NCBI RefSeq assembly: GCF_002355395.1
Contig: NZ_AP017315.1
Span: 186,001-250,000 of the forward strand
Source: Microcella alkaliphila
Lineage (GTDB): Bacteria; Actinomycetota; Actinomycetes; Actinomycetales; Microbacteriaceae
Direction: 5' to 3'
DNA: 64,000 nt
Under the pieces are notes generated by a model. It made no database searches, was not told the DNA's origin, and saw nothing but the letters and a program-made list of their open reading frames with translations. The stretch's first letter is position 1. The number at the start of each line of letters is the position of its first letter. A program made the position numbers and the translations under genes. Positions 1-64,000 of this stretch are shown piece by piece.

Positions 1-486
1 GTCGGGGCCGACGTAGTCGAGATCATCCGTGAAGTAGCGCGAGAACTGGACGATCGGCACCTTCGTCGTCCAGACGAGCCTGCCCACGCTGTCGCGAGTG
101 GACCCGATCGAGGGAAGCAGCAGGATACCGTCGACCTGTCGCTGGATCATGGCCTCGATCTGCTCGCGCTGACGATCGACGCTGTCACGGTTGTATCCGA
201 CGAAGAGGGTGTAGCCGGCATCGTGCACAGCCTCCTCGACTGCCATGGTGAGCTCGGCGAAATATGGATTGCGGATGTCCGTGGCGATCAGGCCGAGCGT
301 CATCGACCGGCTCTGCCGCATGTTCGCTGCCTGCCGGTTGTACACATACCCCAATTCGGACATCGCCTGCTCGACTCGAAGTCGCGTGGCCTCCGAGATC
401 CGTGAGCTTCCCCGCAGCACGAGTGACGCAGTAGATCGAGACACTCCAGCGCGTTCACTCACGTCGGTCAGCGTCGTTCTGCTCAC
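1..486 (-). CDS. LacI family transcriptional regulator (3' end cut by window edge)
   Basis: The minus strand is open from a GTG at 484-486 to position 1, giving the first 162 residues of a LacI/GalR repressor. The N-terminus (VSRTTLTDVSERAGVSRST) is a typical LacI helix-turn-helix, followed by a hinge helix and the start of the periplasmic-binding-protein-like effector domain (SMTLGLIATDIRNPYF, then VDGILLLPS). The C-terminal half lies outside the window. It is divergent from the sugar ABC importer at 728, with 241 bp between, so local control of that importer is the natural inference. The GTG start fits the family's usual beginning just before the HTH; no in-frame ATG precedes it closely. 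Confidence 0.9.
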   Translation of the reverse strand, partial: MSRTTLTDVSERAGVSRSTASLVLRGSSRISEATRLRVEQAMSELGYVYNRQAANMRQSRSMTLGLIATDIRNPYFAELTMAVEEAVHDAGYTLFVGYNRDSVDRQREQIEAMIQRQVDGILLLPSIGSTRDSVGRLVWTTKVPIVQFSRYFTDDLDYVGPD

Positions 487-727
487 GGTTCCACCGTCCT
501 TGGTTTGAACGAGATCGATAGTTGGAGTGTAATCTAGTAGATCGAAACACCAACGGCTAGATTGGCGAAAACTGTTGCGTTTCCGCCGTTTCGATGACAA
601 TCTAGCAGACAGAACCGATACGCGGGGCAGTACATTCGGACCAATATGCGTGATCGATCTACTAAATCACCAGGTGCGAGAGTCCTCAGTCGCCTCAGTG
701 TCACCTGCACTCAAAGGAGAGAAACTC
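487..727. promoter_or_regulatory. Divergent promoter region with repeated operator-like motifs
   Basis: The gap between the LacI gene and the importer holds AATCTAG at 531-537 and 599-605, and its inverse CTAGATT at 557-563. An 11-bp inverted pair is also present: TAGTAGATCGA at 535-545 and TCGATCTACTA at 654-664. Spaced inverted copies in a divergent gap next to a LacI gene look like operators, possibly for DNA looping. This is visible in the sequence; the binding protein is an inference. The importer's ribosome binding site AAAGGAG lies just before 728. Confidence 0.5.
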
Positions 728-2017
728 ATGCACATCAACCGGAAGGCAACCGCAGCAGTCGCCCTCGGATCCGCCGCGCTGCTGGTCGCCGCCCTCACCG
801 GCTGCGCGGCCAACAACCCCGACGACACGGGCGGCGGTGACAATACGCTCGAGATCACCTCCTGGTGGACCTCTGGGTCCGAAGCCGACGCGCTCAACGT
901 GCTCATCGACGCGGTGAAGGCGAAGGATCCGACGCTCAACGTCGAGAACGCGGCCGTCTCAGGGGGTGGCGGCGCCAACGCCCAACAGGCTCTCGCCGCC
1001 CGCCTCCAAGCTGGCAATCCGCCCGACGCCTGGCAGCTTCACCCCGCCGGCCAGATGGAGAGCTACGTCGCCGGCGGCCAGCTGGGCGACGTGACCGAGC
1101 TCTGGGAGTCCAACGGCTGGGAGGCCCTGGTCCCCGCTGACGTCGCTGCCGTGCAGCAAGTGGACGGCCGGTACTACACCGTCCCGATCGGCGTCCACCG
1201 CGGCAACGTGCTCTGGACGAACCCCGCTGTTCTCGAACAGGCCGGAGTGACGCTCGAAGCCGGAGGCACACTCGACGAGCTGCTCGCCGACCTGCAGACG
1301 ATTCAGGACAGCGGAGTCACCCCGGTCTGCCTCGGCGACAAGGACGTCTTCGCCTCGGCGCAGTTGCTCGAGGCAGCCCTCATCTCTCGGCTGGGAGCTG
1401 ACAACTGGAACGCCCTCTGGACCAACGAGTACTCGTTCGACTCCCCCGAGGTCGTGCAGGCGCTCGATGATTACGCGACGCTGCTGGCCCTGTCGAACCC
1501 GGACCATTCCGCGCTCACCTGGGATGAGGCCTCGAAGAAGCTGGCCGCCGGTGAGTGCGCCGTGAACCTCATGGGCGACTGGGCATACGGAGAGCTGATC
1601 AACGCGGGCTTCGAGCCGGAGGTCGACTTCGGGTGGGTGACGTTCCCCGGCGAGACGGACATCTTCGACTACGTCGGCGACGGCTTCTCCATCGCAGCCA
1701 CGAACGTGCCGAACCCCGAGGCCGCGCAGCTGTGGCTCGAGACCCTGATGGACCCCGAGGTCCAGACTGCCTTCGCCGCCAAGAAGGGCTCGATCCCGGC
1801 GATGACGACCGCGGACGTCTCGTCGCTCTCCGGATACCAGCAAGGGGCAGCAGCGAGCTTCGCGACCGCGGCCATCGTGTCATCGATCGCACACGCGCAG
1901 GCATCCACCGGCGAGGTCGCGCAGATCTTCGCCGACGCAGTGACGACGTTCAACGGCAACGGTAACGCCGACGCATTCATCGCGTCGATGCTCGGCGCCC
2001 AGTCCACGCTCGGCTAG
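728..2017 (+). CDS. ABC sugar transporter, extracellular substrate-binding lipoprotein
   Basis: This 429-residue protein is the solute-binding component of a carbohydrate uptake ABC transporter (bacterial extracellular solute-binding family 1). The N-terminus MHINRKATAAV leads into a hydrophobic signal ending in the lipobox AALTGC, so Cys26 should be lipidated and the mature protein anchored outside the membrane. The body has the ITSWWTSGSEADALN start and TSLKKL/AAGECAVNLMGDW-type segments of sugar binders. The ATG at 728 has AAAGGAG upstream; a longer frame from 575 lacks these features. Two permease genes follow in the same direction. No ATPase gene is in this cluster, so a shared MsiK-type ATPase elsewhere is likely, as in many actinobacteria. 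Confidence 0.93.
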   Translation: MHINRKATAAVALGSAALLVAALTGCAANNPDDTGGGDNTLEITSWWTSGSEADALNVLIDAVKAKDPTLNVENAAVSGGGGANAQQALAARLQAGNPPDAWQLHPAGQMESYVAGGQLGDVTELWESNGWEALVPADVAAVQQVDGRYYTVPIGVHRGNVLWTNPAVLEQAGVTLEAGGTLDELLADLQTIQDSGVTPVCLGDKDVFASAQLLEAALISRLGADNWNALWTNEYSFDSPEVVQALDDYATLLALSNPDHSALTWDEASKKLAAGECAVNLMGDWAYGELINAGFEPEVDFGWVTFPGETDIFDYVGDGFSIAATNVPNPEAAQLWLETLMDPEVQTAFAAKKGSIPAMTTADVSSLSGYQQGAAASFATAAIVSSIAHAQASTGEVAQIFADAVTTFNGNGNADAFIASMLGAQSTLG

Positions 2018-2090
2018 ATCGCCATCGCGGGAATGCGGTCCGGCCGCAGGGCCGGGCCGGGCCGCACTCTCGCCTTACGGAGGACTCCTC

Positions 2091-3101
2091 ATGACGACCT
2101 CGACGCCGGCCGACACCCGTACGCTTGCCACCACCCCCAAGACGCGCAGACGGGTGAGACCACACCTGGCGGCTACACACCGCCGCGCCGCATGGATCTT
2201 CGCGCCGAGCATGCTGGTCAGCGCCATCTTCGTGTACGCCTTCATCGGCGTGACGATCTACATCTCGTTCTCGAACTGGAAGATCGGCACCAATGCCGAC
2301 CTTTCGCTGCGCGAGCCACTGGGAGCGACGTATGTGGAGATGCTCCAGGAGTTTCGCGCTCAATCGTCTCTGCGGAACATCATCGTGTTCACGGTGCTCT
2401 TCCTGGCGATCGCCATCCTCGCGGGACTCGTCGCGGCCCTCCTGATCCACCACGTCGCCATCGGACGGGGGTTCTTTCGCACTGTCTTCCTCCTCCCCTA
2501 CGCCCTGTCCTTCATCGTCACCGGTGTCGTCTGGCGATGGATCTTCGCGCCTGCGACCGGCATCAACGAGATCCTCCGCGCCATAGGAATAGCAGACCCC
2601 CCGGGGTGGACCACCGACACCACGATCATCGGGGCGCTGAACGACCCGAGCGGGACGGACTTCTTGAAGGTGCAGCTCGGCGTTCCTGTCGCGCTGATCC
2701 CCATCATCGTCGCGGCCGCTTGGCAGCTCCTCGGCTTCGCGATGGCGATGTACCTGGCCGGTCTCGGCTCGATCCCCGAAGAGCACCTGGAGGCCGCGAG
2801 CGTCGACGGGGCGAACGCCTGGCAGCGTATCCGCCACATCGTGCTGCCGCAGCTCTGGCCAGCCACTGTGACCTGCCTCGTCCTCCTGCTGCATGTGGCC
2901 CTCAAGATCTTCGACCTCGTCGTCGCCATGTCGGGCTCAGGTCCTGGCTTTGTCACCGACGTCCCCGGAATCTACATCTACAACTATCTGACGAGCCGAT
3001 ACGACAAGGCCTCCGCGATGTCGATCGTGCTCCTCGTGATGACCCTCGCCGTCATCGTCCCCTACCTCGTGCGCGGATACCGGCACGAACGAAAGGCCTG
3101 A
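2091..3101 (+). CDS. ABC sugar transporter permease, MalF/UgpA type
   Basis: This 336-residue integral membrane protein has about six hydrophobic helices, starting near residues 40-60 after a cytoplasmic N-terminus rich in basic residues. The EAA loop that contacts the ATPase is visible as EEHLEAASVDGANAWQRI, followed by LPQLWPAT. This is the first of the two permeases of the importer; the binding protein precedes it by 73 bp and the second permease starts 5 bp after its stop, so the three form one operon. The start has a GGAGGA-like ribosome site upstream. Confidence 0.93.
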   Translation: MTTSTPADTRTLATTPKTRRRVRPHLAATHRRAAWIFAPSMLVSAIFVYAFIGVTIYISFSNWKIGTNADLSLREPLGATYVEMLQEFRAQSSLRNIIVFTVLFLAIAILAGLVAALLIHHVAIGRGFFRTVFLLPYALSFIVTGVVWRWIFAPATGINEILRAIGIADPPGWTTDTTIIGALNDPSGTDFLKVQLGVPVALIPIIVAAAWQLLGFAMAMYLAGLGSIPEEHLEAASVDGANAWQRIRHIVLPQLWPATVTCLVLLLHVALKIFDLVVAMSGSGPGFVTDVPGIYIYNYLTSRYDKASAMSIVLLVMTLAVIVPYLVRGYRHERKA

Positions 3102-3106
3102 CCGGC

Positions 3107-3997
3107 ATGACCACCACCGTCGAACCCACCACCAGGGCCGTGCTGACCGGCAACCGCCGGGCACGCAAGGCAAGCGCGCGCGTGCTCCCGCACACCGTCG
3201 GCGGCTGGGTGGTACTCGCTCTCTGCGTTCTCGGCACTGCGCTGATGCTGGTCCCGGTGTACGTCATCATCGCGACTGCGCTGTCCGGCACGACCGGTGC
3301 ACCAGGCTTCTTCCTCGCCTTCCCGGACGCCCCAAGCCTGCAGGCGTTCGCATCCGCGTGGGAGAAGCTGCACGGCTCACTCGCGAACTCGCTGCAGATC
3401 ACGATCCCTGCGGCCATCATCTCCACGGCGATCGGGTCGCTCAACGGTTACATCCTGTCGAAGTACCCCTTCAAAGGATCCACCGTGCTGTTCACCATCC
3501 TCCTGGTCGGCATGTTCATCCCCTTCCAGGCAGTCATTATCCCGCTGTTCCAGTTCCTCAACATGCTGAACCTCCAAGGCACGATCCTCGGGCTGATCGT
3601 CGTGCACATCATCTACGGGATACCGATCACTACGCTCATCTTCCGCAACTACTACGCCGGCATCCCGGACGCGCTCGTCGAGGCCGCGGCGATCGACGGC
3701 GCTGGGATCTGGCGAACCTACACGCGTATCATGCTCCCGCTGTCGGGTCCGGGAATCGTCGTCGCGATCATCTTCCAGTGCACCAACATCTGGAACGACT
3801 TCCTCTTCGGATTCATCCTCGCCTCGCCCGCATCCTGGCCGGCGCCGGTCACCCTCAACAACCTGATCGGCACCACGACGGTCGACTACTCCGAACTGAT
3901 GGCCGGCGCAGTGCTCGTCGCGGCACCCACAGTGGTGCTCTACCTCATTCTCGGACGATTCTTCGTCCGAGGTCTCACCGCTGGCGCAGTCAAGTAG
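3107..3997 (+). CDS. ABC sugar transporter permease, MalG/UgpE type
   Basis: This 296-residue inner-membrane permease partners the preceding MalF-type subunit. Six hydrophobic segments are visible and the EAA loop reads DALVEAAAIDGAGIWRTY then IMLPLSGPG, as in MalG-family proteins. The ATG at 3107 is chosen because the protein begins there with a short basic cytoplasmic tail before the first helix; the same frame extends far upstream through the previous gene only as a shadow. It starts 5 bp after the previous stop, so translation is probably coupled. The KDG kinase gene follows after 35 bp, linking transport to sugar-acid breakdown. Confidence 0.93.
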   Translation: MTTTVEPTTRAVLTGNRRARKASARVLPHTVGGWVVLALCVLGTALMLVPVYVIIATALSGTTGAPGFFLAFPDAPSLQAFASAWEKLHGSLANSLQITIPAAIISTAIGSLNGYILSKYPFKGSTVLFTILLVGMFIPFQAVIIPLFQFLNMLNLQGTILGLIVVHIIYGIPITTLIFRNYYAGIPDALVEAAAIDGAGIWRTYTRIMLPLSGPGIVVAIIFQCTNIWNDFLFGFILASPASWPAPVTLNNLIGTTTVDYSELMAGAVLVAAPTVVLYLILGRFFVRGLTAGAVK

Positions 3998-4032
3998 GCA
4001 GGACGGATGCAGCGGCAGAGAAGGTCTATCGG

Positions 4033-4980
4033 ATGAACGGCGCAACGCACCGCGTCCTCTGCATCGGCGAGGCGATGGCGATGGTAACCCCATCGTCGCC
4101 GGGGCCGCTTGCCACGAGCGATCAATTCACCGTGTCCGCAGGCGGAGCCGAGTCGAACGTGGCGTCGCATCTGGCCGGGCTGGGGCTGGAGTCGATCTGG
4201 CTCAGCCGCCTGGGAGACGACGCACTGGGCGACCGGATACTGACGGCCCTGGCCGAGCGCGGAGTGGACCTCAGCCGGGTCATACGAGACCCCTCAGCCC
4301 GCACCGGCGTCTACTTCAAAGACCCTCTGCCCGGCCGGCATGCGACCGTCTCCTACTACCGAGACGGCTCGGCGGCGTCACGCATGTCTGTGGACGACCT
4401 CCGTCGATGGCCCATGGGCTCGGCCACCTGGGTTCACACCTCCGGCATCACCGCCGCGATCTCCCCCTCATGCTCCGAACTCGTGGAACAGGTGATCTCC
4501 GATGCCTCCGGACTCGGCTACTGCGTCTCATTCGACGTCAACTACCGGCCGGCGCTGTGGAGCGAGGCCGATGCGGCGCAGCGCTGCCTGCAGCTGGGGC
4601 GCAGCTGCTCCGTCCTCTTCGTCGGGCTCGACGAGGCCCAGCTGCTCTGGGGAGTCTCCGCCGCCGAGGACGTCGCGAACCTCTTCGACACTGTTCCGCA
4701 CGTCGTGGTGAAGGACGGTGCGGTCGAGGCCGTGGAGATCACCCAGGCATCAGGCATCAGGGATGTGACCCGCGTCCCCGCGAAGAGCGTCGAGGTCGTC
4801 GAAGCGGTCGGCGCCGGCGACGCCTTCGCGGCAGGATTCCTCGCCGGGTACCTCCGCGGACATCCGTCGCACGAGCGTCTGTCCGCCGGGCACGAACTCG
4901 CGGCATGGACACTGGGCACTCTCGCCGACTTCCGACCCTTCCCCAGTACACACGATCCGATAGGGAGCACACCCCAGTGA
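4033..4980 (+). CDS. kdgK: PfkB-family sugar kinase, probable 2-dehydro-3-deoxygluconokinase
   Basis: This 315-residue ribokinase/PfkB-family kinase probably phosphorylates 2-keto-3-deoxygluconate (KDG) to KDPG. Family signatures are the N-terminal glycine motif AGGAESN (about residues 37-43) and the C-terminal signature VGAGDAFAAGF, with the catalytic base Asp at about 263. The KDG assignment rests on context: the next gene is a KDPG aldolase whose start overlaps this stop by 4 bp (GTGA), so substrate and product fit. Another 2-keto sugar acid or fructose-like substrate cannot be excluded. The ATG at 4033 is preceded by GAGAAGG; the longer frame from 3358 runs through the permease gene and is a shadow. 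Confidence 0.85.
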   Translation: MNGATHRVLCIGEAMAMVTPSSPGPLATSDQFTVSAGGAESNVASHLAGLGLESIWLSRLGDDALGDRILTALAERGVDLSRVIRDPSARTGVYFKDPLPGRHATVSYYRDGSAASRMSVDDLRRWPMGSATWVHTSGITAAISPSCSELVEQVISDASGLGYCVSFDVNYRPALWSEADAAQRCLQLGRSCSVLFVGLDEAQLLWGVSAAEDVANLFDTVPHVVVKDGAVEAVEITQASGIRDVTRVPAKSVEVVEAVGAGDAFAAGFLAGYLRGHPSHERLSAGHELAAWTLGTLADFRPFPSTHDPIGSTPQ

Positions 4981-5636
4981 GCACGACACATCCGCTCCCC
5001 TCCGGAAGACAGCAGCCGTCGTGGTTCACGGAGGGATTGGCGAGCAGCCCCGTGATGGGAGTGTTCCGGGGCTTCTCGCCCACGGACACGGTCCGGCTGG
5101 CCGCCACTGCGTGGGACATAGGTGTCGCCCACGTCGAGGTGCCCATCGAGTCCCCGGCGGCCATCCCGTCGCTGCGCGCGGCCGTCGACGCGGGACGCGA
5201 GCGAGGACGGCGGGTGGGGGCTGGAACCATCGTGACTGCCGAGCAGCTCCGTCTCGCCATTGCGGAGGGCGCGGCGTACGCGGTCTCCCCGGGGCTGGAC
5301 CCCACCCTCATCGTGGAGGCCGATCGGGCATCCATCCCCTTCCTCCCTGGGGTGGCGACGGCGTCTGAGGTCCTGCGCGCCGTAGCACTTGGGTTCACGT
5401 GGATCAAGGCGTTCCCCGCATCTGGGCTCGGCGTCGGGTGGTTCGAAGCGATGAGAGGCCCGTTTCCAGAGGTGAGGCTCGTTGCCACAGGCGGGATGAA
5501 CGGCCGCAACGCCGGGGAGTTCGTTTCGGCAGGCGCGTCCGTCGTCGGTGTTGGCGGGGCGTTCGCGGACCCGGCACAGCGCGCTCTGCTCGCCGAGATC
5601 ATCTCCGTGCATAACACGACCGCAACGGCCCGTTGA
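4977..5636 (+). CDS. eda: KDPG / 4-hydroxy-2-oxoglutarate aldolase
   Basis: This 219-residue class I aldolase cleaves 2-keto-3-deoxy-6-phosphogluconate to pyruvate and glyceraldehyde 3-phosphate, the last step of the Entner-Doudoroff branch. The Schiff-base lysine is in WIKAFPAS (Lys144), the catalytic Glu in HVEVPIESP (Glu54), and VGAGTIV and ATGGMNGRNAGEF are family hallmarks. It starts with GTG overlapping the kinase stop. With the kinase and importer it forms a complete route from an imported sugar acid to central metabolism, provided KDG or a precursor is the substrate. The much longer frame from 4407 lies inside the kinase gene and is not coding. Confidence 0.9.
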   Translation: MSTTHPLPSGRQQPSWFTEGLASSPVMGVFRGFSPTDTVRLAATAWDIGVAHVEVPIESPAAIPSLRAAVDAGRERGRRVGAGTIVTAEQLRLAIAEGAAYAVSPGLDPTLIVEADRASIPFLPGVATASEVLRAVALGFTWIKAFPASGLGVGWFEAMRGPFPEVRLVATGGMNGRNAGEFVSAGASVVGVGGAFADPAQRALLAEIISVHNTTATAR

Positions 5637-5687
5637 CCCAGACTCGGAGGAGGGGGATCTGCCGCTGCTTCAGGACTGTCGGCAGTA

Positions 5688-6524
5688 TCAGGAGAGCGCG
5701 AGCGAGTTCGACTCTGCCCGGTAGTAGCGGCTGATTAGTCCGGCGTACTCGCGGAGCCGGACTTCGACCTGTCGCTCCTCACTGCCATCGATTGCGTCGG
5801 CGTCCATGCTGATCGCGACGGCACCGGTGATGAGTCCGGACGCGCCGCGGACTCCTACCGCCGCGCAGCTCTTGCCCGGCATGAACTCTTCTCTCTCCCA
5901 CGCCACTCCGCGCAGGGCGACCTTCGCGAGAACGTCTTCGAGGGTGGCCCGATCGGCGATGGTTGCATCGGCGAGTTGGGGTGTGCCATGCACTTGGAGG
6001 TATTCGTCGCGTTGCTCGATGCTCATACCGGCGAGCATGATCTTACCGAATGCGGTCGCATGAGCCGCCTCGTGGAACCCGAACTTCAGCGGGGAGAGGC
6101 GACGGTGCTCCGCGCAGTCGGACACATAGGTGACGACCACATCGGCACCGCGATAAATCGCGAAGTAGGCGGCCATCTCCACTGTGTTGTGCAACTCATC
6201 AATCGCTGCGCGGACCTCCGAGGACGCTGCGATCTGTCGGTGAAGGGAGACACCAAGGCCGTACAGTTTATAGCCCAGCTCGAACTTGTACTCGGCTTTC
6301 AGATGCACGAGATAGCCACGCTTCACCAACTCCTGCGCGAGGCGATACACCGTGGGGAGCGGAATGCCCAGGCTGGCGGAGAGCTCCCGCGCGGTGCTGC
6401 TTCCACGATCGGCGATCGCCTCCAGCAGCTGAAGTGCTTTCTGCACCGTGGCCACCCCGTCAAGTCGATCGCGATCACGCATCAACTCTGGGACGACGGG
6501 AACGGGTAGAACACCAGTGTTCAT
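5688..6524 (-). CDS. IclR family transcriptional regulator
   Basis: This 278-residue protein has the IclR layout: an N-terminal winged helix (GVATVQKALQLLEAI, then LPTVYRLAQELVKRGYL, about residues 22-80) and a C-terminal effector domain with FGKIMLAG and a PGKSCAAVGVRG segment. IclR regulators often control sugar-acid and aromatic catabolism, which fits the KDPG aldolase on one side (tail to tail) and the glycerol dehydrogenase gene upstream on the same strand. The ATG at 6524 was chosen because a 14-bp palindrome overlaps it; the ribosome site is weak, so a start at 6482 or 6575 remains possible. Targets are inferred, not shown. Confidence 0.88.
   Translation of the reverse strand: MNTGVLPVPVVPELMRDRDRLDGVATVQKALQLLEAIADRGSSTARELSASLGIPLPTVYRLAQELVKRGYLVHLKAEYKFELGYKLYGLGVSLHRQIAASSEVRAAIDELHNTVEMAAYFAIYRGADVVVTYVSDCAEHRRLSPLKFGFHEAAHATAFGKIMLAGMSIEQRDEYLQVHGTPQLADATIADRATLEDVLAKVALRGVAWEREEFMPGKSCAAVGVRGASGLITGAVAISMDADAIDGSEERQVEVRLREYAGLISRYYRAESNSLALS
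6509..6522. promoter_or_regulatory. 14-bp palindrome at the IclR start codon
   Basis: GAACAC-CA-GTGTTC is a perfect 6-bp inverted repeat with a 2-bp spacer that ends on the first base pair of the proposed IclR start codon. Its position would suit self-repression, but this is an inference from symmetry and location only. Confidence 0.35.
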
Positions 6525-6583
6525 TCTTACATTCTGCGTCCGAGCGACCGGAAAAGCACCATGTCTTCTCAACATCCGAGAAT

Positions 6584-6634
6584 ATCTCCGCGGTCAACCG
6601 GCCGACCTCACGTCAGCTGGTTGACCGCGGAGAT
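6584..6634. terminator. Long hairpin just after the glycerol dehydrogenase gene
   Basis: Two perfect 16-bp arms (6584-6599 and 6619-6634) surround a 19-bp loop, starting 2 bp beyond the stop of the minus-strand dehydrogenase gene. Arm core is CCGCGGTCAACC. There is no clear T-tract on either strand, so it may be a weak or factor-assisted terminator, an mRNA-stabilising hairpin, or a regulator site before the IclR gene. Confidence 0.5.
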
Positions 6635-6636
6635 CG

Positions 6637-7785
6637 TCAGTGGTGGGCTCGCGGAACAGGAGAGGCGAGACCGGCTTCGGAACGCACGGTCCGAGCGAAG
6701 CGCTCGATGGACTTCAGCGCCGAGACGAGCTCCGCGGGGCTGATCTCGAACGGCATACTGTGGATGGTCTCTCCGGGAGCCGTCGCGGCGACCGCGATGA
6801 TCTGCAGTTCGGCGTCGTCCTCCGGTGACAGCCCGACCTCGGTGAGCGTGTTCGGGAGGCCGACGCGAGTGGTGAACTCGATGAACGCGCGGATCTCGTC
6901 AGTCGGCGCGCCCTCGAGCACCAGCTGGGTGACAGAGCCGATGTTGACCTTCTCCCCGTGCGCAAGACCATGCGTTTGGGGCACGGCGGTCAGACCGTTG
7001 TGGATCGCATGCGCGGCGGCGAGCCCACCGGATTCGAATCCGATGCCCGAGAGCAGGGTGTTCGCCTCCACGACCTTCTCCACGGCCGGAGTGACCAGAT
7101 TGTCGCGGACTGCGTCCAGGGCGGGCAGCGCGTTGTCCCAGAGGACCTCCCAGGACAGCTGTGCGAGCGCCGTGCCGGTGAGTGTCGGCAGGCCGCCGGC
7201 CATCGTGTTCGCGTGGGCGTTCGCGGTCGCGCGCGCTTCCAGCCAGGTCGCCAGGGCATCTCCCACGCCGGCGGCTAGGAACGCGGCGGGAGCGTTCGCC
7301 ACCACTTGGGTGTCGACGAGAACGAGATCGGGGTTCTTGGGGAAGAACCTGTACTCCTCGAACTCGCCGTTCTCGGTGTAGATCACGGACAGGGCCGAGG
7401 TCGGTGCGTCGGTGGAGGCGACGGTGGGCACTGTGACCCAGCGGATTCCGGCGAGGTACCCGGATGCCTTCACAGCGTCGATCGTGCTGCCGCCGCCGAC
7501 GGCGACGATGACATCGGCGTTGTGCTCGCGGATGACCGCGACCAGACGGTCCACTTCTGCGGCCGAGGGGATGCCGCCGAATCGCTCACGGATAACCGGG
7601 AGACCGGCCGCCGTGAGCGAGGACTCGACGTCGTGGCCGACGAAGCCCCAGACGACGTCGTCAGCGACGAGCAGCGGTGTCTCCCCGAGTGGCTTGAGGA
7701 ACTCTCCTAGCCTGCGGATAGCGCCCCGCCCTTGGACGTAACGACCGGGGCTGATGATCGTCTTGACTGCGAGGGAATCGGACAT
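6637..7785 (-). CDS. gldA: Iron-containing alcohol dehydrogenase, glycerol dehydrogenase type
   Basis: This 382-residue member of the group III metal-dependent dehydrogenases probably oxidises glycerol to dihydroxyacetone with NAD. The NAD motif VGGGSTIDAVK and TVPTVASTDAPTSALSV match GldA-type enzymes. The metal ligands are visible as Asp in GVGDALATW, His in LAAAHAIHNG and His in QTHGLAHGEK. A strong AAAGGAG site precedes the ATG. The aquaglyceroporin gene lies upstream on the same strand with a 124-bp gap, which supports a glycerol or small-polyol substrate. Related enzymes can use other diols, so the exact substrate is not certain. Confidence 0.88.
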   Translation of the reverse strand: MSDSLAVKTIISPGRYVQGRGAIRRLGEFLKPLGETPLLVADDVVWGFVGHDVESSLTAAGLPVIRERFGGIPSAAEVDRLVAVIREHNADVIVAVGGGSTIDAVKASGYLAGIRWVTVPTVASTDAPTSALSVIYTENGEFEEYRFFPKNPDLVLVDTQVVANAPAAFLAAGVGDALATWLEARATANAHANTMAGGLPTLTGTALAQLSWEVLWDNALPALDAVRDNLVTPAVEKVVEANTLLSGIGFESGGLAAAHAIHNGLTAVPQTHGLAHGEKVNIGSVTQLVLEGAPTDEIRAFIEFTTRVGLPNTLTEVGLSPEDDAELQIIAVAATAPGETIHSMPFEISPAELVSALKSIERFARTVRSEAGLASPVPRAHH

Positions 7786-7909
7786 CGGTCAATCTCCTTT
7801 GATCGAGGTGATGGCGCGGGCGCGCCGTTGCACGCGACATGAGGTCACGCTACGAGGAGGTCGGGGGTGTGCCAATGGCGTACTTGAATGGTGAGAATCG
7901 GGCATGTGC

Positions 7910-8668
7910 TCAGGCAAGCACCGGAAGCAGCACAGTGGAGGCCAATCCGGCGAGCACTCCACCGGTGATCGGCCCGACGATCGGCACCCATGCGTAGCTC
8001 CAGTCACTGGAGCCCTTTCCCTTGATCGGCACGAGCGCGTGGATGATGCGCGGACCGAGGTCACGGGCAGGGTTGATGGCATACCCGGTCGGCCCGCCGA
8101 GCGAGGCGCCGATGCCGATGATCAGCAGCGCAACTGGCAACGCCCCGAGCGCAGCGAGCCCGGCTGCGTCACCGTGCCTTCCGAATGCCAGGACGACGAA
8201 CACGAGCACGAAGGTTCCGAGGATCTCAGTGACCAGGTTCCACCCATAGCTGCGGATGGCGGGTCCCGTCGAGAAGACCGCGAGCTTGCTCGCGGCGGCC
8301 GGTTCGGCGTCGAAGTGCTGCCGGTACGCGAGCCACGCCAGGAATGCACCGACCATGGCACCGATCATCTGGCCGACGATGTAGGTGCCGATCGAGAGAC
8401 CGTTCACGGCGACACCCGGCACGAACTCGCTGGCTCCCGTCGCGACGATGCCGAGCGTGACGGCGGGGTTGAGATGCGCCCCGGAGCGATAGGCGACGAT
8501 CACGGCTGCGAACACCGCGATTCCCCAACCTATGTTGATGAGCAGGAAACCCCCGCCGTTGCCCTTGGTCTTGGCCAAGGCGACGTTCGCGACGACGCCG
8601 CATCCGAGCAGGAGGAGAATGGCGGTTCCGACGATCTCGGAGACGAATACCCCTGTAAGTGTGTCCAT
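7910..8668 (-). CDS. glpF: MIP-family channel, glycerol uptake facilitator type
   Basis: This 252-residue aquaporin-family channel has six hydrophobic helices and both half-helix NPA motifs (AHLNPAVTLG and YAINPARDLGPR). The aspartate after the second NPA (NPARD) is typical of glycerol facilitators rather than strict water channels. AAAGGAG stands upstream of the ATG. It precedes the glycerol dehydrogenase gene on the same strand, so uptake and oxidation are encoded together; no glycerol kinase is present nearby. The gene is divergent from the zinc alcohol dehydrogenase at 8929. Confidence 0.92.
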   Translation of the reverse strand: MDTLTGVFVSEIVGTAILLLLGCGVVANVALAKTKGNGGGFLLINIGWGIAVFAAVIVAYRSGAHLNPAVTLGIVATGASEFVPGVAVNGLSIGTYIVGQMIGAMVGAFLAWLAYRQHFDAEPAAASKLAVFSTGPAIRSYGWNLVTEILGTFVLVFVVLAFGRHGDAAGLAALGALPVALLIIGIGASLGGPTGYAINPARDLGPRIIHALVPIKGKGSSDWSYAWVPIVGPITGGVLAGLASTVLLPVLA

Positions 8669-8928
8669 GGTCGACTCTCCTTTGAGTGGTTGAGTGCCGG
8701 TCTCTGCGCGGCTGGCCGGAACGCTATTGACCGCGCCTTCAGCCAGGGAAGCCGCATTCCGGTTGGTGAGAAGGGGATCTGCGACGCACGATCTTGCGCG
8801 TTCTCACAGTTCGAGAACGACGCTTCCGGTCGATGTCCGAGCCGCCGATGCTGATGCGCAGCGCCCGTCTGCGGACCCAAGCGCCGATGTCCGCGCCCGC
8901 AACCGTCTTGTCTCGACGAGGAGAGAAC
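8669..8928. promoter_or_regulatory. Divergent gap between glpF and the zinc alcohol dehydrogenase
   Basis: This 260-bp gap separates two divergently read genes and should carry both promoters. I found no convincing long palindrome or riboswitch-like fold in it. The 3' end carries GAGGAGAG, the ribosome site of the dehydrogenase. Confidence 0.4.
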
Positions 8929-9957
8929 ATGAGAGCAGTACGCCTGCACCAGTACGAGGTGCCCCCGACGATTGATGAGATCGCAGAGCCGCGCATCCAA
9001 GGCCCGTGGGACGTGATCGTCGATGTGGGCGCTGCGGGCCTGTGCCGCACCGACCTGCACATCATCGAGGGGCAGTGGGAGCCGATTCAGCACCCGCAGC
9101 TGCCGTACACGCTCGGACACGAGAACGCCGGATGGGTTCGGGAAGTCGGATCTGCTGTGACAAATGTGAGCATCGGCGACACGGTCGTCATGCACCCGCT
9201 GACCAGTTGCGGGCTGTGTCCCGCATGCCGGGTCGGGCAGGACTCCCATTGCGCGAACGCCACATTTCCCGGCGTCAACGTCGACGGCGGGATGGCGGAT
9301 CAGCTGCTCACGAACGCGCGCGCCGTGGTCAAACTGGACTCCTCGCTACAGCCCCGCGACATCGCGGCCCTCGCAGACGCCGGTCTGACGGCCTATCACG
9401 CCGTAAGGAAGGCAGCCGACGCGCTCTTCCCTGGCACGCATGCCGTCGTCGTCGGCGCCGGCGGTCTCGGACACATCGGCATCCAAGCGCTGACCACGAT
9501 CACCGGCGCCGAAGTAACCGTCGTAGACCGATCCGAAGAGGCGCTCGAGCTCGCTCGGTCTCTCGGCGCGAATCACACCGTCCTGGCGACCGACGACGAG
9601 GCCGTCGCAGCCGAGGTGCTCGACATCACCGGCGGCGGCGCGCACGTCCTGTTCGACTACGTCGGCGAGCACGGCACAGAGCTGCTCGCGCCGAGGCTGC
9701 TGCGCAACCGAGGCTCGCAGTACGTGATCGGCTACGGCGGTGAGGTGCGCATACCGACAATCGACATCATCTCGCGGGAGATCAACGTAATCGGGAACCT
9801 CGTGGGCACCTACAACGACCTCGTCGAGCTGATGACCCTCGCCGCGCAGGGCAAGGTCGCCTTGCACACCAAGGTCTACCCGCTCGAGGCGGCGTTGGAT
9901 GCGATTGCCGACCTTGACGCCGGTCGGCTCGTCGGGCGCGGCATCCTCGTTCCCTGA
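8929..9957 (+). CDS. Zinc-dependent alcohol dehydrogenase (MDR superfamily)
   Basis: This 342-residue medium-chain dehydrogenase has catalytic-zinc residues in GLCRTDLH and LGHENAG, a structural-zinc cluster of four cysteines (CGLCPACRVGQDSHC), and the nucleotide-binding glycine motif VGAGGLGHIG. It resembles NAD-dependent alcohol dehydrogenases acting on aromatic or aliphatic alcohols. Starting at ATG 8929 after GAGGAGAG gives the normal family length; upstream in-frame sequence is non-conserved. The GMC dehydrogenase pair follows after 55 bp in the same direction, so these probably form a polyol or alcohol oxidation operon. The substrate is unknown. Confidence 0.9.
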   Translation: MRAVRLHQYEVPPTIDEIAEPRIQGPWDVIVDVGAAGLCRTDLHIIEGQWEPIQHPQLPYTLGHENAGWVREVGSAVTNVSIGDTVVMHPLTSCGLCPACRVGQDSHCANATFPGVNVDGGMADQLLTNARAVVKLDSSLQPRDIAALADAGLTAYHAVRKAADALFPGTHAVVVGAGGLGHIGIQALTTITGAEVTVVDRSEEALELARSLGANHTVLATDDEAVAAEVLDITGGGAHVLFDYVGEHGTELLAPRLLRNRGSQYVIGYGGEVRIPTIDIISREINVIGNLVGTYNDLVELMTLAAQGKVALHTKVYPLEAALDAIADLDAGRLVGRGILVP

Positions 9958-10012
9958 ACCACCCAGAGCGCTCATCCCGCCCACCCATCCACCCGAATCG
10001 AAGGAGATCCAC

Positions 10013-10534
10013 GTGGGAACAACAACAGCGGAAGCGACAGCGCCCGCGCCATCCGCCGGAGATCTCGCCCGAGTCATCCGGGCGATCTTTCCGCACGACA
10101 ACCTGGCGGACGGACCCTACCTCCGCTCCGCACAGGCCATCCTCGTCGCCGTCACGAGTTCGCCGCATCAGCAGGGGGTCGTCGAGGAAGGGCTGCGCAG
10201 CCTCCAGTCCCTCGCCGGCGGTGAACTGGGCAAGGTCGGCGTCGATGCGCTGAGCGACATCCTGCAGCGCCTCCAGCACACAGAGTTCTTCCGGACCCTG
10301 CTGACGAGCAGTGTCGTCACCCTCTACAGCGACGCCGACACGTGGGAGCTCCTCGGCTATGAGGGTCCGTCATTCGACAAGGGCGGCTACCTCAACCGGG
10401 GCTTCGCCGACCTCGACTGGCTACCGGAACCGAGGATCACCGAGTACGACGGCGAGCCTCTCTTGGAGTACTCCCCACCGGTGCCCGGCATTGACGTGGC
10501 ATTCAACGAGATCAAGAAGGCGGCCGCGAAATGA
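10013..10534 (+). CDS. Gluconate 2-dehydrogenase subunit 3-like protein
   Basis: This 173-residue protein resembles the small (gamma) subunit family that accompanies GMC-type gluconate and other sugar dehydrogenases. Supporting segments are LRVIRAIFPHDNL-like N-terminus, the middle DILQRLQHTEFFRTL, and WELLGYEGPSFDKGGYL. The following GMC gene starts inside its stop codon (ATGA), the usual arrangement for the pair. It begins with GTG after AAGGAGA. Most relatives carry a twin-arginine signal; none is seen here, so this complex probably stays in the cytoplasm. No cytochrome c subunit follows. Confidence 0.75.
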   Translation: MGTTTAEATAPAPSAGDLARVIRAIFPHDNLADGPYLRSAQAILVAVTSSPHQQGVVEEGLRSLQSLAGGELGKVGVDALSDILQRLQHTEFFRTLLTSSVVTLYSDADTWELLGYEGPSFDKGGYLNRGFADLDWLPEPRITEYDGEPLLEYSPPVPGIDVAFNEIKKAAAK

Positions 10535-12096
10535 GCACCATCGCATACGACGACGAAGCCGTCGTCATCATCGGCTCCGGTGCCGGCGGGGGCACACTCG
10601 CATACGAACTCACAGCCAAGGGCATCCCCGTCGTACTTCTTGAGGCCGGTCCCTACATTCGCAACGAGGAGTACGTCAACGACGAGTGGGAGTCGTTCAG
10701 CCAGCTGGCCTGGACCGACCCGCGCACGACCTCCGGATCCTGGCGGATCGCGCAGGACTTCCCGAACCTTCCCGCCTGGATCGTGAAAGCGGTCGGCGGC
10801 TCCACGACGCACTGGTCGGGCGCAACCCCGCGGTTCAAGGCTCACGAGTTCAAAGCCCGCACGGCATACGGGCACATCGACGGCTCGAGCCTGCTGGACT
10901 GGCCGATCGACCTCGACGACCTCGCCCCCTACTATGATCGCGCCGAGATCGCGATGGGCTCAACGCATCGCCACGGTCGCAAGCCTCTCCCCGCGAACAA
11001 CAACTACAAGGTGTTCGCCGAGGGGGCCAAGCGCGTCGGCTACAAGCACTACGCGACGGGGCCGTACGCGACGAACGCGGAAGAGTACGACGGGCGTCCC
11101 GCGTCAATCCAGGACGGCTTCAACTTCCAGGGCGACAAGAACAGGTCGAAGTGGAGCATCCTCGTCCGGGAGATCCCTCGCGCTGAGGCCACGGGCCTTC
11201 TCGACCTGCGGCCGGACTCGCAAGCGATCCGCATCACACACGACGCCAAGGGCCGCGCCGACGGAGTCCTCTATCTGGACGCCAGCGGGGCGCTGCACCG
11301 TCAACGAGCACGCCTGGTCGCCGTTGCTGGCAACTCCATCGAAACCCCCAGATTGCTCCTGCTGTCCGAGTCACCGCTGTTCCCCGACGGTCTCGCCAAT
11401 TCCTCCGGACAGGTCGGGCGGAACTACATGCGGCACATGACGGGCTCGACCTACGCGCAGTTCGACGACCCGGTCCGCTTCTACCGCGGCGAAACGATGG
11501 CAGGCCTCATCGCAGACGAGTCCGTGCACGACACCAGCCGCGGATTCTCCGGTGGCTACTACATGGAGACGATCGCACTCGGTCCCGCGTTCCTGGCGAA
11601 GTTCCTCACTCCCGGCGCATGGGGGCGAGACTTCACATCGTTCATGGATGCCTACGCCCGAACCGCCGGGATGTGGCTCGTCGGGGAGGACCTGCCACAG
11701 GAGACCAACCGGGTAACCCTCGACGCAGCCGTGAAGGACAAGAACGGCCTGCCTGTCGCGAACGTCCACTTCGACGACCATCGCAACGACGTGACCATGC
11801 GCGAACACGCGTACACCCGCTCCGCTGAGCTCTACGAGGCAGTCGGCGCCACCCGCACACACCGCACTCCTCCCTACCCTTCGACTCACAATCTCGGCAC
11901 CTCACGGATGAGCACGAAGCCCACCGAGGGCGTCGTCGACAAGTGGGGCCGAGCCCATGACGTGCCCAATCTGTTCATCAGCGACGGCTCGGTGTTCACG
12001 ACCGGCGCCGCCGCCAACCCCACACTTACCATCGTCGCCCTTGCCATCCGGCAGGCCGACTACATCGCCGACAAGCTCGCCAAGCACGAGCTGTAA
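10531..12096 (+). CDS. GMC family FAD-dependent oxidoreductase
   Basis: This 521-residue glucose-methanol-choline oxidoreductase has the N-terminal FAD motif [11 protein letters not shown] (about residues 11-21) with LLEAGP after it. It also has [16 protein letters not shown], and the C-terminal signature [17 protein letters not shown] with a conserved His in THNLGTSRM. It most resembles the flavoprotein subunit of gluconate 2-dehydrogenase and related sugar or polyol dehydrogenases. It overlaps its partner small subunit by 4 bp. No signal peptide is visible. The electron acceptor is unclear because no cytochrome gene is adjacent. The neighbouring zinc dehydrogenase and the ED-type genes suggest a sugar-acid or polyol substrate. 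Confidence 0.88.
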
Positions 12097-12116
12097 CAAA
12101 GAATGGAAGAACCCTC

Positions 12117-12647
12117 ATGACCACTCCCTACGATGCAATCGCCGAAGTACCGGCCTTCACCGTGACCAGCACGGACATCCCGGCCGACGGCGCGCGACTG
12201 CGTTCCCCGCAGGTCAGCGGCATCTTCGGCGCCGGCGGAGAGGATGTCTCACCCCAGCTGAGCTGGAGCGCCTTCCCGCCCGAGACCAAGAGCTTCGTCG
12301 TCACCGTGTACGACCCCACGGCCCCCACCGGCAGCGGCTTCTGGCACTGGGCGGTCGCCGACATCCCAGCCCACGTCACCGAGCTTCCCGCAGGCGCAGG
12401 AGACGCGGAAGGGTCAGGCCTACCCGAAGGCGCATGGCAACTCGCGAACGACGCCGGACTCAAGCAGTACCTCGGCGCAGCACCTCCCAAAGGCAGCGGC
12501 AAGCACAAGTACTACATCGCGATCCATGCCCTCGACGTCGAGACCCTTGGAATCGACCCCTCCGCCACTCCTGCGTTCCTCGGATTCAATCTCTCCGGAC
12601 ACACCCTCGCACGCGCCGTGATCACGCCCTGGTGGGAGGCGGTTTAG
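12117..12647 (+). CDS. YbhB/YbcL family (PEBP-like) protein
   Basis: This 176-residue protein matches the phosphatidylethanolamine-binding/Raf kinase inhibitor-like family: [52 protein letters not shown] and a YYIAIHALD segment line the anion-binding pocket in relatives. Biochemical role is unknown for most bacterial members. It is 20 bp after the GMC gene and likely in its operon. Its 3' end overlaps the minus-strand toxin-like frame by about 26 bp. Confidence 0.9.
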
Positions 12648-12867
12648 ACGCCACGACGACCATGATCAGCGATCTGACGACCGCGCGTGCACGAAGGCGC
12701 GACAGTTGTCGATCGGGGGCCGCGCCGTTCGGGAAGCTGAGCAGCCGGTCGATGACGAGGTCGAGCTGGTCGAGGAACCTGTGCTCCAGGTTCTCGCCGA
12801 TCGCGCGGTGGTGGTCGCGGGTCTCAGCCAGATCGCCGACCGCCAGTCGGGAGAGCCGGACCGTCAC
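12622..12867 (-). pseudogene. ParE/RelE-type toxin, probably truncated
   Basis: An 81-residue frame begins with GTG that overlaps the antitoxin stop (GTGA). The first 50 residues fit ParE/RelE toxins: LSRLAVGDLAETRDHH, then NLEHRFLDQLDLVIDRLLSFPNG. The family normally continues through about 20 residues with FPY-like and VVAVLHxxR motifs. Here only a shortened LIMVVVAS followed by unrelated residues remains before the stop. This suggests an internal deletion or a junction that joined the toxin to the YbhB gene's tail. The call rests on family resemblance seen by eye. Confidence 0.5.
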
Positions 12868-13103
12868 TGCTCGACGCGCAACGCCGCGCGGACCTGGTCC
12901 CAATCGCGGATCCGCTCGGGAGTCTGCGCCGCCTCGTCGAACGCAGCGGTGAACAGACGCCGCTCCTCATCGCTGGGCACGTAGACAGCCTCACCGAAAT
13001 AGGTCCGCAGCGCCTCCTGGATCACTTCCGAGCGGGTGCGATGCTCGACTGCGCGGGCGCGTTCCCACGATCTCGAAAGCTCCTCTGGCAGAGTGACCAT
13101 CAC
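12864..13103 (-). CDS. Ribbon-helix-helix antitoxin
   Basis: The core RKVMVTLPEELSRSWERA followed by RTRSEVIQEALRTYFGE is a clear CopG/ParD-like ribbon-helix-helix DNA-binding domain, followed by an acidic tail of the kind that wraps the toxin. GTG at 13103 (79 residues) or the adjacent ATG at 13100 are the likely starts. A CTG a few codons upstream after AGGGG would include the AVRK of the first strand. The longer frame to 13259 has no support. It lies just upstream of, and overlaps, the toxin-like gene. Confidence 0.7.
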   Translation of the reverse strand: MMVTLPEELSRSWERARAVEHRTRSEVIQEALRTYFGEAVYVPSDEERRLFTAAFDEAAQTPERIRDWDQVRAALRVEQ

Positions 13104-13489
13104 TTTGCGAACAGCCAGTGGCCCCTGCCGACCTAACGCTGGTACGACGAAGGTGTACCGCCCGGGGCTCGCGAGAGGCGATCTCCCGTGTGCGCTGCTC
13201 GGAGGCCCCCTTGCTTCGCTCACACGGACCACGAGCGGGAACGCAATCGTCCACGACAAGTGGTCAGCGCTGCCCTATGCCTGCCAACTGCCTGCGGCAA
13301 CTGTAAGTTCGCGTGAAACTTACAGATGTGTAGGTTTCCGCCCAAGATGGCGAGGATGCCGGGATTCGGCCCAGCGCGTCGCGCTGACCAGCGCTGCAGG
13401 ACGTTGCCGCCGATCTGTAGCGACTCGCCGTGTAGACACGGCGTCACCTGCGTGACAGACTGCTCTGTTCTGCCTGAAAGGGGGCACCC
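13104..13489. other. Gene-free stretch with one hairpin
   Basis: These 386 bp hold no convincing gene. A perfect 9-bp inverted repeat CTGTAAGTT / AACTTACAG at 13301-13309 and 13317-13325 has a 7-bp loop. It lies between divergent genes, so it may be an operator. The end near 13480 carries AAAGGGGG, the ribosome site of the next gene. Confidence 0.45.
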
Positions 13490-13951
13490 GTGTCGCACGG
13501 TGACAGCAACGTCGACTGGGAGCGGATCATCCGCGACATGATCGCGCGCAGCACCGAGTCCGCGCCCACCGAACCTGGGGTCTACCGGATGCCGTGCGGG
13601 AACTGCTACGTGGATTTCTTCCTCGCCTCGGACGGCACCGAGAGGTGGCTCGTCCCTGGGGAGGAGCGCAGCTACACCCGCGACACGGTCGCGATCGCCC
13701 GGCACGGTGATCACCCGTGGGAGCGGATGTACACCCTCGCCCACGCCGCCGCCGAGATCCGACGTCGCGCGGCAGCCGAGGGCACGCCAGTCGAGGTTCT
13801 GCTCGAGGAGCTGACGGCGATCGCCGATGCCGAGGACGCGGCCGAGGAGGAGGATATCGCGCGGATCGTCCGGGAACGTCCCGCCGACGGCGAGGAGGTC
13901 CCGCTTGCCGACCTCGCCCGGAGGTTCGGGATCGATCTCGACGAACTCTAG
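13490..13951 (+). CDS. Hypothetical acidic protein
   Basis: This 153-residue protein, from a GTG after AAAGGGGG, is not one I recognise. An N-terminal part contains MPCGNCYVDFF and WLVPGEERSYTRD, and the C-terminal 60 residues are strongly acidic and probably helical (ADAEDAAEEEDIARIV), ending in LADLARRFGIDLDEL, which could be a short helix-turn-helix-like stretch. It is soluble with no signal peptide. Together with the phosphoesterase 80 bp downstream, it may be cargo of the neighbouring Tn7-like element. Confidence 0.65.
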   Translation: MSHGDSNVDWERIIRDMIARSTESAPTEPGVYRMPCGNCYVDFFLASDGTERWLVPGEERSYTRDTVAIARHGDHPWERMYTLAHAAAEIRRRAAAEGTPVEVLLEELTAIADAEDAAEEEDIARIVRERPADGEEVPLADLARRFGIDLDEL

Positions 13952-14031
13952 CGACATCTATCGGGGTCTACTGAAACGCTAGACATCGCTAGATTCTGCA
14001 ACACATCCGTGACCTGCGAGGGGGAACCGCC

Positions 14032-14838
14032 GTGAGTGAGTACTCGTGGTTCGACTTTGATCAGGTCGACTTCGTCACCGCTGACTCCCACTTCAGCCAT
14101 GCCCGGATCAGCGAGCTCGCGGAACGCCCGTTCACGAGCATTGAGGAGATGAACGCCGAGCTGATCCGCCGGTGGAACGAAACGGTCGGCCCGTCCGATG
14201 TGGTGCTGCACCTCGGTGACGTGGCGCTCGGCCCGATCGAGGAGTCGATCGGTCTGACCGCGCACCTGAACGGCCGCCGCTACCTGGTGCCCGGCAACCA
14301 CGACCGGGTATCGCCGGCCACCCAATCCAAGAACGCGATCGAACGCTTCGCGCCGCTCTACGAGGCGGCGGGGTGGACCATCCTCCCGGAGGTCATCGAA
14401 GGCACCCGCGGCGGGTACCGGATCCTCGCCTCCCACTACCCCTACAAGGGCGACTCTCAGGAGTCGGACCGACACACCACCCACCGGCCCCGCTGGGACG
14501 ATGGGATCCCGCTGCTGCACGGCCACACCCACGCCCGCGACCACGGCCCGAACGGACACGAGTTCCACGTCGGCGTCGACGCCCACGGCTACGCCCCCCT
14601 CCCGTTCACCGTCATCGACGCGTGGATCCGCACACTGCGCGACGTCGAGCCGTGGCTCGAGGTGGCGATCCGTGAAGCCCGTGAGGTCATCGCGGACCTC
14701 GACGCCACCGAAACCTCGAACTCCGACACGATGTTCTACCTGATGGGCTACAACGAGCTGCGGACCGCACTCGAGGAACTCCTCAGCGCGCTCGAGTCTT
14801 CTCACCCCAACCCGCCCCCGAACCTGACCCAGGGCTAG
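14032..14838 (+). CDS. Calcineurin-like metallophosphoesterase
   Basis: This 268-residue protein carries all the metal-binding motifs of the superfamily in order: ADSHFSH, LHLGDVALG, VPGNHDR, ASHYPY and LHGHTHARDH. These coordinate two metal ions for phosphoester hydrolysis. The substrate is unknown. The closest resemblance is to small stand-alone phosphoesterases common on phages and mobile elements. It starts with GTG after GAGGGGGA. Its 3' end overlaps the oppositely read small gene at 14783 by 56 bp. It could be cargo of the Tn7-like element or a housekeeping remnant. Confidence 0.88.
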   Translation: MSEYSWFDFDQVDFVTADSHFSHARISELAERPFTSIEEMNAELIRRWNETVGPSDVVLHLGDVALGPIEESIGLTAHLNGRRYLVPGNHDRVSPATQSKNAIERFAPLYEAAGWTILPEVIEGTRGGYRILASHYPYKGDSQESDRHTTHRPRWDDGIPLLHGHTHARDHGPNGHEFHVGVDAHGYAPLPFTVIDAWIRTLRDVEPWLEVAIREAREVIADLDATETSNSDTMFYLMGYNELRTALEELLSALESSHPNPPPNLTQG

Positions 14839-15214
14839 GACTGCAGCTTCGGCGCGTCTCGGGTGGCTTTGGCATGAACAGTTCACCTGCCGCGGGGCCG
14901 GATCGGAGGGTCCGGGGCTCGCGTCGAAAGCGGATCCATCCGCGGCGGCGCCAGTGGACCATCGTCAGGTATCGCACCGAGGGCGACATCCACGCATCCT
15001 GGTGCGCCTGAGCATCCCGGTCCTGCGTAGCGAGCTCGGTGAACACTTCCCGGAAGGTCGGTGCCCGACCGTGCTCCCTCGTGTAGCGGTGGATGAACTT
15101 CACCGCGCGACGCGCCCAAACGGGCGCCGTATCGTCAGCGGTGAGCTCCGTGAACAGCGGGGCCAGGTGCGGCGCCGACCACGGCTTGTCCTTCCACCCG
15201 GCGTCGTTCCACAC
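14783..15214 (-). CDS. Hypothetical protein with winged-helix-like segment, last gene of the tns operon
   Basis: This 143-residue protein starts with GTG after a strong GGAGG. The middle FIHRYTREHGRAPTFREVFTEL resembles the first helices of a LexA-type winged helix, followed by a tryptophan- and arginine-rich stretch (HWRRRGWIRFRREPR). The last 30 residues are low-complexity and overlap the phosphoesterase gene on the other strand. It follows the tniQ-coupled small gene by 45 bp in the same direction, so it is probably transcribed with the transposition genes. Its function is unknown. Confidence 0.6.
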   Translation of the reverse strand: MWNDAGWKDKPWSAPHLAPLFTELTADDTAPVWARRAVKFIHRYTREHGRAPTFREVFTELATQDRDAQAHQDAWMSPSVRYLTMVHWRRRGWIRFRREPRTLRSGPAAGELFMPKPPETRRSCSPSPGSGSGAGWGEKTRAR

Positions 15215-15259
15215 AGCACGCCCTCCGTTCCCTCGACCATCAGCCCGAAACCGCCGGAC

Positions 15260-15469
15260 TCAGGACCGGTGGCGGGCGTCGTTGGATGTGTGCTGCGCGT
15301 CGGCGGGAGGGGCAAGCTCGTCGCTCTGATCTCGCAGCGGGGCGGGGCTCGTCGACGGTTCCGCATCCATCACCGCCTTCAGCGCCGTGGTGTACTTCTC
15401 TCCTGTCGCCTTCATGCGTTCCCGGGCTGCGTGCTGCAGCCGGCGAGAGGTTCGCTTCTTCTCAGTCAT
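15260..15469 (-). CDS. Small basic protein coupled to tniQ
   Basis: This 69-residue frame starts with ATG overlapping the tniQ stop (ATGA), with GAAGGA upstream, so it is probably translationally coupled. The N-terminal half (KKRTSRRLQHAARERMK, TGEKYTTALKAV) is basic and helical and resembles a short motif seen at the ends of many small actinobacterial accessory proteins. The C-terminal half is disordered. No function can be assigned. A longer frame back to 15658 lies inside tniQ and is not coding. Confidence 0.6.
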   Translation of the reverse strand: MTEKKRTSRRLQHAARERMKATGEKYTTALKAVMDAEPSTSPAPLRDQSDELAPPADAQHTSNDARHRS

Positions 15470-17685
15470 GATGCGTCCTTCGTCTGTCCGGCGTTCGGGT
15501 ACTCGTCGATCACTCGGCTGAGATACGGCGACCGAGTCCACGGCGGGGCGGGGCGCCTGCGGGGCGAGCATGAGGATCGGTCGGTGCGCGCGCCCCCACG
15601 CGGTCGGACTGCGATGCCGGCGGCGTGCAGGTGCCGGTTGATGGTCATCTCGCTGCATCCGGCGCGCTGCGCGATCTGCGCGATGGTGAGGTGCTGTGTC
15701 TCATAGAGATCGCGCAGCCAGTGGAGATCGAAGTTGAAGGTGCGGGGCCGTCCTCGTCGCGTCCGCGTACCCGCGTCGGCGAGGATGCGGCCAACGGTCT
15801 GCCGGGACACTCTCGTTTCCGCGGCGATCTCGTACGTCGTGGCTCCCGCCGCGTACGCCTGCGCCAGCTGATCTGGGGTCATGGCGTCTGCGGCCGTGGC
15901 CCGCGCCGGGCGGCTGGGCGGCCACGATGCCGGCCGGATCTGAGGACCGTCTTCCGGGAGCTGATCGACGGGTTCGGGCGTCCAGGCGACTGGCTCCTGG
16001 ATGCCGTTGGCGACGAGGAACTCGGCGGAGATCTGGTCGAGTTGCGCCCGCACCGCTGCGGGAAGCTCCTCGGCGAATCGTGCGACGGCGGGCGGGCTCA
16101 CCCTTGCTGCGTCCCACCCCGATGGCATCGCGCGCAGCGGATTCCCGGAGAGTTTCTGGTACAGGAACGCACGTGCCAGGCGCCATCGACGTCCACTCCC
16201 GGGTGACACCCCCGCCTCCCGGCACAGCCGCCCCCACTCGGATTCGGGCAATAGTTCGGTGTAGTCGAGATGTCGACGTCGGGTGTAGTCGATCGGCACG
16301 TCGTGGGTGTCCAGGAACGCAGCCAGCCGCAGCATTGCATGCAACGTGTCGGCGTCGTGCAAACTGCGGCCAAGCTCGCGCATCACATGAGTCACCCGCC
16401 GTGAGGGGGCATGCGGATCGAGCAGCGCAAGAGCTGCGGAGTGGGTCAGGCGGGTGCCGGTGAAAACGACCGCAGCTGCCAACGCGGACGCCGCGATCTC
16501 GTTCTCGACCCGCAGCGGGGCATAACGGCTGATCCAGTCGACCCACAACTGCGCGGGCACTTTCCGCGCTCGCTCCGCCGGGCCGACCCCGGACGCCGGT
16601 GCGGACTGCAGGAACACGGTGGGTCGGCGGCGACGACCCAGCGCCGCCGCGATCAGGGTCTGCAACTGCGGAGTGTGCGCGGTGTACGACGTGCTCTGTG
16701 CCAGCCGCCCCTGCAGCAGGGTGCGGACCGCGTCCGGATCAGTCAACGCACCGTGGCCGAGCGTGGTACCGACAGCGGCGCCCACGGCGGAGTCCGGTCG
16801 CGCCCGGATCGCCGTCGTCCAGTCCTCGCTCGTCTTGAACAGCCCCACAAGTTCCTGCCCGAGTGGGCCGGTGTCGATGCTGTCGCCGTCGACGATCGCG
16901 TCCCGGGCGGTACGGGCCAGGAGCCGAACATCTTCCAGCACCGGCACGGCTGGCTGCGGTGCGTCCGCATAGATCCCGAACCGCGCCTGACCGGTGGAGA
17001 CGATCCGCATCATCGCCCGCTGCGCATCCAGCACCGCCTGCGGCACAGGGGTGCGGGTCGTGTCCACGGTGAGGTCTGCGCGACACCGGCTCGCCTGCGG
17101 ACCCCTCCGCGGACCCACGACGGGGTTGTGGCACCTGCCCGGAGCTGGGACGAGCGCAAGCGGGTGCGCACGATGGCGGGCGGGCAGATCACAGGCGGGG
17201 CACCGATCGACCAGCAGGCGACGGTGGCGAGGACAGGCGAACCCGAACGGAAACTGCCACGACATCCGCCACCGCCCACCTGAGTCGGTGAGGCACTCCG
17301 GGCAGTAACGCCCCGCGGTCCCTCCCGCGGGGCACCGCGCGCTGATCCGTCCCTGCCGGGTGTACCGGATCGCGTGATGCGCGAACCGCATCCTCGTCAT
17401 CTCCTGGAACTGACCCGCCGGGATCCCGGTCGACGCCTCGAGCCGGGCGGCCTGCTCATCGGTCAGCGCCGTGGCCCACCCGTCCGCCATCCACGCGGTC
17501 GTCGAAACAGCCGAACCCTTCCTCTGCTCGATCAGACCAAGCGCGCATGCCATCTCATTCATCGTCGCGCCATAGGTGGCCGCCATCACTTCCAGCCACG
17601 AGTCGAACGGCTCATCCGGCAGCGGCCGCACCCGAAACGGCAGTACTCGCACCTCGTCAGAACGCGTTGCGGTCGTCTTGCTCAT
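15466..17685 (-). CDS. tniQ: TniQ/TnsD-family target-selection protein
   Basis: This 739-residue protein has the N-terminal TniQ domain (LPFRVRPLPDEPFDSWL), a zinc-binding set (C118, C128, C131, C151, H154, C162, C165, with YCPEC, CPRHRRLLVDRCPAC), and a long C-terminal extension. The extension ends with two helix-turn-helix units (TYEIAAETRVSRQTVGRIL and TIAQIAQRAGCSEMTINRHL) at about residues 600-690. In Tn7-like systems TniQ/TnsD proteins pick the target DNA and recruit the AAA regulator. The length and extra DNA-binding units suggest a TnsD-like protein that reads a specific attachment site, not a short CRISPR-type TniQ. It overlaps tnsC and the next small gene by 4 bp each. Confidence 0.88.
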   Translation of the reverse strand: MSKTTATRSDEVRVLPFRVRPLPDEPFDSWLEVMAATYGATMNEMACALGLIEQRKGSAVSTTAWMADGWATALTDEQAARLEASTGIPAGQFQEMTRMRFAHHAIRYTRQGRISARCPAGGTAGRYCPECLTDSGGRWRMSWQFPFGFACPRHRRLLVDRCPACDLPARHRAHPLALVPAPGRCHNPVVGPRRGPQASRCRADLTVDTTRTPVPQAVLDAQRAMMRIVSTGQARFGIYADAPQPAVPVLEDVRLLARTARDAIVDGDSIDTGPLGQELVGLFKTSEDWTTAIRARPDSAVGAAVGTTLGHGALTDPDAVRTLLQGRLAQSTSYTAHTPQLQTLIAAALGRRRRPTVFLQSAPASGVGPAERARKVPAQLWVDWISRYAPLRVENEIAASALAAAVVFTGTRLTHSAALALLDPHAPSRRVTHVMRELGRSLHDADTLHAMLRLAAFLDTHDVPIDYTRRRHLDYTELLPESEWGRLCREAGVSPGSGRRWRLARAFLYQKLSGNPLRAMPSGWDAARVSPPAVARFAEELPAAVRAQLDQISAEFLVANGIQEPVAWTPEPVDQLPEDGPQIRPASWPPSRPARATAADAMTPDQLAQAYAAGATTYEIAAETRVSRQTVGRILADAGTRTRRGRPRTFNFDLHWLRDLYETQHLTIAQIAQRAGCSEMTINRHLHAAGIAVRPRGGARTDRSSCSPRRRPAPPWTRSPYLSRVIDEYPNAGQTKDAS

Positions 17686-18839
17686 GCGGCGGCCGCCCCG
17701 CCGTCATGGTTCTTGCGGCGGCGTGCTCTCTGGTTTCGAAGTTGCTGTTCCAGCTTCGCCTCGAGCTCGCGGCGTTCCGTCTCGGCGCCTTCATCGATGC
17801 GGATGTCGTCGAGCAGTTCCCGGTCGATGGCCTCTCGCCCGGTGCGGATCGCCCGGGATGCGCCGCGACGAATCAAGTCCATCAAGGATCCGATGTTGCC
17901 GGTGGTCCGGGCGAACAGGTATCGGGACAGGTCGACCAGCATGCCGGGGCGGGCGTCGGTGAGGACGAGGGCTTGTTCGATGCCGAACAGCAGCCGGTCC
18001 CACTCCTCCCTTGCTCGTTTGTGGGTGAGGGTGAACGGGCTCAACCCGAGCACGGTCCACCGGCGGAAGGTCTGCGCCATCGCCGCCTCCTTACCGGTCT
18101 CCCCTTCACCGACCAGGCCGCGGGCGCGAAGAGCGACACCGGCGAACAAGAAGGTTGCGTTGTACTCGTTAGCGAGCCACTTCAGCTGGTTCGCGACCTC
18201 GACCCCGTCGCGGGTGCGCATGTTCAGGAAGTGCAGGTCGTCGACGATCACCAGGCGGGTGTCGTGGCGTTCGATGCACTCCGCTGCCGCCCGCGCCAGA
18301 TCTCTGCCCGCCATCGACCGGTGGAGGATGCCGGCGGTGGCGGGGTGGGCGTAGAAGCCGAGGATCATCATGTGCAGACCCTTGATCGTCAGCCTCCCCG
18401 TCAGCGTCACATGGCACACCGGCAGGTGCCGCACATCCCTGTCCGTGTCCAGCCAGTCCCCGGCCTCCGCGACCCGCTGCTGATGGAAGACACGACCAAA
18501 GTTGTTCACCACCGTCGACTTCCCCAATGCAGGCGGTGCGTCGATCGCCGCGGCGGACTTGACCCGGTCGGAGTCCTGCAGGTTGGAGTCGAGGATGTCC
18601 GCGAGCTGGAGCTCGATGTCCTCGACCTGTCGGGTGCGCAGCAGGATGTTCGCGTGCCACACCCGTCGCTCCAAGTCATATCCGGCCCGCTCGTGAGCGG
18701 GTAGCGCAGCGAGTTGCTCACGCGTGAGCTGTTCTGGGCGCGGCCGGGGTAGACGTTCGGCGAAGTCCTTCCACCCCTCATACGTGGACAGACTCCGCTG
18801 CCGCACCGAGAACTGCGGCTCAATGGTCGGAGTGGTCAT
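17682..18839 (-). CDS. tnsC: TnsC/TniB-family AAA ATPase transposition regulator
   Basis: This 385-residue ATPase is the transposition regulator of a Tn7-like system. The Walker A motif is APPALGKST (residues 101-109), Walker B is LVIVDD (196-201), and a sensor-like SRYLFARTTGNIGSL follows, with a basic C-terminal tail. The family bridges the target selector (TniQ) and the transposase (TnsB). It overlaps tnsB and tniQ by 4 bp each. The first Walker A residue is Ala where Gly is usual; this is common in TniB relatives and does not suggest inactivity. Confidence 0.9.
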   Translation of the reverse strand: MTTPTIEPQFSVRQRSLSTYEGWKDFAERLPRPRPEQLTREQLAALPAHERAGYDLERRVWHANILLRTRQVEDIELQLADILDSNLQDSDRVKSAAAIDAPPALGKSTVVNNFGRVFHQQRVAEAGDWLDTDRDVRHLPVCHVTLTGRLTIKGLHMMILGFYAHPATAGILHRSMAGRDLARAAAECIERHDTRLVIVDDLHFLNMRTRDGVEVANQLKWLANEYNATFLFAGVALRARGLVGEGETGKEAAMAQTFRRWTVLGLSPFTLTHKRAREEWDRLLFGIEQALVLTDARPGMLVDLSRYLFARTTGNIGSLMDLIRRGASRAIRTGREAIDRELLDDIRIDEGAETERRELEAKLEQQLRNQRARRRKNHDGGAAAA

Positions 18840-20989
18840 CGGAGCATCTCCATAGGGTCGAAGTGATAGTCCGACCGGATCATGGGATCGTCGATGTCGT
18901 CCGCATCATCGTCGTCCCCGGTCTCGGGTAGGTCGACCCGCCTGCGGGGATCGCGGACAGAACCGGTCAGCTCGGACGCGAGGTCAGATCCTGCGGTGAG
19001 CTCCGCGTCGAGCATCCGCTGCACGGTGCGCAGCGACCACACGCCCTCGGGGTCTGGGTTCTGCTCATCCAGCCGGGCTGCCATCCGGGAGCTCATCCGC
19101 CGCTCCGACGGGGTCAACCCACGGCCGGCGCCCCAGTCCTCGAGCAGCTGCGCGGCGACGTCGTCGACCTGGGAGGGGCGGCCCTGCCGGATCGCGATCT
19201 TCTTCGCATACTCCAGCGCGTCCAGGCTGAACGGCACATCGAACGCGCCCTTGTGCTCCCACTCGAGCGTGTGCCAAGTGTGATCTTCAGGGTCGTGGAA
19301 GTAGATCTTCGTCAGATCGTCCGGGTTCACCACGAACGGCCACTCCGTGCCCTTATCGCGGCGGATGGACCGGGCACGGTTGCGGTACTTCGCGACCGAC
19401 TCGCCGGTGTAGCGGAGCTTGTGGATCTCCACGCCATAGTGGTTGAACTGCCGCTTTACCACGGGGAGCAGCTCGAGGAGGACGTTGCGGTCAGTCGGCA
19501 GCCGCAGCCGGCCGGCCACGGCGACGCCCTGGTCGTAGCGTTCGGCGGGGCTCAGCTTCACACCCGGCAGGCTGGAGTCCTCAAGAGAGTCGTGCGGTCG
19601 GACGTGGTAGACGGTGGCGATCCATTCGCGGATGATCTGCTCCAGCTGCGGGACCGTGTAGACGGCTTCGCCTTCGACGTCCTCCCCCCGGCCAGACACG
19701 TCGGCGCCCTTGTATCCCGGGAGCTCCTGCAGGAACGTGTCGAGAGTCTTGAACAACCGCTCCACCGGGCTCTTGTCGGTCGGCTGGTAGATCCTCGCCG
19801 GCTGGATCGAGATCCCCAGACGGGCGCACGCACTGGTGACATGCTCGGACAGGTAGGGGGCGCCGTGGTCGACGATGATCGTCTCAGGCAGAATCCCGGC
19901 GCGCACGAACCGCGGAACCCTCGTCCTGGTCGGATCGACCAGCACGGTACCCGGGAGGCCGTGATAGGGCCATCGTGCGGAAGTGCCCCAGTCCGGCGGG
20001 GTGTCGAACGGCTGGCACGTCTCCATCAGCACCCCTGCGACGTCGATCGACTTGGTCGAACCGGGGGTGAGGCGCACGCCGAGGACACACCTCGAGTAAA
20101 GGTCCATCGCCACGGTCAGGTCCGCGCACACCCACTTCCCCGTCACCGGGGCGACCGCGAATACGTTCAGCGGGGTGGTGTCCATCAGCACGTACTCGCC
20201 CGGCCTCGTCGCAGACAGTCGCCCGTAGGGTGCCGGTGGACGATTCGCGTTGGATCGCTTGCGTTTCGTACTGCCCGTGAAGGTGGCCAGACCGCGGCTG
20301 AGCTCGTCGAGGATCTTGTAGGCGGCGCTGCGAGATGGCTCCGACACCACACCCGGCCCGTGGGTACGCTCGACGCGCGCGTGGACGCGGCCGATGATGA
20401 CACTCTTTGCGACCTTCGACTCCGCTGTCTGCTCGTCGATCACCTCTCGCGCCGCCGTCACCCACCGGTCATCGAAGTTCACCAACGACATCCCCGGCTG
20501 GGCGCTGCGGCAGTCCACCATCCCCACTTCACCAGCGTCCTTGTACTGAGCGACCCACCGTGCGATGGTCCGTCTTCCCTTCCCGAGTTCGACGGCTTTC
20601 GCGGCGACCCGTTCGCTCAGGCTGCGTGAGGGATGGAATTCGAGGCGTGGTTCGCCCTCGCGGGCGATGTCGTTCGTGCCGGACTTGTACCCGGTAAGCA
20701 CTTCACGGATGTGATCGGACCGTTCCGCGGACCTCGCCTTGACGGAGTCGGTCGCATCCGACCAGATCACCGCCAACGGTGTCCCCTGTTCCTCCTCCCG
20801 GGTGCGGCCGGGAATGTGGGCTCGACCGCCCTCGTTCGGCGGTCGCAGCACATCCACCATTCGCAGGCGGCGCGACCGGCCGGCCCGGTCGCGGGTGATG
20901 ATGGCACCATCGCAGATCTCCACGATGGTGCACGGCTCACCGTCGTAGACGAGATCCGATCCGGCCTGCAGCGTCCATGTCGTGCTCAT
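18836..20989 (-). CDS. tnsB: TnsB/TniA-type DDE transposase
   Basis: This 717-residue transposase has an intact DD(35)E triad: Asp270 (VLMDTTPLN), Asp374 (IIVDHGAPY) and Glu410 (DKSPVERLF), in an RNase-H fold, after winged-helix DNA-binding domains that contain TIARWVAQYK, and followed by the beta-barrel and acidic C-terminus. The acidic end (DDDDADDIDD) resembles the C-terminal hook that binds TnsC. The ATG at 20989 follows AGGAG; an in-frame codon at 21013 gives an 8-residue extension without support. The first 50 residues are matched by the preceding small gene. Confidence 0.93.
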   Translation of the reverse strand: MSTTWTLQAGSDLVYDGEPCTIVEICDGAIITRDRAGRSRRLRMVDVLRPPNEGGRAHIPGRTREEEQGTPLAVIWSDATDSVKARSAERSDHIREVLTGYKSGTNDIAREGEPRLEFHPSRSLSERVAAKAVELGKGRRTIARWVAQYKDAGEVGMVDCRSAQPGMSLVNFDDRWVTAAREVIDEQTAESKVAKSVIIGRVHARVERTHGPGVVSEPSRSAAYKILDELSRGLATFTGSTKRKRSNANRPPAPYGRLSATRPGEYVLMDTTPLNVFAVAPVTGKWVCADLTVAMDLYSRCVLGVRLTPGSTKSIDVAGVLMETCQPFDTPPDWGTSARWPYHGLPGTVLVDPTRTRVPRFVRAGILPETIIVDHGAPYLSEHVTSACARLGISIQPARIYQPTDKSPVERLFKTLDTFLQELPGYKGADVSGRGEDVEGEAVYTVPQLEQIIREWIATVYHVRPHDSLEDSSLPGVKLSPAERYDQGVAVAGRLRLPTDRNVLLELLPVVKRQFNHYGVEIHKLRYTGESVAKYRNRARSIRRDKGTEWPFVVNPDDLTKIYFHDPEDHTWHTLEWEHKGAFDVPFSLDALEYAKKIAIRQGRPSQVDDVAAQLLEDWGAGRGLTPSERRMSSRMAARLDEQNPDPEGVWSLRTVQRMLDAELTAGSDLASELTGSVRDPRRRVDLPETGDDDDADDIDDPMIRSDYHFDPMEMLR

Positions 20990-21009
20990 AATCGCTCTCC
21001 TATTTGGTG

Positions 21010-21423
21010 TCACGCCGCCTGCGGCGGGGTGGTCTCGGGTGCAGTGAACAGGTGAACGACCGGCCGCGCCGGAACACTGCGACGATCGACTCGCTCGCCG
21101 AAAACTTCGTGGGCATACTCGTCGACATCGTGCAGGTACGCGACCGCTCTCTCCCGATCAGTTGGCGCAGTGCGGCGCCTCGGGGGTGTCAGGCCAAGCG
21201 CCGCGCACGCCTGAAGGGTCGCGTCCGAGCACGACTCCACCGCCGACGCTGCGGGAGCCTTCCGCGTCGCGATGTCCTCGAGGACCTGCTCGGTCCAGAG
21301 GCGGCGGATGTGTCCGCCGCGATCTCGGACGACCACGGTTCCGCCCAGAACACGGACCACCGTGAAAGGTTCGCCTCGGTGGGTGAAGGTGCTCCCGCGG
21401 CGCAAGAGTTCGTGGCTGCTCAT
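21010..21423 (-). CDS. Small protein related to the TnsB N-terminal domain
   Basis: This 137-residue protein sits between tnsA (4-bp ATGA overlap) and tnsB (20-bp gap). Residues 7-50 line up with TnsB residues 6-49: both share a Gly-Ser, then GEP, then a T-x-V, then RDR-x-G, then RRL and a VL. A second match follows at the SDAT tetrapeptide in both. It therefore looks like a stand-alone copy of the TnsB head (about residues 1-105) that gained its own C-terminal tail (VVHLFTAPE). I do not know a named family for it. It could bind transposon ends, compete with or help TnsB, or adapt TnsA to TnsB. The start ATG at 21423 follows TTGGAG. Confidence 0.75.
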   Translation of the reverse strand: MSSHELLRRGSTFTHRGEPFTVVRVLGGTVVVRDRGGHIRRLWTEQVLEDIATRKAPAASAVESCSDATLQACAALGLTPPRRRTAPTDRERAVAYLHDVDEYAHEVFGERVDRRSVPARPVVHLFTAPETTPPQAA

Positions 21424-22142
21424 GTCGGCTCCAAGAGGGTTGTCGTGTTCAACAGGTGGGTGAGGTCCGTGCGCAGCTGCCTTGTCCACAGCAGATGCAG
21501 CACGAGGGAACGAGCGGCCCGCGGGTCACCCGCGATCGGGGCGGCGGCGCGTGCCGCTTCCCCGAACGTCATCGGAGTTCGCAGTTCGTCAATGACCGCG
21601 GCGATCTCCGCGTCGACGAACTGGAACCGGCGCCGGTATCCGGCGAGGAACTGCACATTGGCCAGCAGCACCCGGTCCGGTTCCGACTGCACCCGGTACT
21701 CCCACCCGTGCGCTTCGAACACGCGCCGCGACCACGACAACGAGTCCCGCACCTTCGGCAACTGCAGCTTCTCGGCAGGCTTCACATCCACCACGCACAC
21801 CGAGCCATCCGTGTGCGTGATGAGGTAGTCGGGGATGTGCTTGCGGGGCGTCCCCCGGTCGAGGCCTTCAATGAGGAAGGGCTGCGAGAGGATCCACTCC
21901 ACTCGGGGGTCGAAGTCAGTCAATAGGAGATTCGCGTACTCGAGTCGTGACTCGTACCCGACCGGGGCGTCCATCGTCGCCGACCAGTAGCTGCCGGAGA
22001 AGTGGCGTTGCTTCCTGTACCAGCGGAACACCCGCCACGGAACCGCCGTGTCGAACATGCGCAGCCGCACGTCCCCCAATGAGAAGACGTCGACGAGATC
22101 CTCCGACCTGCGGATCCGGACCATCGACGCCGGCCCGGTCAC
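21420..22142 (-). CDS. tnsA: TnsA-type endonuclease
   Basis: This 240-residue protein has the TnsA endonuclease core: Glu64 in YESRLEYANLL, Asp105 in KHIPDYL, and VDVK with Lys121, the E-D-(x)K arrangement of restriction-enzyme-like nucleases. A winged-helix-like C-terminal part (LRTPMTFGEAARA) follows. TnsA cuts the 5' ends of the element so that, with TnsB, it moves by cut-and-paste. GTG at 22142 (after GAAGG) or ATG at 22124 are possible starts; the frame to 22277 runs into non-conserved sequence. It is the first gene of the operon, next to the presumed right end. Confidence 0.85.
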   Translation of the reverse strand: MTGPASMVRIRRSEDLVDVFSLGDVRLRMFDTAVPWRVFRWYRKQRHFSGSYWSATMDAPVGYESRLEYANLLLTDFDPRVEWILSQPFLIEGLDRGTPRKHIPDYLITHTDGSVCVVDVKPAEKLQLPKVRDSLSWSRRVFEAHGWEYRVQSEPDRVLLANVQFLAGYRRRFQFVDAEIAAVIDELRTPMTFGEAARAAAPIAGDPRAARSLVLHLLWTRQLRTDLTHLLNTTTLLEPT

Positions 22143-22498
22143 CGCACTACGACCTTCGCCGTCCCCTGCGGCCCCATCAACCCGAACTGACTCAGAGGCC
22201 CCTTCGGGGTTCGGTGGCCGGCGGTGAACATGTCGCCATCGTGGTCGCTGCACAACCGGCAACGGAATGCACGCCACTCACATGAAATCGGCTTCTACGA
22301 TTCAGGAATACACAGTTGACTTCGGGCCTTCTTCGGTATACCCGATTCCCGAATTAGGTAGTAGTGAATGTGACGTTCACTGTAGTGTATGTCACATAGA
22401 TAACACACCCTCAGCCCAACAAATATAGGGGTCGTCGACCCGCGGATTCTCGGCTCAGATTGAGGCTTCACGGGACCGGGTGTGCGACACTCAAGGAC
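22143..22498. promoter_or_regulatory. Gap upstream of tnsA and the winged-helix gene
   Basis: This 356-bp gene-free stretch lies between divergent genes and is clearly richer in A+T than its surroundings at 22300-22440. It should hold the tns operon promoter, the promoter of the winged-helix gene, and probably the right end of the transposon. It contains the nested palindrome at 22368-22397. I saw no further exact repeats of more than about 8 bp that would mark TnsB sites. Confidence 0.5.
22368..22397. promoter_or_regulatory. 30-bp nested palindrome
   Basis: Two concentric inverted repeats share one centre (between 22382 and 22383): outer ATGTGAC / GTCACAT and inner CACT / AGTG, with 3-bp spacers that do not pair and a 2-bp middle. 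That is 22 of 30 positions symmetric. It lies about 225 bp before tnsA and about 108 bp before the winged-helix gene. A dimeric regulator site is likely. Confidence 0.6.
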
Positions 22499-22504
22499 AT
22501 GACG

Positions 22505-22819
22505 ATGGTTGAGCCGATCGCGCCGGAGGACTCCCGGCTGGTCTTCGGAAACAGCCACATGGTCACAGTCATGGTCGAGATCGCTTCGCTTCATGGCGAG
22601 ACATTCTCATCCAAGCTCATCGCCGACGCCACACGCCTGTCTCCCGGCATCGTGCACCCCCTCATCCAGAAGCTGCTACGCGCGAAGTTCATCGAGTTCG
22701 TCGAACGCGTCCCGGGGGAACGGACCATCCTTTACCGCGTTCGAGAGAACCCATGGTGGGAGGCCGCGAGCCAGTACACACGGGATCGCGAAGCCACCGA
22801 CCGGGCGCAAGCAAGCTGA
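22505..22819 (+). CDS. Small winged-helix DNA-binding protein
   Basis: This 104-residue protein has one winged-helix domain: MVTVMVEIASLHGETF, then SKLIADATRLSPGIVHPLIQKLL as the recognition unit, then FIEFVERVPGERTILYRV as the wing. The ATG at 22505 is favoured because AAGGA lies 7 bp upstream; an ATG at 22499 is too close to that site. It is divergent from tnsA across the gap that holds the palindrome, so it may control the tns operon or itself. It converges with the large ATPase gene, with 24 bp between. Confidence 0.75.
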   Translation: MVEPIAPEDSRLVFGNSHMVTVMVEIASLHGETFSSKLIADATRLSPGIVHPLIQKLLRAKFIEFVERVPGERTILYRVRENPWWEAASQYTRDREATDRAQAS

Positions 22820-22843
22820 ACCAGGAGACGCAGGTCCGACGGC

Positions 22844-25800
22844 TCAACCGGGGTCCGCACTGCCCTCGTCTAGCGGGTGCCTCATCCACACGCGAGTGTT
22901 GTGCGGGTCTGCTGTCCACGACGAAACCGGCCCTGCCCCGTCCGCCTCAAGCACATCCAGTGTCGGCGCAAAATCGGGCGAGGCTGGGATATCGACGTAC
23001 CCGCGGTTGCGCTCCACGAGGCGCGAGTAGGGCTCAGGTAGAGCACGGACGTGAGCGACAACCGCTTCGAATCCCAGGCTTGCCGCGCTACTACTGAGCA
23101 CCGCGACCTTTGCGCGGGTCGCAGCCGCCTGATTGTGGATGACCTGGACGGTGTCGGCGGGGAACACGAAGGGTCTGACCTGCGCCCACTCGCCCAGCGC
23201 TTCTGCAACGTCCACGCCTTGCCATGCAGGATTGCCCGGAAGATTCTCGGCGATCGCGACCTTGATCTCGTCGGGAACGTGCGGGTTGCCGACCAGGCGC
23301 GCCAGGAGTGGCTCGCTGAGGGTCAGCGACAGGAAGTACTCGGTCACGGTGGGGGACGTGGCGACGAACGCCTCCTGCGCCGCGACCGAGCGGGCAAGCG
23401 TGTTGAAGGTGTTGGCGTTGTCGTCGAGCAGGCTTGCGCGCATCAGCGCGGCGATCAGCTCTGGTTCCCGGGACGTCTCCCGGGTCACCTGCACGATGTC
23501 GACCAGCTGCCCCACGAGGCGGACCCGTACATCCACGGTCAGCTCACGCTCGTTCACGATCGCCGCGGCCAACGAGTGCCGTTGGCCCACGTCCGCATCC
23601 GTCGGGACCTCAAGGTCTGGAGAGGCTTGAAGGTAGGAAACCAGTTGGTCATCGGGTGCCCGGTCGCTGATGTAGCTGGTCACGTTCGCGAAGGTGAGCG
23701 GGAACCGGCCCCCCGCGGCCAGCGTCGCGAGCACATCCTCGGGCACATCATGGATGTCATCGACCCGGAGCTCTCGGGGCATCCGCTTCTCCACGTCGAT
23801 GGATCGTCCAGGCGCGGCGCGCTCGACCGCGGACATCACCTCGACGATCATCTCCGCGGCGGAGACGCTCGGCCGTTGGGTCTCATCGAGCACGGCCAGG
23901 TAATCGTCGAAGAAATGCATGACGTGGTCGAAGGTCGGATCATCCAAGTTCAGGATCGTGTCCAGCGAGATGTTCTCGCCCTCGCCGACGGCCACCTCGA
24001 GGTTGGCTGTGGTCACGTCATACTGGCGTGCTGCGATCACCGCCTCCTGCGCCGAGCGAGACAGTCCGTCCAGAGCGGGGAGGCGGACGCCGAGGCGTTG
24101 CAGCGCTGCCACAGCCCGCTGTGGTGAACGAGCGGGATCGACCAGCTCGGGCACGTCCAGGCGCGTCGCGGCGATCGTTCCTTTCACCGGGTCCGACAGG
24201 TGGTAATCCAGCTCCGGGTCCACCCCGCAGAAGGCAGCCGTTACGAGGGAGTCCTTCACCTCGAGCAGGTCAGCAAGGTCCGCCTCGAGGAAGTCGAAGA
24301 TCGCGGTCCAGTGAGGAGCGAGCCTTCGGACGAGGTTCGTTGGGTCGGCGCCCTGCCGCAGGTAGGCCTTCAGGAACGCGACGCCCTCGGTGTTCCCCGT
24401 GGCGAGCAGCCGCACGTTCGTGTCAAGTCGCGCGTCGTCATCGGCAAGGAGATGATCGTAAATGGCAACGTTGAAGATGCCGATGGACTCGAAGACATGC
24501 TCGCCACCCATCGACAGCACCGTGATGACTTCGTCCGCGGAGAGTGGAAAGTTGGTGTCCGGGCTCTCGGTCTGCAGGTGCTGGACGACATAGGTCATCG
24601 CTCTTGCGGACGCGACGACACCATAGAACTGCGACGCGTAGAGCGGGTAATTCCGATCAAGCCGGCCGTCACAGACCAGATCGGTGAGAAGCGGGTCACG
24701 GACGACGGTCGCCTTCACCCAGGCGGCGAAGTCGACGTCCTCCCCGTCCAGTTCCAGCGGAATCCGCGGTTCGGCTAAGTCGACGAAGTCGGCTGTGCGA
24801 AGCCATTGCTGATCCTGGCGGATCTTCTCGATCGCCCGATGCGAATCCCCGGACGCGCGTGCTATCCAGCTGGTGGGGACCAACGAGCCGAGGTCATCGC
24901 GCAGATCCGATGCGCTGAGGGTGAACGCGGCATCCGAGGGGTCGCGGATCTCGACCGGCCGACCGGAATCTATCGCTGCCTGCCAGAACTCAACCGTCAT
25001 GACCTCGTTGATCGTCCACTGCCGTCCGGCAATCCAGTACGTCACATCGTGTGAACGGCGGCCCATCCGTAGAAGCCAGCGTTCCACGATGCGCTGCAAG
25101 GCCGCGCCGAGTTGCTCGGCACGATCCGTCGTCGCGACATGAGGCACCTGCGAGGCCTCAAGCTCTGCGAGTGAGTCTGCGAGGGTCGCCAGTCCCGCGG
25201 TGATGATGCGCCGCGACCGTCGGTAGATCGTGTCCAAGACGCTCGCGCCCACGCGAATCTGCTCGAAGTCCTGCAGGTGGGTGTTCTTGTAGGCGACGAC
25301 AGCGAACAGGCCGCTCGGGGTGAGGCCGCGCAGGGCGCCGGGGGCGATGATGCGCGCGCGGAACACCCGATACTCGTTGGCGATGTTGTGCAGAAGTCGC
25401 ATGTCGGTGACGTGCTTTGCGACAACGCGGATCACATCGAAGGACACCTCAGGGTCGATCCTCCGCATCATCTCGGACAGCAGGTCCGCTGAAGAGCGGT
25501 GCGTGATGAACGGGACGATCGGGATGACAAGCTCGAAGAACTTCGTCCTCTGCGTCGCCGGCTCCGACAGCACACGATCCGCCTGCCATACACCCGGGTC
25601 CACGTCCGTGGCGCCGGGAGCTTCCTCACCCGCGCGCTTGCGGCGCGCTTCCTCCAGGTCCTCGAAGATGCTGTCCCGCACCGCATAGATGAAGTGGACC
25701 GGCCTGTTGCGTAGCTGGCCGGAGGAGTTGAGCAGCGTATTCAGCTCACGCAGCGACGCATAGATGCTCGGGTCTTCGAAGCGGTCCAGGTCCTCGATGA

Positions 25801-26506
25801 CCACGACATCGCGCCCGGTCATCTCGAAGAAGTAGACGATCTCATCGAGGTACTCGTCGAAGTAGCTGCCCTCAGCGTCACCGGTCAAACTCACGGACGT
25901 CGCCGCGGTGCCGAGTTTGTCGATCCTCACCCTGTTCGAGAGCAACACCTGCGCAGTGAAGGCAGCGGCGGCCGAGATCAGACCGATCACAGCCAGGATC
26001 ACGGGACGACGCCACTCCTCGTCCGGGCCCAGCTGCAGCGGTGCACCCCAGCCCGTGACCCAAAACACCGCGACAACCAGCACTCCCATCAGAACGGATG
26101 TCAGCGCCGCGCGCCGTTTCGGCAGTCGACTGATGCGCCGGAAGCGAGACCCGGGCACCCTGCTCGGGCGCTCACGGTACAGAAGCTGCTTGACAATCTC
26201 CTTCTGGATGTAGTTCGTAAGCTCGTTGCTCTGCTTGTCGAACGGCTGCACGCCGACATCGCTCAGCGACGACAGCGAGATCTCCACAACCCTCGCCGGC
26301 AGCCGATCACGTACTCCCGCCAGAACGCTGCTCTTCCCGCTCCCATAACCACCGGTCAGAGCAATGTTCCACACGCGCGCACGACGTGGGTCATCCTCGA
26401 GCAACGAGACAAGCTCGTCGCTGTACATCTGGTGCTGCTCGGCCACATGCTCCGGCACCAACGGCACCAGACCAAGGCCATCCCTACTCGACACCGCGTC
26501 CGACAT
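22844..26506 (-). CDS. YobI-like membrane-associated P-loop NTPase
   Basis: This 1220-residue protein has an N-terminal P-loop domain with Walker A GGYGSGKS (residues 52-59) and Walker B VVVIEDLDRFED near residue 240. Two adjacent hydrophobic segments (about 130-155 and 167-190) sit inside the NTPase region, as in KAP/YobI-type ATPases, which are membrane-tethered. The 800-residue C-terminal part is helical and repeat-like without a recognised catalytic motif. Relatives have been proposed to act in conflict or defence systems; that role here is inference, supported only by location on an accessory island beside a transposon. ATG at 26506 (GGAG upstream) is preferred over GTG at 26509. Confidence 0.7.
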   Translation of the reverse strand: MSDAVSSRDGLGLVPLVPEHVAEQHQMYSDELVSLLEDDPRRARVWNIALTGGYGSGKSSVLAGVRDRLPARVVEISLSSLSDVGVQPFDKQSNELTNYIQKEIVKQLLYRERPSRVPGSRFRRISRLPKRRAALTSVLMGVLVVAVFWVTGWGAPLQLGPDEEWRRPVILAVIGLISAAAAFTAQVLLSNRVRIDKLGTAATSVSLTGDAEGSYFDEYLDEIVYFFEMTGRDVVVIEDLDRFEDPSIYASLRELNTLLNSSGQLRNRPVHFIYAVRDSIFEDLEEARRKRAGEEAPGATDVDPGVWQADRVLSEPATQRTKFFELVIPIVPFITHRSSADLLSEMMRRIDPEVSFDVIRVVAKHVTDMRLLHNIANEYRVFRARIIAPGALRGLTPSGLFAVVAYKNTHLQDFEQIRVGASVLDTIYRRSRRIITAGLATLADSLAELEASQVPHVATTDRAEQLGAALQRIVERWLLRMGRRSHDVTYWIAGRQWTINEVMTVEFWQAAIDSGRPVEIRDPSDAAFTLSASDLRDDLGSLVPTSWIARASGDSHRAIEKIRQDQQWLRTADFVDLAEPRIPLELDGEDVDFAAWVKATVVRDPLLTDLVCDGRLDRNYPLYASQFYGVVASARAMTYVVQHLQTESPDTNFPLSADEVITVLSMGGEHVFESIGIFNVAIYDHLLADDDARLDTNVRLLATGNTEGVAFLKAYLRQGADPTNLVRRLAPHWTAIFDFLEADLADLLEVKDSLVTAAFCGVDPELDYHLSDPVKGTIAATRLDVPELVDPARSPQRAVAALQRLGVRLPALDGLSRSAQEAVIAARQYDVTTANLEVAVGEGENISLDTILNLDDPTFDHVMHFFDDYLAVLDETQRPSVSAAEMIVEVMSAVERAAPGRSIDVEKRMPRELRVDDIHDVPEDVLATLAAGGRFPLTFANVTSYISDRAPDDQLVSYLQASPDLEVPTDADVGQRHSLAAAIVNERELTVDVRVRLVGQLVDIVQVTRETSREPELIAALMRASLLDDNANTFNTLARSVAAQEAFVATSPTVTEYFLSLTLSEPLLARLVGNPHVPDEIKVAIAENLPGNPAWQGVDVAEALGEWAQVRPFVFPADTVQVIHNQAAATRAKVAVLSSSAASLGFEAVVAHVRALPEPYSRLVERNRGYVDIPASPDFAPTLDVLEADGAGPVSSWTADPHNTRVWMRHPLDEGSADPG

Positions 26507-26556
26507 CACTCACTCCAGATCAAAGACACGGACACGGTCGACGGTGTCCACGGCAC

Positions 26557-26583
26557 TTGGCACAAATGCCAAATGCATGCCAA
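26557..26583. promoter_or_regulatory. TTGGCA/TGCCAA repeat upstream of the YobI-like gene
   Basis: TTGGCA at 26557-26562 is followed by its inverse TGCCAA at 26567-26572 and by a second TGCCAA at 26578-26583. The cluster sits in the 125-bp gap between the end of dnaB and the start of the ATPase gene, where that gene's promoter must be. An operator is likely; the factor is unknown. Confidence 0.4.
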
Positions 26584-26631
26584 CTACCCGTGGAAAATGC
26601 CATCTTCGCGTGGAACCTACACGGCCAGCCG

Positions 26632-28017
26632 CTACACCCGCGGCATGTCGGCGAAGCGCGAGAGGTGGCCCTGAAAGGCGACCGTGATGGTGTCGGTCGG
26701 GCCGTTGCGGTGCTTCGCGACGATGAGGTCGGCCTCGCCGGGGCGGGCGCTCTCTTTGTCGTAGGCACTGTCGCGGTGCAGGAGGATCACCATGTCGGCG
26801 TCTTGCTCGAGCGACCCCGACTCGCGCAGGTCGCTGATCGCGGGCTTCTTGTCGGCGCGCTGCTCGGGCCCGCGGTTCAGCTGCGAGAGGGCGACGACCG
26901 GAACCTGCAGTTCTTTCGCCATCAGCTTCAGGGCCCGCGAGAACTCGCTGACCTCCTGCTGACGCGACTCGACGCGCTTGCCGCTGGTCATGAGCTGCAG
27001 GTAGTCGATCACGACCATTTTCAGCCCAACGGTCTGCTTCAGGCGCCGACACTTGGCGCGAATCTCGACGAGCGTCATGTTGGGGCTGTCATCGATGTAG
27101 AGCGGAGCGTCAGCGATGCGGCCGCGCGTGGCGGCGATCGCCGTCCAGTCGCGACCCTCGAGCGTTCCCTTGCGCATCGCGTGCAGGGGAATCGACGCCT
27201 CGGCGGACAGCAGGCGCATCGCGATCTCGCTGCGCCCCATCTCGAGCGAGAACACGATCGTCGGCTGCTGATGCTTGATGGCGGATGCGCGGGCCAGGTC
27301 GAGCGCGAGCGTCGACTTACCGAGTGCGGGTCGCGCCGCGATCAGGATGAGCTGTCCGCCGTGCAGGCCATTCGTCAGCTGATCGAGGTCGGCGAACCCC
27401 GTGGGCACCCCCGTCATCTTGCCGTCGAGGCCCTTCGCTGCCTCGATCTCGTCGATGGCTTCGCCGACCGCCTGCGTGAGCGGCACGTAGTCTTCGGACT
27501 GCGTGCCCCCGGCCACGCCGTAGATCTCGGCCTGTGCGTTGTTCACGAGGTCGGTGACCTCGCCCTCGGAGGCATAGCCCATCTGCACGATGCGGGTGCC
27601 GGCCTCGACGAGTCGACGCAACACGGCCTTCTCGGCCACCAGGGAGGCGTAGAAGCCAGCGTTGGCCGCGGTCGGCACGAGCCCGGTCAGGGTGTGCAGG
27701 TAGTCGGCGCCGCCGGCGCGGGTCAGGTTGCCGGTCTTCGTGAGTTCGTCGGCGACCGCGATGACGTCGGTGGGCTCGCCGTGTGAGTACAGCGACATGA
27801 CGGCGTCGAAGATGATCTCGTGCTTCGGCACGTAGAAGTCGATGCCGCGAACAACCTCGATCACGTCGGCGACGGCGTCTTTACTGAGCAACATGCCGCC
27901 GAGGGCGCTCTGCTCGGCAAGGAGGTCGTGCGGGGGAGTGCGCTCGGCGCGACGCTCACCCTCTCGACCATCACCCGCGCGCGGATCGATGGCGGACGAG
28001 ATGTGGGCAATCGACAC
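26632..28017 (-). CDS. dnaB: Replicative DNA helicase
   Basis: This 461-residue hexameric helicase unwinds DNA at the fork. The N-terminal domain (HDLLAEQSALGGMLLS) and the RecA-like domain are both present: Walker A ARPALGKST, Walker B MVVIDYLQLM, LSQLNRGPEQR and DLRESGSLEQDAD. There is no intein, although many actinobacterial dnaB genes carry one. The GTG at 28017, preceded by AGGAAGG, gives the usual N-terminus; the frame to 28083 adds a weak extension. It is read alone after the rplI operon, behind a 418-bp gap. Confidence 0.96.
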   Translation of the reverse strand: MSIAHISSAIDPRAGDGREGERRAERTPPHDLLAEQSALGGMLLSKDAVADVIEVVRGIDFYVPKHEIIFDAVMSLYSHGEPTDVIAVADELTKTGNLTRAGGADYLHTLTGLVPTAANAGFYASLVAEKAVLRRLVEAGTRIVQMGYASEGEVTDLVNNAQAEIYGVAGGTQSEDYVPLTQAVGEAIDEIEAAKGLDGKMTGVPTGFADLDQLTNGLHGGQLILIAARPALGKSTLALDLARASAIKHQQPTIVFSLEMGRSEIAMRLLSAEASIPLHAMRKGTLEGRDWTAIAATRGRIADAPLYIDDSPNMTLVEIRAKCRRLKQTVGLKMVVIDYLQLMTSGKRVESRQQEVSEFSRALKLMAKELQVPVVALSQLNRGPEQRADKKPAISDLRESGSLEQDADMVILLHRDSAYDKESARPGEADLIVAKHRNGPTDTITVAFQGHLSRFADMPRV

Positions 28018-28153
28018 GGAGGAGCCTTCCTGTTGGCGGGGTGCAACCTGTATACGCGCGAGCACCGACACACGCGTGAGCACACACGGCGAGGTCTCGG
28101 GGTCGACGACGGTTCACCCTAGGGACGCGTCGCTCCGCCCCTCAAATACCCCC

Positions 28154-28296
28154 TGTGGATAAACCTGGGGAAACCTGCGGACAACGCCCGCGCGTCGTGT
28201 GGGGAAAATGTGGAATGGCCTGTGGATGACAGCGGGGATAACCCACCTCAAATCCACTTGACCAGGCGTTTTCTTGTCCACACCGTGTGTGGAAAA
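28154..28296. promoter_or_regulatory. Cluster of DnaA-box-like sites upstream of dnaB
   Basis: TGTGGATAA at 28154-28162 is an exact reverse-complement DnaA box (TTATCCACA). TGTGGATGA at 28221-28229, TTGTCCACA at 28274-28282 and TGTGGAAAA at 28288-28296 each differ by one base. Four sites within 143 bp upstream of the helicase gene suggest DnaA control of dnaB, or titration of DnaA. Binding is an inference. Confidence 0.55.
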
Positions 28297-28381
28297 ACAG
28301 GCTTCAACCGCCACCTGAAGCTTGGCAGACGTGCGCGATTGCTGTGGAGGAATGTGCGCGAAAACTCTTGACAGGAGGCAC

Positions 28382-28418
28382 AAAAAAACGGTACCCGCGG
28401 CACAGGCCGCGGGTACCG
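28382..28418 (-). terminator. Intrinsic terminator of the rpsF-ssb-rpsR-rplI operon
   Basis: On the minus strand, perfect 12-bp GC-rich arms (core GGTACCCGCGG) around a 6-bp loop are followed at once by seven T residues. It lies 17 bp beyond the rplI stop. Confidence 0.9.
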
Positions 28419-28435
28419 CTCGGGGCGGAAAAGCC

Positions 28436-28897
28436 CTACTTCTTCTTCTTGTCGGCCACCACGTTCAGCGTGATGGTCGCCACGATCCCGTCGCGCAGCT
28501 TCAGGATCGCCTCGTGCGTGCCCACCGTCTTGATGGGAGCCACGAGCTCGACGAGGCGCTTGTCGATCGAGCCGATTCCGGCCTTCTCGACGGCGGCGGC
28601 CACGTCGCCGGTCTTCACCGAGCCGAACAGGCGACCTTCGGCGCCCGCCGTCACCGTGAGGGTGACAGGGTTCGCCTCGAGGCGCAGCTTGAGATCTTGA
28701 GCCTCCTCGATCGTGGCGTGCTCGCGCGCGGCGCGAGCGGCCTTGATCGACTCAACCTGCTTCTCGCCGCCGCGGCTCCACGCCACGGCGAAGCCCTGGG
28801 GGATGAGGTAGTTGCGGGCGTACCCGTTCTTGACCTCGACGACGTCACCGGCCGAGCCAAGGCCCGACACTTCCTGCGTGAGAATGAGCTTCGACAT
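28436..28897 (-). CDS. rplI: 50S ribosomal protein bL9
   Basis: This 153-residue protein starts with the classical bL9 N-terminal domain ([30 protein letters not shown] split by a conserved KNGYARNYL) linked by a long helix to a C-terminal rRNA-binding domain, and ends in a lysine tail. It is the last gene of the rpsF-ssb-rpsR-rplI operon, 9 bp after rpsR and before a strong terminator. Confidence 0.97.
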
Positions 28898-28906
28898 CGT
28901 GACCCC

Positions 28907-29167
28907 TTAGCGTCCAGCGCCCGCGTACGGAAGCAGGGCCATTTCGCGGGCGTTCTTCACGGCCTTCGCGATCAGTCGCTGCTCCTGCACCGAGACACCG
29001 GTGATGCGGCGGGCGCGGATCTTGCCGCGCTCGGAGATGAACTTACGGAGAGTGGCGACGTCCTTGTAGTCGATGACGCCAACCTTGATCGCCTTTGCGG
29101 GGGCGGCGTTCTTCGCGCCCTTGCCGCCGCGAGGCTTGCGGCGGTCGCCGCTGCTCTTGCCAGCCAT
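28907..29167 (-). CDS. rpsR: 30S ribosomal protein bS18
   Basis: This 86-residue protein has the bS18 core [20 protein letters not shown] and [14 protein letters not shown], after a basic N-terminal tail. It pairs with bS6 in the ribosome and is encoded in the same operon. Actinobacteria often carry two rpsR copies, one zinc-binding; no CxxC cysteines are present, so this is the zinc-free form. Confidence 0.97.
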
Positions 29168-29220
29168 TGTGGTTGTCCTTTACCTGTAGATCTGAGTGAT
29201 GTGGATCCGGGCGTGCCGGA

Positions 29221-29760
29221 TCAGAACGGAGTGTCGTCCGAGTACGAGCCCGGCGTGTTCCAGACGTCGCCACCGGAGGCCGCGCCTCCGCCAGCGCCGC
29301 CCGAGTTCTGCGACGACTGCGCGCCCCAGGGCTCGTCGGTCATCGCGGCAGCGCCACGGTTTCCGCCGCCCATCTGGCCCGCGCCTCCGCCGCCACCCGA
29401 CGAACGGGTGACCTGGGCGGTCGCGTAGCGCAAGCTCGGGCCGATCTCGTCGATGTCGAGCTCGATCGTCGTGCGCTTCTCGCCTTCCTTGGTCTCGTAG
29501 GAACGCTGCCTGAGGCGTCCCTGCGCGACCACGCGCATCCCCTTCGTCAGCGACGAGGCGACGTGCTCGGCGAAGTCGCGCCACACGCTCGCGCGGAGGA
29601 ACAGCGCTTCGCCGTCCTTCCACTCGTTCGACTGACGGTCGTAGGTGCGCGGCGTCGAGGCGATGGTGAAGTTCGCCACCGCGAGGCCGTTCTGGGTGTA
29701 CCGCAGCTCCGGGTCGGCGGTCAGGTTGCCGACCACGGTGATGACGGTTTCGCCGGCCAC
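29221..29760 (-). CDS. ssb: Single-stranded DNA-binding protein
   Basis: This 179-residue SSB has an OB-fold ([48 protein letters not shown]), a glycine-rich linker, and an acidic tip ending DDTPF that docks replication and repair proteins. GTG at 29760 is the start, with GGAG overlapping the end of rpsF; the frame to 29853 is inside rpsF. It lies between rpsF and rpsR as is usual in bacteria. Confidence 0.95.
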
Positions 29761-29764
29761 GGGC

Positions 29765-30127
29765 TTACTCCGCGGCCTTTGCGGCGGCGCGCTCGGCCTT
29801 GGCGTCGGCTTCTGCCTTCGCGGCCGCGAGGTTCGCGATCGCTTCCTCGGCACGCAGCACCTTCGTGCGCATGACCGCCTCGCTGAGCTTCAGCTGGCGG
29901 TCGAGCTCAACGGTGGCTTCTGACGTGGCGGTGAAGTTGACGACGGCGTAGATGCCCTCGCTCTTCTTGTTGATCTCGTAGGCAAGACGGCGCTTGCCCC
30001 AGATGTCGACGTTCTCGATGGAACCACCGGCGTTGCGAACAACACCGAGGAACTTGTCGAGGCTCGGAGCGACGGTGCGCTCGTCGATCTCGGGGTCGAG
30101 AATGACCATCAATTCGTACTGATGCAT
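29765..30127 (-). CDS. rpsF: 30S ribosomal protein bS6
   Basis: This 120-residue protein has the bS6 sequence [16 protein letters not shown] and [16 protein letters not shown], plus an alanine- and lysine-rich C-terminal extension common in actinobacteria. It begins the rpsF-ssb-rpsR-rplI operon, with GGAGGTGG-like sequence upstream. The promoter lies in the 133-bp gap up to cca. Confidence 0.97.
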
Positions 30128-30260
30128 GACTCACCCACCTCCTTCGGACTCGAACGGCTGCAGACGGTCTGCAGCAGGAGGGTTATGGCATCACGTGCCG
30201 GCGCGCGAGTGCACGCAGACAACCGTGACAGCGTAGTCGATCAGGGATGCTCGCCGCCAC

Positions 30261-31703
30261 TCAGCGGGAATCGTCACCGCGCGCGCTCCACCAGTCGCGC
30301 AACCGCTGCTCGGCCACGTCGGCCGCGAGCGGGCCTTCGTCGAGCCGCACCTCGAGCAGGTAGCGGTACGCCGCCCCCACCTCGGGCCCCGGACGAAGCC
30401 CCAGGATCCGCATGATCTGCTCGCCGTCGAGGTCGGGCCGAATGGCCGCGAGCTCCTCCTGTTCGGCGAGCTCGACGATGCGCTGCTCGAGCTCGTCGTA
30501 GGCATTCTTCAGCCGGGCGGCTTTGCGCTTGTTGCGCGTGGTCACGTCGGCGCGCGTGAGGATGTGAAGGCGCTCGATCACGGGCCCGGCGTCACGGACG
30601 TAACGCCGCACTCCTGAGTCGGTCCAGGGCGCGTCGGCGTAGCCGAAGAAGCGCAGGTGCAACTCGATGAGACGCGCGACCGCGGTGATCGTGTCCTTGT
30701 CGAAGCGCAACGCGGTCAGGCGTTTTTTCGCCATCTTCGCGCCGACGACGTCGTGATGATGGAAGGTGACGGCGCCGTTCGGCTCGATCTTGCGCGTTGC
30801 CGGCTTGCCGATGTCGTGGAGCAGCGCCGCAAGCCGAAGAATCGTGTCGGCCGGCGCATCCTTCTCACCCCGCGCCTGTTCGAGATCGATGGCCTGTTCG
30901 AGCACCGTCAGAGAGTGCTCGTAGACGTCTTTGTGGTGCGCGTGCTCGTCGATCTCGAGCCGCAGCGCAGGCAGTTCCGGTAGCACGTAGTCGGCAAGGC
31001 CCGTTGCGACGAGCAGCTCGAGTCCGCGGCGCGGTGACGCCGTCGCGAGAAGCTTCACGAGCTCGTCGCGGATGCGCTCGGCCGAGATGATCTCGAGCCG
31101 GCCCCGCATCGCCGTCATCGCCTGGAGCGCCGCCTCGTCGATCGTCACACCCAGCTGCGCGGCGAAGCGCACGCCGCGCAGCATGCGCAGGGGGTCGTCG
31201 CCGAAGGAGCGTTCTGGAGTGGTGGGGGTGACGAGCAGCCCCGCGACGAGGTGGTCGAAGCCACCGGTGGGGTCAACCAGCTCGAGCTGCGGAAGGCGCA
31301 GGGCGAGCGCATTGATGGTGAAGTCGCGACGCAGCAGGTCGCCCTCGAGCGTGTCGCCGAAAGCCACCTCGGGCTTGCGGCTCGAGGGGTCGTATTCGTC
31401 CGCGCGGTAGGTGGTGATCTCCACCGTGTCATCGCCGATGCGTGCGCCGATCGTGCCGAAGTCGCGGCCGATGTCCCAGTGGGCATCGACGACGGGTCGA
31501 ATGATGCGAATGATGTCGTCGGGTCGCGCCGACGTCGCCAAGTCGAGGTCGTGCACGCCACGACCGAGGAAGGCGTCGCGCACGGGACCGCCGACCAGTG
31601 CAAGCTCGTGACCGGCCGCAGCGAAGCGCTGGGCAAGGGTGGCCAGGGGTTCGGCGGCGGCGAGCTCGCGCAGTCGGCTGACGGCCTGGGCCACGCTCTC
31701 CAT
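30261..31703 (-). CDS. cca: CCA tRNA nucleotidyltransferase with HD domain
   Basis: This 480-residue enzyme adds or repairs the 3' CCA of tRNAs. The nucleotidyltransferase core is LALVGGPVRDAFLG followed by the metal-binding HDLDLATSAR (DxD), then RRDFTINALAL and DPLRMLRGVRFAAQLG. A C-terminal HD domain (LAALLHDIGKPATRK) may give phosphohydrolase activity. It is divergent from the DUF6049 gene with 58 bp between. Confidence 0.95.
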   Translation of the reverse strand: MESVAQAVSRLRELAAAEPLATLAQRFAAAGHELALVGGPVRDAFLGRGVHDLDLATSARPDDIIRIIRPVVDAHWDIGRDFGTIGARIGDDTVEITTYRADEYDPSSRKPEVAFGDTLEGDLLRRDFTINALALRLPQLELVDPTGGFDHLVAGLLVTPTTPERSFGDDPLRMLRGVRFAAQLGVTIDEAALQAMTAMRGRLEIISAERIRDELVKLLATASPRRGLELLVATGLADYVLPELPALRLEIDEHAHHKDVYEHSLTVLEQAIDLEQARGEKDAPADTILRLAALLHDIGKPATRKIEPNGAVTFHHHDVVGAKMAKKRLTALRFDKDTITAVARLIELHLRFFGYADAPWTDSGVRRYVRDAGPVIERLHILTRADVTTRNKRKAARLKNAYDELEQRIVELAEQEELAAIRPDLDGEQIMRILGLRPGPEVGAAYRYLLEVRLDEGPLAADVAEQRLRDWWSARGDDSR

Positions 31704-31761
31704 AGTCCCCAGAGTCTAGACTTCCCGTCATGGTCGGGCTGCGGGCGTCGAAGGTTCTGGC

Positions 31762-33807
31762 GTGCCCAGGCTGAGCGGCCGCCGGGTCGCCGGGGCCGCC
31801 GTCGCCCTCTCGCTCGCGGTGGGCCCACTCGTCGCACCGTCCACCACGACCACCGCCGACGTCGCGACCAGCACGATCACGGTCGTCGCGGCGCCTGCCG
31901 ACGCGGGGGTGCTGCGCGACGACGCCGACCTGGAGGTTCGCGTCACAGTGACGAACGGCACTGCCGAGCCCATTGCGGGCGCGACGGCGCGACTGCACCT
32001 GACGCTCGAACCACTCATCGACCAGTCCGCCGTGCGCGGATGGCTGCGCGACGACGACCCCCCGACCGGACCGATTGTCGCCACCACCCCGCTCGTCACG
32101 ATCGCGCCCGGTGCGACCGTCGTCGCCTCGCTGACGGTGCCCGCCGACGACATCGACCTCGACGAGCGCTTTGGCGTGCGGGCTGCCGGCGTGTCGGTGA
32201 GTTCAGCAGAGGGCGCGGCGCTCGCCCACGACCGCACCGCCATCGTCGGGCAGCCGGCAGGCACCACCGCGGCGGGCTCCGGCATCGCCGTCATCGCGCC
32301 GCTCACCGCACCGGATGAACGAGGTCGCTTCCTCGACGCCGACCAGCTGACCGCCCTCACCGCCCCTAACGGACGGCTGACGCGCACGCTGGACACGGCG
32401 CTCGGCGGGGGGGTCGCGCTGGGTGTCGACCCGCGCATCCTCGCCTCGATCCGTGTGCTCGGCGAGGCAGCTCCGGCGAGCGCCACGGCCTGGCTCGCCA
32501 GGCTTGCCGATTCGGGACTCGAAACCTTCGCTCTGCGCTGGTCGGATGCCGACCCGCTGGCCGCCGTCGGAACGTTGGAGGTGGCAAGCCCGCCGACGCT
32601 CGGCGCCGGCTCCGTCGTGCTGGGTGACGACGGTGAGCCAACCGCGACCCTCGACGAGCTGACGAACTGGCCACACGCCCTGACCGGGTGGGTCTGGCCC
32701 GCCGACGGGAGCCTCGGGGCCGACGCCATCGATCCGCTCGAGACAGAGGGCGCGCGCGTCGTGCTCGCCCGCGCAACCGACGTGGACGGCGGGGCAGGCG
32801 TCGCCAGGCCGATCACCGAGTCGCTACGCACCGTGGTGGCCGACGACCTCACGACCGACGCGGTGCGGGCGGTCGCCGCATCGACGAGCACTCAGGTGCG
32901 TCGCGCCGCCGTCGCCGAACTGAGCGCGTTGCTCGCGAGCGCGTCCGCCTCCGCGACGCCGCTCGTCGGCATTGCCGACCGCACCGCTGCGCCGAGCGCG
33001 CAAGTCGGTCTCTTGCTCGACGAGCTCACGGCACTGCCGTGGGCGCGGTCGGCCTCTCTCGCACCCGTCACGGGTGCGGGAGCGAACGGGCAGCCCACGT
33101 CGCTGGCGGCCGACAGCACCACCCCGTCGACGCCCGCGCTTGACGCCCTGCTCGAACTCGAGCGCGGCGACGCCGAGTTTGCCCGCATCGCTCTTGACGC
33201 AGGGCCACTGCTCGCCGACCGTCGACTCGATCTGCTCGACGCCCTCGCGCTTGGGGGCGAGAGCGCCGCGGCCGGGGAGGGCCGCTACCGCGGCCAGTCG
33301 GATCGGCTGCGCTCGGCCGTGCAGGTCGTTGAGAGCAACACCATCACGCTATTCGCCGACCGCACGTCGCTGCCCGTCACCGTGCAGAACAGCCTTCCCG
33401 TGGCCGTGCGCGTCTTCGTGCGGGTCGAAGCCGCAACCGGTCAGCTACGCGTCGAGGATCAGCGCGTCGAGACGATCGTGGAGGCGAATTCGCAGGTGCG
33501 CGCGCTCGTTCCCGTGCAATCCCTTGTCAACGGAGACGTCGACATCCGCGTATCGTTGCGCGCCGAGGACGGCGCGGTGATCGGCAACCCGATCGGTGTG
33601 GGGCTCAACCTGCAGGCGGGGTGGGAGACCGCCGGTACCATCGCGATCGGGGGCATCATCGCCCTGCTCTTTGCCGTCGGCCTCGTGCGCGACATCCGGC
33701 GCCGTCGGCAGACGCGCGCCGACCGCGGAGCGGCACCAGACACCGACGACGCCTCCGCACCGGAGCTGACCGGCCCCCCTGACACGACCGAGACGAGCAC
33801 GCGTTGA
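31762..33807 (+). CDS. DUF6049 family secreted/membrane protein
   Basis: This 681-residue protein, from a GTG with GAAGG upstream, has an N-terminal signal segment (VALSLAVGPLVAPS), a long extracytoplasmic part, and one C-terminal transmembrane helix (TIAIGGIIALLFAVGLV) with a basic tail. It matches the DUF6049 proteins that sit immediately before murJ in actinobacteria. Its stop overlaps the murJ start, suggesting a linked role in envelope assembly. No catalytic motif is evident. Confidence 0.85.
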   Translation: MPRLSGRRVAGAAVALSLAVGPLVAPSTTTTADVATSTITVVAAPADAGVLRDDADLEVRVTVTNGTAEPIAGATARLHLTLEPLIDQSAVRGWLRDDDPPTGPIVATTPLVTIAPGATVVASLTVPADDIDLDERFGVRAAGVSVSSAEGAALAHDRTAIVGQPAGTTAAGSGIAVIAPLTAPDERGRFLDADQLTALTAPNGRLTRTLDTALGGGVALGVDPRILASIRVLGEAAPASATAWLARLADSGLETFALRWSDADPLAAVGTLEVASPPTLGAGSVVLGDDGEPTATLDELTNWPHALTGWVWPADGSLGADAIDPLETEGARVVLARATDVDGGAGVARPITESLRTVVADDLTTDAVRAVAASTSTQVRRAAVAELSALLASASASATPLVGIADRTAAPSAQVGLLLDELTALPWARSASLAPVTGAGANGQPTSLAADSTTPSTPALDALLELERGDAEFARIALDAGPLLADRRLDLLDALALGGESAAAGEGRYRGQSDRLRSAVQVVESNTITLFADRTSLPVTVQNSLPVAVRVFVRVEAATGQLRVEDQRVETIVEANSQVRALVPVQSLVNGDVDIRVSLRAEDGAVIGNPIGVGLNLQAGWETAGTIAIGGIIALLFAVGLVRDIRRRRQTRADRGAAPDTDDASAPELTGPPDTTETSTR

Positions 33808-35471
33808 GTTCTGGCCCCGCCGCGACCCCGGCCCCCGAGGGCGACGGTCGACGCGACTCGATCGGCCGCGCGAGCTTGTTCCTCGCGTCGGGGACGATCG
33901 TGTCGCGCATCCTCGGATTCGTCTCCGCGATCATCCTCGCCCAGGTGGTCGGCACGTCCGGCGCCGGCGACGCCTTCGCGCTCGCCACGACGCTGCCGAA
34001 CAACATCTACGCGATCATCGCCGGCGGCATCCTGACGGCCGTCTTGGTGCCGCAGATCGTCAAGGCCAGCACCGACCCCGACGGGGGCACGCGCTACGTC
34101 AACAAGATCATCACGCTCGGCTTCGTCGTCTTCCTCGCCGTCGCCGTCGTCGCCACCGTCAGCGCGCCACTGCTGGTGGCACTGTACGCCGAGCAGGCCG
34201 GCGACGGCTCGCGCGGCTTCTCGCCCGAGATCATGGCTCTCGCCACCGCGCTCGCGTACTGGTGCTTGCCGCAGGTGCTGTTCTTCGCCCTGTACAGCCT
34301 GCTCGGGGAGGTGCTGAACGCGCGGAAGGTGTTCGGCCCCTACACGTGGGCTCCCGTGGTCAACAACATCGTCATGATCGCCGGCCTGCTGACCTTCGCG
34401 TGGATCTTCTCGGGCGATGTCAGCGACGCGAGCGTATGGACGCCCGACATGGTGGCCCTGCTCGGTGGCGCATCGACTCTCGGCATCGCGGCGCAGGCGT
34501 TCGTCCTGTTCCTGTTCTGGCGTCGGGCCGGGCTCCGCTACCGCCCCGACTTCCAGTGGCGGGGCGTGGGGCTCGCACAGACGGGCAAGGCGGCCGGCTG
34601 GGTGTTCGGCATGATCCTCGTCACGCAGCTCGCCGGCATCATCCACAACCGTGTCGCCTCGCTCGCGGCCGACGACGGGGAACCGTCGCTGGCCGTGTTG
34701 CGTTTCGCCTGGCTGATCTTCATCCTGCCGCACTCGATCGTGACGGTCTCACTCGGCACTGCCTACTTCACCCGGATGAGCGGCCACGCCCGTGACGGAC
34801 GCCGCGACCTGCTGCGCGACGACATCGGGGCCAGCCTGCGCACGATCACGATGATCATGATGCTGGCCACGATCGGTCTCGCGGTCGTCTCCGGGCCCTT
34901 CTCACGCATTTTCAGCAGTGACCCGGTGCTCGTGGAGGGCATGGCGCGCGTCCTCGTCGCGTTCGTCATCGGGCTCATCCCGTTCTCGACCCTGTTCATC
35001 ACCCAGCGCGTGTTCTACGCGCTCGATGACACGCGCACGCCGTTCTTCATCCAACTGGCGCAGTCCGGCATCTTTGTGGCGCTCGCTCTTGTCGTCGCGA
35101 CGATGCCGAGCCCGTGGATCGCGCCCGGGATCGCGCTCGTCACCACCATCGCGGGTACCGCCCAGACCCTGATCTCGTTGGCAATATTGCGCAGGCGCCT
35201 CGGCGGTATCGGGATGCGCCTGACCGCCCAGCGCACCGGCCTCTTCGCGCTGGCCGCCATTCCGGCCAGCGCCGTCGGGCTCGCCCTGGCCGTCACGATG
35301 GGCGCATTCGACGGGGGAGCGGCCCGTGAGAACGTGGGCGCCGCGATCGTCACCATGATCGCGATCGGCGGAGCCATGACGGTCACCTACGCGGGTGCGC
35401 TCTCCGTGCTGCGCGTTCCCGAGTTCACCGCGCTCGTCGACCCCGTCGCCAAGCGCCTGCGCCGGCGGTGA
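33804..35471 (+). CDS. murJ: Lipid II flippase MurJ
   Basis: This 555-residue membrane protein has about 14 helices and the MOP-superfamily hallmarks of MurJ: ASGTIVSRILGFV near the start, LPNNIYAIIAGGILTAVLVPQIV, and the LNARKVFGPYTWAPVVNN segment. It moves lipid-linked peptidoglycan precursor across the membrane. It starts with TTG inside the previous stop codon. The large intracellular pseudokinase domain of mycobacterial MviN is absent. Confidence 0.93.
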   Translation: MSSGPAATPAPEGDGRRDSIGRASLFLASGTIVSRILGFVSAIILAQVVGTSGAGDAFALATTLPNNIYAIIAGGILTAVLVPQIVKASTDPDGGTRYVNKIITLGFVVFLAVAVVATVSAPLLVALYAEQAGDGSRGFSPEIMALATALAYWCLPQVLFFALYSLLGEVLNARKVFGPYTWAPVVNNIVMIAGLLTFAWIFSGDVSDASVWTPDMVALLGGASTLGIAAQAFVLFLFWRRAGLRYRPDFQWRGVGLAQTGKAAGWVFGMILVTQLAGIIHNRVASLAADDGEPSLAVLRFAWLIFILPHSIVTVSLGTAYFTRMSGHARDGRRDLLRDDIGASLRTITMIMMLATIGLAVVSGPFSRIFSSDPVLVEGMARVLVAFVIGLIPFSTLFITQRVFYALDDTRTPFFIQLAQSGIFVALALVVATMPSPWIAPGIALVTTIAGTAQTLISLAILRRRLGGIGMRLTAQRTGLFALAAIPASAVGLALAVTMGAFDGGAARENVGAAIVTMIAIGGAMTVTYAGALSVLRVPEFTALVDPVAKRLRRR

Positions 35472-35596
35472 ACAGTCGGTGACGGGAATGACCATCCCCT
35501 GAACAGCAGCCCGAGCCGGAATACCCGCGACCTAGACTGGGTTTGCCCTTCCATAGGCGCGAATACCGCGCCCATTCGCCAACGAACGGAGGCTCC

Positions 35597-36562
35597 ATGC
35601 GACAGGTCATCATCATCGGCTCCGGCCCCGCCGGCTACACGGCCGCCATCTACGCTGCCCGTGCCAACCTCTCGCCGCTCGTCATCGCCAGCTCGGTCGA
35701 GTTCGGCGGCGAGCTCATGAAAACCACGGACGTCGAGAACTTCCCCGGCTTCCCCGAGGGCGTCATGGGGCCCGACCTGATGACGAAGATGCAGCAGCAG
35801 GCCGAGCGCTTCGGCGCCGAAATCGTCTACGACGATGTCACCTCCCTCGAGCTCGACGGCCCGGTCAAGGCGGTCACGCTCGGTAACGGCGACCGTCACG
35901 AGGCGCTCGCGGTCATCTACGCGACCGGCTCGGCGTACCGCAAGCTCGGGCTGCCCGACGAAGACCGCCTCTCGGGCTACGGCGTCTCGTGGTGCGCCAC
36001 CTGCGATGGCGCGTTCTTCCGCCAGAAGACCGTCGCGGTCGTCGGCGGCGGTGACTCCGCGATGGAAGAAGCGACGTTCCTCACGCGCTTCGCCGACAAG
36101 GTGTACCTGATCCACCGCAGCGAGACCTTCCGGGCATCCCCCGCGATGCTCGACCGTGCGAAGGCCGACCCGAAGATCGAATTTGTTACCAACGCGTCGG
36201 TCGCGCACATCTACGGCGGCGAGCTCGTCACGGGCGTGGGTCTCGTCGACACGGTCACCGGCAACGAGCGCACGCTGGATGTGAGCGGCCTGTTCATCGC
36301 GATCGGCGCCGACCCCCGCACGCACCTCGTGCACGGGATGCTCGACCTCACCGAGCAGGGAACGATCGCTGTCGAGGGCCGCAGCTCCCGCACCTCGCTC
36401 CCGGGCGTATTCGCAGCCGGTGACGTGGTTGACCCCACCTACAAGCAGGCCATCACAGCCGCCGGCAGCGGCTGCGCCGCCGCCCTGGACGCCCAGCACT
36501 ACCTCGAAGGCCTCAGCGACGATGTTCGCCAGGGCGCGAACGCAGAAACCGTCAGCGCCTAG
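35597..36562 (+). CDS. trxB: Thioredoxin reductase
   Basis: This 321-residue FAD- and NADPH-binding enzyme has IIIGSGPAGYTAAIYA, the redox pair in SWCATCDGAFF (Cys133, Cys136), VVGGGDSAMEEA for NADPH, and FAAGDVVDPTYKQ. It reduces the adjacent thioredoxin. ATG 35597 has GGAGG upstream. trxA follows after 48 bp. Confidence 0.97.
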   Translation: MRQVIIIGSGPAGYTAAIYAARANLSPLVIASSVEFGGELMKTTDVENFPGFPEGVMGPDLMTKMQQQAERFGAEIVYDDVTSLELDGPVKAVTLGNGDRHEALAVIYATGSAYRKLGLPDEDRLSGYGVSWCATCDGAFFRQKTVAVVGGGDSAMEEATFLTRFADKVYLIHRSETFRASPAMLDRAKADPKIEFVTNASVAHIYGGELVTGVGLVDTVTGNERTLDVSGLFIAIGADPRTHLVHGMLDLTEQGTIAVEGRSSRTSLPGVFAAGDVVDPTYKQAITAAGSGCAAALDAQHYLEGLSDDVRQGANAETVSA

Positions 36563-36610
36563 CCCGGTCGCCTTCGAGCATCCGACCTTTTCGAAAGAAG
36601 GAGAGCAGTT

Positions 36611-36934
36611 ATGTCCACCCGCGACGTCACCGACGCCACGTTCGAGGCCGAAGTTCTGAAGAGCGAGAAGACGATCATGGTCGACTTCTGGGCGCCCTGG
36701 TGCGGCCCGTGTCGCGCCGTGTCGCCGATCCTCGACCAGATCGCGAGCGAGAACGCCGACAAGATCGACATCGTCAAGATCAACGTCGACGACAACCCCG
36801 AGACCGCCATGAAGTACCAGATCACGTCGATCCCGGCGATGAAGGTGTTCCAGGGCGGAGAGGTCGTCAAGAGCGTCATCGGCGCGAAGCCGAAGCCGGC
36901 CCTCGAGGCGGACCTCGCCGAATTCCTCGCCTAA
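36611..36934 (+). CDS. trxA: Thioredoxin
   Basis: This 107-residue thioredoxin has the active site WAPWCGPCRAVSP (Cys31, Cys34) and the cis-Pro loop TSIPAMKVF. It receives electrons from the TrxB encoded just upstream. AAAGAAGGAGAG precedes the ATG. Confidence 0.97.
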   Translation: MSTRDVTDATFEAEVLKSEKTIMVDFWAPWCGPCRAVSPILDQIASENADKIDIVKINVDDNPETAMKYQITSIPAMKVFQGGEVVKSVIGAKPKPALEADLAEFLA

Positions 36935-36968
36935 ACACCCCGTTGTTTGCGCGTCATCGCGCGTTATC

Positions 36969-37001
36969 GACTCCCCCGGCGCTGGTAGCGTCGGGGGAGT
37001 C
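36969..37001. terminator. Hairpin after trxA
   Basis: Perfect 10-bp arms GACTCCCCCG / CGGGGGAGTC flank a 13-bp loop, 34 bp after the trxA stop and before the aminotransferase start. No T-tract follows, so termination may be partial. Confidence 0.5.
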
Positions 37002-37037
37002 GTGCATCCGGGCACGGCCCGCCACCACGGAGACCGC

Positions 37038-38360
37038 ATGAGCATTCCGCGCGAGGGAACATCGCTCGACCCCTGGTACGAGCAGTACGCGACGCGTACG
37101 GCCGGGCTGTCTGGCTCGGAAGTTCGCTCCCTGTTCGCCGTGGCGTCGCGCCCCGAGGTCGTGTCGCTCGCGGGGGGTATGCCGTTCGTCTCGGCACTGC
37201 CGCTTGAGTCGATCGGCTCGGCGATGGAACGCGTCATGACGGATCGCGGAGCGACCGCGCTGCAGTACGGGGCGGGGCAGGGCACCCCCGAGCTGCGCGA
37301 ACGCATCCTCGAGGTCATGGCGCTCGAGGGAATTCACGCCGGCGTCGACGACGTCGTCGTGACCACCGGCTCTCAGCAGGCCCTCGACCTGGTCGCGAAG
37401 CTGTTTCTCGACCCGGGAGACGTGGTGCTGGCCGAGTCGCCCTCCTACGTTGGCGCCATCGGCATCTTCCGCTCGTATCAGGCCGAGGTCTCGCACATCG
37501 CCGTGGACGCGGAGGGCATCATTCCCGCGGCGCTGACCGAGCGCATCCAGTCGCTCCGCGCAGCGGGTCGCCCAATCAAGCTGCTGTATCTGATCCCGAA
37601 CTTCCAGAACCCCGGGGGAGTGACACTGAGCTCGGCCCGCCGGCTCGAGATCATCGACATCGCCCGCAGCCACGGCATTCTGATCCTCGAAGACAACCCC
37701 TACGGGTTGCTGTGGTTCGATCAGGCCCCGCCGCAGGCCATGCGCAGCGTCGAAACCGACGGCATCGTGTACCTCGGCTCGTTCTCGAAGACCCTCGCTC
37801 CCGGCTTCCGCGTCGGCTGGGCACTGGCCCCGCACGGCATCCGCGAGAAGCTCGTGCTCGCGGCCGAGGCGTCGATTCTCTCGCCGAGCGTGCTCAACCA
37901 GATGGTGATCACCGATTACCTGACGAGCGCCGACTGGCGCGGCCAGATCGATGTGTTCCGCGGGCTGTACAAAGAGCGCCGCGACGCCATGATCGATGCG
38001 CTGAACCACTACCTGCCCGACCTCAGCTGGACGATGCCGGGCGGCGGGTTCTACGTCTGGCTCACGCTCTCTCCCGGGCTCGACGCGAAGGGGATGCTCC
38101 CCCGCGCCGTCAAGGAACTGGTCGCCTACACGCCCGGTACCGCCTTCTTCGCCGACGGCGCCGGCCGCCAGCACCTCCGGCTCGCGTTTTGTTACCCCAC
38201 GCCCAGCGACATTCGCGAGGGGGTTCGACGGCTTTCGACGGTCGTGCGCCAAGAGCAGGAATTGCTCGAGACGTTCGCTCCCACCGGGCCGATCGACGAG
38301 GTTCCCGCCGACGTGCGCCTCGGTAGCCACGTCATCTCCCCGCCCCCTAACCTCTCGTAG
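37038..38360 (+). CDS. PLP-dependent aminotransferase (2-aminoadipate/MocR-like fold type I)
   Basis: This 440-residue enzyme has the fold-type I aminotransferase pattern: VSLAGGMPFVSALP, LQYGAGQGTPELRE, TTGSQQALDLVAKLF, ILEDNPYGLLWF, and the PLP lysine in GSFSKTLAPGFRVGW. It lacks the GntR-type DNA-binding domain of MocR regulators. The family includes 2-aminoadipate, alanine and aromatic aminotransferases, so the substrate is open. ATG 37038 has GGAGA upstream. The Ddl-like gene begins 6 bp later, which may hint at amino-acid supply for the envelope. Confidence 0.88.
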   Translation: MSIPREGTSLDPWYEQYATRTAGLSGSEVRSLFAVASRPEVVSLAGGMPFVSALPLESIGSAMERVMTDRGATALQYGAGQGTPELRERILEVMALEGIHAGVDDVVVTTGSQQALDLVAKLFLDPGDVVLAESPSYVGAIGIFRSYQAEVSHIAVDAEGIIPAALTERIQSLRAAGRPIKLLYLIPNFQNPGGVTLSSARRLEIIDIARSHGILILEDNPYGLLWFDQAPPQAMRSVETDGIVYLGSFSKTLAPGFRVGWALAPHGIREKLVLAAEASILSPSVLNQMVITDYLTSADWRGQIDVFRGLYKERRDAMIDALNHYLPDLSWTMPGGGFYVWLTLSPGLDAKGMLPRAVKELVAYTPGTAFFADGAGRQHLRLAFCYPTPSDIREGVRRLSTVVRQEQELLETFAPTGPIDEVPADVRLGSHVISPPPNLS

Positions 38361-38366
38361 ATCGCC

Positions 38367-39341
38367 ATGTCGTCACCATCCTTGACCGCCTCCCGCGTCG
38401 TCGTTCTCGCCGGCGGCATCTCGCACGAGCGCGACATTTCGCTGAAGTCGGGCCGACAGGTCGCCGATGCTCTCACCGCGCACGGCATCGCCGTCGAACT
38501 GCGCGACCCCGACGCGTCGCTGCTACCCAGCCTCATGGCGGATCCGCCGGACGTCGTGTGGCCGGCACTGCACGGCGCGAGCGGAGAAGACGGCGCCCTC
38601 CGGGGCCTGCTCGAATTTCTCGGCCGGCCCTATGTGGGATCGCCCGCGCACGCGACACGCCTGGCGTGGGACAAGCCCACGGCGAAGTCGCTGGTCGAAC
38701 GTGCGGGGGTTCCGACCCCCCACTCCATCACCCTGACGCGTGATGCGTTCCGCGAGCTCGGCGCCGAGAGCGTGCTTGCCGTGATGGGCCAGGAGTTGCC
38801 CCCACCGCTCGCCGTCAAGCCAGCACAGGGCGGCTCGGCACAGGGCGTGAGCCTCGTCAGCAGCGATGAGGAGCTGCGCCGTGCCATGGTGCTCGCCTAC
38901 ACCTACTGCGATGTCGCGCTCGTGGAACAGCGCATCATCGGCACTGAGATCTGCATCGGCATTATCGACACCGGCGACGGGCCTGTTGCGCTGCCCGCCG
39001 TCGAAATCGAACCCAAGTCGGGCGTCTACGGGTTCGAGGCCCGTTACAACGCGGGGGAGACGACGTTCTACGCGCCGGCTCGCGTCGACGCCGCGACGGT
39101 CGACCGCGCCACCGCGGTTGCCCTCGACGCCCACCGAGCGCTGGGCCTTCGGCACCTGAGCCGCATCGACCTCATGATCGATGGCGCAGGCACCCCCTGG
39201 TTCTTGGAGGCGAGCGTCATGCCGGGGCTCACCGAAACGTCCACTCTCGCGCTGGCCCTCGAGGCAGCCGGGCACGACGTCGGGTGGGTGTATGCGGAGC
39301 TCGCCCACGCCGCTCTGCGCGACGCGGCACGGACCGTCTAG
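38367..39341 (+). CDS. D-alanine-D-alanine ligase-like ATP-grasp protein
   Basis: This 324-residue ATP-grasp protein resembles Ddl: VVLAGGISHERDISLKSGR, LHGASGEDG, PLAVKPAQGGSAQGV, LSRIDLM and MPGLTETS. In canonical Ddl the metal-binding end motif reads E-V-N-T-x-P-G; here it is Glu281-Ala-Ser283-Val-Met-Pro-Gly, so the metal-ligand Asn is replaced by Ser. It may be a paralogue with a different amino-acid or carboxylate substrate, or a diverged Ddl. It converges with parB, 4 bp apart. Confidence 0.78.
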   Translation: MSSPSLTASRVVVLAGGISHERDISLKSGRQVADALTAHGIAVELRDPDASLLPSLMADPPDVVWPALHGASGEDGALRGLLEFLGRPYVGSPAHATRLAWDKPTAKSLVERAGVPTPHSITLTRDAFRELGAESVLAVMGQELPPPLAVKPAQGGSAQGVSLVSSDEELRRAMVLAYTYCDVALVEQRIIGTEICIGIIDTGDGPVALPAVEIEPKSGVYGFEARYNAGETTFYAPARVDAATVDRATAVALDAHRALGLRHLSRIDLMIDGAGTPWFLEASVMPGLTETSTLALALEAAGHDVGWVYAELAHAALRDAARTV

Positions 39342-39345
39342 CGGC

Positions 39346-40296
39346 CTACTGGAATCCCGGCTCGCCGAGCTCGCCGAGAATACGGTTCAGGTCGCCCACC
39401 GTCGCAAAGTCGATCGTGACGGTGCCCTTGCTCCGCCCGAGCGAGACCTTGACGCGGGTGTGCAGTCGATCGCCCAGGCGCTCGGCGATCTCGTCGAGCT
39501 GTGCCTGACGCCCACCCGGCGCCGGCTTACGGGCCGGAGTTTTCTTGCCCTGACCGGCCATTTGTTGCGCTGCCGCTTCCGCCTGGCGCACCGACAGCTC
39601 CTCGTTGACGATCTTGTCCGCGAGGCGTTCCATGAGTACGGCATCTGCGGTCGACAGAATCGCGCGCGCGTGTCCGGCACTCAACACGCCGGCAGCGACA
39701 CGGCTCTGCACGGGCGTCGGCAGCTTCAACAGGCGCAGCGTGTTGGTGATCTGCGGCCGCGACCGGCCGAGGCGCTCGGCAAGCTGCTCCTGCGTGATCC
39801 CGAAGTCGTCGAGAAGCTGCTGGTACGCGCTCGCCTCTTCCAGGGGGTTCAGCTGGGCGCGATGCAGGTTCTCGAGCAGAGCATCCCGCAGCATGTTCTC
39901 GTCGCTCGTATTGCGCACGACCGCGGGAATGCTCTCGAGCCCCGCAATGGTCGATGCGCGCAGGCGCCGCTCGCCCATGATGAGCTCGTAGCGCGCCTCG
40001 CCCGGCCCCGCTCCGACCCGGTCGCGCACGACGATGGGCTGCAGCACGCCGAACTCTCGCACCGAGTGCACCAGTTCGGCGAGCTCTTCTTCGCGGAACT
40101 CTGTGCGCGGCTGCTGAGGGTTCGGAACGACGTCACCGGGGGCGACAGCGACGAGCCGCGCGCCCGGTACCTCGGTCAGTGACTCGTCCGGAGCTTGGGC
40201 CTGCGGGAAGAACACATCGACCGGGCGGTCTCCCGATCCCGTCGGGATGAGGGCGCCGATGCCGCGGCCGAGTCCTGTGCGCTTGGGTGCCGCCAT
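39346..40296 (-). CDS. parB: Chromosome partitioning protein ParB
   Basis: This 316-residue CTP-dependent clamp loads at parS sites and spreads to organise the origin. The N-terminal GLGRGIGALI tag binds ParA, the CTPase motif is MGERRLRAST, and the HTH is ITQEQLAERLGRSRPQITNTLRLL. Its start overlaps the parA stop by 1 bp. Two parS sites lie 0.9 and 1.6 kb away. Confidence 0.97.
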   Translation of the reverse strand: MAAPKRTGLGRGIGALIPTGSGDRPVDVFFPQAQAPDESLTEVPGARLVAVAPGDVVPNPQQPRTEFREEELAELVHSVREFGVLQPIVVRDRVGAGPGEARYELIMGERRLRASTIAGLESIPAVVRNTSDENMLRDALLENLHRAQLNPLEEASAYQQLLDDFGITQEQLAERLGRSRPQITNTLRLLKLPTPVQSRVAAGVLSAGHARAILSTADAVLMERLADKIVNEELSVRQAEAAAQQMAGQGKKTPARKPAPGGRQAQLDEIAERLGDRLHTRVKVSLGRSKGTVTIDFATVGDLNRILGELGEPGFQ

Positions 40297-41189
40297 CAGG
40301 CCACCGCCCCTCTCGTTGCGATCTCCGCGGCTGCCTCGAGGTACGAGAGCGAGCCGGGGGAGTTCTGGTCGTAGCTGATTACGGTTTGACCGTAGCTCGG
40401 GGCCTCACTGATGCGGACCGAGCGCGGGATCAGCGTGTCGAGCACCTGCTGGGGGAAGTGCTCGCGAACGTCGGCAACCACCTGATTGGCGAGGTTCGTG
40501 CGTGCGTCATACATCGTCAAGAGAATCGTGCTGACGCGAAGGTCAGGATTCAGGTGTCGTTCGATGAGCTGGATGCTGTTCAGCAGCTGGCTGAGGCCCT
40601 CCAGTGCGTAGTACTCGCACTGGATGGGAATAAGCACCTCGCGCGCCGCGACAAACGCATTGATCGTCAGGAGTCCGAGTGACGGCGGACAGTCGATGAA
40701 GACGTAGTGCACGGGGTCGTCAGACTCCGCGAGGTACAGCTCGACCGCCGTGCGGAGCCGCTGCTCGCGCGCGACGAGGGACACGAGCTCGATCTCGGCG
40801 CCGGCGAGGTGAATGGTGGCGGGGACGCAGAACAGCCGCTCGAACTCGGGGCTCTTCTGTACGACCTCGTCGATCGTCGCCTCGCCCACGATCACGTCGT
40901 AGACGCTCGGCGTCTCGGCACGGTGCTCCACGCCGAGGGCGGTCGACGCGTTCCCCTGGGGATCCAGGTCAATTACCAGAACGTGCGCACCCTGTCGCGC
41001 CAGGGCCGCCGCCAAGTTAACGGTCGTGGTGGTCTTGCCCACACCACCCTTTTGGTTCGCGACCGTGATAACTCGGGGGGTTTCGGGTAGGGGGAAGTTC
41101 TGCGTCTCCACCGCGCGTCGGCGGCGCGTGATGTCGGCGACCTCTCGAGCGAGGGGAGTGGACCCGTCGTAGGGAGAGTCAGTCGTCAC
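40296..41189 (-). CDS. parA: Chromosome partitioning ATPase ParA (Soj)
   Basis: This 297-residue MinD/ParA-family ATPase has the deviant Walker A motif QKGGVGKTTTTVNLA, VIDLDPQGNAST and FIDCPPSLGLLT. It forms gradients on the nucleoid that move ParB-parS complexes. It is co-transcribed with parB and reads away from rsmG, with a parS site in the gap. Confidence 0.97.
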   Translation of the reverse strand: MTTDSPYDGSTPLAREVADITRRRRAVETQNFPLPETPRVITVANQKGGVGKTTTTVNLAAALARQGAHVLVIDLDPQGNASTALGVEHRAETPSVYDVIVGEATIDEVVQKSPEFERLFCVPATIHLAGAEIELVSLVAREQRLRTAVELYLAESDDPVHYVFIDCPPSLGLLTINAFVAAREVLIPIQCEYYALEGLSQLLNSIQLIERHLNPDLRVSTILLTMYDARTNLANQVVADVREHFPQQVLDTLIPRSVRISEAPSYGQTVISYDQNSPGSLSYLEAAAEIATRGAVA

Positions 41190-41206
41190 GACTACCTTCC
41201 GGTGGA

Positions 41207-41222
41207 TGTTTCACGTGAAACA
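41207..41222. promoter_or_regulatory. parS site (exact)
   Basis: TGTTTCACGTGAAACA is the exact 16-bp palindromic parS consensus bound by ParB. It lies between parA and rsmG, 18 bp upstream of the parA start. Confidence 0.97.
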
Positions 41223-41255
41223 GTGGTGGTTGTTCGACCACTGGCGGCCACCTGG

Positions 41256-41900
41256 TCAGGAGGCCTCGACCACTGTAGCCCGAAAGAGGCGGGTCGGTTC
41301 GGGCACGACGCCCTCCCCGAGAATGAGGACCTCGGGGTCGCTGAGGCGAGCGGCGCGACGCTGCTTCACGCTCTCCGCGATCTCGCTCTCGACACGCGCG
41401 CCCTTGAGGAAAAGCATCTCCCCGCCGGCTGACAGGAGAGGGCGCGTCATGGGAACCAGTTGACGGAGAGCCTTCACGGCGCGGGCCGTCACCTGATCAA
41501 ATGGTCCGGCGTCGACGGCCTCCTCCGCGCGAGCGCGAAGCACGGTGACGTTCCGGAGCCCGAGGCGCTGAGCTTCGTCGCGCAACCACTCCGTGCGACG
41601 CTCCATCGGCTCGATGAGAATGAGCTCGACATCCGGTCGCGCGATCGCGAGCACGAGCCCGGGGAGGCCCGCACCACTGCCCACATCAGCGACGCGCGCG
41701 CCCTCGCGCAGGAAGGGGGCGACGAGTGCACAGTTCAGAATGTGGCGTGACCACAGCCGCTCGCGTTCGACGGGCCCGATGAGGCCGAGCTCTTCCCCGA
41801 CCTCTGCCAGGCGGTGTGCAAACGAACGAGCGACGTCGATGCGCGCGCCGAACAGGCCAGACGCGACCGCCGGCTCCGGCTCTACGTCGGAATGTTTCAC
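41256..41900 (-). CDS. rsmG: 16S rRNA (guanine-N7) methyltransferase
   Basis: This 214-residue SAM-dependent enzyme methylates G527 of 16S rRNA. Motifs include LWSRHILNCALVAPFL, VADVGSGAGLPGLVLAI for SAM, and VTARAVKAL. The GTG at 41900 lies inside the second parS site, with AGGA 8 bp upstream; the longer frame to 42107 enters the jag gene. It is usual between jag and parA. Confidence 0.93.
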   Translation of the reverse strand: MKHSDVEPEPAVASGLFGARIDVARSFAHRLAEVGEELGLIGPVERERLWSRHILNCALVAPFLREGARVADVGSGAGLPGLVLAIARPDVELILIEPMERRTEWLRDEAQRLGLRNVTVLRARAEEAVDAGPFDQVTARAVKALRQLVPMTRPLLSAGGEMLFLKGARVESEIAESVKQRRAARLSDPEVLILGEGVVPEPTRLFRATVVEAS

Positions 41901-41908
41901 GTGAAACG
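41893..41908. promoter_or_regulatory. parS site (15/16) over the rsmG start
   Basis: TGTTTCACGTGAAACG matches parS at 15 of 16 positions. It covers the proposed GTG start of rsmG, so the site is partly coding and partly leader. Confidence 0.9.
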
Positions 41909-41910
41909 TC

Positions 41911-42393
41911 CTAGGCGCGGCGAATGACGGTGTGGCGCTCGGCGCCCTCGCCTTCCGACTCAGACGTGAAGCCCCGCTCGGCGGCGATGTCGTGCACGAG
42001 CTTGCGCTCGTAACTCGACATCGGGGGGAGCGCTGCGGACGAGGCGCCAGCATCAATCCGCTCAACTGCGCGGTCGACCAGACGCGCGAGCTCGGTTGCG
42101 CGAGCATCGCGGGATCCCGCGATGTCGAGAATCAACCGCGAGAACTCGCCGGTCTTCACGTGCACCGCGAGGCGCGTCAGCTCCTGCAGAGCGCTCACGG
42201 TATCGGGCTTCGACAACAGACGAAGCGCATCCCGCTCGTCCGCATCGATCGAGATATAGACGCGACCGCCCCGCTCGTCGATCTCGATGTCGCCGTCGAG
42301 ATCGGCGATGTCGAGAAGCTCTTCGAGGTAATCGGCGGCGATGTCGCCTTCGTCAGCGGTCGAGGTAGGGGCGGTGCTCGTGGTTTCCGTCAT
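41911..42393 (-). CDS. khpB: R3H/KH domain RNA-binding protein Jag (KhpB)
   Basis: This 160-residue protein has a KH-like part (RVYISIDADERDALRLLSKPDTVSALQ, read in pieces) and a C-terminal R3H domain (PPMSSYERKLVHDIAAERGF). Jag proteins bind RNA and influence cell elongation. It lies between yidC (3 bp) and rsmG, in the usual ribonuclease P-insertase operon. The N-terminal Jag-N domain is absent, as in many actinobacteria. Confidence 0.92.
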   Translation of the reverse strand: MTETTSTAPTSTADEGDIAADYLEELLDIADLDGDIEIDERGGRVYISIDADERDALRLLSKPDTVSALQELTRLAVHVKTGEFSRLILDIAGSRDARATELARLVDRAVERIDAGASSAALPPMSSYERKLVHDIAAERGFTSESEGEGAERHTVIRRA

Positions 42394-42396
42394 GGC

Positions 42397-43371
42397 CTAG
42401 CGACCACCCTTCTTGTTCTGCTTCTTCGCGCGCGACTTCGATACCGGCTGTTGGCGCTGAGTCTTGATGGGTTCCTCGACGGCGACGGAGCCGCTGGCCT
42501 CGTCGGCGGGGTCGGGCAGCCCCTTCTTCTGGCGCTTCTTTGCGAGTCGAGCCTCACGGGCGAGCGCAGCCTCGCTCCCGGGCGTCGGCATGTTTCGGAT
42601 GACGATGAACTGCTGAACCATGGTCCAGATGTTCGAGACGAACCAATAGAACATGACGCCGAGGGGGAAGAAGGCTCCCGAGAAAACGAACACCAGCGGC
42701 AGCAAGTACAGCAGGATCTTCTGCTGGCGGTACATGGGGGAGTTCTTCATCTCGGGCGACTGGTTCTTCGCCATGATCTGCAGCTGGGTCAAGAACTGCG
42801 AGCCGGTCATGAGAATCACGAGCACGATCGCGATGATGATGACCGCGACGTTTCCGTCGCTCGTCGCCATGGTGAGACCGAGGGGAGCGACGCCAAAGAG
42901 GCTCGCGCTTCCGAACTCCGCTGACAGCTCCGACGTGAGGAGCCCCACACTGTCGCGCCCGGCGTAGGCGTCGTTCAGAACCGAGAACAGTCCGAAGAAG
43001 ATCGGCATCTGCAACAGCAGGGGGAGGCAGGACGACAGCGGATTCGTGCCGTGCTTCTTGTACAGGTTCATCGTCTCGCGCGACATGGCCTCACGCGAGA
43101 ACTGATCCTTCTTGCCGCGGTACTTGTCCTGAATCTTTTTGAGCTCGGGCGAGATCTCGAGCATCTTGCGCTGCGACTTGATCTGCCGCACAAACACCGG
43201 GATCAACAGCGCGCGGATGACGATGACGAGACCGACGATCGACAGAACCCACGTCACGCCAGCGGCCGACTCCAGTCCGGCCAGAGTGAGCAACGAATGG
43301 AAGCCAACGAGGATTGCCTCAATGACCCACTTAATGGGCCACAGAAGTGTTCCGAAGAAACCCAGTTCCAT
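42397..43371 (-). CDS. yidC: Membrane protein insertase YidC
   Basis: This 324-residue Oxa1-family insertase has five hydrophobic segments, from the ELGFFGTLLWPIKWVIEAIL start through the core (LIPVFVRQIKSQRKM, NPLSSCLPLLLQMPIFFGLF) to a basic C-terminal tail. It inserts and folds membrane proteins. ATG 43371 lies 7 bp after the yidD stop; the longer frame is within yidD. Confidence 0.95.
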   Translation of the reverse strand: MELGFFGTLLWPIKWVIEAILVGFHSLLTLAGLESAAGVTWVLSIVGLVIVIRALLIPVFVRQIKSQRKMLEISPELKKIQDKYRGKKDQFSREAMSRETMNLYKKHGTNPLSSCLPLLLQMPIFFGLFSVLNDAYAGRDSVGLLTSELSAEFGSASLFGVAPLGLTMATSDGNVAVIIIAIVLVILMTGSQFLTQLQIMAKNQSPEMKNSPMYRQQKILLYLLPLVFVFSGAFFPLGVMFYWFVSNIWTMVQQFIVIRNMPTPGSEAALAREARLAKKRQKKGLPDPADEASGSVAVEEPIKTQRQQPVSKSRAKKQNKKGGR

Positions 43372-43378
43372 GACGGGG

Positions 43379-43699
43379 TTATGCCTTTCTGTCGAGGACG
43401 ATGAAGCCAAAGCGGGTGAGGCGATACGGGGAGTGTTCGCGCACCGGGGGGTCATCGACCCCACCAGCGGCCCACGGGTGGCACCGCGCAAGTCGTCGCA
43501 CAGTCAACCAGCCTCCGCGAACAACGCCGTGCTGCTGGACCGACGTCAACCCGTACGCCGAACAGCTGGGGTAGTACCGACACACATCCCCGTAGAGCGG
43601 GGAGATGACCGCGCGGTACACGTGGAGGAGCGCCACGACGATGTTGCGCGGGACGAGCGCCACGAGTCGGAAGGCACGCACCAGGGGCTGGTCTGTCAC
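43379..43699 (-). CDS. yidD: Membrane protein insertion efficiency factor YidD
   Basis: This 106-residue protein has the YidD signature: YRAVISPLYGDVCRYYPSCSAYGL, with three conserved cysteines region and HPWAAGGVDDPP. It helps YidC-dependent insertion. Its start overlaps the rnpA stop by 4 bp. Confidence 0.95.
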   Translation of the reverse strand: MTDQPLVRAFRLVALVPRNIVVALLHVYRAVISPLYGDVCRYYPSCSAYGLTSVQQHGVVRGGWLTVRRLARCHPWAAGGVDDPPVREHSPYRLTRFGFIVLDRKA

Positions 43700-44034
43700 G
43701 CGTTCACCGCCCGCCGGATGGTTGTGGTCAGCTGCTCCCGCAGGGTATCCCAGCTGACCTCGGCTGCCGCTGGGAGCATGCGGATGACCACTGCAGTACC
43801 AGCCGGGATGCTCGGGGCGACGTTCGCGCAGATCGCGCGCACCCGCCGCTTGATCCGATTGCGCACAACAGCGCCCCCGACAGCTTTCGACACGATGATG
43901 CCGAAGCGGACGGGGGCGGTTTCTTCGCCGCTGCGGGCGTAGACGACGGCCGTGGGGTTTGCAGTCTTGCGCCCGCGGCGCATCGTCTCGCGGAAGTCGG
44001 AACCCGACCTCACCCGGTGGGCGCGGGCGAGCAC
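43696..44034 (-). CDS. rnpA: Ribonuclease P protein component
   Basis: This 112-residue basic protein assists the RNase P RNA in trimming tRNA 5' ends. Typical stretches are ARAHRVRSGSDFRETMRRG and KAVGGAVVRNRIKRRVRAI (RNR motif). It lies between rpmH (13 bp) and yidD. Confidence 0.95.
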   Translation of the reverse strand: MLARAHRVRSGSDFRETMRRGRKTANPTAVVYARSGEETAPVRFGIIVSKAVGGAVVRNRIKRRVRAICANVAPSIPAGTAVVIRMLPAAAEVSWDTLREQLTTTIRRAVNA

Positions 44035-44047
44035 GACGCGACGGCGC

Positions 44048-44185
44048 CTAGGCCGAGAGTTCGGTGCGGCCCTTGCGACGGCGGTTCGCGAGGATCGCGC
44101 GGCCGGCGCGGGTGCGCATGCGAAGGCGGAAGCCGTGCACCTTGGCGCGGCGGCGGTTGTTGGGCTGGAACGTACGCTTGCTCAT
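44048..44185 (-). CDS. rpmH: 50S ribosomal protein bL34
   Basis: This 45-residue, very basic protein reads [19 protein letters not shown] then [20 protein letters not shown], a standard bL34. It starts the rpmH-rnpA-yidD-yidC-jag-rsmG operon. The start ATG has GGAGA upstream. It is too short to be caught by simple length filters. Confidence 0.97.
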
Positions 44186-44460
44186 GATGGTCTCCTCGGC
44201 CCCTCGAGGGAGCGACGATGTGGGGTCTGCTGGCTCGTGGGCGCGCGCCGCACGGCAGAAGTCAACCGGTTAACAATAGGCTTCGCGACACCCCCGGTCA
44301 AACGGGATGGGGCGAGCCACGCATTATCGCGAGCATCAGCCACACCAGTGGTAACGACACGGCGAGAGAACTACAGTAGGCAAACGGCCTGCCAGAGGGA
44401 TGCTCGACGTCGTCCCCGCACCGTCACACCGACCTGCATCAACGAGAGGGACACTGCGCC
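44186..44460. promoter_or_regulatory. Divergent rpmH-dnaA promoter region
   Basis: This 275-bp gap must hold the rpmH and dnaA promoters. GTTAACAATA near 44268-44277 is an AT-rich island that could be a -10 region. No exact DnaA box was seen here, so dnaA autoregulation by boxes in this gap is not evident. Confidence 0.5.
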
Positions 44461-45879
44461 ATGACCGACGACACCGAACCCATAGGCGCAATGTGGGATT
44501 CGGTGAAGGCGCACCTTGTCGCGGACGACCGCATCACCCCGCAGCTCATCGGCTTCATCAATCTCGTCGTTCCGCGCGGCATCATGGCTGGCACGCTGTA
44601 TCTCGAGGTACCGAACGAACTGACCCGGGGGATGCTGGAGCAGCGCATCCGCTTGCCCCTGCTCGCCGCCATCACCACGGTCGCCGGTGATGACGCCTCC
44701 AACTTCGCCATTGTGGTGAACCCCGAGATGCAAGCGGAGGCCTTCGACAGCGCACCGGATATCAGCGACCAGCCCACAGCATCCGGCTACATCGAGCAGC
44801 CGGCGCCGCCGGCACCGATCGATGTGGCATCCCGTCGCGGCGACAGCCGGTTGAACGACAAGTACAGCTTCGACAACTTCGTCATCGGCGGCTCGAACCG
44901 CTTCGCGCACGCCGCAGCGGTCGCCGTTGCCGAAGCGCCGGCGAAGGCCTACAACCCTCTCTTCGTCTATGGAGAGTCGGGGCTCGGCAAGACGCACCTG
45001 TTGCACGCCATCGGCCACTACGCCGAAAACCTGTACCCGGGCATCCGTGTGCGCTACGTCAGTTCAGAAGAGTTCACGAACGACTTCATCAACTCGATCG
45101 CCAACAATCGCGCAAGCCTGTTCCAATCGCGCTACCGCGAGATCGACATCCTGCTGATCGACGACATCCAGTTCTTGCAGGGGAAGGACTCGACTCAAGA
45201 AGCCTTCTTCCACACGTTCAATACGCTGCACGATCACAACAAGCAGGTGGTCATCACCTCCGATCTGCCCCCCAAACACCTCACTGGCTTCGAAGACCGG
45301 ATGCGCAGCCGCTTCGAGTGGGGTCTCATCACCGACGTGCAGGCGCCCGATCTCGAAACCCGCATCGCGATCCTCCGCAAGAAGGCGCAAAACGATCGAC
45401 TGCAGGTGCGCGACGACGTGCTCGAGTACATGGCCTCGAAGGTCTCCAGCAACATCCGCGAACTCGAAGGGACGCTCATCCGCGTCACCGCGTTCGCAAA
45501 CCTGAACCGGACGCCGGTCGACCTGCAGCTCGTGCAGACCGTTCTCAAAGACCTGATCACCCTCGATGAAGACAACGTGATCGCGCCGGTCGACATCATC
45601 AATCACACCGCTGCGTACTTCAAGCTCACCGTCGACGATCTGTACGGCTCTTCGCGCTCGCAGGCGGTCGCCACGGCCCGGCAGATCGCGATGTACCTGT
45701 GCCGCGAGCTGACCAACCTGTCTCTCCCGAAGATCGGCCAGCTGTTCGGCAACCGCGACCACACCACGGTGATGTACGCCAACAAGAAGATCAGTGAGCT
45801 CATGAAGGAGCGGCGCTCGATCTACAACCAAGTCACCGAGCTGACCAGCCGAATTAAGCAGAACCACCGCTACAGCTGA
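44461..45879 (+). CDS. dnaA: Chromosomal replication initiator DnaA
   Basis: This 472-residue AAA+ initiator has the N-terminal helicase-loading domain, a short linker, the AAA+ core (Walker A GESGLGKT, residues 171-178; Walker B ILLIDDIQF; sensor RFEWGLI region) and the C-terminal DNA-binding domain with GNRDHTTVMYA. It binds DnaA boxes at oriC and opens the adjacent AT-rich DNA. The linker of about 50 residues is shorter than in Streptomyces. Confidence 0.98.
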   Translation: MTDDTEPIGAMWDSVKAHLVADDRITPQLIGFINLVVPRGIMAGTLYLEVPNELTRGMLEQRIRLPLLAAITTVAGDDASNFAIVVNPEMQAEAFDSAPDISDQPTASGYIEQPAPPAPIDVASRRGDSRLNDKYSFDNFVIGGSNRFAHAAAVAVAEAPAKAYNPLFVYGESGLGKTHLLHAIGHYAENLYPGIRVRYVSSEEFTNDFINSIANNRASLFQSRYREIDILLIDDIQFLQGKDSTQEAFFHTFNTLHDHNKQVVITSDLPPKHLTGFEDRMRSRFEWGLITDVQAPDLETRIAILRKKAQNDRLQVRDDVLEYMASKVSSNIRELEGTLIRVTAFANLNRTPVDLQLVQTVLKDLITLDEDNVIAPVDIINHTAAYFKLTVDDLYGSSRSQAVATARQIAMYLCRELTNLSLPKIGQLFGNRDHTTVMYANKKISELMKERRSIYNQVTELTSRIKQNHRYS

Positions 45880-45911
45880 TATGTGGCTGATTCCTGTCAA
45901 GTGGCAGGGGT

Positions 45912-45949
45912 AAGAGCGCCCGGAGTGATCATGCTCCGGGCGCTCTTTC
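45912..45949 (+). terminator. dnaA terminator
   Basis: Perfect 14-bp arms, AAGAGCGCCCGGAG at 45912-45925 and CTCCGGGCGCTCTT at 45934-45947, flank an 8-bp loop, ending in TTTCG, 32 bp past the dnaA stop. Confidence 0.85.
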
Positions 45950-46178
45950 GTGTGGTCGGCGCGGGCGGTGTGGGTGTCGTGCGTGTCGTGGGCGACGCGC
46001 GGTCAGACTGATATGCGCGGGTTGGTTACCGCAGGACGTGCTGTTCGGCTGGAGCGGTTCCGCTTGTCTAGGATCGAGCGTCGCCTGCCCTTCGGGCGGG
46101 CTGCTCATAGCTGTTCCGCGGGTCGCTCCTCGCGCTGCCGTCACCTGCCGTCTGAACCGACCGGTCAGGGGGCCCAGG
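45950..46178. other. Spacer between dnaA terminator and IS110 gene
   Basis: No gene is seen. Part of this 229-bp stretch should be the right end of the IS110 element and part the original dnaA-dnaN gap. I see no exact DnaA box in it. Confidence 0.4.
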
Positions 46179-47246
46179 TCAGTCGGGCATCACGGCCAAG
46201 GACCAGCACCAGCCGGCGAGCTCGCGGGCGATGGCGACGTTCGCGATCGTGGGCCGCTTCTTGCGTGCGGTGAAGTGCTGCCATTTCTGATGCAGGCGCC
46301 GGTTGCCGTCGTCGCCGCGGGACGCTGCAAGGCTGGGCGCGGCAGCCCACCGGGCCTGCATCACCGCTCCGGGACGATAGGGCTTGCGGTGATGCCAGGC
46401 CGCTTCCACCAGCAGGCGGCGGGCGTGAGTGTTGCCGGTCTTGGTGATCGAGCCTTGCGAGCGGGACTGTCCGGAGGAGTGCTCTGAGGGCACCAGCCCG
46501 ACGAACGCTCCGATGCTGGATCCGGTGAAGCGCTCCCAGTTGCCGATCTCGACCGCGAGGCCGAACCCGGTCAAGGTCGAGATCCCACGCAAGCACCCCA
46601 GGCGTCGCACCACGGGCGCGTAGGTGCTGGCCGCGGCCATCTGCTCGATGATCGCGTCGAGTCGGTCTTTGCGGGCGCGCACCTGCTGCACTGCTTCGTA
46701 GTCGGCATCGAACGCAGCCTGCAGTCCGGGATGGTCGAACCTCTGCCGACGCAGCCAGGCATCATGCGCGCCGGTCCACGCCTGCTTGCCGTCATAAATG
46801 ATCCCGTGGCGCAACAGCAGCTTCGAGAGCCGATGCCGTGCAGCCATCAGCTCACCCCGATTGTCCTCCCGGGCTCGCACCAAGTCGCGGGCGGTTTCCT
46901 GCTCGATCGTGGGCACGGCAACCGCGACGATCTCACCCAGTCGCAGCAGTCTTGCCAAATGCATCGCGTCCCTGGCGTCGGTCTTGACTCGATCCCCGAC
47001 CGGGCGCTGCAACTTCGACGGCGCCGCCACGAAGCACTCGATGCCTGCGGCGGTGAACAACCGGGCCAAAGCGAACCCGGTCGGCCCAGCTTCATAGGTC
47101 ACCGCCGCCGGCTGGGGCAGCGACCGCACCCACTCCACAACTGCCGCGGGGTCGTAGCCGAAACGATGACGGATCACTTCCCCGGTGTCCTCATCGATTG
47201 CGCATCCCACGACGCTACGGGCGTGCACGTCCAGACCGACGCTCAT
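46179..47246 (-). CDS. IS110-family transposase (DEDD type)
   Basis: This 355-residue protein has the N-terminal RuvC-like DEDD domain: Asp6 in VGLDVHARSVVG, Glu52 in TYEAGPTGFAL, and Asp90/Asp93 in DRVKTDARDAMHLARLL. The C-terminal Tnp20 domain carries the serine-bearing stretch VGLVPSEHSSGQ before SITKTGNTHARRLL. All residues needed look intact. ATG 47246 matches the family start; the frame to 47546 covers the upstream noncoding end. It is read toward dnaA, within the dnaA-dnaN gap. Confidence 0.93.
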   Translation of the reverse strand: MSVGLDVHARSVVGCAIDEDTGEVIRHRFGYDPAAVVEWVRSLPQPAAVTYEAGPTGFALARLFTAAGIECFVAAPSKLQRPVGDRVKTDARDAMHLARLLRLGEIVAVAVPTIEQETARDLVRAREDNRGELMAARHRLSKLLLRHGIIYDGKQAWTGAHDAWLRRQRFDHPGLQAAFDADYEAVQQVRARKDRLDAIIEQMAAASTYAPVVRRLGCLRGISTLTGFGLAVEIGNWERFTGSSIGAFVGLVPSEHSSGQSRSQGSITKTGNTHARRLLVEAAWHHRKPYRPGAVMQARWAAAPSLAASRGDDGNRRLHQKWQHFTARKKRPTIANVAIARELAGWCWSLAVMPD

Positions 47247-47440
47247 ACGCTGGATTCTCAACTGGGGCCTCCATTCGCCTGGTGGATAGGCCAGCCCTCG
47301 ACAGCTGGCAACCCACGAATACGCGAATCGAGGTCCCAGCCTCAAGAACCAGACCGAAGACCCATATCGTCTAGCGATTCCGCGAGCGCTCACAGCGAGC
47401 ATCCAGCAAGAAAAACCCCGGGATTCCGGGCCTTTTGTCG
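47247..47440 (-). ncRNA. Candidate IS110 bridge-RNA region
   Basis: IS110-group elements are known to encode a structured guide (bridge) RNA in the noncoding end upstream of the transposase. This 194-bp region, read on the minus strand, has the right position and size. It contains pairing arms such as GCCAGC / GCTGGC around an 8-base loop (minus strand) and GGCCT / AGGCC farther along. No alignment was made, so the RNA limits and loops are not defined. Confidence 0.35.
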
Positions 47441-47454
47441 TGCCGTCACAGAAT

Positions 47455-47832
47455 AACCTCAGGTTCAGGCGTCTTTTCCCACACTGGGGACAGCCTGTGG
47501 AAAACGCCGAGGGCGCTTGGGGATGGATTGCGGAAACGTCGCGCACGGCTGTGAGCGGATGCTCGGGACAGCGTTACGTCATCCCCTTAACTTTCCGCCG
47601 TGTCGAGAGGTGATTCCACAAGTTACACACATGTGGTTTCCCGAGATTCCGGGCATCTGGCGCCGTTGTCCACACTGTGCACAGCGGTTAACGCTCTTAT
47701 TTCTTGTTCTTCTCTGATGTGATTCGGGGATAACCCTTGTCCGGGGAGCGAACGACAAACTCTTCGGGGAGGCACTGTGCCAGTATGGGAATCCCGGCAC
47801 TCCCGGACCGCCCGACGGAAGAGGGATTCGAC
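47455..47832. other. oriC: Origin of replication region (oriC), dnaN side
   Basis: This gene-free stretch upstream of dnaN carries DnaA-box-like sites: TGTGGAAAA at 47496-47504 and TTGTCCACA at 47666-47674, each one base from consensus, plus weaker ones near 47475 and 47612. An AT-rich run at about 47686-47724 (TTAACGCTCTTATTTCTTG) could be the unwinding element. Location between dnaA and dnaN supports oriC. Confidence 0.75.
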
Positions 47833-48975
47833 GTGAAGTTCCAGGTCAATCGCGATGTCTTCAGCGACGCCGTGTCGTTCGCCGTTCGCCTGCTTCCCCA
47901 ACGCACCACACTGCCGATCCTGTCGGGCGTTCTCCTCCGGGCAGAGAACGGCACGGTCACTCTGTCGTCGTTCGACTACGAAGTCTCGGCGCAGACGAGC
48001 ATCACGGCCGATGTCGAGAGCGATGGCACCGTTCTTGTATCCGGGCGTTTGCTCGCCGACATTGCGTCGCGGCTACCGAACGCCCCCGTCGAGTTTTCGC
48101 TCGACGACAACAAGGTCGCCGTTCGCTGCGGCTCTGCACGTTTCGCGCTGTCGCTCATGCCGGTCGAGGAGTATCCGAGCCTTCCCGTGATCGACGGTGA
48201 CAGCGGGCTCCTTCCTGGCGAGGCGTTCAGTGACGCCGTCTCGCAGGTCGCCGTTGCCGCCTCGCGCGATGATGTGACGCCGGTCATCACAGGCGTGCAG
48301 CTGGAAACCTCGGGCACGTCGCTGTCGCTTGTCGCCACTGATCGCTACCGCGTTGCCGTGCGCGGCATCGACTGGGAATCCACCGGCACGAGTGACGGCA
48401 CGACAGCGCTCGTCCCCGCGCGCACGCTGTCCGAGACCGCAAAGATCTTCGCCCATTCAACGCAGATCACCGTGACCATCGTGAGCGGTGGCGACCGTGA
48501 GCTCATCGCCTTTTCTGCCGACAACAAGACCGTGACATCCCTGCTGATCAAGGGAAACTTCCCGCCCGTCAAGCGCCTATTCCCCGAGTCGCCCGAGAAC
48601 TATGCCGTAATGAACACGGCGGAGTTGATCGAGGCGACCCGTCGTGTCGCCCTCGTGCTCGAGCGTGATGCCGCGCTTCGGTACAGCTTCAGCGAAGACG
48701 GCCTCACCCTCGAAGCGATCGGCAGTGAGAACGCGCAGGCGCAGGAGACGATCGACGCGCACCTCTCGGGGGAAAGCACGGTCGTGTCACTCAAGCCGCA
48801 ATTCCTCATCGACGGGCTGTCGGCCGTGCACTCGGAGTTCGTGCGCATCTCGTTCACGAAGACCGACAACCCCGGCAAGCCCGGCCCGGTGCTGATCACC
48901 AGCCAGACCTCGAAGGACCAGGCCGGCTCCGACAGCTACCGGTACTTGCTGCAGCCCAACCTGCTGCTGCGCTAG
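47833..48975 (+). CDS. dnaN: DNA polymerase III beta sliding clamp
   Basis: This 380-residue clamp shows the three-fold repeated beta-clamp fold, from MKFQVNRDVFSDAV and LPILSGVLLRAENG to the C-terminal hydrophobic pocket end LQPNLLLR. It tethers the polymerase to DNA. GTG 47833 has GAGGG upstream; the frame to 47737 has no support. Confidence 0.96.
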   Translation: MKFQVNRDVFSDAVSFAVRLLPQRTTLPILSGVLLRAENGTVTLSSFDYEVSAQTSITADVESDGTVLVSGRLLADIASRLPNAPVEFSLDDNKVAVRCGSARFALSLMPVEEYPSLPVIDGDSGLLPGEAFSDAVSQVAVAASRDDVTPVITGVQLETSGTSLSLVATDRYRVAVRGIDWESTGTSDGTTALVPARTLSETAKIFAHSTQITVTIVSGGDRELIAFSADNKTVTSLLIKGNFPPVKRLFPESPENYAVMNTAELIEATRRVALVLERDAALRYSFSEDGLTLEAIGSENAQAQETIDAHLSGESTVVSLKPQFLIDGLSAVHSEFVRISFTKTDNPGKPGPVLITSQTSKDQAGSDSYRYLLQPNLLLR

Positions 48976-48997
48976 TGCGCGGCGCATCCGCAGCGCT

Positions 48998-50179
48998 GTG
49001 CACGTCACTCACCTGAGCCTCGCCGACTTTCGCAACTACGCTCGCGCGGAACTCGCCCTGACCGCGGGCCCCACACTGCTCGTCGGGCGGAACGGCCAGG
49101 GAAAAACCAACCTCGTTGAGGCGATCAGTTATCCGTCTCTCGGCGGCTCACACCGCGTCGCCGGCGATGCCGCGCTCGTGCGCGCCGGCGAGGAGGCCGC
49201 GATCGTGCGCATGCGCGTTGCCCACGACGACCGCGCCATCGTCGTGGAATTGCAGCTCAACAAGTCGGGAACGAACCGCGCCCAGGTCAACGGCTCTGTC
49301 GTACGGATGCGCGAACTTCCTCGCTACGTGCACACCGTGCTCTTCGCGCCCGAAGACCTCGCGCTCGTGCGAGGTGAACCATCCGGGCGACGCAGTTTCC
49401 TTGATGCGCTCGTCGTTCAGCGTTCTCCGCGCATGGCCGGCACCCTCGGCGACTACGACCGGGTACTTCGGCAACGGAACTCTCTTTTGAAGTCGGCCCG
49501 AGCATCCCGCCTGTCGCCCGACGCGTTGACCACACTCGATGTCTGGGATGAGCGCCTGGTCACGCTCGGTGTCGAGATCATGGCGGCGCGCGTCGCGCTC
49601 GTGGCAGAGCTTCGGCCTCATCTCACGGCGGGATACGCCGCGGTCGCCGGTGACGACCACGCCGCAACCCTCGGACTTCGTCACTCGGCCGTGGACCCGT
49701 CCGGGGATGCGCCGCTTGATGACAGCGACGAACTCGATGCGGAGCGTGCCGCTGCGCAGTTTCGTTTTTCCCTCGCAGAACGGCGTCGCGCGGAGCTCGA
49801 GCGTGCGGTCACTCTGGTGGGCCCGCATCGCGACGATCTCGTGCTGACGTTGAATGGTCTCCCCGCGCGCACGCACGCGAGTCACGGTGAGAGCTGGTCG
49901 TACGCTCTCGCGCTCAAGCTTGCGGCGGCGCGGGTACTGCGGGCGGACGCGGTCGCGGGGGACCCGATCGTGATTCTCGACGACGTCTTTGCCGAACTCG
50001 ACGAGGGGCGTCGCGAACGTCTCGCCGATGCCGTCGCCGATTTCGAGCAGGTGCTGATCACGGCCGCGGTCGAGAACGATGTGCCCGAGCGCTTGGCTGC
50101 CACGCGCATCCCGATTGTGGCGGGCACCATTCAGGCCTTGAACCAGCCCGGCGACGATACTGCGAGTGGTGACGTATGA
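48998..50179 (+). CDS. recF: DNA replication and repair protein RecF
   Basis: This 393-residue SMC-like ATPase has Walker A VGRNGQGKTNLVEAI, the signature around GPHRDDLVLTLNG, and Walker B DPIVILDDVFAELDEGRR. It loads RecA at gaps. It starts with GTG 22 bp after dnaN and overlaps the DUF721 gene by 4 bp. Confidence 0.96.
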   Translation: MHVTHLSLADFRNYARAELALTAGPTLLVGRNGQGKTNLVEAISYPSLGGSHRVAGDAALVRAGEEAAIVRMRVAHDDRAIVVELQLNKSGTNRAQVNGSVVRMRELPRYVHTVLFAPEDLALVRGEPSGRRSFLDALVVQRSPRMAGTLGDYDRVLRQRNSLLKSARASRLSPDALTTLDVWDERLVTLGVEIMAARVALVAELRPHLTAGYAAVAGDDHAATLGLRHSAVDPSGDAPLDDSDELDAERAAAQFRFSLAERRRAELERAVTLVGPHRDDLVLTLNGLPARTHASHGESWSYALALKLAAARVLRADAVAGDPIVILDDVFAELDEGRRERLADAVADFEQVLITAAVENDVPERLAATRIPIVAGTIQALNQPGDDTASGDV

Positions 50180-50682
50180 CCGCCGATGACGCGACCGCGC
50201 CCGAGAGCGAGGCCAGCGCGGTATATCGCCGGCTGCAGCGCGTGTTCGGCGACCCGGCGCTTCGATCGCGGGATGCTCGGCGCCGCTCGCAGAAAACGGC
50301 CGGGTCGTCGACTCCCTACGGCTCGGGACGCGACCCCGCGGGTCTCGGGGATGTGCTCGAGGGTGTGAGCCGAACCATGGGGTGGACATCGCCGCTGGCG
50401 CGAGGCGACTTGCTGGCGTCGTGGTCTGATCTCGTGGGACCGGAAGTGGCATCGCACACGGAGCCGGTCGGGATCGACGATGGAGTGTTGTCGGTGCAGT
50501 GCGACTCGACGGCGTGGGCGACCCAGCTGCGGATGATGCGCGGCGACATGGTCACGTCGATCACGAAGCGATTCCCGGATGCTCAGATCACGAGCATCCG
50601 ATTTATCGGCCCGAGTGCCCCCAGTTGGAAGCGGGGGCCTCGATCAATCCCGGGGCGCGGTCCACGCGATACCTACGGCTAA
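50176..50682 (+). CDS. DciA-like (DUF721) replication protein
   Basis: This 168-residue protein has an N-terminal basic unordered region and the DUF721/DciA domain: LARGDLLASWSDLVGPEVASHTEPV and LSVQCDSTAWATQLRMM, with the conserved Trp and Asp-Gly-x-Leu pattern. DciA relatives help load the DnaB helicase. It lies between recF and gyrB as in other actinobacteria. Confidence 0.88.
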   Translation: MTADDATAPESEASAVYRRLQRVFGDPALRSRDARRRSQKTAGSSTPYGSGRDPAGLGDVLEGVSRTMGWTSPLARGDLLASWSDLVGPEVASHTEPVGIDDGVLSVQCDSTAWATQLRMMRGDMVTSITKRFPDAQITSIRFIGPSAPSWKRGPRSIPGRGPRDTYG

Positions 50683-52749
<2,067 letters not shown>

Positions 52750-52805
52750 TGCATCGCGCGTGACGCGCACCGAGCATCCCCAACATCACCACGCAAAGGA
52801 ATCCG

Positions 52806-55376
52806 ATGGCTGACGAGCCCACCGCTACCGACGAGGACTTCGGCGCCGGCGGCCGCATCACGCAGGTCGACCTGCAGCTCGAGATGCAGCGGTCGTACCT
52901 CGACTACGCGATGAGCGTCATCGTCGGGCGAGCGTTGCCTGACGTGCGCGATGGCCTGAAGCCCGTGCACCGCCGCGTGCTATACGCGATGTACGACGGC
53001 GGCTACCGCCCCGACAAGGCGTTCTCGAAGTGTTCGCGCGTCGTCGGCGACGTCATGGGGCAGTTCCACCCCCACGGCGACTCGGCGATCTACGACGCGC
53101 TCGTTCGCCTCGTGCAGCCGTGGTCGATGCGCTACCCACTCGCCGCGGGTCAGGGAAACTTCGGCTCACCCGGCAACGACGGCGCTGCCGCCCCTCGGTA
53201 CACCGAGACGAAGATGGCCCCGCTCGCCATGGAGATGGTGCGCGACATCGACGAGGAGACCGTCGACTTCCACGACAACTACGACGGTCGCACGCAGGAG
53301 CCGTCCATTCTTCCCTCCCGCTTCCCGAACCTGCTTGTCAACGGGTCGGTCGGCATCGCGGTGGGTATGGCGACGAACATTCCGCCGCACAACCTGCGTG
53401 AGGTGGCCGACGCTGCCCTCTGGCACCTGGCGAATCCTGACGCATCGCGCGAGGAGCTGCTGGATGCGTGCCTGCAGCGCGTCAAGGGCCCCGACTTCCC
53501 GACGGGCGCGCAGATTCTCGGCGTCAAGGGTATCCAGGACGCGTACCGCACCGGCCGCGGCTCGATCACCATGCGCGCGGTCGTCACGGTCGAAGAGATC
53601 CAGAACCGCACGTGCCTCGTCATCACCGAGCTGCCGTACCAGGTGAACCCCGACAACCTGGCGATCAAGATCGCCGACCTGGTGAAGGACGGCAAGCTTG
53701 CCGGCATCGCCGACATCCGCGACGAGTCGTCGGGTCGCACCGGTCAGCGTCTCGTCATCGTCTTGAAGCGGGATGCCGTCGCTCGTGTCGTGTTGAACAA
53801 CCTGTACAAGCAGACGCAGCTGCAAGACAACTTCGGCGCGAACATGCTCGCGATCGTCGACGGCGTGCCCCGCACGCTCACGCTCGATCAGTTCATCTCG
53901 TACTGGGTGGAGCACCAGGTCGAGGTCATTGTCCGGCGCACCGAGTACCGCCTGAAGAAGGCGGAGGCGGACGCGCACATTTTGCGCGGGTACCTGAAGG
54001 CACTGGATGCTCTCGACGAGGTCATCGCGCTCATCCGCCGCTCGCAGACCACGGAAGAGGCGCGCGACGGCCTGATGGCTTTGCTTGACGTCGACGAACT
54101 GCAGGCCACCGCGATTCTGAACCTGCAGCTGCGACGCTTGGCGGCCCTCGAACGGCAGAAGATTCAGGAGCAGGCCGACGAGCTCGAGCGTCTGATCGCC
54201 GACTACAAGGAGATCCTCGCGAGCCCCGAGCGCCAGCGCGAGATCATCAGCGACGAGCTCACCGAGATCGTGTCGCGCTATGGCGACGACCGTCGCACCG
54301 AGATCATGTTCGGATTCGACGGCGACATGAGCGTTGAAGACCTGATCCCGGTCGAAGAGATGGTGGTGACCGTCACCCGAGGTGGCTACATCAAGCGCAC
54401 CCGCAGCGACAATTACCGCTCGCAGCACCGAGGCGGGAAGGGCGTGCGCGGCGCGCAGCTGCGCGCTGATGACGTCGTCGAACACTTCTTCGTCACGACA
54501 ACACATCACTGGCTGTTGTTCTTCACAACCACGGGCCGTGTCTATCGCCTGAAGGCCTACGAGATTCAGGAGGCCGGACGCGACGCGAAGGGCCAGCACG
54601 TCGCCAACCTGCTCGCCCTGCAACCCGACGAAGAGATCGCCCAGATTCTCGACATCCCCGACTATCAGGCGGCGCCCTACCTGGTGTTGGCAACCCGCGG
54701 CGGTCGAATCAAGAAGACGGCGCTCGTCGAGTACGACACCAACCGCACGGGCGGCATCATCGCCATCAACCTGCGCGAGGGCGACGAGCTCGTGTCGGCC
54801 ATGCTCACCGACGACACCAGCGACATCCTGCTCGTCTCGCGCGCCGGAATGTCGGTGCGCTTCACCGCGAACGACCAGGCCCTGCGCCCAATGGGTCGGT
54901 CGACGGCGGGGGTCACGGGCATGAAATTCCGCGGCGATGACGAACTGCTCGCCGCCGACGTCGTGACCGACGACGGCTATGTCTTCGTCGTCACCGAGGG
55001 CGGCTATGCCAAGCGCACCGCCGTTGACCAGTACCGCGTTCAGGGTCGCGGCGGCCTCGGTATCAAGGTGGCGAAACTGAGCGACGATCGCGGGGGCCTC
55101 GCCGGCGCCCTCATCGTGGGCGACAATGATGAGGTTCTTGTGGTTATGGCCGGAGGCAAGGTGGTACGCTCCTCGGTGGCCGAAGTGCCCGCAAAAGGCC
55201 GCGACACCATGGGTGTCGTCTTCGCCCGCGCGGACGACGACGACCGCATCATCGCCATCGCGCGCAACAGTGAGCGAAATCTGGCGAGCACCGACGCCGA
55301 TACGGTAGACACAACCGACGGCACCGAACCCGCAACCGACCCGGCTGCGGACGCTGGGAAGGACACCGCCTCGTGA
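52806..55376 (+). CDS. gyrA: DNA gyrase subunit A
   Basis: This 856-residue subunit cuts and rejoins DNA. The catalytic Tyr is in [11 protein letters not shown], the quinolone-resistance region reads [13 protein letters not shown] (Ser followed by Ala, wild-type in type for actinobacteria), and the C-terminal beta-pinwheel has the GyrA box [12 protein letters not shown]. The acidic tail ends near the DUF3566 start, which overlaps by 4 bp. Confidence 0.97.
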
Positions 55377-55780
55377 GTACTGTCGCCGAGAAGCTGCAGC
55401 GTAAATCGCAGCGCACCGTGGGCGCCAAGCAGGTCCGGCTGAAGCTCGTTTACATCGACTTCTGGTCGGCCGTAAAGCTGTCGTTCCTCATCGCGCTGTG
55501 TGGCGCAATCGTGCTCGTCGTCGCCGCCTTCTTCATCTGGGTCGTGGTCTCAAGCCTGGGTGTCCTGGAACAGATCGATGGACTGTTCGGCGACATCCTC
55601 GGCGACGATGCGCCGAGGATCCTCGAACTCTTTTCACTCGGCCAGGTGATGCTGTTCGCGATCATCCTCGGCATCATCAACCTCGTGGCGATGACCGCCA
55701 TCGGGGCGATCTCGGCGCTGCTGTACAACCTCAGCGTCAAGGTCACCGGCGGCCTGCTCGTCGGCTTCACCAACAACTAA
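55373..55780 (+). CDS. DUF3566 membrane protein
   Basis: This 135-residue protein has two main transmembrane helices ([21 protein letters not shown], split here) and a [13 protein letters not shown] end typical of DUF3566. Members always follow gyrA in actinobacteria; the role is unknown. It starts with GTG in the gyrA stop. Confidence 0.92.
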
Positions 55781-55864
55781 TCTCGACCCCCACGCGGCGG
55801 GCCCGGACGGCCCCGCCGAATTGGGGGAAGGCGACCGGGTCGTGTAGAGTCATCCCCGGTCTGA

Positions 55865-55938
55865 GGGGCTATAGCTCAGGCGGTTAGAGCGCTTCGCTGA
55901 TAACGAAGAGGTCCCAGGTTCAAGTCCTGGTAGCCCCA
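55865..55938 (+). tRNA. tRNA-Ile (anticodon GAT)
   Basis: A 74-base cloverleaf including the final A: acceptor GGGGCTA / TAGCCCC, anticodon arm CTTCGCTGATAACGAAG with GAT, and T-arm CCAGGTTCAAGTCCTGG. It follows gyrA-DUF3566 in the usual place. Confidence 0.97.
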
Positions 55939-55954
55939 CTGCAATTTTCTGTCT

Positions 55955-55975
55955 CGCCGCCGCTCCTGCGGCGCG
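55955..55975. repeat. GC-rich spacer repeat, copy 1
   Basis: A 21-bp sequence rich in CGCCGC / GCGGCG, able to form a short hairpin, just after tRNA-Ile. It is repeated exactly at 56188-56208; both copies are followed by a similar GAGCGCGGTCG stretch. Confidence 0.8.
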
Positions 55976-56041
55976 ACCCCGCTCCCGCGAGACGAGCGCG
56001 GTCGTCTCGCTCCGCGGCCACGGCTAGACTGGAAACCCTCC

Positions 56042-56114
56042 GGGGCCTTAGCTCAATTGGTAGAGCGCCTGCTTTGCAAGCAGGAGGTCAGGGGTTCGAT
56101 TCCCCTAGGCTCCA
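56042..56114 (+). tRNA. tRNA-Ala (anticodon TGC)
   Basis: A 73-base cloverleaf including the final A: acceptor GGGGCCT / AGGCTCC, anticodon stem CCTGC / GCAGG around TTTGCAA (TGC), and T-arm AGGGGTTCGATTCCCCT. Confidence 0.97.
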
Positions 56115-56169
56115 CGTACACGCGTGAACCTGATTCGGTTCACGGGGGTTCGATTCCCCTAGGCTCCAC
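56091..56169 (+). repeat. Duplicated 3' end of tRNA-Ala
   Basis: The last 24 bases of tRNA-Ala plus the next C (56091-56115) are repeated exactly at 56145-56169. The 29-bp spacer carries a GTGAACC / GGTTCAC hairpin. The copy lacks the rest of a tRNA. This looks like the scar of an element that integrated at the tRNA 3' end. Confidence 0.85.
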
Positions 56170-56187
56170 AGCGTTGATTTCTGGCCG

Positions 56188-56208
56188 CGCCGCCGCTCCT
56201 GCGGCGCG
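56188..56208. repeat. GC-rich spacer repeat, copy 2
   Basis: Exact 21-bp copy of 55955-55975, located after the duplicated tRNA-Ala end. Confidence 0.8.
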
Positions 56209-56266
56209 GCGCGCTCCGGGCCACGAGCGCGGTCGCGGCCCTTCGCTCTCGCACGCTCGGACTAAG

Positions 56267-56300
56267 AAAAAAGCCCCCCGGTGTGAACCGAGGGGCTTTG
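56267..56300. terminator. Bidirectional terminator
   Basis: AAAGCCCC / GGGGCTTT arms, preceded by a run of A and followed by T residues, lie between the tRNAs (plus strand) and the minus-strand gene at 56314. Good for both directions. Confidence 0.85.
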
Positions 56301-56313
56301 TTCGATGAGGGGT

Positions 56314-56874
56314 CTAGGCGACGGGGGCCTCGACGGGCTCGTCCTCCACCCACAGGTCGTCGTCGGCGCGCAGCGTCTGGTAGGCCGCGTATGCGACGGC
56401 ACCCACGGCAATCACGCCCAGGGCGACCGCGATGTAGCGACCCGGGCCGGGGGTCGGCTTCACCTCGACGAGGCCCAGTCGCTGACCGGCGCGCGTGCCG
56501 AGTTCGCGGCTGGTGCGTGACGCCTCACGGATCGCAACGCGGCCGTTATCGCGCGCAACGTCGATGACGGCGAGCGTGGCTCCGATCGCCCCGGTCACGG
56601 CCGGCAGGATCGCGCGGTTCCAGGTCTGCCGCGAGTGGTCGGCTGCAGAACGGACAGCGCCCACACCCGCCTCCACCCCGGGCTGCAGTCGTTTCTCGTA
56701 GGTCGTCTTCACGCGGGGTGCGACGTCGCGCTTGGCGACCGCTCCCGCCTGGCGACTCGCCTCCTTCAGCACAGAGGCAGCGTGGTCGAGCACCTCGCGC
56801 TGTTCACTCCACAGGTCACCGGCCTCCCCGCGCAGCTTCTTCAGATTGCGGCGGCTCTTTCGAGACAGTCCCAT
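56314..56874 (-). CDS. Hypothetical membrane-anchored protein
   Basis: This 186-residue protein begins MGLSRKSRRNLKK after a perfect AAGGAGG site. The first 140 residues are helical and charged, with possible coiled-coil pairing, and a single C-terminal hydrophobic helix (YIAVALGVIAVGAVAYAAY) is followed by an acidic tail. It resembles DNA- or envelope-associated anchor proteins but I do not recognise the family. It is divergent from the cyclophilin gene. Confidence 0.7.
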   Translation of the reverse strand: MGLSRKSRRNLKKLRGEAGDLWSEQREVLDHAASVLKEASRQAGAVAKRDVAPRVKTTYEKRLQPGVEAGVGAVRSAADHSRQTWNRAILPAVTGAIGATLAVIDVARDNGRVAIREASRTSRELGTRAGQRLGLVEVKPTPGPGRYIAVALGVIAVGAVAYAAYQTLRADDDLWVEDEPVEAPVA

Positions 56875-57001
56875 GATCGGTCCTCCTTGTGGGTGGCGGG
56901 CGAAATGTCGGCTCCATCCTTTCACTGACTCGGAGTTTCCCCAACGGACGCCGACGGAATGCTCAGGAAGCGCGCATCCCGCACCGTGACAGAATTGCGG
57001 C

Positions 57002-57544
57002 ATGTCGATTCACACCGCTGTCGCAACCATCCACACGACCGAGGGCGACATTCGTGTCAACCTGTACGGCAACCACGCCCCGAAGACCGTCACAAACTTC
57101 GTGGGGCTCGCCACCGGCCAGATCGAATGGACGCACCCGGCGACCGGTCAGAAGACCACCGACCCGCTCTACAACGGCGTGATCTTCCACCGCATCATCA
57201 AAGACTTCATGCTGCAGGGGGGCGACCCACTCGGTCAGGGAATCGGCGGACCAGGCTACGAATTCGACGACGAGATCCACCCCGAGCTGCAGTTCACTGA
57301 GCCATACCTGCTCGCCATGGCGAACGCCGGTAAGCGTGGTGGCCGAGGAACCAATGGCTCGCAGTTCTTCATCACCACGGTGCCGACCACCTGGCTGAAC
57401 GGCAATCACACGATCTTCGGCGCCGTCGCCGACGACGAGTCGAAGAAGGTCGTCGACGCCATCGAGGCCGTGCCGACCGATGGCCGCGACAAGCCGCTGC
57501 AGGATGTCGTCATCACCAGCATCGAGGTCGCCGAGGTCGCGTGA
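57002..57544 (+). CDS. ppiA: Peptidyl-prolyl cis-trans isomerase (cyclophilin)
   Basis: This 180-residue cyclophilin has VTNFVGLATG, IFHRIIKDFMLQGGDP with the catalytic Arg, GTNGSQFFITT and NHTIFGAV. No signal peptide, so it is cytoplasmic. The gene usually sits here in actinobacterial origin clusters, just before a rhomboid gene whose start overlaps its stop. Confidence 0.95.
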   Translation: MSIHTAVATIHTTEGDIRVNLYGNHAPKTVTNFVGLATGQIEWTHPATGQKTTDPLYNGVIFHRIIKDFMLQGGDPLGQGIGGPGYEFDDEIHPELQFTEPYLLAMANAGKRGGRGTNGSQFFITTVPTTWLNGNHTIFGAVADDESKKVVDAIEAVPTDGRDKPLQDVVITSIEVAEVA

Positions 57545-58389
57545 CCGAACCCGCGCCCGGCGCCGGGGAGGCCGTCGACCCGAACGTCTGTTACCGGCAC
57601 CCCGGCCGGCGCTCGTTCGTGCTGTGCCAACGGTGCGGCCGCACCGTCTGTGGTGAGTGCCAAACGCCGGCCGCCGTCGGCGTGCAGTGCCCCGAGTGCG
57701 TGGCGCAGGCGCGCTCCACACTGCCGAGACAGAAGCCGGCGTACGTTCGCGCATTCCGCCGCGGTGGAGCGACGCCCGTCGTCACCTACACGATCCTCGC
57801 TATCACCCTCGGCGTCTTTGTTCTGCAATTGGTGACGGGAGGCGCCGTCACGCGGGCGCTCGGATACGCCCCACCACTCACCCCCATCGAGCCGTGGCGC
57901 ATGCTGACGGTGGCCCTGGTGCACAGCCCAAGTTCGTTCTTCCACATCCTGTTCAACATGTACGCCCTGTTCGTGCTGGGCCCTCTGCTGGAACAGCTCG
58001 TCGGGCGAGCGCGGTTCCTCGTCGTGTACGTGGTGAGCACCTTCGCCGGCTCGGTCGCCGTCTTGTGGCTGGCGCCGCTCACGTTCGTGGTGGGCGCATC
58101 CGGCGCGATCTTCGGTCTCTTCGGTGCCTTCTTCGTCATCCAGCGACGGCTGGGCGGCAACACCGTGCAGCTCATGGTGATTCTCGGCATCAACCTGGCA
58201 CTGGGATTCGTGGTTCCCGGCATCTCGTGGCAGGCGCACGTCGGTGGCCTGCTCGGTGGCGCGGTCGTCGCCCTCATCATGGTGCGCACCCGCAGGCGCG
58301 ACCAGCAGGTGCTGCAGGGCGTGCTCATCGCCGTGTTCGGCGCCCTGCTCGTGGCCAGTACGGTGCTGCGGTTTTCCGGCCTCGGGTAG
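57541..58389 (+). CDS. Rhomboid family intramembrane serine protease
   Basis: This 282-residue membrane protease has a cytoplasmic N-terminus with a treble-clef-like zinc finger (Cys17, His20, Cys29, Cys32, Cys37, Cys40, Cys50, Cys53), then six helices. The catalytic Ser is in GASGAIFGLFG and the His in WQAHVGGLLGG; FHILFNMYALFVLG is the first-loop motif. It begins with GTG in the cyclophilin stop. Substrates are unknown. Confidence 0.92.
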   Translation: MTEPAPGAGEAVDPNVCYRHPGRRSFVLCQRCGRTVCGECQTPAAVGVQCPECVAQARSTLPRQKPAYVRAFRRGGATPVVTYTILAITLGVFVLQLVTGGAVTRALGYAPPLTPIEPWRMLTVALVHSPSSFFHILFNMYALFVLGPLLEQLVGRARFLVVYVVSTFAGSVAVLWLAPLTFVVGASGAIFGLFGAFFVIQRRLGGNTVQLMVILGINLALGFVVPGISWQAHVGGLLGGAVVALIMVRTRRRDQQVLQGVLIAVFGALLVASTVLRFSGLG

Positions 58390-58397
58390 GCGAACGG

Positions 58398-58406
58398 TTA
58401 TCCACA
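58398..58406. promoter_or_regulatory. Exact DnaA box downstream of the rhomboid gene
   Basis: TTATCCACA is an exact DnaA box in the 103-bp gap between the rhomboid and crgA genes; ATCCACA follows at 58412-58418. It may be a titration site. Confidence 0.5.
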
Positions 58407-58448
58407 GCCCCATCCACAGTGGGGATAAGAATCACAGCCGTGTCATTC

Positions 58449-58467
58449 CACCCCCTTTTCGGGGGTG
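58449..58467. terminator. Hairpin between convergent genes
   Basis: CACCCCC / GGGGGTG arms around TTTTC lie between the convergent rhomboid and crgA genes. No long T-tract, so a weak terminator. Confidence 0.45.
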
Positions 58468-58492
58468 ATTGCGCAGCCGTGGAGAAGCGCGG

Positions 58493-58735
58493 CTAGCGCC
58501 AGCGAGTGGTCATCAAGAAGCCGATGAACATGATGCCGAAGCCGACCATGATGTTCCACGGGCCGATCGCCGCAATCGGTAACGCCGACGCGCTCACGTA
58601 GTAGGTGATGATCCAGATGAGGCCAAGCAGCATGAAGCCGAACATCACCGGCTTGAACCACACCGGGTTGGGGGCGTCGGCGCCGCTGCGGGCGTTGTTG
58701 GGGTTCTCAGCGTCGCGCGCAGTCGTCCGTGCCAT
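58493..58735 (-). CDS. crgA: Cell division protein CrgA
   Basis: This 80-residue protein has two transmembrane helices (MFGFMLLGLIWIITYYV and WNIMVGFGIMFIGFLM) after a short polar N-terminus, ending TTRWR, the pattern of actinobacterial CrgA, which works with FtsZ and penicillin-binding proteins. ATG 58735 fits the family length; the longer frame is upstream noise. Confidence 0.93.
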   Translation of the reverse strand: MARTTARDAENPNNARSGADAPNPVWFKPVMFGFMLLGLIWIITYYVSASALPIAAIGPWNIMVGFGIMFIGFLMTTRWR

Positions 58736-58821
58736 GCCCCGCAGTCTACCCGGCACAGCCCGCCAATTTCGTGGATGCTCGGGGCCGGGCCGCGTAAAGG
58801 TCGCGCGCCTACAATGAAGCG

Positions 58822-59649
58822 GTGACCGACAGCATCCCGAACGATGCGGCGTACCGTCCACGCGACGGGCGCCGGATGCGTCCTGGGCGTTCGCGACGCC
58901 GACTCAGTGTCGTGGGAGTGTTCGGGGAGCTACTCATCACCGCCGGTGTCGTCGTCATGCTCTTTCTCGGCTGGTACGTGTGGCTGAACGACATCATCGC
59001 CGGCGCCCAACAGCAAAACGCCGCCTCCGAGGTGCAAGAGCAGTTGCGCGCGGAGTTCGAACGCGACAGGGCCGAGTCACCTGACGAGCCGAGCGAACCG
59101 CGCGAACCGGGCGAGCCCGCCGTCACCGCCGCCCCTCCCGAGGGGGAGGCCTTTGGCACGCTCATCGTTCCGCGCTTCGGCGACAGCTACGTGCGCACGA
59201 TCGCCTCGGGTGTCGACCTTCAGACGGTCCTGAACAACCCGCGTCTCGGTGTTGGGCATTACATGGAGACGCAGATGCCGGGGGAGCTCGGCAACGTGGC
59301 CCTCGCCGCTCACCGCACCACCTACGGGGCTCCCTTCGCCGATATCGCTGAACTCCGCGTGGGTGACCGGATCTACGTCGAGACCCGAGACGGCTGGTAC
59401 GAGTACGTTTTCCGGAACCTCGAATACGTGTGGCCGACGGCTGTACAGGTGCTTGAGCCTGTACCGCAAGCGCCGCAGGTCGAGGCGAACGAGCGCTACC
59501 TGACGCTCACCAGCTGCAACCCGCGATTCTCGGCGGCCGAACGCATCATCGCCTACGCCGTGTTCGAGACCTGGTACCCGCGCGAGGATGGCCCCCCGGC
59601 TGAGATCTCGGGCCTGACGCAGGCGGCCGCAGCGCCGACGATCGGTTAG
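58822..59649 (+). CDS. srtE: Class E sortase
   Basis: This 275-residue sortase has an N-terminal membrane anchor (LLITAGVVVMLFLGWYVW), a proline- and glutamate-rich linker, and a sortase domain with the catalytic His in NVALAAHRTTYG, Cys in YLTLTSCNPRFS, and Arg in the following stretch. Class E enzymes anchor surface proteins with LAxTG-type signals. It starts with GTG, divergent from crgA. Confidence 0.92.
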   Translation: MTDSIPNDAAYRPRDGRRMRPGRSRRRLSVVGVFGELLITAGVVVMLFLGWYVWLNDIIAGAQQQNAASEVQEQLRAEFERDRAESPDEPSEPREPGEPAVTAAPPEGEAFGTLIVPRFGDSYVRTIASGVDLQTVLNNPRLGVGHYMETQMPGELGNVALAAHRTTYGAPFADIAELRVGDRIYVETRDGWYEYVFRNLEYVWPTAVQVLEPVPQAPQVEANERYLTLTSCNPRFSAAERIIAYAVFETWYPREDGPPAEISGLTQAAAAPTIG

Positions 59650-59658
59650 GCGCCGCAC

Positions 59659-59817
59659 ATGTACGCAGCCCTCTGGCGTATCCTGCCCGGACCCCCCTGG
59701 GTGCGGGTGATCATCCTTCTCGTGCTCGCCACCGCAGTGCTCGCCGCTCTCGTTCAATGGGTGTTCCCCTGGGCGGCCGACACCTTCCTTCCCCAAGAAT
59801 CCACCGTGGAGCAGTGA
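59659..59817 (+). CDS. Small membrane protein
   Basis: This 52-residue protein starts MYAALWRILPGPPWVRVI, has one hydrophobic helix (ILLVLATAVLAALVQWVF), and ends with a short acidic tail. It lies between the sortase (9 bp after) and the glutamine amidotransferase (2 bp before), which makes it likely to be real despite its length. Similar small proteins occur at this place in related genomes, to my knowledge; no function is known. Confidence 0.75.
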   Translation: MYAALWRILPGPPWVRVIILLVLATAVLAALVQWVFPWAADTFLPQESTVEQ

Positions 59818-59819
59818 CC

Positions 59820-60470
59820 GTGCGCGTTCTCGTCATCGACAACTACGACAGCTTCGTGTACACGCTCGACGGGTACCTGCAGCAGCTCGGCGCCGAAACA
59901 ACGGTGTTGCGCAATGACGCCGTCTCCACTGACGCTGTGGCCGAGCTCATCGCCGACTACGACGCGGTGCTCGTCTCGCCCGGCCCCGGTAACCCCGCCG
60001 AGGCGGGTATCTCAATCGCCGCTGTACACGCCGCCATCGCCGCCGCCAAGCCCCTTCTGGGGGTGTGCCTGGGCCATCAGGCGATCGCGGAGGCGCTCGG
60101 AGGCGTCGTCACGCACGCCGAAGAGCTCATGCACGGCAAGACGTCGCAGGTCGTGCACGACGGGGATGCGCTGTTCGACGGTGTGCCCGAGAGCTTCCGC
60201 GCCACGCGCTATCACTCGCTCGCGGTCGTCGACGGAACGGTGCCCGACGACCTGGTCGTCACGGCGCGCACGGAGGGCGGCGTCATCATGGGAGTGCGGC
60301 ATCGTTCCGCGCCCGTTCACGGCGTGCAGTTCCACCCCGAGTCGGTGCTCACCGAAGGCGGCTACCGGATGCTCGGCAACTGGCTCGCTGAGGCGGGACT
60401 TCCCGAGGCGGCTGAGACCGCCCGCGGCCTGAGCCCGCTCATGTCGAGCGACGCGGCTGCGGGCGCGTAG
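59820..60470 (+). CDS. pabA: Anthranilate/aminodeoxychorismate synthase glutamine amidotransferase component
   Basis: This 216-residue class I amidotransferase has VLVIDNYDSFVYTL, the catalytic Cys in LLGVCLGHQAIAEALGG, and the His/Glu pair in GVQFHPESVLTEGG. It supplies ammonia for p-aminobenzoate or anthranilate. Placement next to pknB suggests the PabA-type gene usual here. GTG 59820 overlaps no other start. Confidence 0.9.
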   Translation: MRVLVIDNYDSFVYTLDGYLQQLGAETTVLRNDAVSTDAVAELIADYDAVLVSPGPGNPAEAGISIAAVHAAIAAAKPLLGVCLGHQAIAEALGGVVTHAEELMHGKTSQVVHDGDALFDGVPESFRATRYHSLAVVDGTVPDDLVVTARTEGGVIMGVRHRSAPVHGVQFHPESVLTEGGYRMLGNWLAEAGLPEAAETARGLSPLMSSDAAAGA

Positions 60471-60484
60471 CGACTTCTCGAGCG

Positions 60485-62215
60485 TCAGCCGTCGCTGCCG
60501 CCCCCGGCCGCTCCGCTGCAGTACACGAGGGTGATCGGCGACGACTGTGGTTGGTCGCCCGGCGGGAGAGACTGCCCGACGACGATGGCGCCCTGGCAGC
60601 CGCCGTCGGCCTGCACCGTCACTTGAAGCCCAAGGTTGCGGGCCTGCGCCGTCGCGTCCCCGATGGGGAGGTTGCGCAGGTCGGGAACCGACACGAGGCC
60701 GTTAGAGATCGTGAGGTTCACGATGTCGCCCTCGCGCAGCTGAACACCGGTGTCGGGGTCGGTGCGAATGACGACGTTCGCACGAATCGTGCCCGAGTTC
60801 TCGCTCGTGACCGTGCCGACCACGAGACCGCGCGACTCAATTTGCGCCGTCGCGGCGGCGATGTCGAGGTTGCGTACGTCGGGCATTTGCACGCGTGCGG
60901 CGCCCGAGGACACGAAGACGCGGATCTCCTGACCCGGCGACACCGAGATGCCGGGACTCGGCTCGGTGCGCAGAATCAGGCCTTCATCCTCGGCCGTTCC
61001 CGTCTCCTGGATGGCGGACACCCGCAGGTTCTCGTCGATAAGAATCGCCTCACCGTCTTCGAAAGCGAGACCCACCACGTCGGGCACCTCGACGGCAACG
61101 GTTCCGACGAGCCCTCCGTCGCGGTCGAGGGTGAACGCCCAGAAGAGTACGGCGGCGATCAGCACGGCGACGACGACGATGCCCGACCAGATCCAGGCGA
61201 CGGGGGGTCGGCTCTGCGTGCGTGTACGGCGGTCGTCATCGTCGATGGTCAGCTGCCGCATGGCGGCCTCCGTTCCGGCGGTCGCCTGCGGGTTGACGCC
61301 GAACAGCGACATCGTCGGGTCGTTGTCTGAGTCGGTGCGGCGCGGCGGGACTTGTCCGGCCGCGGCAGCCGAGAGGTCGGCCCGAAACTCCGCTGCCGTT
61401 TGGAAGCGCTGGAATCGGTCTTTTGCGAGGGCGTGCATGACAACGGCGTCGAGGGCCGGCGAGACGGCAGGGTTCAGGCTGCTCGGCGTCGGCGGAACCT
61501 CACTCACGTGCTGGTAGGCGACGGCGACGGGCGAGTCACCTCGGAAGGGCGGGCGCCCCGTGAGCAGCTCGAACAACACGACGCCCGTCGAGTAGAGGTC
61601 GGTGCGAGCATCCACGGTTTCGCCGCGGGCCTGCTCGGGCGAGAAGTACTGCGCCGTGCCGAGGATCGTGGAGGTCTGCGCGACCGTCGCGGACGAGTCG
61701 GAGATCGCGCGGGCGATACCGAAGTCCATGACCTTCACCTGGCCGGTGGCGGTCACCATGATGTTGCCGGGCTTCACGTCGCGGTGCACGACACCCGCCC
61801 GGTGCGAATACTCGAGCGCGGTCAGCACCTGCTCGATGATCTGCGACGCCTCGGCCGCGGGCAGCGGACCGTCGAGCACCATGTCTTTCAAAAGGCGCCC
61901 GTCGACGTGCTCCATGACGATGAACGGGATGACCGTTTCGCTCCCGTCGGCCTCGCGCCGCACCTCTTCGCCGGCATCGAACACGCGGACGATCGTGGGA
62001 TGCGCCATACGTGCGGCGGCCTGAGCCTCCTGGCGGAATCGGGTGCGGAACACCGGGTCGGAGGCGAGCGACGATTTCAAGAGCTTGACGGCGACACGGC
62101 GGCCGAGCCGGGCATCCGTCGCGATGTGCACGTCGGACATGCCCCCGCGGCCGATGAGCGCACCGAGCTCGTAGCGGCCCGCGATCAGGCGGGTGCCGGG
62201 GGTGGTGCTGTCCAT
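60485..62215 (-). CDS. pknB: PASTA-domain Ser/Thr protein kinase
   Basis: This 576-residue kinase has the N-terminal domain (GRYELGALIGRGGMSDVH; Lys44 in RVAVKLL; VVHRDVKPGNIM; VMDFGIA), a transmembrane helix (about residues 345-365), and three extracellular PASTA units starting VPDVVGLAFEDG, MPDVRNLDIAAA and VPDLRNLPIGDA. PASTA domains sense cell-wall fragments. It follows the pknA gene on the same strand (minus), 124 bp apart. Confidence 0.95.
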   Translation of the reverse strand: MDSTTPGTRLIAGRYELGALIGRGGMSDVHIATDARLGRRVAVKLLKSSLASDPVFRTRFRQEAQAAARMAHPTIVRVFDAGEEVRREADGSETVIPFIVMEHVDGRLLKDMVLDGPLPAAEASQIIEQVLTALEYSHRAGVVHRDVKPGNIMVTATGQVKVMDFGIARAISDSSATVAQTSTILGTAQYFSPEQARGETVDARTDLYSTGVVLFELLTGRPPFRGDSPVAVAYQHVSEVPPTPSSLNPAVSPALDAVVMHALAKDRFQRFQTAAEFRADLSAAAAGQVPPRRTDSDNDPTMSLFGVNPQATAGTEAAMRQLTIDDDDRRTRTQSRPPVAWIWSGIVVVAVLIAAVLFWAFTLDRDGGLVGTVAVEVPDVVGLAFEDGEAILIDENLRVSAIQETGTAEDEGLILRTEPSPGISVSPGQEIRVFVSSGAARVQMPDVRNLDIAAATAQIESRGLVVGTVTSENSGTIRANVVIRTDPDTGVQLREGDIVNLTISNGLVSVPDLRNLPIGDATAQARNLGLQVTVQADGGCQGAIVVGQSLPPGDQPQSSPITLVYCSGAAGGGSDG

Positions 62216-62339
62216 CGGGGTCCGTTTCGTTGCGGGGGAAATCGTCGTTAGTGAGTGTAGGCGGATGCGCGGCTCACCACCGCTCCGGGTCCTCCCGGAG
62301 CGGTATCGGCTCGGTAACGCCCGCCGCTATTCCTCGTCG

Positions 62340-64000
62340 TCAGGGTCGGGGCTCGGACTCGGCGTCGGGGCTCGGACTCGGCGTCGGGCTCGGACTCGGC
62401 GTCGGGCTCGGACTCGGCGCTGGCTCTTGAATCGGAACCGCGAGCTCGTTCGACCTCTCGGACTGCAGATCACCGCACAGGGCGATGTACGTCACTCTCA
62501 ACTGGCCGCCGTTGTCGAGCCGAACCTGCAGGCTGTTCGTCCCGGCGGGAATCGGGTTGCTTTGCTGGGGTGTACCGCCGACCAGGGTGACGTTGTAGCC
62601 CGACAGTGTGAAGCCGGCGGGACAACTCGTGTACGAGGGCCACGACAGCGTGACGGTCGACCCACCGATGTAGGGGCCGCTCCCGGGGTTGATCGCGAGA
62701 TTCGCCGGTTGCGGAGGCGTAGGTACCGCCGTGTAGAACGTCACGCGGATCGTCTGGCCTTCCGTGACCAGGCCCGTTTGGTTGATGCGGTACGACAGGC
62801 CGACCTGGTCTTGGCTGGGTGCGGGGTTTCCGTCCTGTGCGTCGAGGATCAACCCCAGCTCGTCGAAGCGGCGCTGCACTTCGTCGCGGCTGAGTCCGAG
62901 GAATTCCTCCTCCGTGATGCGGATCTCCTCCGGCTCGTCACTGGGCTCGGGACTCGCGTCCGTCACCGTCGGAGTGGGAGACGCTGGCGGCTCGATCGGT
63001 TCGTCGCTCGGCTGCGCGAGCACGGCGATGATGGCGCCGATGATCAGCACGACGAGCAGTCCGATGAGCGCGATGAGCGGCCAGGTCCAGGGGCTGCGCT
63101 TCTTCTTCGCCGCGGCAGCGCCGGCAGCGGCGGCGCCGGCGGCGGCCCCGGCGCCCATGCTCGGCAGCACGCGCGTGGTTTCATCGTTGCCCGCAGCACT
63201 CGGCATGACCCGGGTCGCATCGAGCACCTCGGTGGCGGCAAGTCCGGCGACGGCGGGAACGATCGCGGCCGCGCCGCCGACGTCCCCGCGACGCAGGGCC
63301 TGTGCGGCCCGCGCGAAGTGCTGAGCACTCGCGGGACGCTCGGCCGGCTTCTTCGCGATCGCCGACATGACGAGGTTGCGCACCGGCTCGGGGACCGAGA
63401 CGGGAAGCTCGGGCGGCGCATCGTTGATCTGCGCCATCGCGATGGCGACCTGCGATTCACCGGTGAACGGACGACGGCCAGCAAGGGCCTCGTACGCCAC
63501 AATGCCGAGCGAGTACACGTCGGTCGACGGGCTGGCGGACTGACCGCTCGCCTGCTCGGGCGACAGGTACTGCACGGTGCCCATTACCTGACCCGTCGCG
63601 GTCAAGGGCACCTGGTCGGCGATGCGGGCGATGCCGAAGTCGGTGATCTTGACACGGCCGTCGGGCGTGATCAGCAGGTTGCCGGGCTTGATGTCGCGGT
63701 GAACGAGCCCAGCCTGGTGGGCGGCGTGCAACGCGGATGCCGTCTGCGCGACGATGTCGAGCACCTGATCGCTCGAGAGGGTGCGTTCGCGCTCCAGGAT
63801 CGTCGAGAGCGCTTCGCCGGGAACAAGTTCCATGACGAGGAAGGCGCTGCCCTCCTCCTCGCCGTAGTCGTAGACGTTGGCGATGCCCTCGTGGTTGACG
63901 AGGGCCGCGTGACGCGCCTCCGCGCGGAAACGCTCGAGGAACCCCGGGTCACCCAGGTACTCGTCCTTCAGGATCTTGATGGCGACGGTTCGGCCGATGA
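62340..64000 (-). CDS. pknA: Ser/Thr protein kinase (PknA-like), N-terminus cut by window edge
   Basis: The minus strand is open from the right edge, starting IGRTVAIKILKDEYLG with the catalytic Lys, and continuing VHRDIKPGNLLI, ITDFGIARI and the remaining kinase motifs, so about 550 residues are visible. After the kinase come a transmembrane helix (about 290 residues before the end), one PASTA-like unit, and an Ig/Fn3-like domain starting near PANLAINPGSGPYIGG. It ends in a repetitive Pro-Ser-Pro-Thr tail. Kinases with this extracellular pattern are less common than pure PASTA forms. Confidence 0.92.
   Translation of the reverse strand, partial: IGRTVAIKILKDEYLGDPGFLERFRAEARHAALVNHEGIANVYDYGEEEGSAFLVMELVPGEALSTILERERTLSSDQVLDIVAQTASALHAAHQAGLVHRDIKPGNLLITPDGRVKITDFGIARIADQVPLTATGQVMGTVQYLSPEQASGQSASPSTDVYSLGIVAYEALAGRRPFTGESQVAIAMAQINDAPPELPVSVPEPVRNLVMSAIAKKPAERPASAQHFARAAQALRRGDVGGAAAIVPAVAGLAATEVLDATRVMPSAAGNDETTRVLPSMGAGAAAGAAAAGAAAAKKKRSPWTWPLIALIGLLVVLIIGAIIAVLAQPSDEPIEPPASPTPTVTDASPEPSDEPEEIRITEEEFLGLSRDEVQRRFDELGLILDAQDGNPAPSQDQVGLSYRINQTGLVTEGQTIRVTFYTAVPTPPQPANLAINPGSGPYIGGSTVTLSWPSYTSCPAGFTLSGYNVTLVGGTPQQSNPIPAGTNSLQVRLDNGGQLRVTYIALCGDLQSERSNELAVPIQEPAPSPSPTPSPSPTPSPSPDAESEPRP
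62345..62420. repeat. Short tandem repeat in the kinase tail
   Basis: A GCTCGGACTCGGCGTCGG-type unit of 18 bp recurs here and encodes the Pro-Ser-Pro-Ser-Pro-Thr tail of the PknA-like kinase. Such repeats can vary in copy number. Confidence 0.8.

Follow-up and report, generated by a model that had tools for sequence, protein, structure and literature searches.

A small gene with a TnsB-like head between tnsA and tnsB in a Tn7-like transposon at the dnaB gene of Microcella alkaliphila

Tn7 systems are tightly controlled and serve as genome-editing tools, and we know of no small protein in classical Tn7 that corresponds to the one described here. Small products that contain part of a transposase are familiar from Tn5, whose Inh protein consists of most of the transposase, and from phage Mu, where the part shared by the repressor and MuA binds DNA. 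Domain I-alpha of MuA is described as an enhancer-binding winged helix (PMC3362531). The literature further names glmS as the target of Tn7 (PMC2918618), CvkR as a MerR-type transcription repressor of type V-K CAST (PMC9938897), and Tn7706 of Rhodococcus erythropolis as an actinobacterial Tn7-like element with tnsA, tnsB, tniB, and tniQ (PMC12915292).

The window analyzed here, 64,000 nucleotides of the Microcella alkaliphila genome, holds part of a transposon that resembles the TnsABC+TnsD branch of Tn7 and Tn7-like elements in its gene order (tnsA, tnsB, tnsC, and a tniQ/tnsD-like gene), its inverted TGT...ACA ends with repeated inferred TnsB sites and a 5-bp duplication, and its insertion at a fixed distance from the end of a conserved gene. 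It differs from that branch in having an extra gene that separates tnsA from tnsB, and its target is dnaB, whereas that of Tn7 is glmS. The product of the extra gene, like Tn5 Inh and the Mu repressor, is small and includes part of a transposase. As with Inh, it comes from transposase sequence, but it comprises the head only; the Mu repressor has a helix-turn-helix in common with its transposase, whereas the shared part here is a predicted barrel with no helix-turn-helix family match. The N-terminal segment of E. coli Tn7 TnsB (PDB 7pik, residues 1-53) is counted among the closest known counterparts. Judged by description only, CvkR is similar as an element-encoded regulator of a Tn7-like system and dissimilar in being a transcription repressor, and the excerpt on Tn7706 mentions no such small gene.

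The transposon is 37,485 bp long, with its left end 10.9 kb outside the window and its right end at position 26621, and sits at the 3' end of dnaB (Table 1). Both ends read TGTAGGTTCC as inverted TGT...ACA termini and are flanked on each side by CGGCC, the left-hand copy being at G000:175137, which is 10,863 bp before the window begins. The interval 15260..22142, to which the earlier note had assigned the system, does contain the operon genes, but the element runs further on both sides. An internal end-like sequence was rejected as the true left end because it has no matching duplication and the flank of the nearest relative resumes approximately 37.5 kb away; it is perhaps the remnant of an older end. 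A scan of the window for further TnsB sites, allowing at most two mismatches, gave 43 matches against 42.7 expected, a chance-level result that gives no basis for proposing autoregulation.

Table 1. Positions of the transposon features within the window (aa, amino acids).
Feature	Position	Strand	Basis or remark
Internal end-like TGTAGGTT	13329..13336	+	no matching 5-bp duplication
Conserved 143-aa ORF downstream of tniQ	14783..15214	-	no Pfam match
tniQ/tnsD-like, 739 aa	15466..17685	-	TniQ 3.2e-18, above cut-off
tnsC, 385 aa, AAA+/TniB	17682..18839	-	TniB 4.6e-7, AAA_22 2.6e-7; above cut-off
tnsB, 717 aa, D270/D374/E410	18836..20989	-	aligned TnsBs
TnsB head, residues 1-50, homologue of small-protein head	20840..20989	-	
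Small gene between tnsA and tnsB, 137 aa	21010..21423	-	
Small-protein tail, residues 56-137, predicted helices 62-75 and 89-113	21013..21258	-	retained where head lost
Small-protein head, residues 1-50, TnsB-head homologue, predicted SH3-like barrel	21274..21423	-	
tnsA, 236 aa, TnsA_like_Actin subfamily	21420..22130	-	NF033179 2.9e-69 and PF08722; both above cut-off
Cargo adjoining right end, YobI-like P-loop NTPase	22844..26509	-	matches PADLOC Tmn
Putative TnsB site R2, TCCACGGGTAGTTGGCA	26578..26594	-	by eye and site search
Putative TnsB site R1, TCCACGCGAAGATGGCA	26598..26614	-	by eye and site search
Transposon right end, TGTAGGTT	26614..26621	-	adjoins 5-bp duplication
Target duplication CGGCC, 5 bp	26622..26626	+	second copy just left of left end
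dnaB, attachment site at its 3' end	26632..28083	-	

Insertion lies 21-23 nt past the conserved GAYATG of dnaB in 13 of the 13 dnaB-adjacent ends examined, one of them in the window and the others at the 12 loci, out of 36, where dnaB was found. The nearest relative carries the uninserted site, which points to a past insertion of the element only. In a limited literature search, dnaB did not turn up as an attachment site of Tn7-like elements, and this site, with its constant insertion distance, may itself serve site-specific integration in actinobacteria.

On the minus strand the order is tnsA, the 137-aa ORF, tnsB, tnsC, and tniQ; gene positions and family matches agree with the arrangement that the earlier note had read from the sequence. 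The TnsB residues D270, D374, and E410, described there as intact, are invariant among 22 aligned TnsBs, and the TnsA catalytic and TnsC Walker motifs are present in the translations, by eye only. A Pfam Mu-transpos_C search across the genome gave no match at E 0.001, but control genomes gave none either, so this negative carries no weight. With TnsA, a DDE TnsB, TnsC, TniQ, ends, a duplication, and site-specific insertion all found, the element can be classified as Tn7-like on the strength of its sequence.

The likeness between the 137-aa protein and TnsB was recovered in three ways. Residues 1-48 are 42% identical (pairwise E 6e-9), the small ORF is the only other match of a TnsB query to the whole genome (40%, E 3.6e-4), and profile-profile comparison gave a probability of 96.7% over residues 1-54; the resemblance to the first ~50 TnsB residues, already pointed out in the earlier note, is therefore not due to chance. 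The predicted strands of both heads fall in the same register (12-15, 18-26, 29-33/34, and 39-43, with a helix from 44), consistent with the structural match that had been anticipated. An N-terminal barrel of this kind is not described in passages from three TnsB structure papers, and alignments of the TnsB model to the V-K and Tn7 TnsB structures start at residues 66-81.

The tail is a different matter. Its profile does not match TnsB residues 50-165 (probability 0.1%), and the later SDAT once taken as shared with TnsB occurs at that place in 2 of the 24 family rows (P0001 and P0005), which argues against homology there. A search in all frames for a source of the tail elsewhere in the element found no credible match: the best at the protein level had E 0.023, and the best DNA match was 31 nt at 84% (E 2e-4) within the NTPase gene. 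Searches for a tail family returned nothing above cut-off in Pfam and NCBIfam, the PHROG matches were all weak (none better than E 0.005), and a PDB sequence search gave nothing better than E 0.05. A PDB fold search yielded no match reaching E 0.001.

These comparisons bear on the proposal of the earlier note that the head competes for, or assists, TnsB binding at the transposon ends. The sequence in common with TnsB speaks for it, but that common part lies outside the TnsB helix-turn-helix region, which has sub-cut-off Pfam matches at 128-165, and the predicted fold of the head is a barrel. Family searches and the comparison of the tail with TnsB 50-165 found no counterpart of the TnsB helix-turn-helix domains or DDE core in the 137-aa protein, whose one DNA-binding family match is an unconvincing PHROG hit (E 0.005, over 45-107). 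Since the DNA-binding region of TnsB is missing from the small protein, binding to the ends is unlikely, and end competition, which we discarded as the main reading, is very improbable.

The 12 head-bearing homologues group in a single clade (support 99/99), and its neighbors on the tree, at 92/84, are the TnsB heads from their own Microbacterium-centred lineage (52 columns, midpoint root); one old partial duplication of the tnsB 5' end accounts for this placement. The small gene was found in nine of the 366 Microbacterium genomes surveyed; in eight of them its immediate neighbor is a TnsB head, and the contig of the ninth (G1056) stops approximately 250 bp downstream. It was not found in plasmid and viral collections, and viral contigs held no close TnsB. 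As to other intact copies of the transposon, in which the earlier note would have expected the gene, the result is divided. Five close relatives with full-length tnsA, tnsB, tnsC, and tniQ (L033, L034, L036, L043, and L064) are without it, whereas 14 of the 117 parsed tnsA-tnsB junction rows keep a family member, all within the Microbacterium-centred lineage; none was found outside that lineage in these 117 junctions. Other family proteins, of 97-105 aa, retain the start and the tail and have no head. Because the head-bearing window element separates two such types, L038 and L041, on the TnsB tree, two independent head deletions are indicated. Gene presence on the tree takes a minimum of three changes in all, which means a single gain and two losses; the losses number three if the gain came before the L042/L043 group split off. 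Intact relatives without the gene, together with two head-less lines, weaken the case for an essential component. They also touch on a possible TnsA-TnsB adaptor, in which the small-protein head would replace the TnsB head at the contact with TnsA: gene order and natural TnsA-TnsB fusions with the N-terminal part of TnsB after TnsA (L055 and L028) are in its favor, but the head was lost twice and most parsed operons have no such gene, and we regard it as quite unlikely.

Constraint on the small gene is weak, with dN/dS of 0.4-0.75 (0.41-0.58 in four pairs with dS > 1) compared to 0.13-0.16 in TnsB. This value, the two or three gene losses and two head deletions within one lineage, and a frameshifted copy in G1010 would suit a functionless duplicate, a partial tnsB copy eroding head first and then in its remainder. 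However, dN/dS stays below 1, the tail-only forms have diversified, the tnsB of the G1010 element is broken as well, and frames are open across 24 aligned family proteins, with Y103 in at least 90% of rows; in a simulation of neutral substitution to 60% divergence, 2% of 137-codon frames remained open. Decay is a serious rival that we consider rather unlikely. Another serious rival, though an improbable one, is a translational spacer, whereby the frame couples translation of TnsA and TnsB and sets their ratio while the protein itself matters little. The weak protein-level constraint fits this, as do the ATGA overlap of the small-gene start with the tnsA stop in four of the four types read (window, L038, L041, and L044) and the short gap of 20 bp to the tnsB ATG, which includes the ribosome-binding-like AGGAG. 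On the other hand, in gene-less relatives tnsA and tnsB are coupled without any spacer, through an ATGA in L043 and in the L046 group, and the conserved tail helix is left unexplained.

We tentatively favor the view that the small gene encodes an optional modulator acting at the protein level on the TnsA/TnsB complex. A 5' segment of tnsB (residues 1 to ~50, the predicted SH3-like barrel) would have been duplicated once between tnsA and tnsB, and the duplicated head fused to a helical tail. Overlap with tnsA and closeness to tnsB make co-translation with both genes probable. The small protein may then dock on another protein of the transposon, with TnsA or TnsB as the likeliest partner, through its tail and, where kept, through a barrel imitating the head of TnsB itself, and docking may tune the amount of active complex formed. 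We infer the partner, the tail as the working part, and the direction of the effect, for which damping is a first guess. It is a more doubtful proposition that the gene represents a new class of Tn7 accessory, a free-standing transposase head, duplicated once, that sets TnsAB activity and whose acquired tail took over, making the head discardable at least twice. Gene-bearing, head-less, and gene-less sister elements, otherwise alike, offer a natural comparison for the head and for an add-on regulator.

Beyond tnsB and tnsC, the tniQ product combines its TniQ domain with C-terminal helix-turn-helix matches around 607-690, and the conserved ORF that follows tniQ resembles, by eye, a LexA-like winged helix.

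The tail of the small protein (residues 56–137) has no detectable relation to TnsB 50–165; no family match to it exceeded the cut-off, and no credible match was found in the rest of the transposon. An alignment-based search, in which scoring was limited to the 8000 best candidates, gave at least 24 proteins at E 0.1 or better, query counted, and the family alignment has 24 rows (22 of the 24 search matches plus P0006 and P0008). The head, homologous to TnsB residues 1–50, is present in 12 of the aligned proteins and absent in the other 12, which are 97–105 aa long, retain the N-terminal ~10 residues as well as the tail, and have a helix around EYLREVFG within that tail. A later SDAT motif had been taken as common to the small protein and TnsB, a likeness that does not hold, as SDAT occurs in 2/24 family rows and the tail profile has no match in TnsB 50–165. 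In the parts of the open literature that were searched, no paper was recognisable as describing a free-standing TnsB head.

The tnsA-tnsB junction was parsed by ORF position in 117 TnsB loci (those of relatives bear L numbers), many rows being one place fetched twice. A family member occurs in 14 rows, which represent nine places: the window, L044, L041 (also L107), the broken L127, and five of L038 type (L038 with L129; L039 with L111; L040 with L108; L045 with L110; L109). The two other flagged rows, L017 and L083, hold fragments of tnsA frames that are broken or overlap. When the ORFs in L003–L066 were compared with the small protein by BLASTP, no further full relative was found, and the match in L006 (E 0.002, in a frame upstream of tnsA) is at chance level. 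A separate tnsA is missing in L028, L029, and L055; L028 (577–2124) and L055 (9029–12178) are natural TnsA-TnsB fusions, with the N-terminal part of TnsB coming after TnsA. Among 366 Microbacterium genomes, TnsB was found at E 1e-100 or better in 29, and the small-protein profile matched in 16, nine via the gene itself and seven solely via TnsB heads; G770, matched through TnsB heads, has an orphan head as well. Eight of the nine Microbacterium small genes adjoin a TnsB head, and the contig of the ninth stops ~250 bp downstream. The gene was not found in plasmid and viral collections.

On the TnsB tree (19 rows), the gene-bearing rows (L044, L038, the window, and L041) are interspersed with gene-less ones (L042/L112/L043, L116, and the L032–L037/L064 group), most forks having starred support. 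The gene is missing from the four more distant rows of the tree and from the remaining distant junctions that were parsed. Presence and absence require a minimum of three changes on this tree, and the gene may thus have been gained once and lost twice, or lost three times if the L042/L043 group split off after the gain. A shuffle test on the small TnsB tree was not significant (134/500). In a midpoint-rooted tree of heads (52 columns), in which the branch to the small heads is long, the twelve small heads grouped at 99/99 and were united at 92/84 with the TnsB heads of their own lineage. On the branching order of the TnsB tree, the head would have been deleted at least twice, because the head-bearing window element falls between the L038 and L041 types.

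The position and overlap of the small gene point to the TnsA/TnsB complex as its place of action. We tentatively lean toward an optional modulator that would dock via its tail, with damping of transposition as a first guess at its effect. The head had been proposed in the earlier note to aid or compete in end binding, but it is without DNA-binding parts and has itself been discarded by evolution, which makes imitation of end binding the least likely mode. A decaying duplicate would account for part of the evidence and is a serious though less probable alternative. The dN/dS values of the small gene (Nei-Gojobori) are 0.41 (window-L041), 0.48 (window-L038), 0.57 (window-L044), and 0.58 (L041-L038), against 0.13–0.16 for TnsB in the same pairs, all of them rough because dS exceeds 1; L044-L150 gives 0.75 from few changes. 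Under simulated neutral substitution at 60% divergence, the 137-codon frame stayed open in 2% of cases and the 78-codon tail in 12%. The small protein looks to be under weak constraint rather than free of it. That the gene is a translation spacer also accounts for part of the evidence and is more improbable still than decay; the modulator remains our tentative preference.

In Microbacterium, Streptomyces, and Actinacidiphila, this Tn7-like lineage uses the 3' end of dnaB as an attachment site. When dnaB was sought in 36 loci (L032–L066 and L099), it was present in 12, and in all 13 dnaB-adjacent ends examined, the window included, the transposon end lies 21–23 nt past the conserved GAYATG of dnaB, regardless of the position of the dnaB stop. 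We infer that the C-terminal helix-turn-helix part of TniQ likely reads this site. In L040 (~4801–4831), the insertion lies within the last dnaB codons, with an in-frame stop inside the transposon end. No paper recognisable as reporting dnaB as a Tn7-like attachment site was found in the portions of the open literature searched; the count of 'dnaB' is zero in the main texts, as available, of two large Tn7-like surveys (PMC8649781 and PMC10293859), and DnaB serves as a negative control in the accessible part of PMC10991518.

Features of the transposon (window numbering unless G000, the genome of the window, is named)
Feature	Position	Details
Left end	G000:175137	10,863 bp left of window
Catabolic cargo	575–12647	Solute-binding protein, IclR regulator, iron-type and zinc-type alcohol dehydrogenases, GMC oxidoreductase, PEBP-like protein
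Short winged-helix-like ORF, upstream of tnsA	22499–22819	Rrf2 0.0033, below cut-off
YobI-like P-loop NTPase, 1221 aa	22844–26509	PF20693 4e-103; PADLOC Tmn 1.3e-45
dnaB-adjacent end	26614–26632	Also in L033, L036, L037, L040, L041, L042, L045, L057–L060, L064
Right end	26621	TGTAGGTTCCAC...; 10 bp beyond dnaB stop

The transposon is 37,485 bp long and is flanked at both ends by CGGCC. The nearest relative genome (dnaB 96%) is uninserted at the dnaB site, and its flank picks up again at G000:175125; the family sample holds nine further genomes of this genus, and TnsB was found at E 1e-20 in none of them. The two ends were compared in five further loci, and perfect 5-bp duplications were found in L056 (CATCC) and L058 (CCGGA), both Streptomyces, and in L060 (CCTGT), Actinacidiphila; the duplication fits after a one-base shift in L059, and the ends of L036 do not match. 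In L038 (4814–4824) and L043 (16883–16889), two transposon ends lie a few bases apart, and these are tandem insertions of elements at one site. An end-like sequence (TGTAGGTTTCCGCCCAAGATGGCG) also lies inside the transposon at window 13329. Because the DNA similarity of several relatives breaks off near 13427–13430, this sequence may mark where a smaller and older element, since enclosed by the larger one, had its left end.

The YobI-like NTPase adjoining the right end is, from its profile matches, probably Tmn-like anti-phage cargo. The winged-helix-like ORF is a possible regulator; its DNA is matched in many relatives, but not in L041, L044, or L099. In L099 (Microbacterium hominis) and L091, tnsA is followed by a TnsB head (~62 residues) fused to a relative of window ORF 14783–15214, a fusion that apparently arose by deletion; tnsC, tniQ, and the remainder of tnsB were not found within the 11 kb fetched. 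Actinobacterial-type elements also occur in L043 and L053, within MAGs labelled Croceicoccus and Planctomycetota, and these contigs are probably mis-binned.
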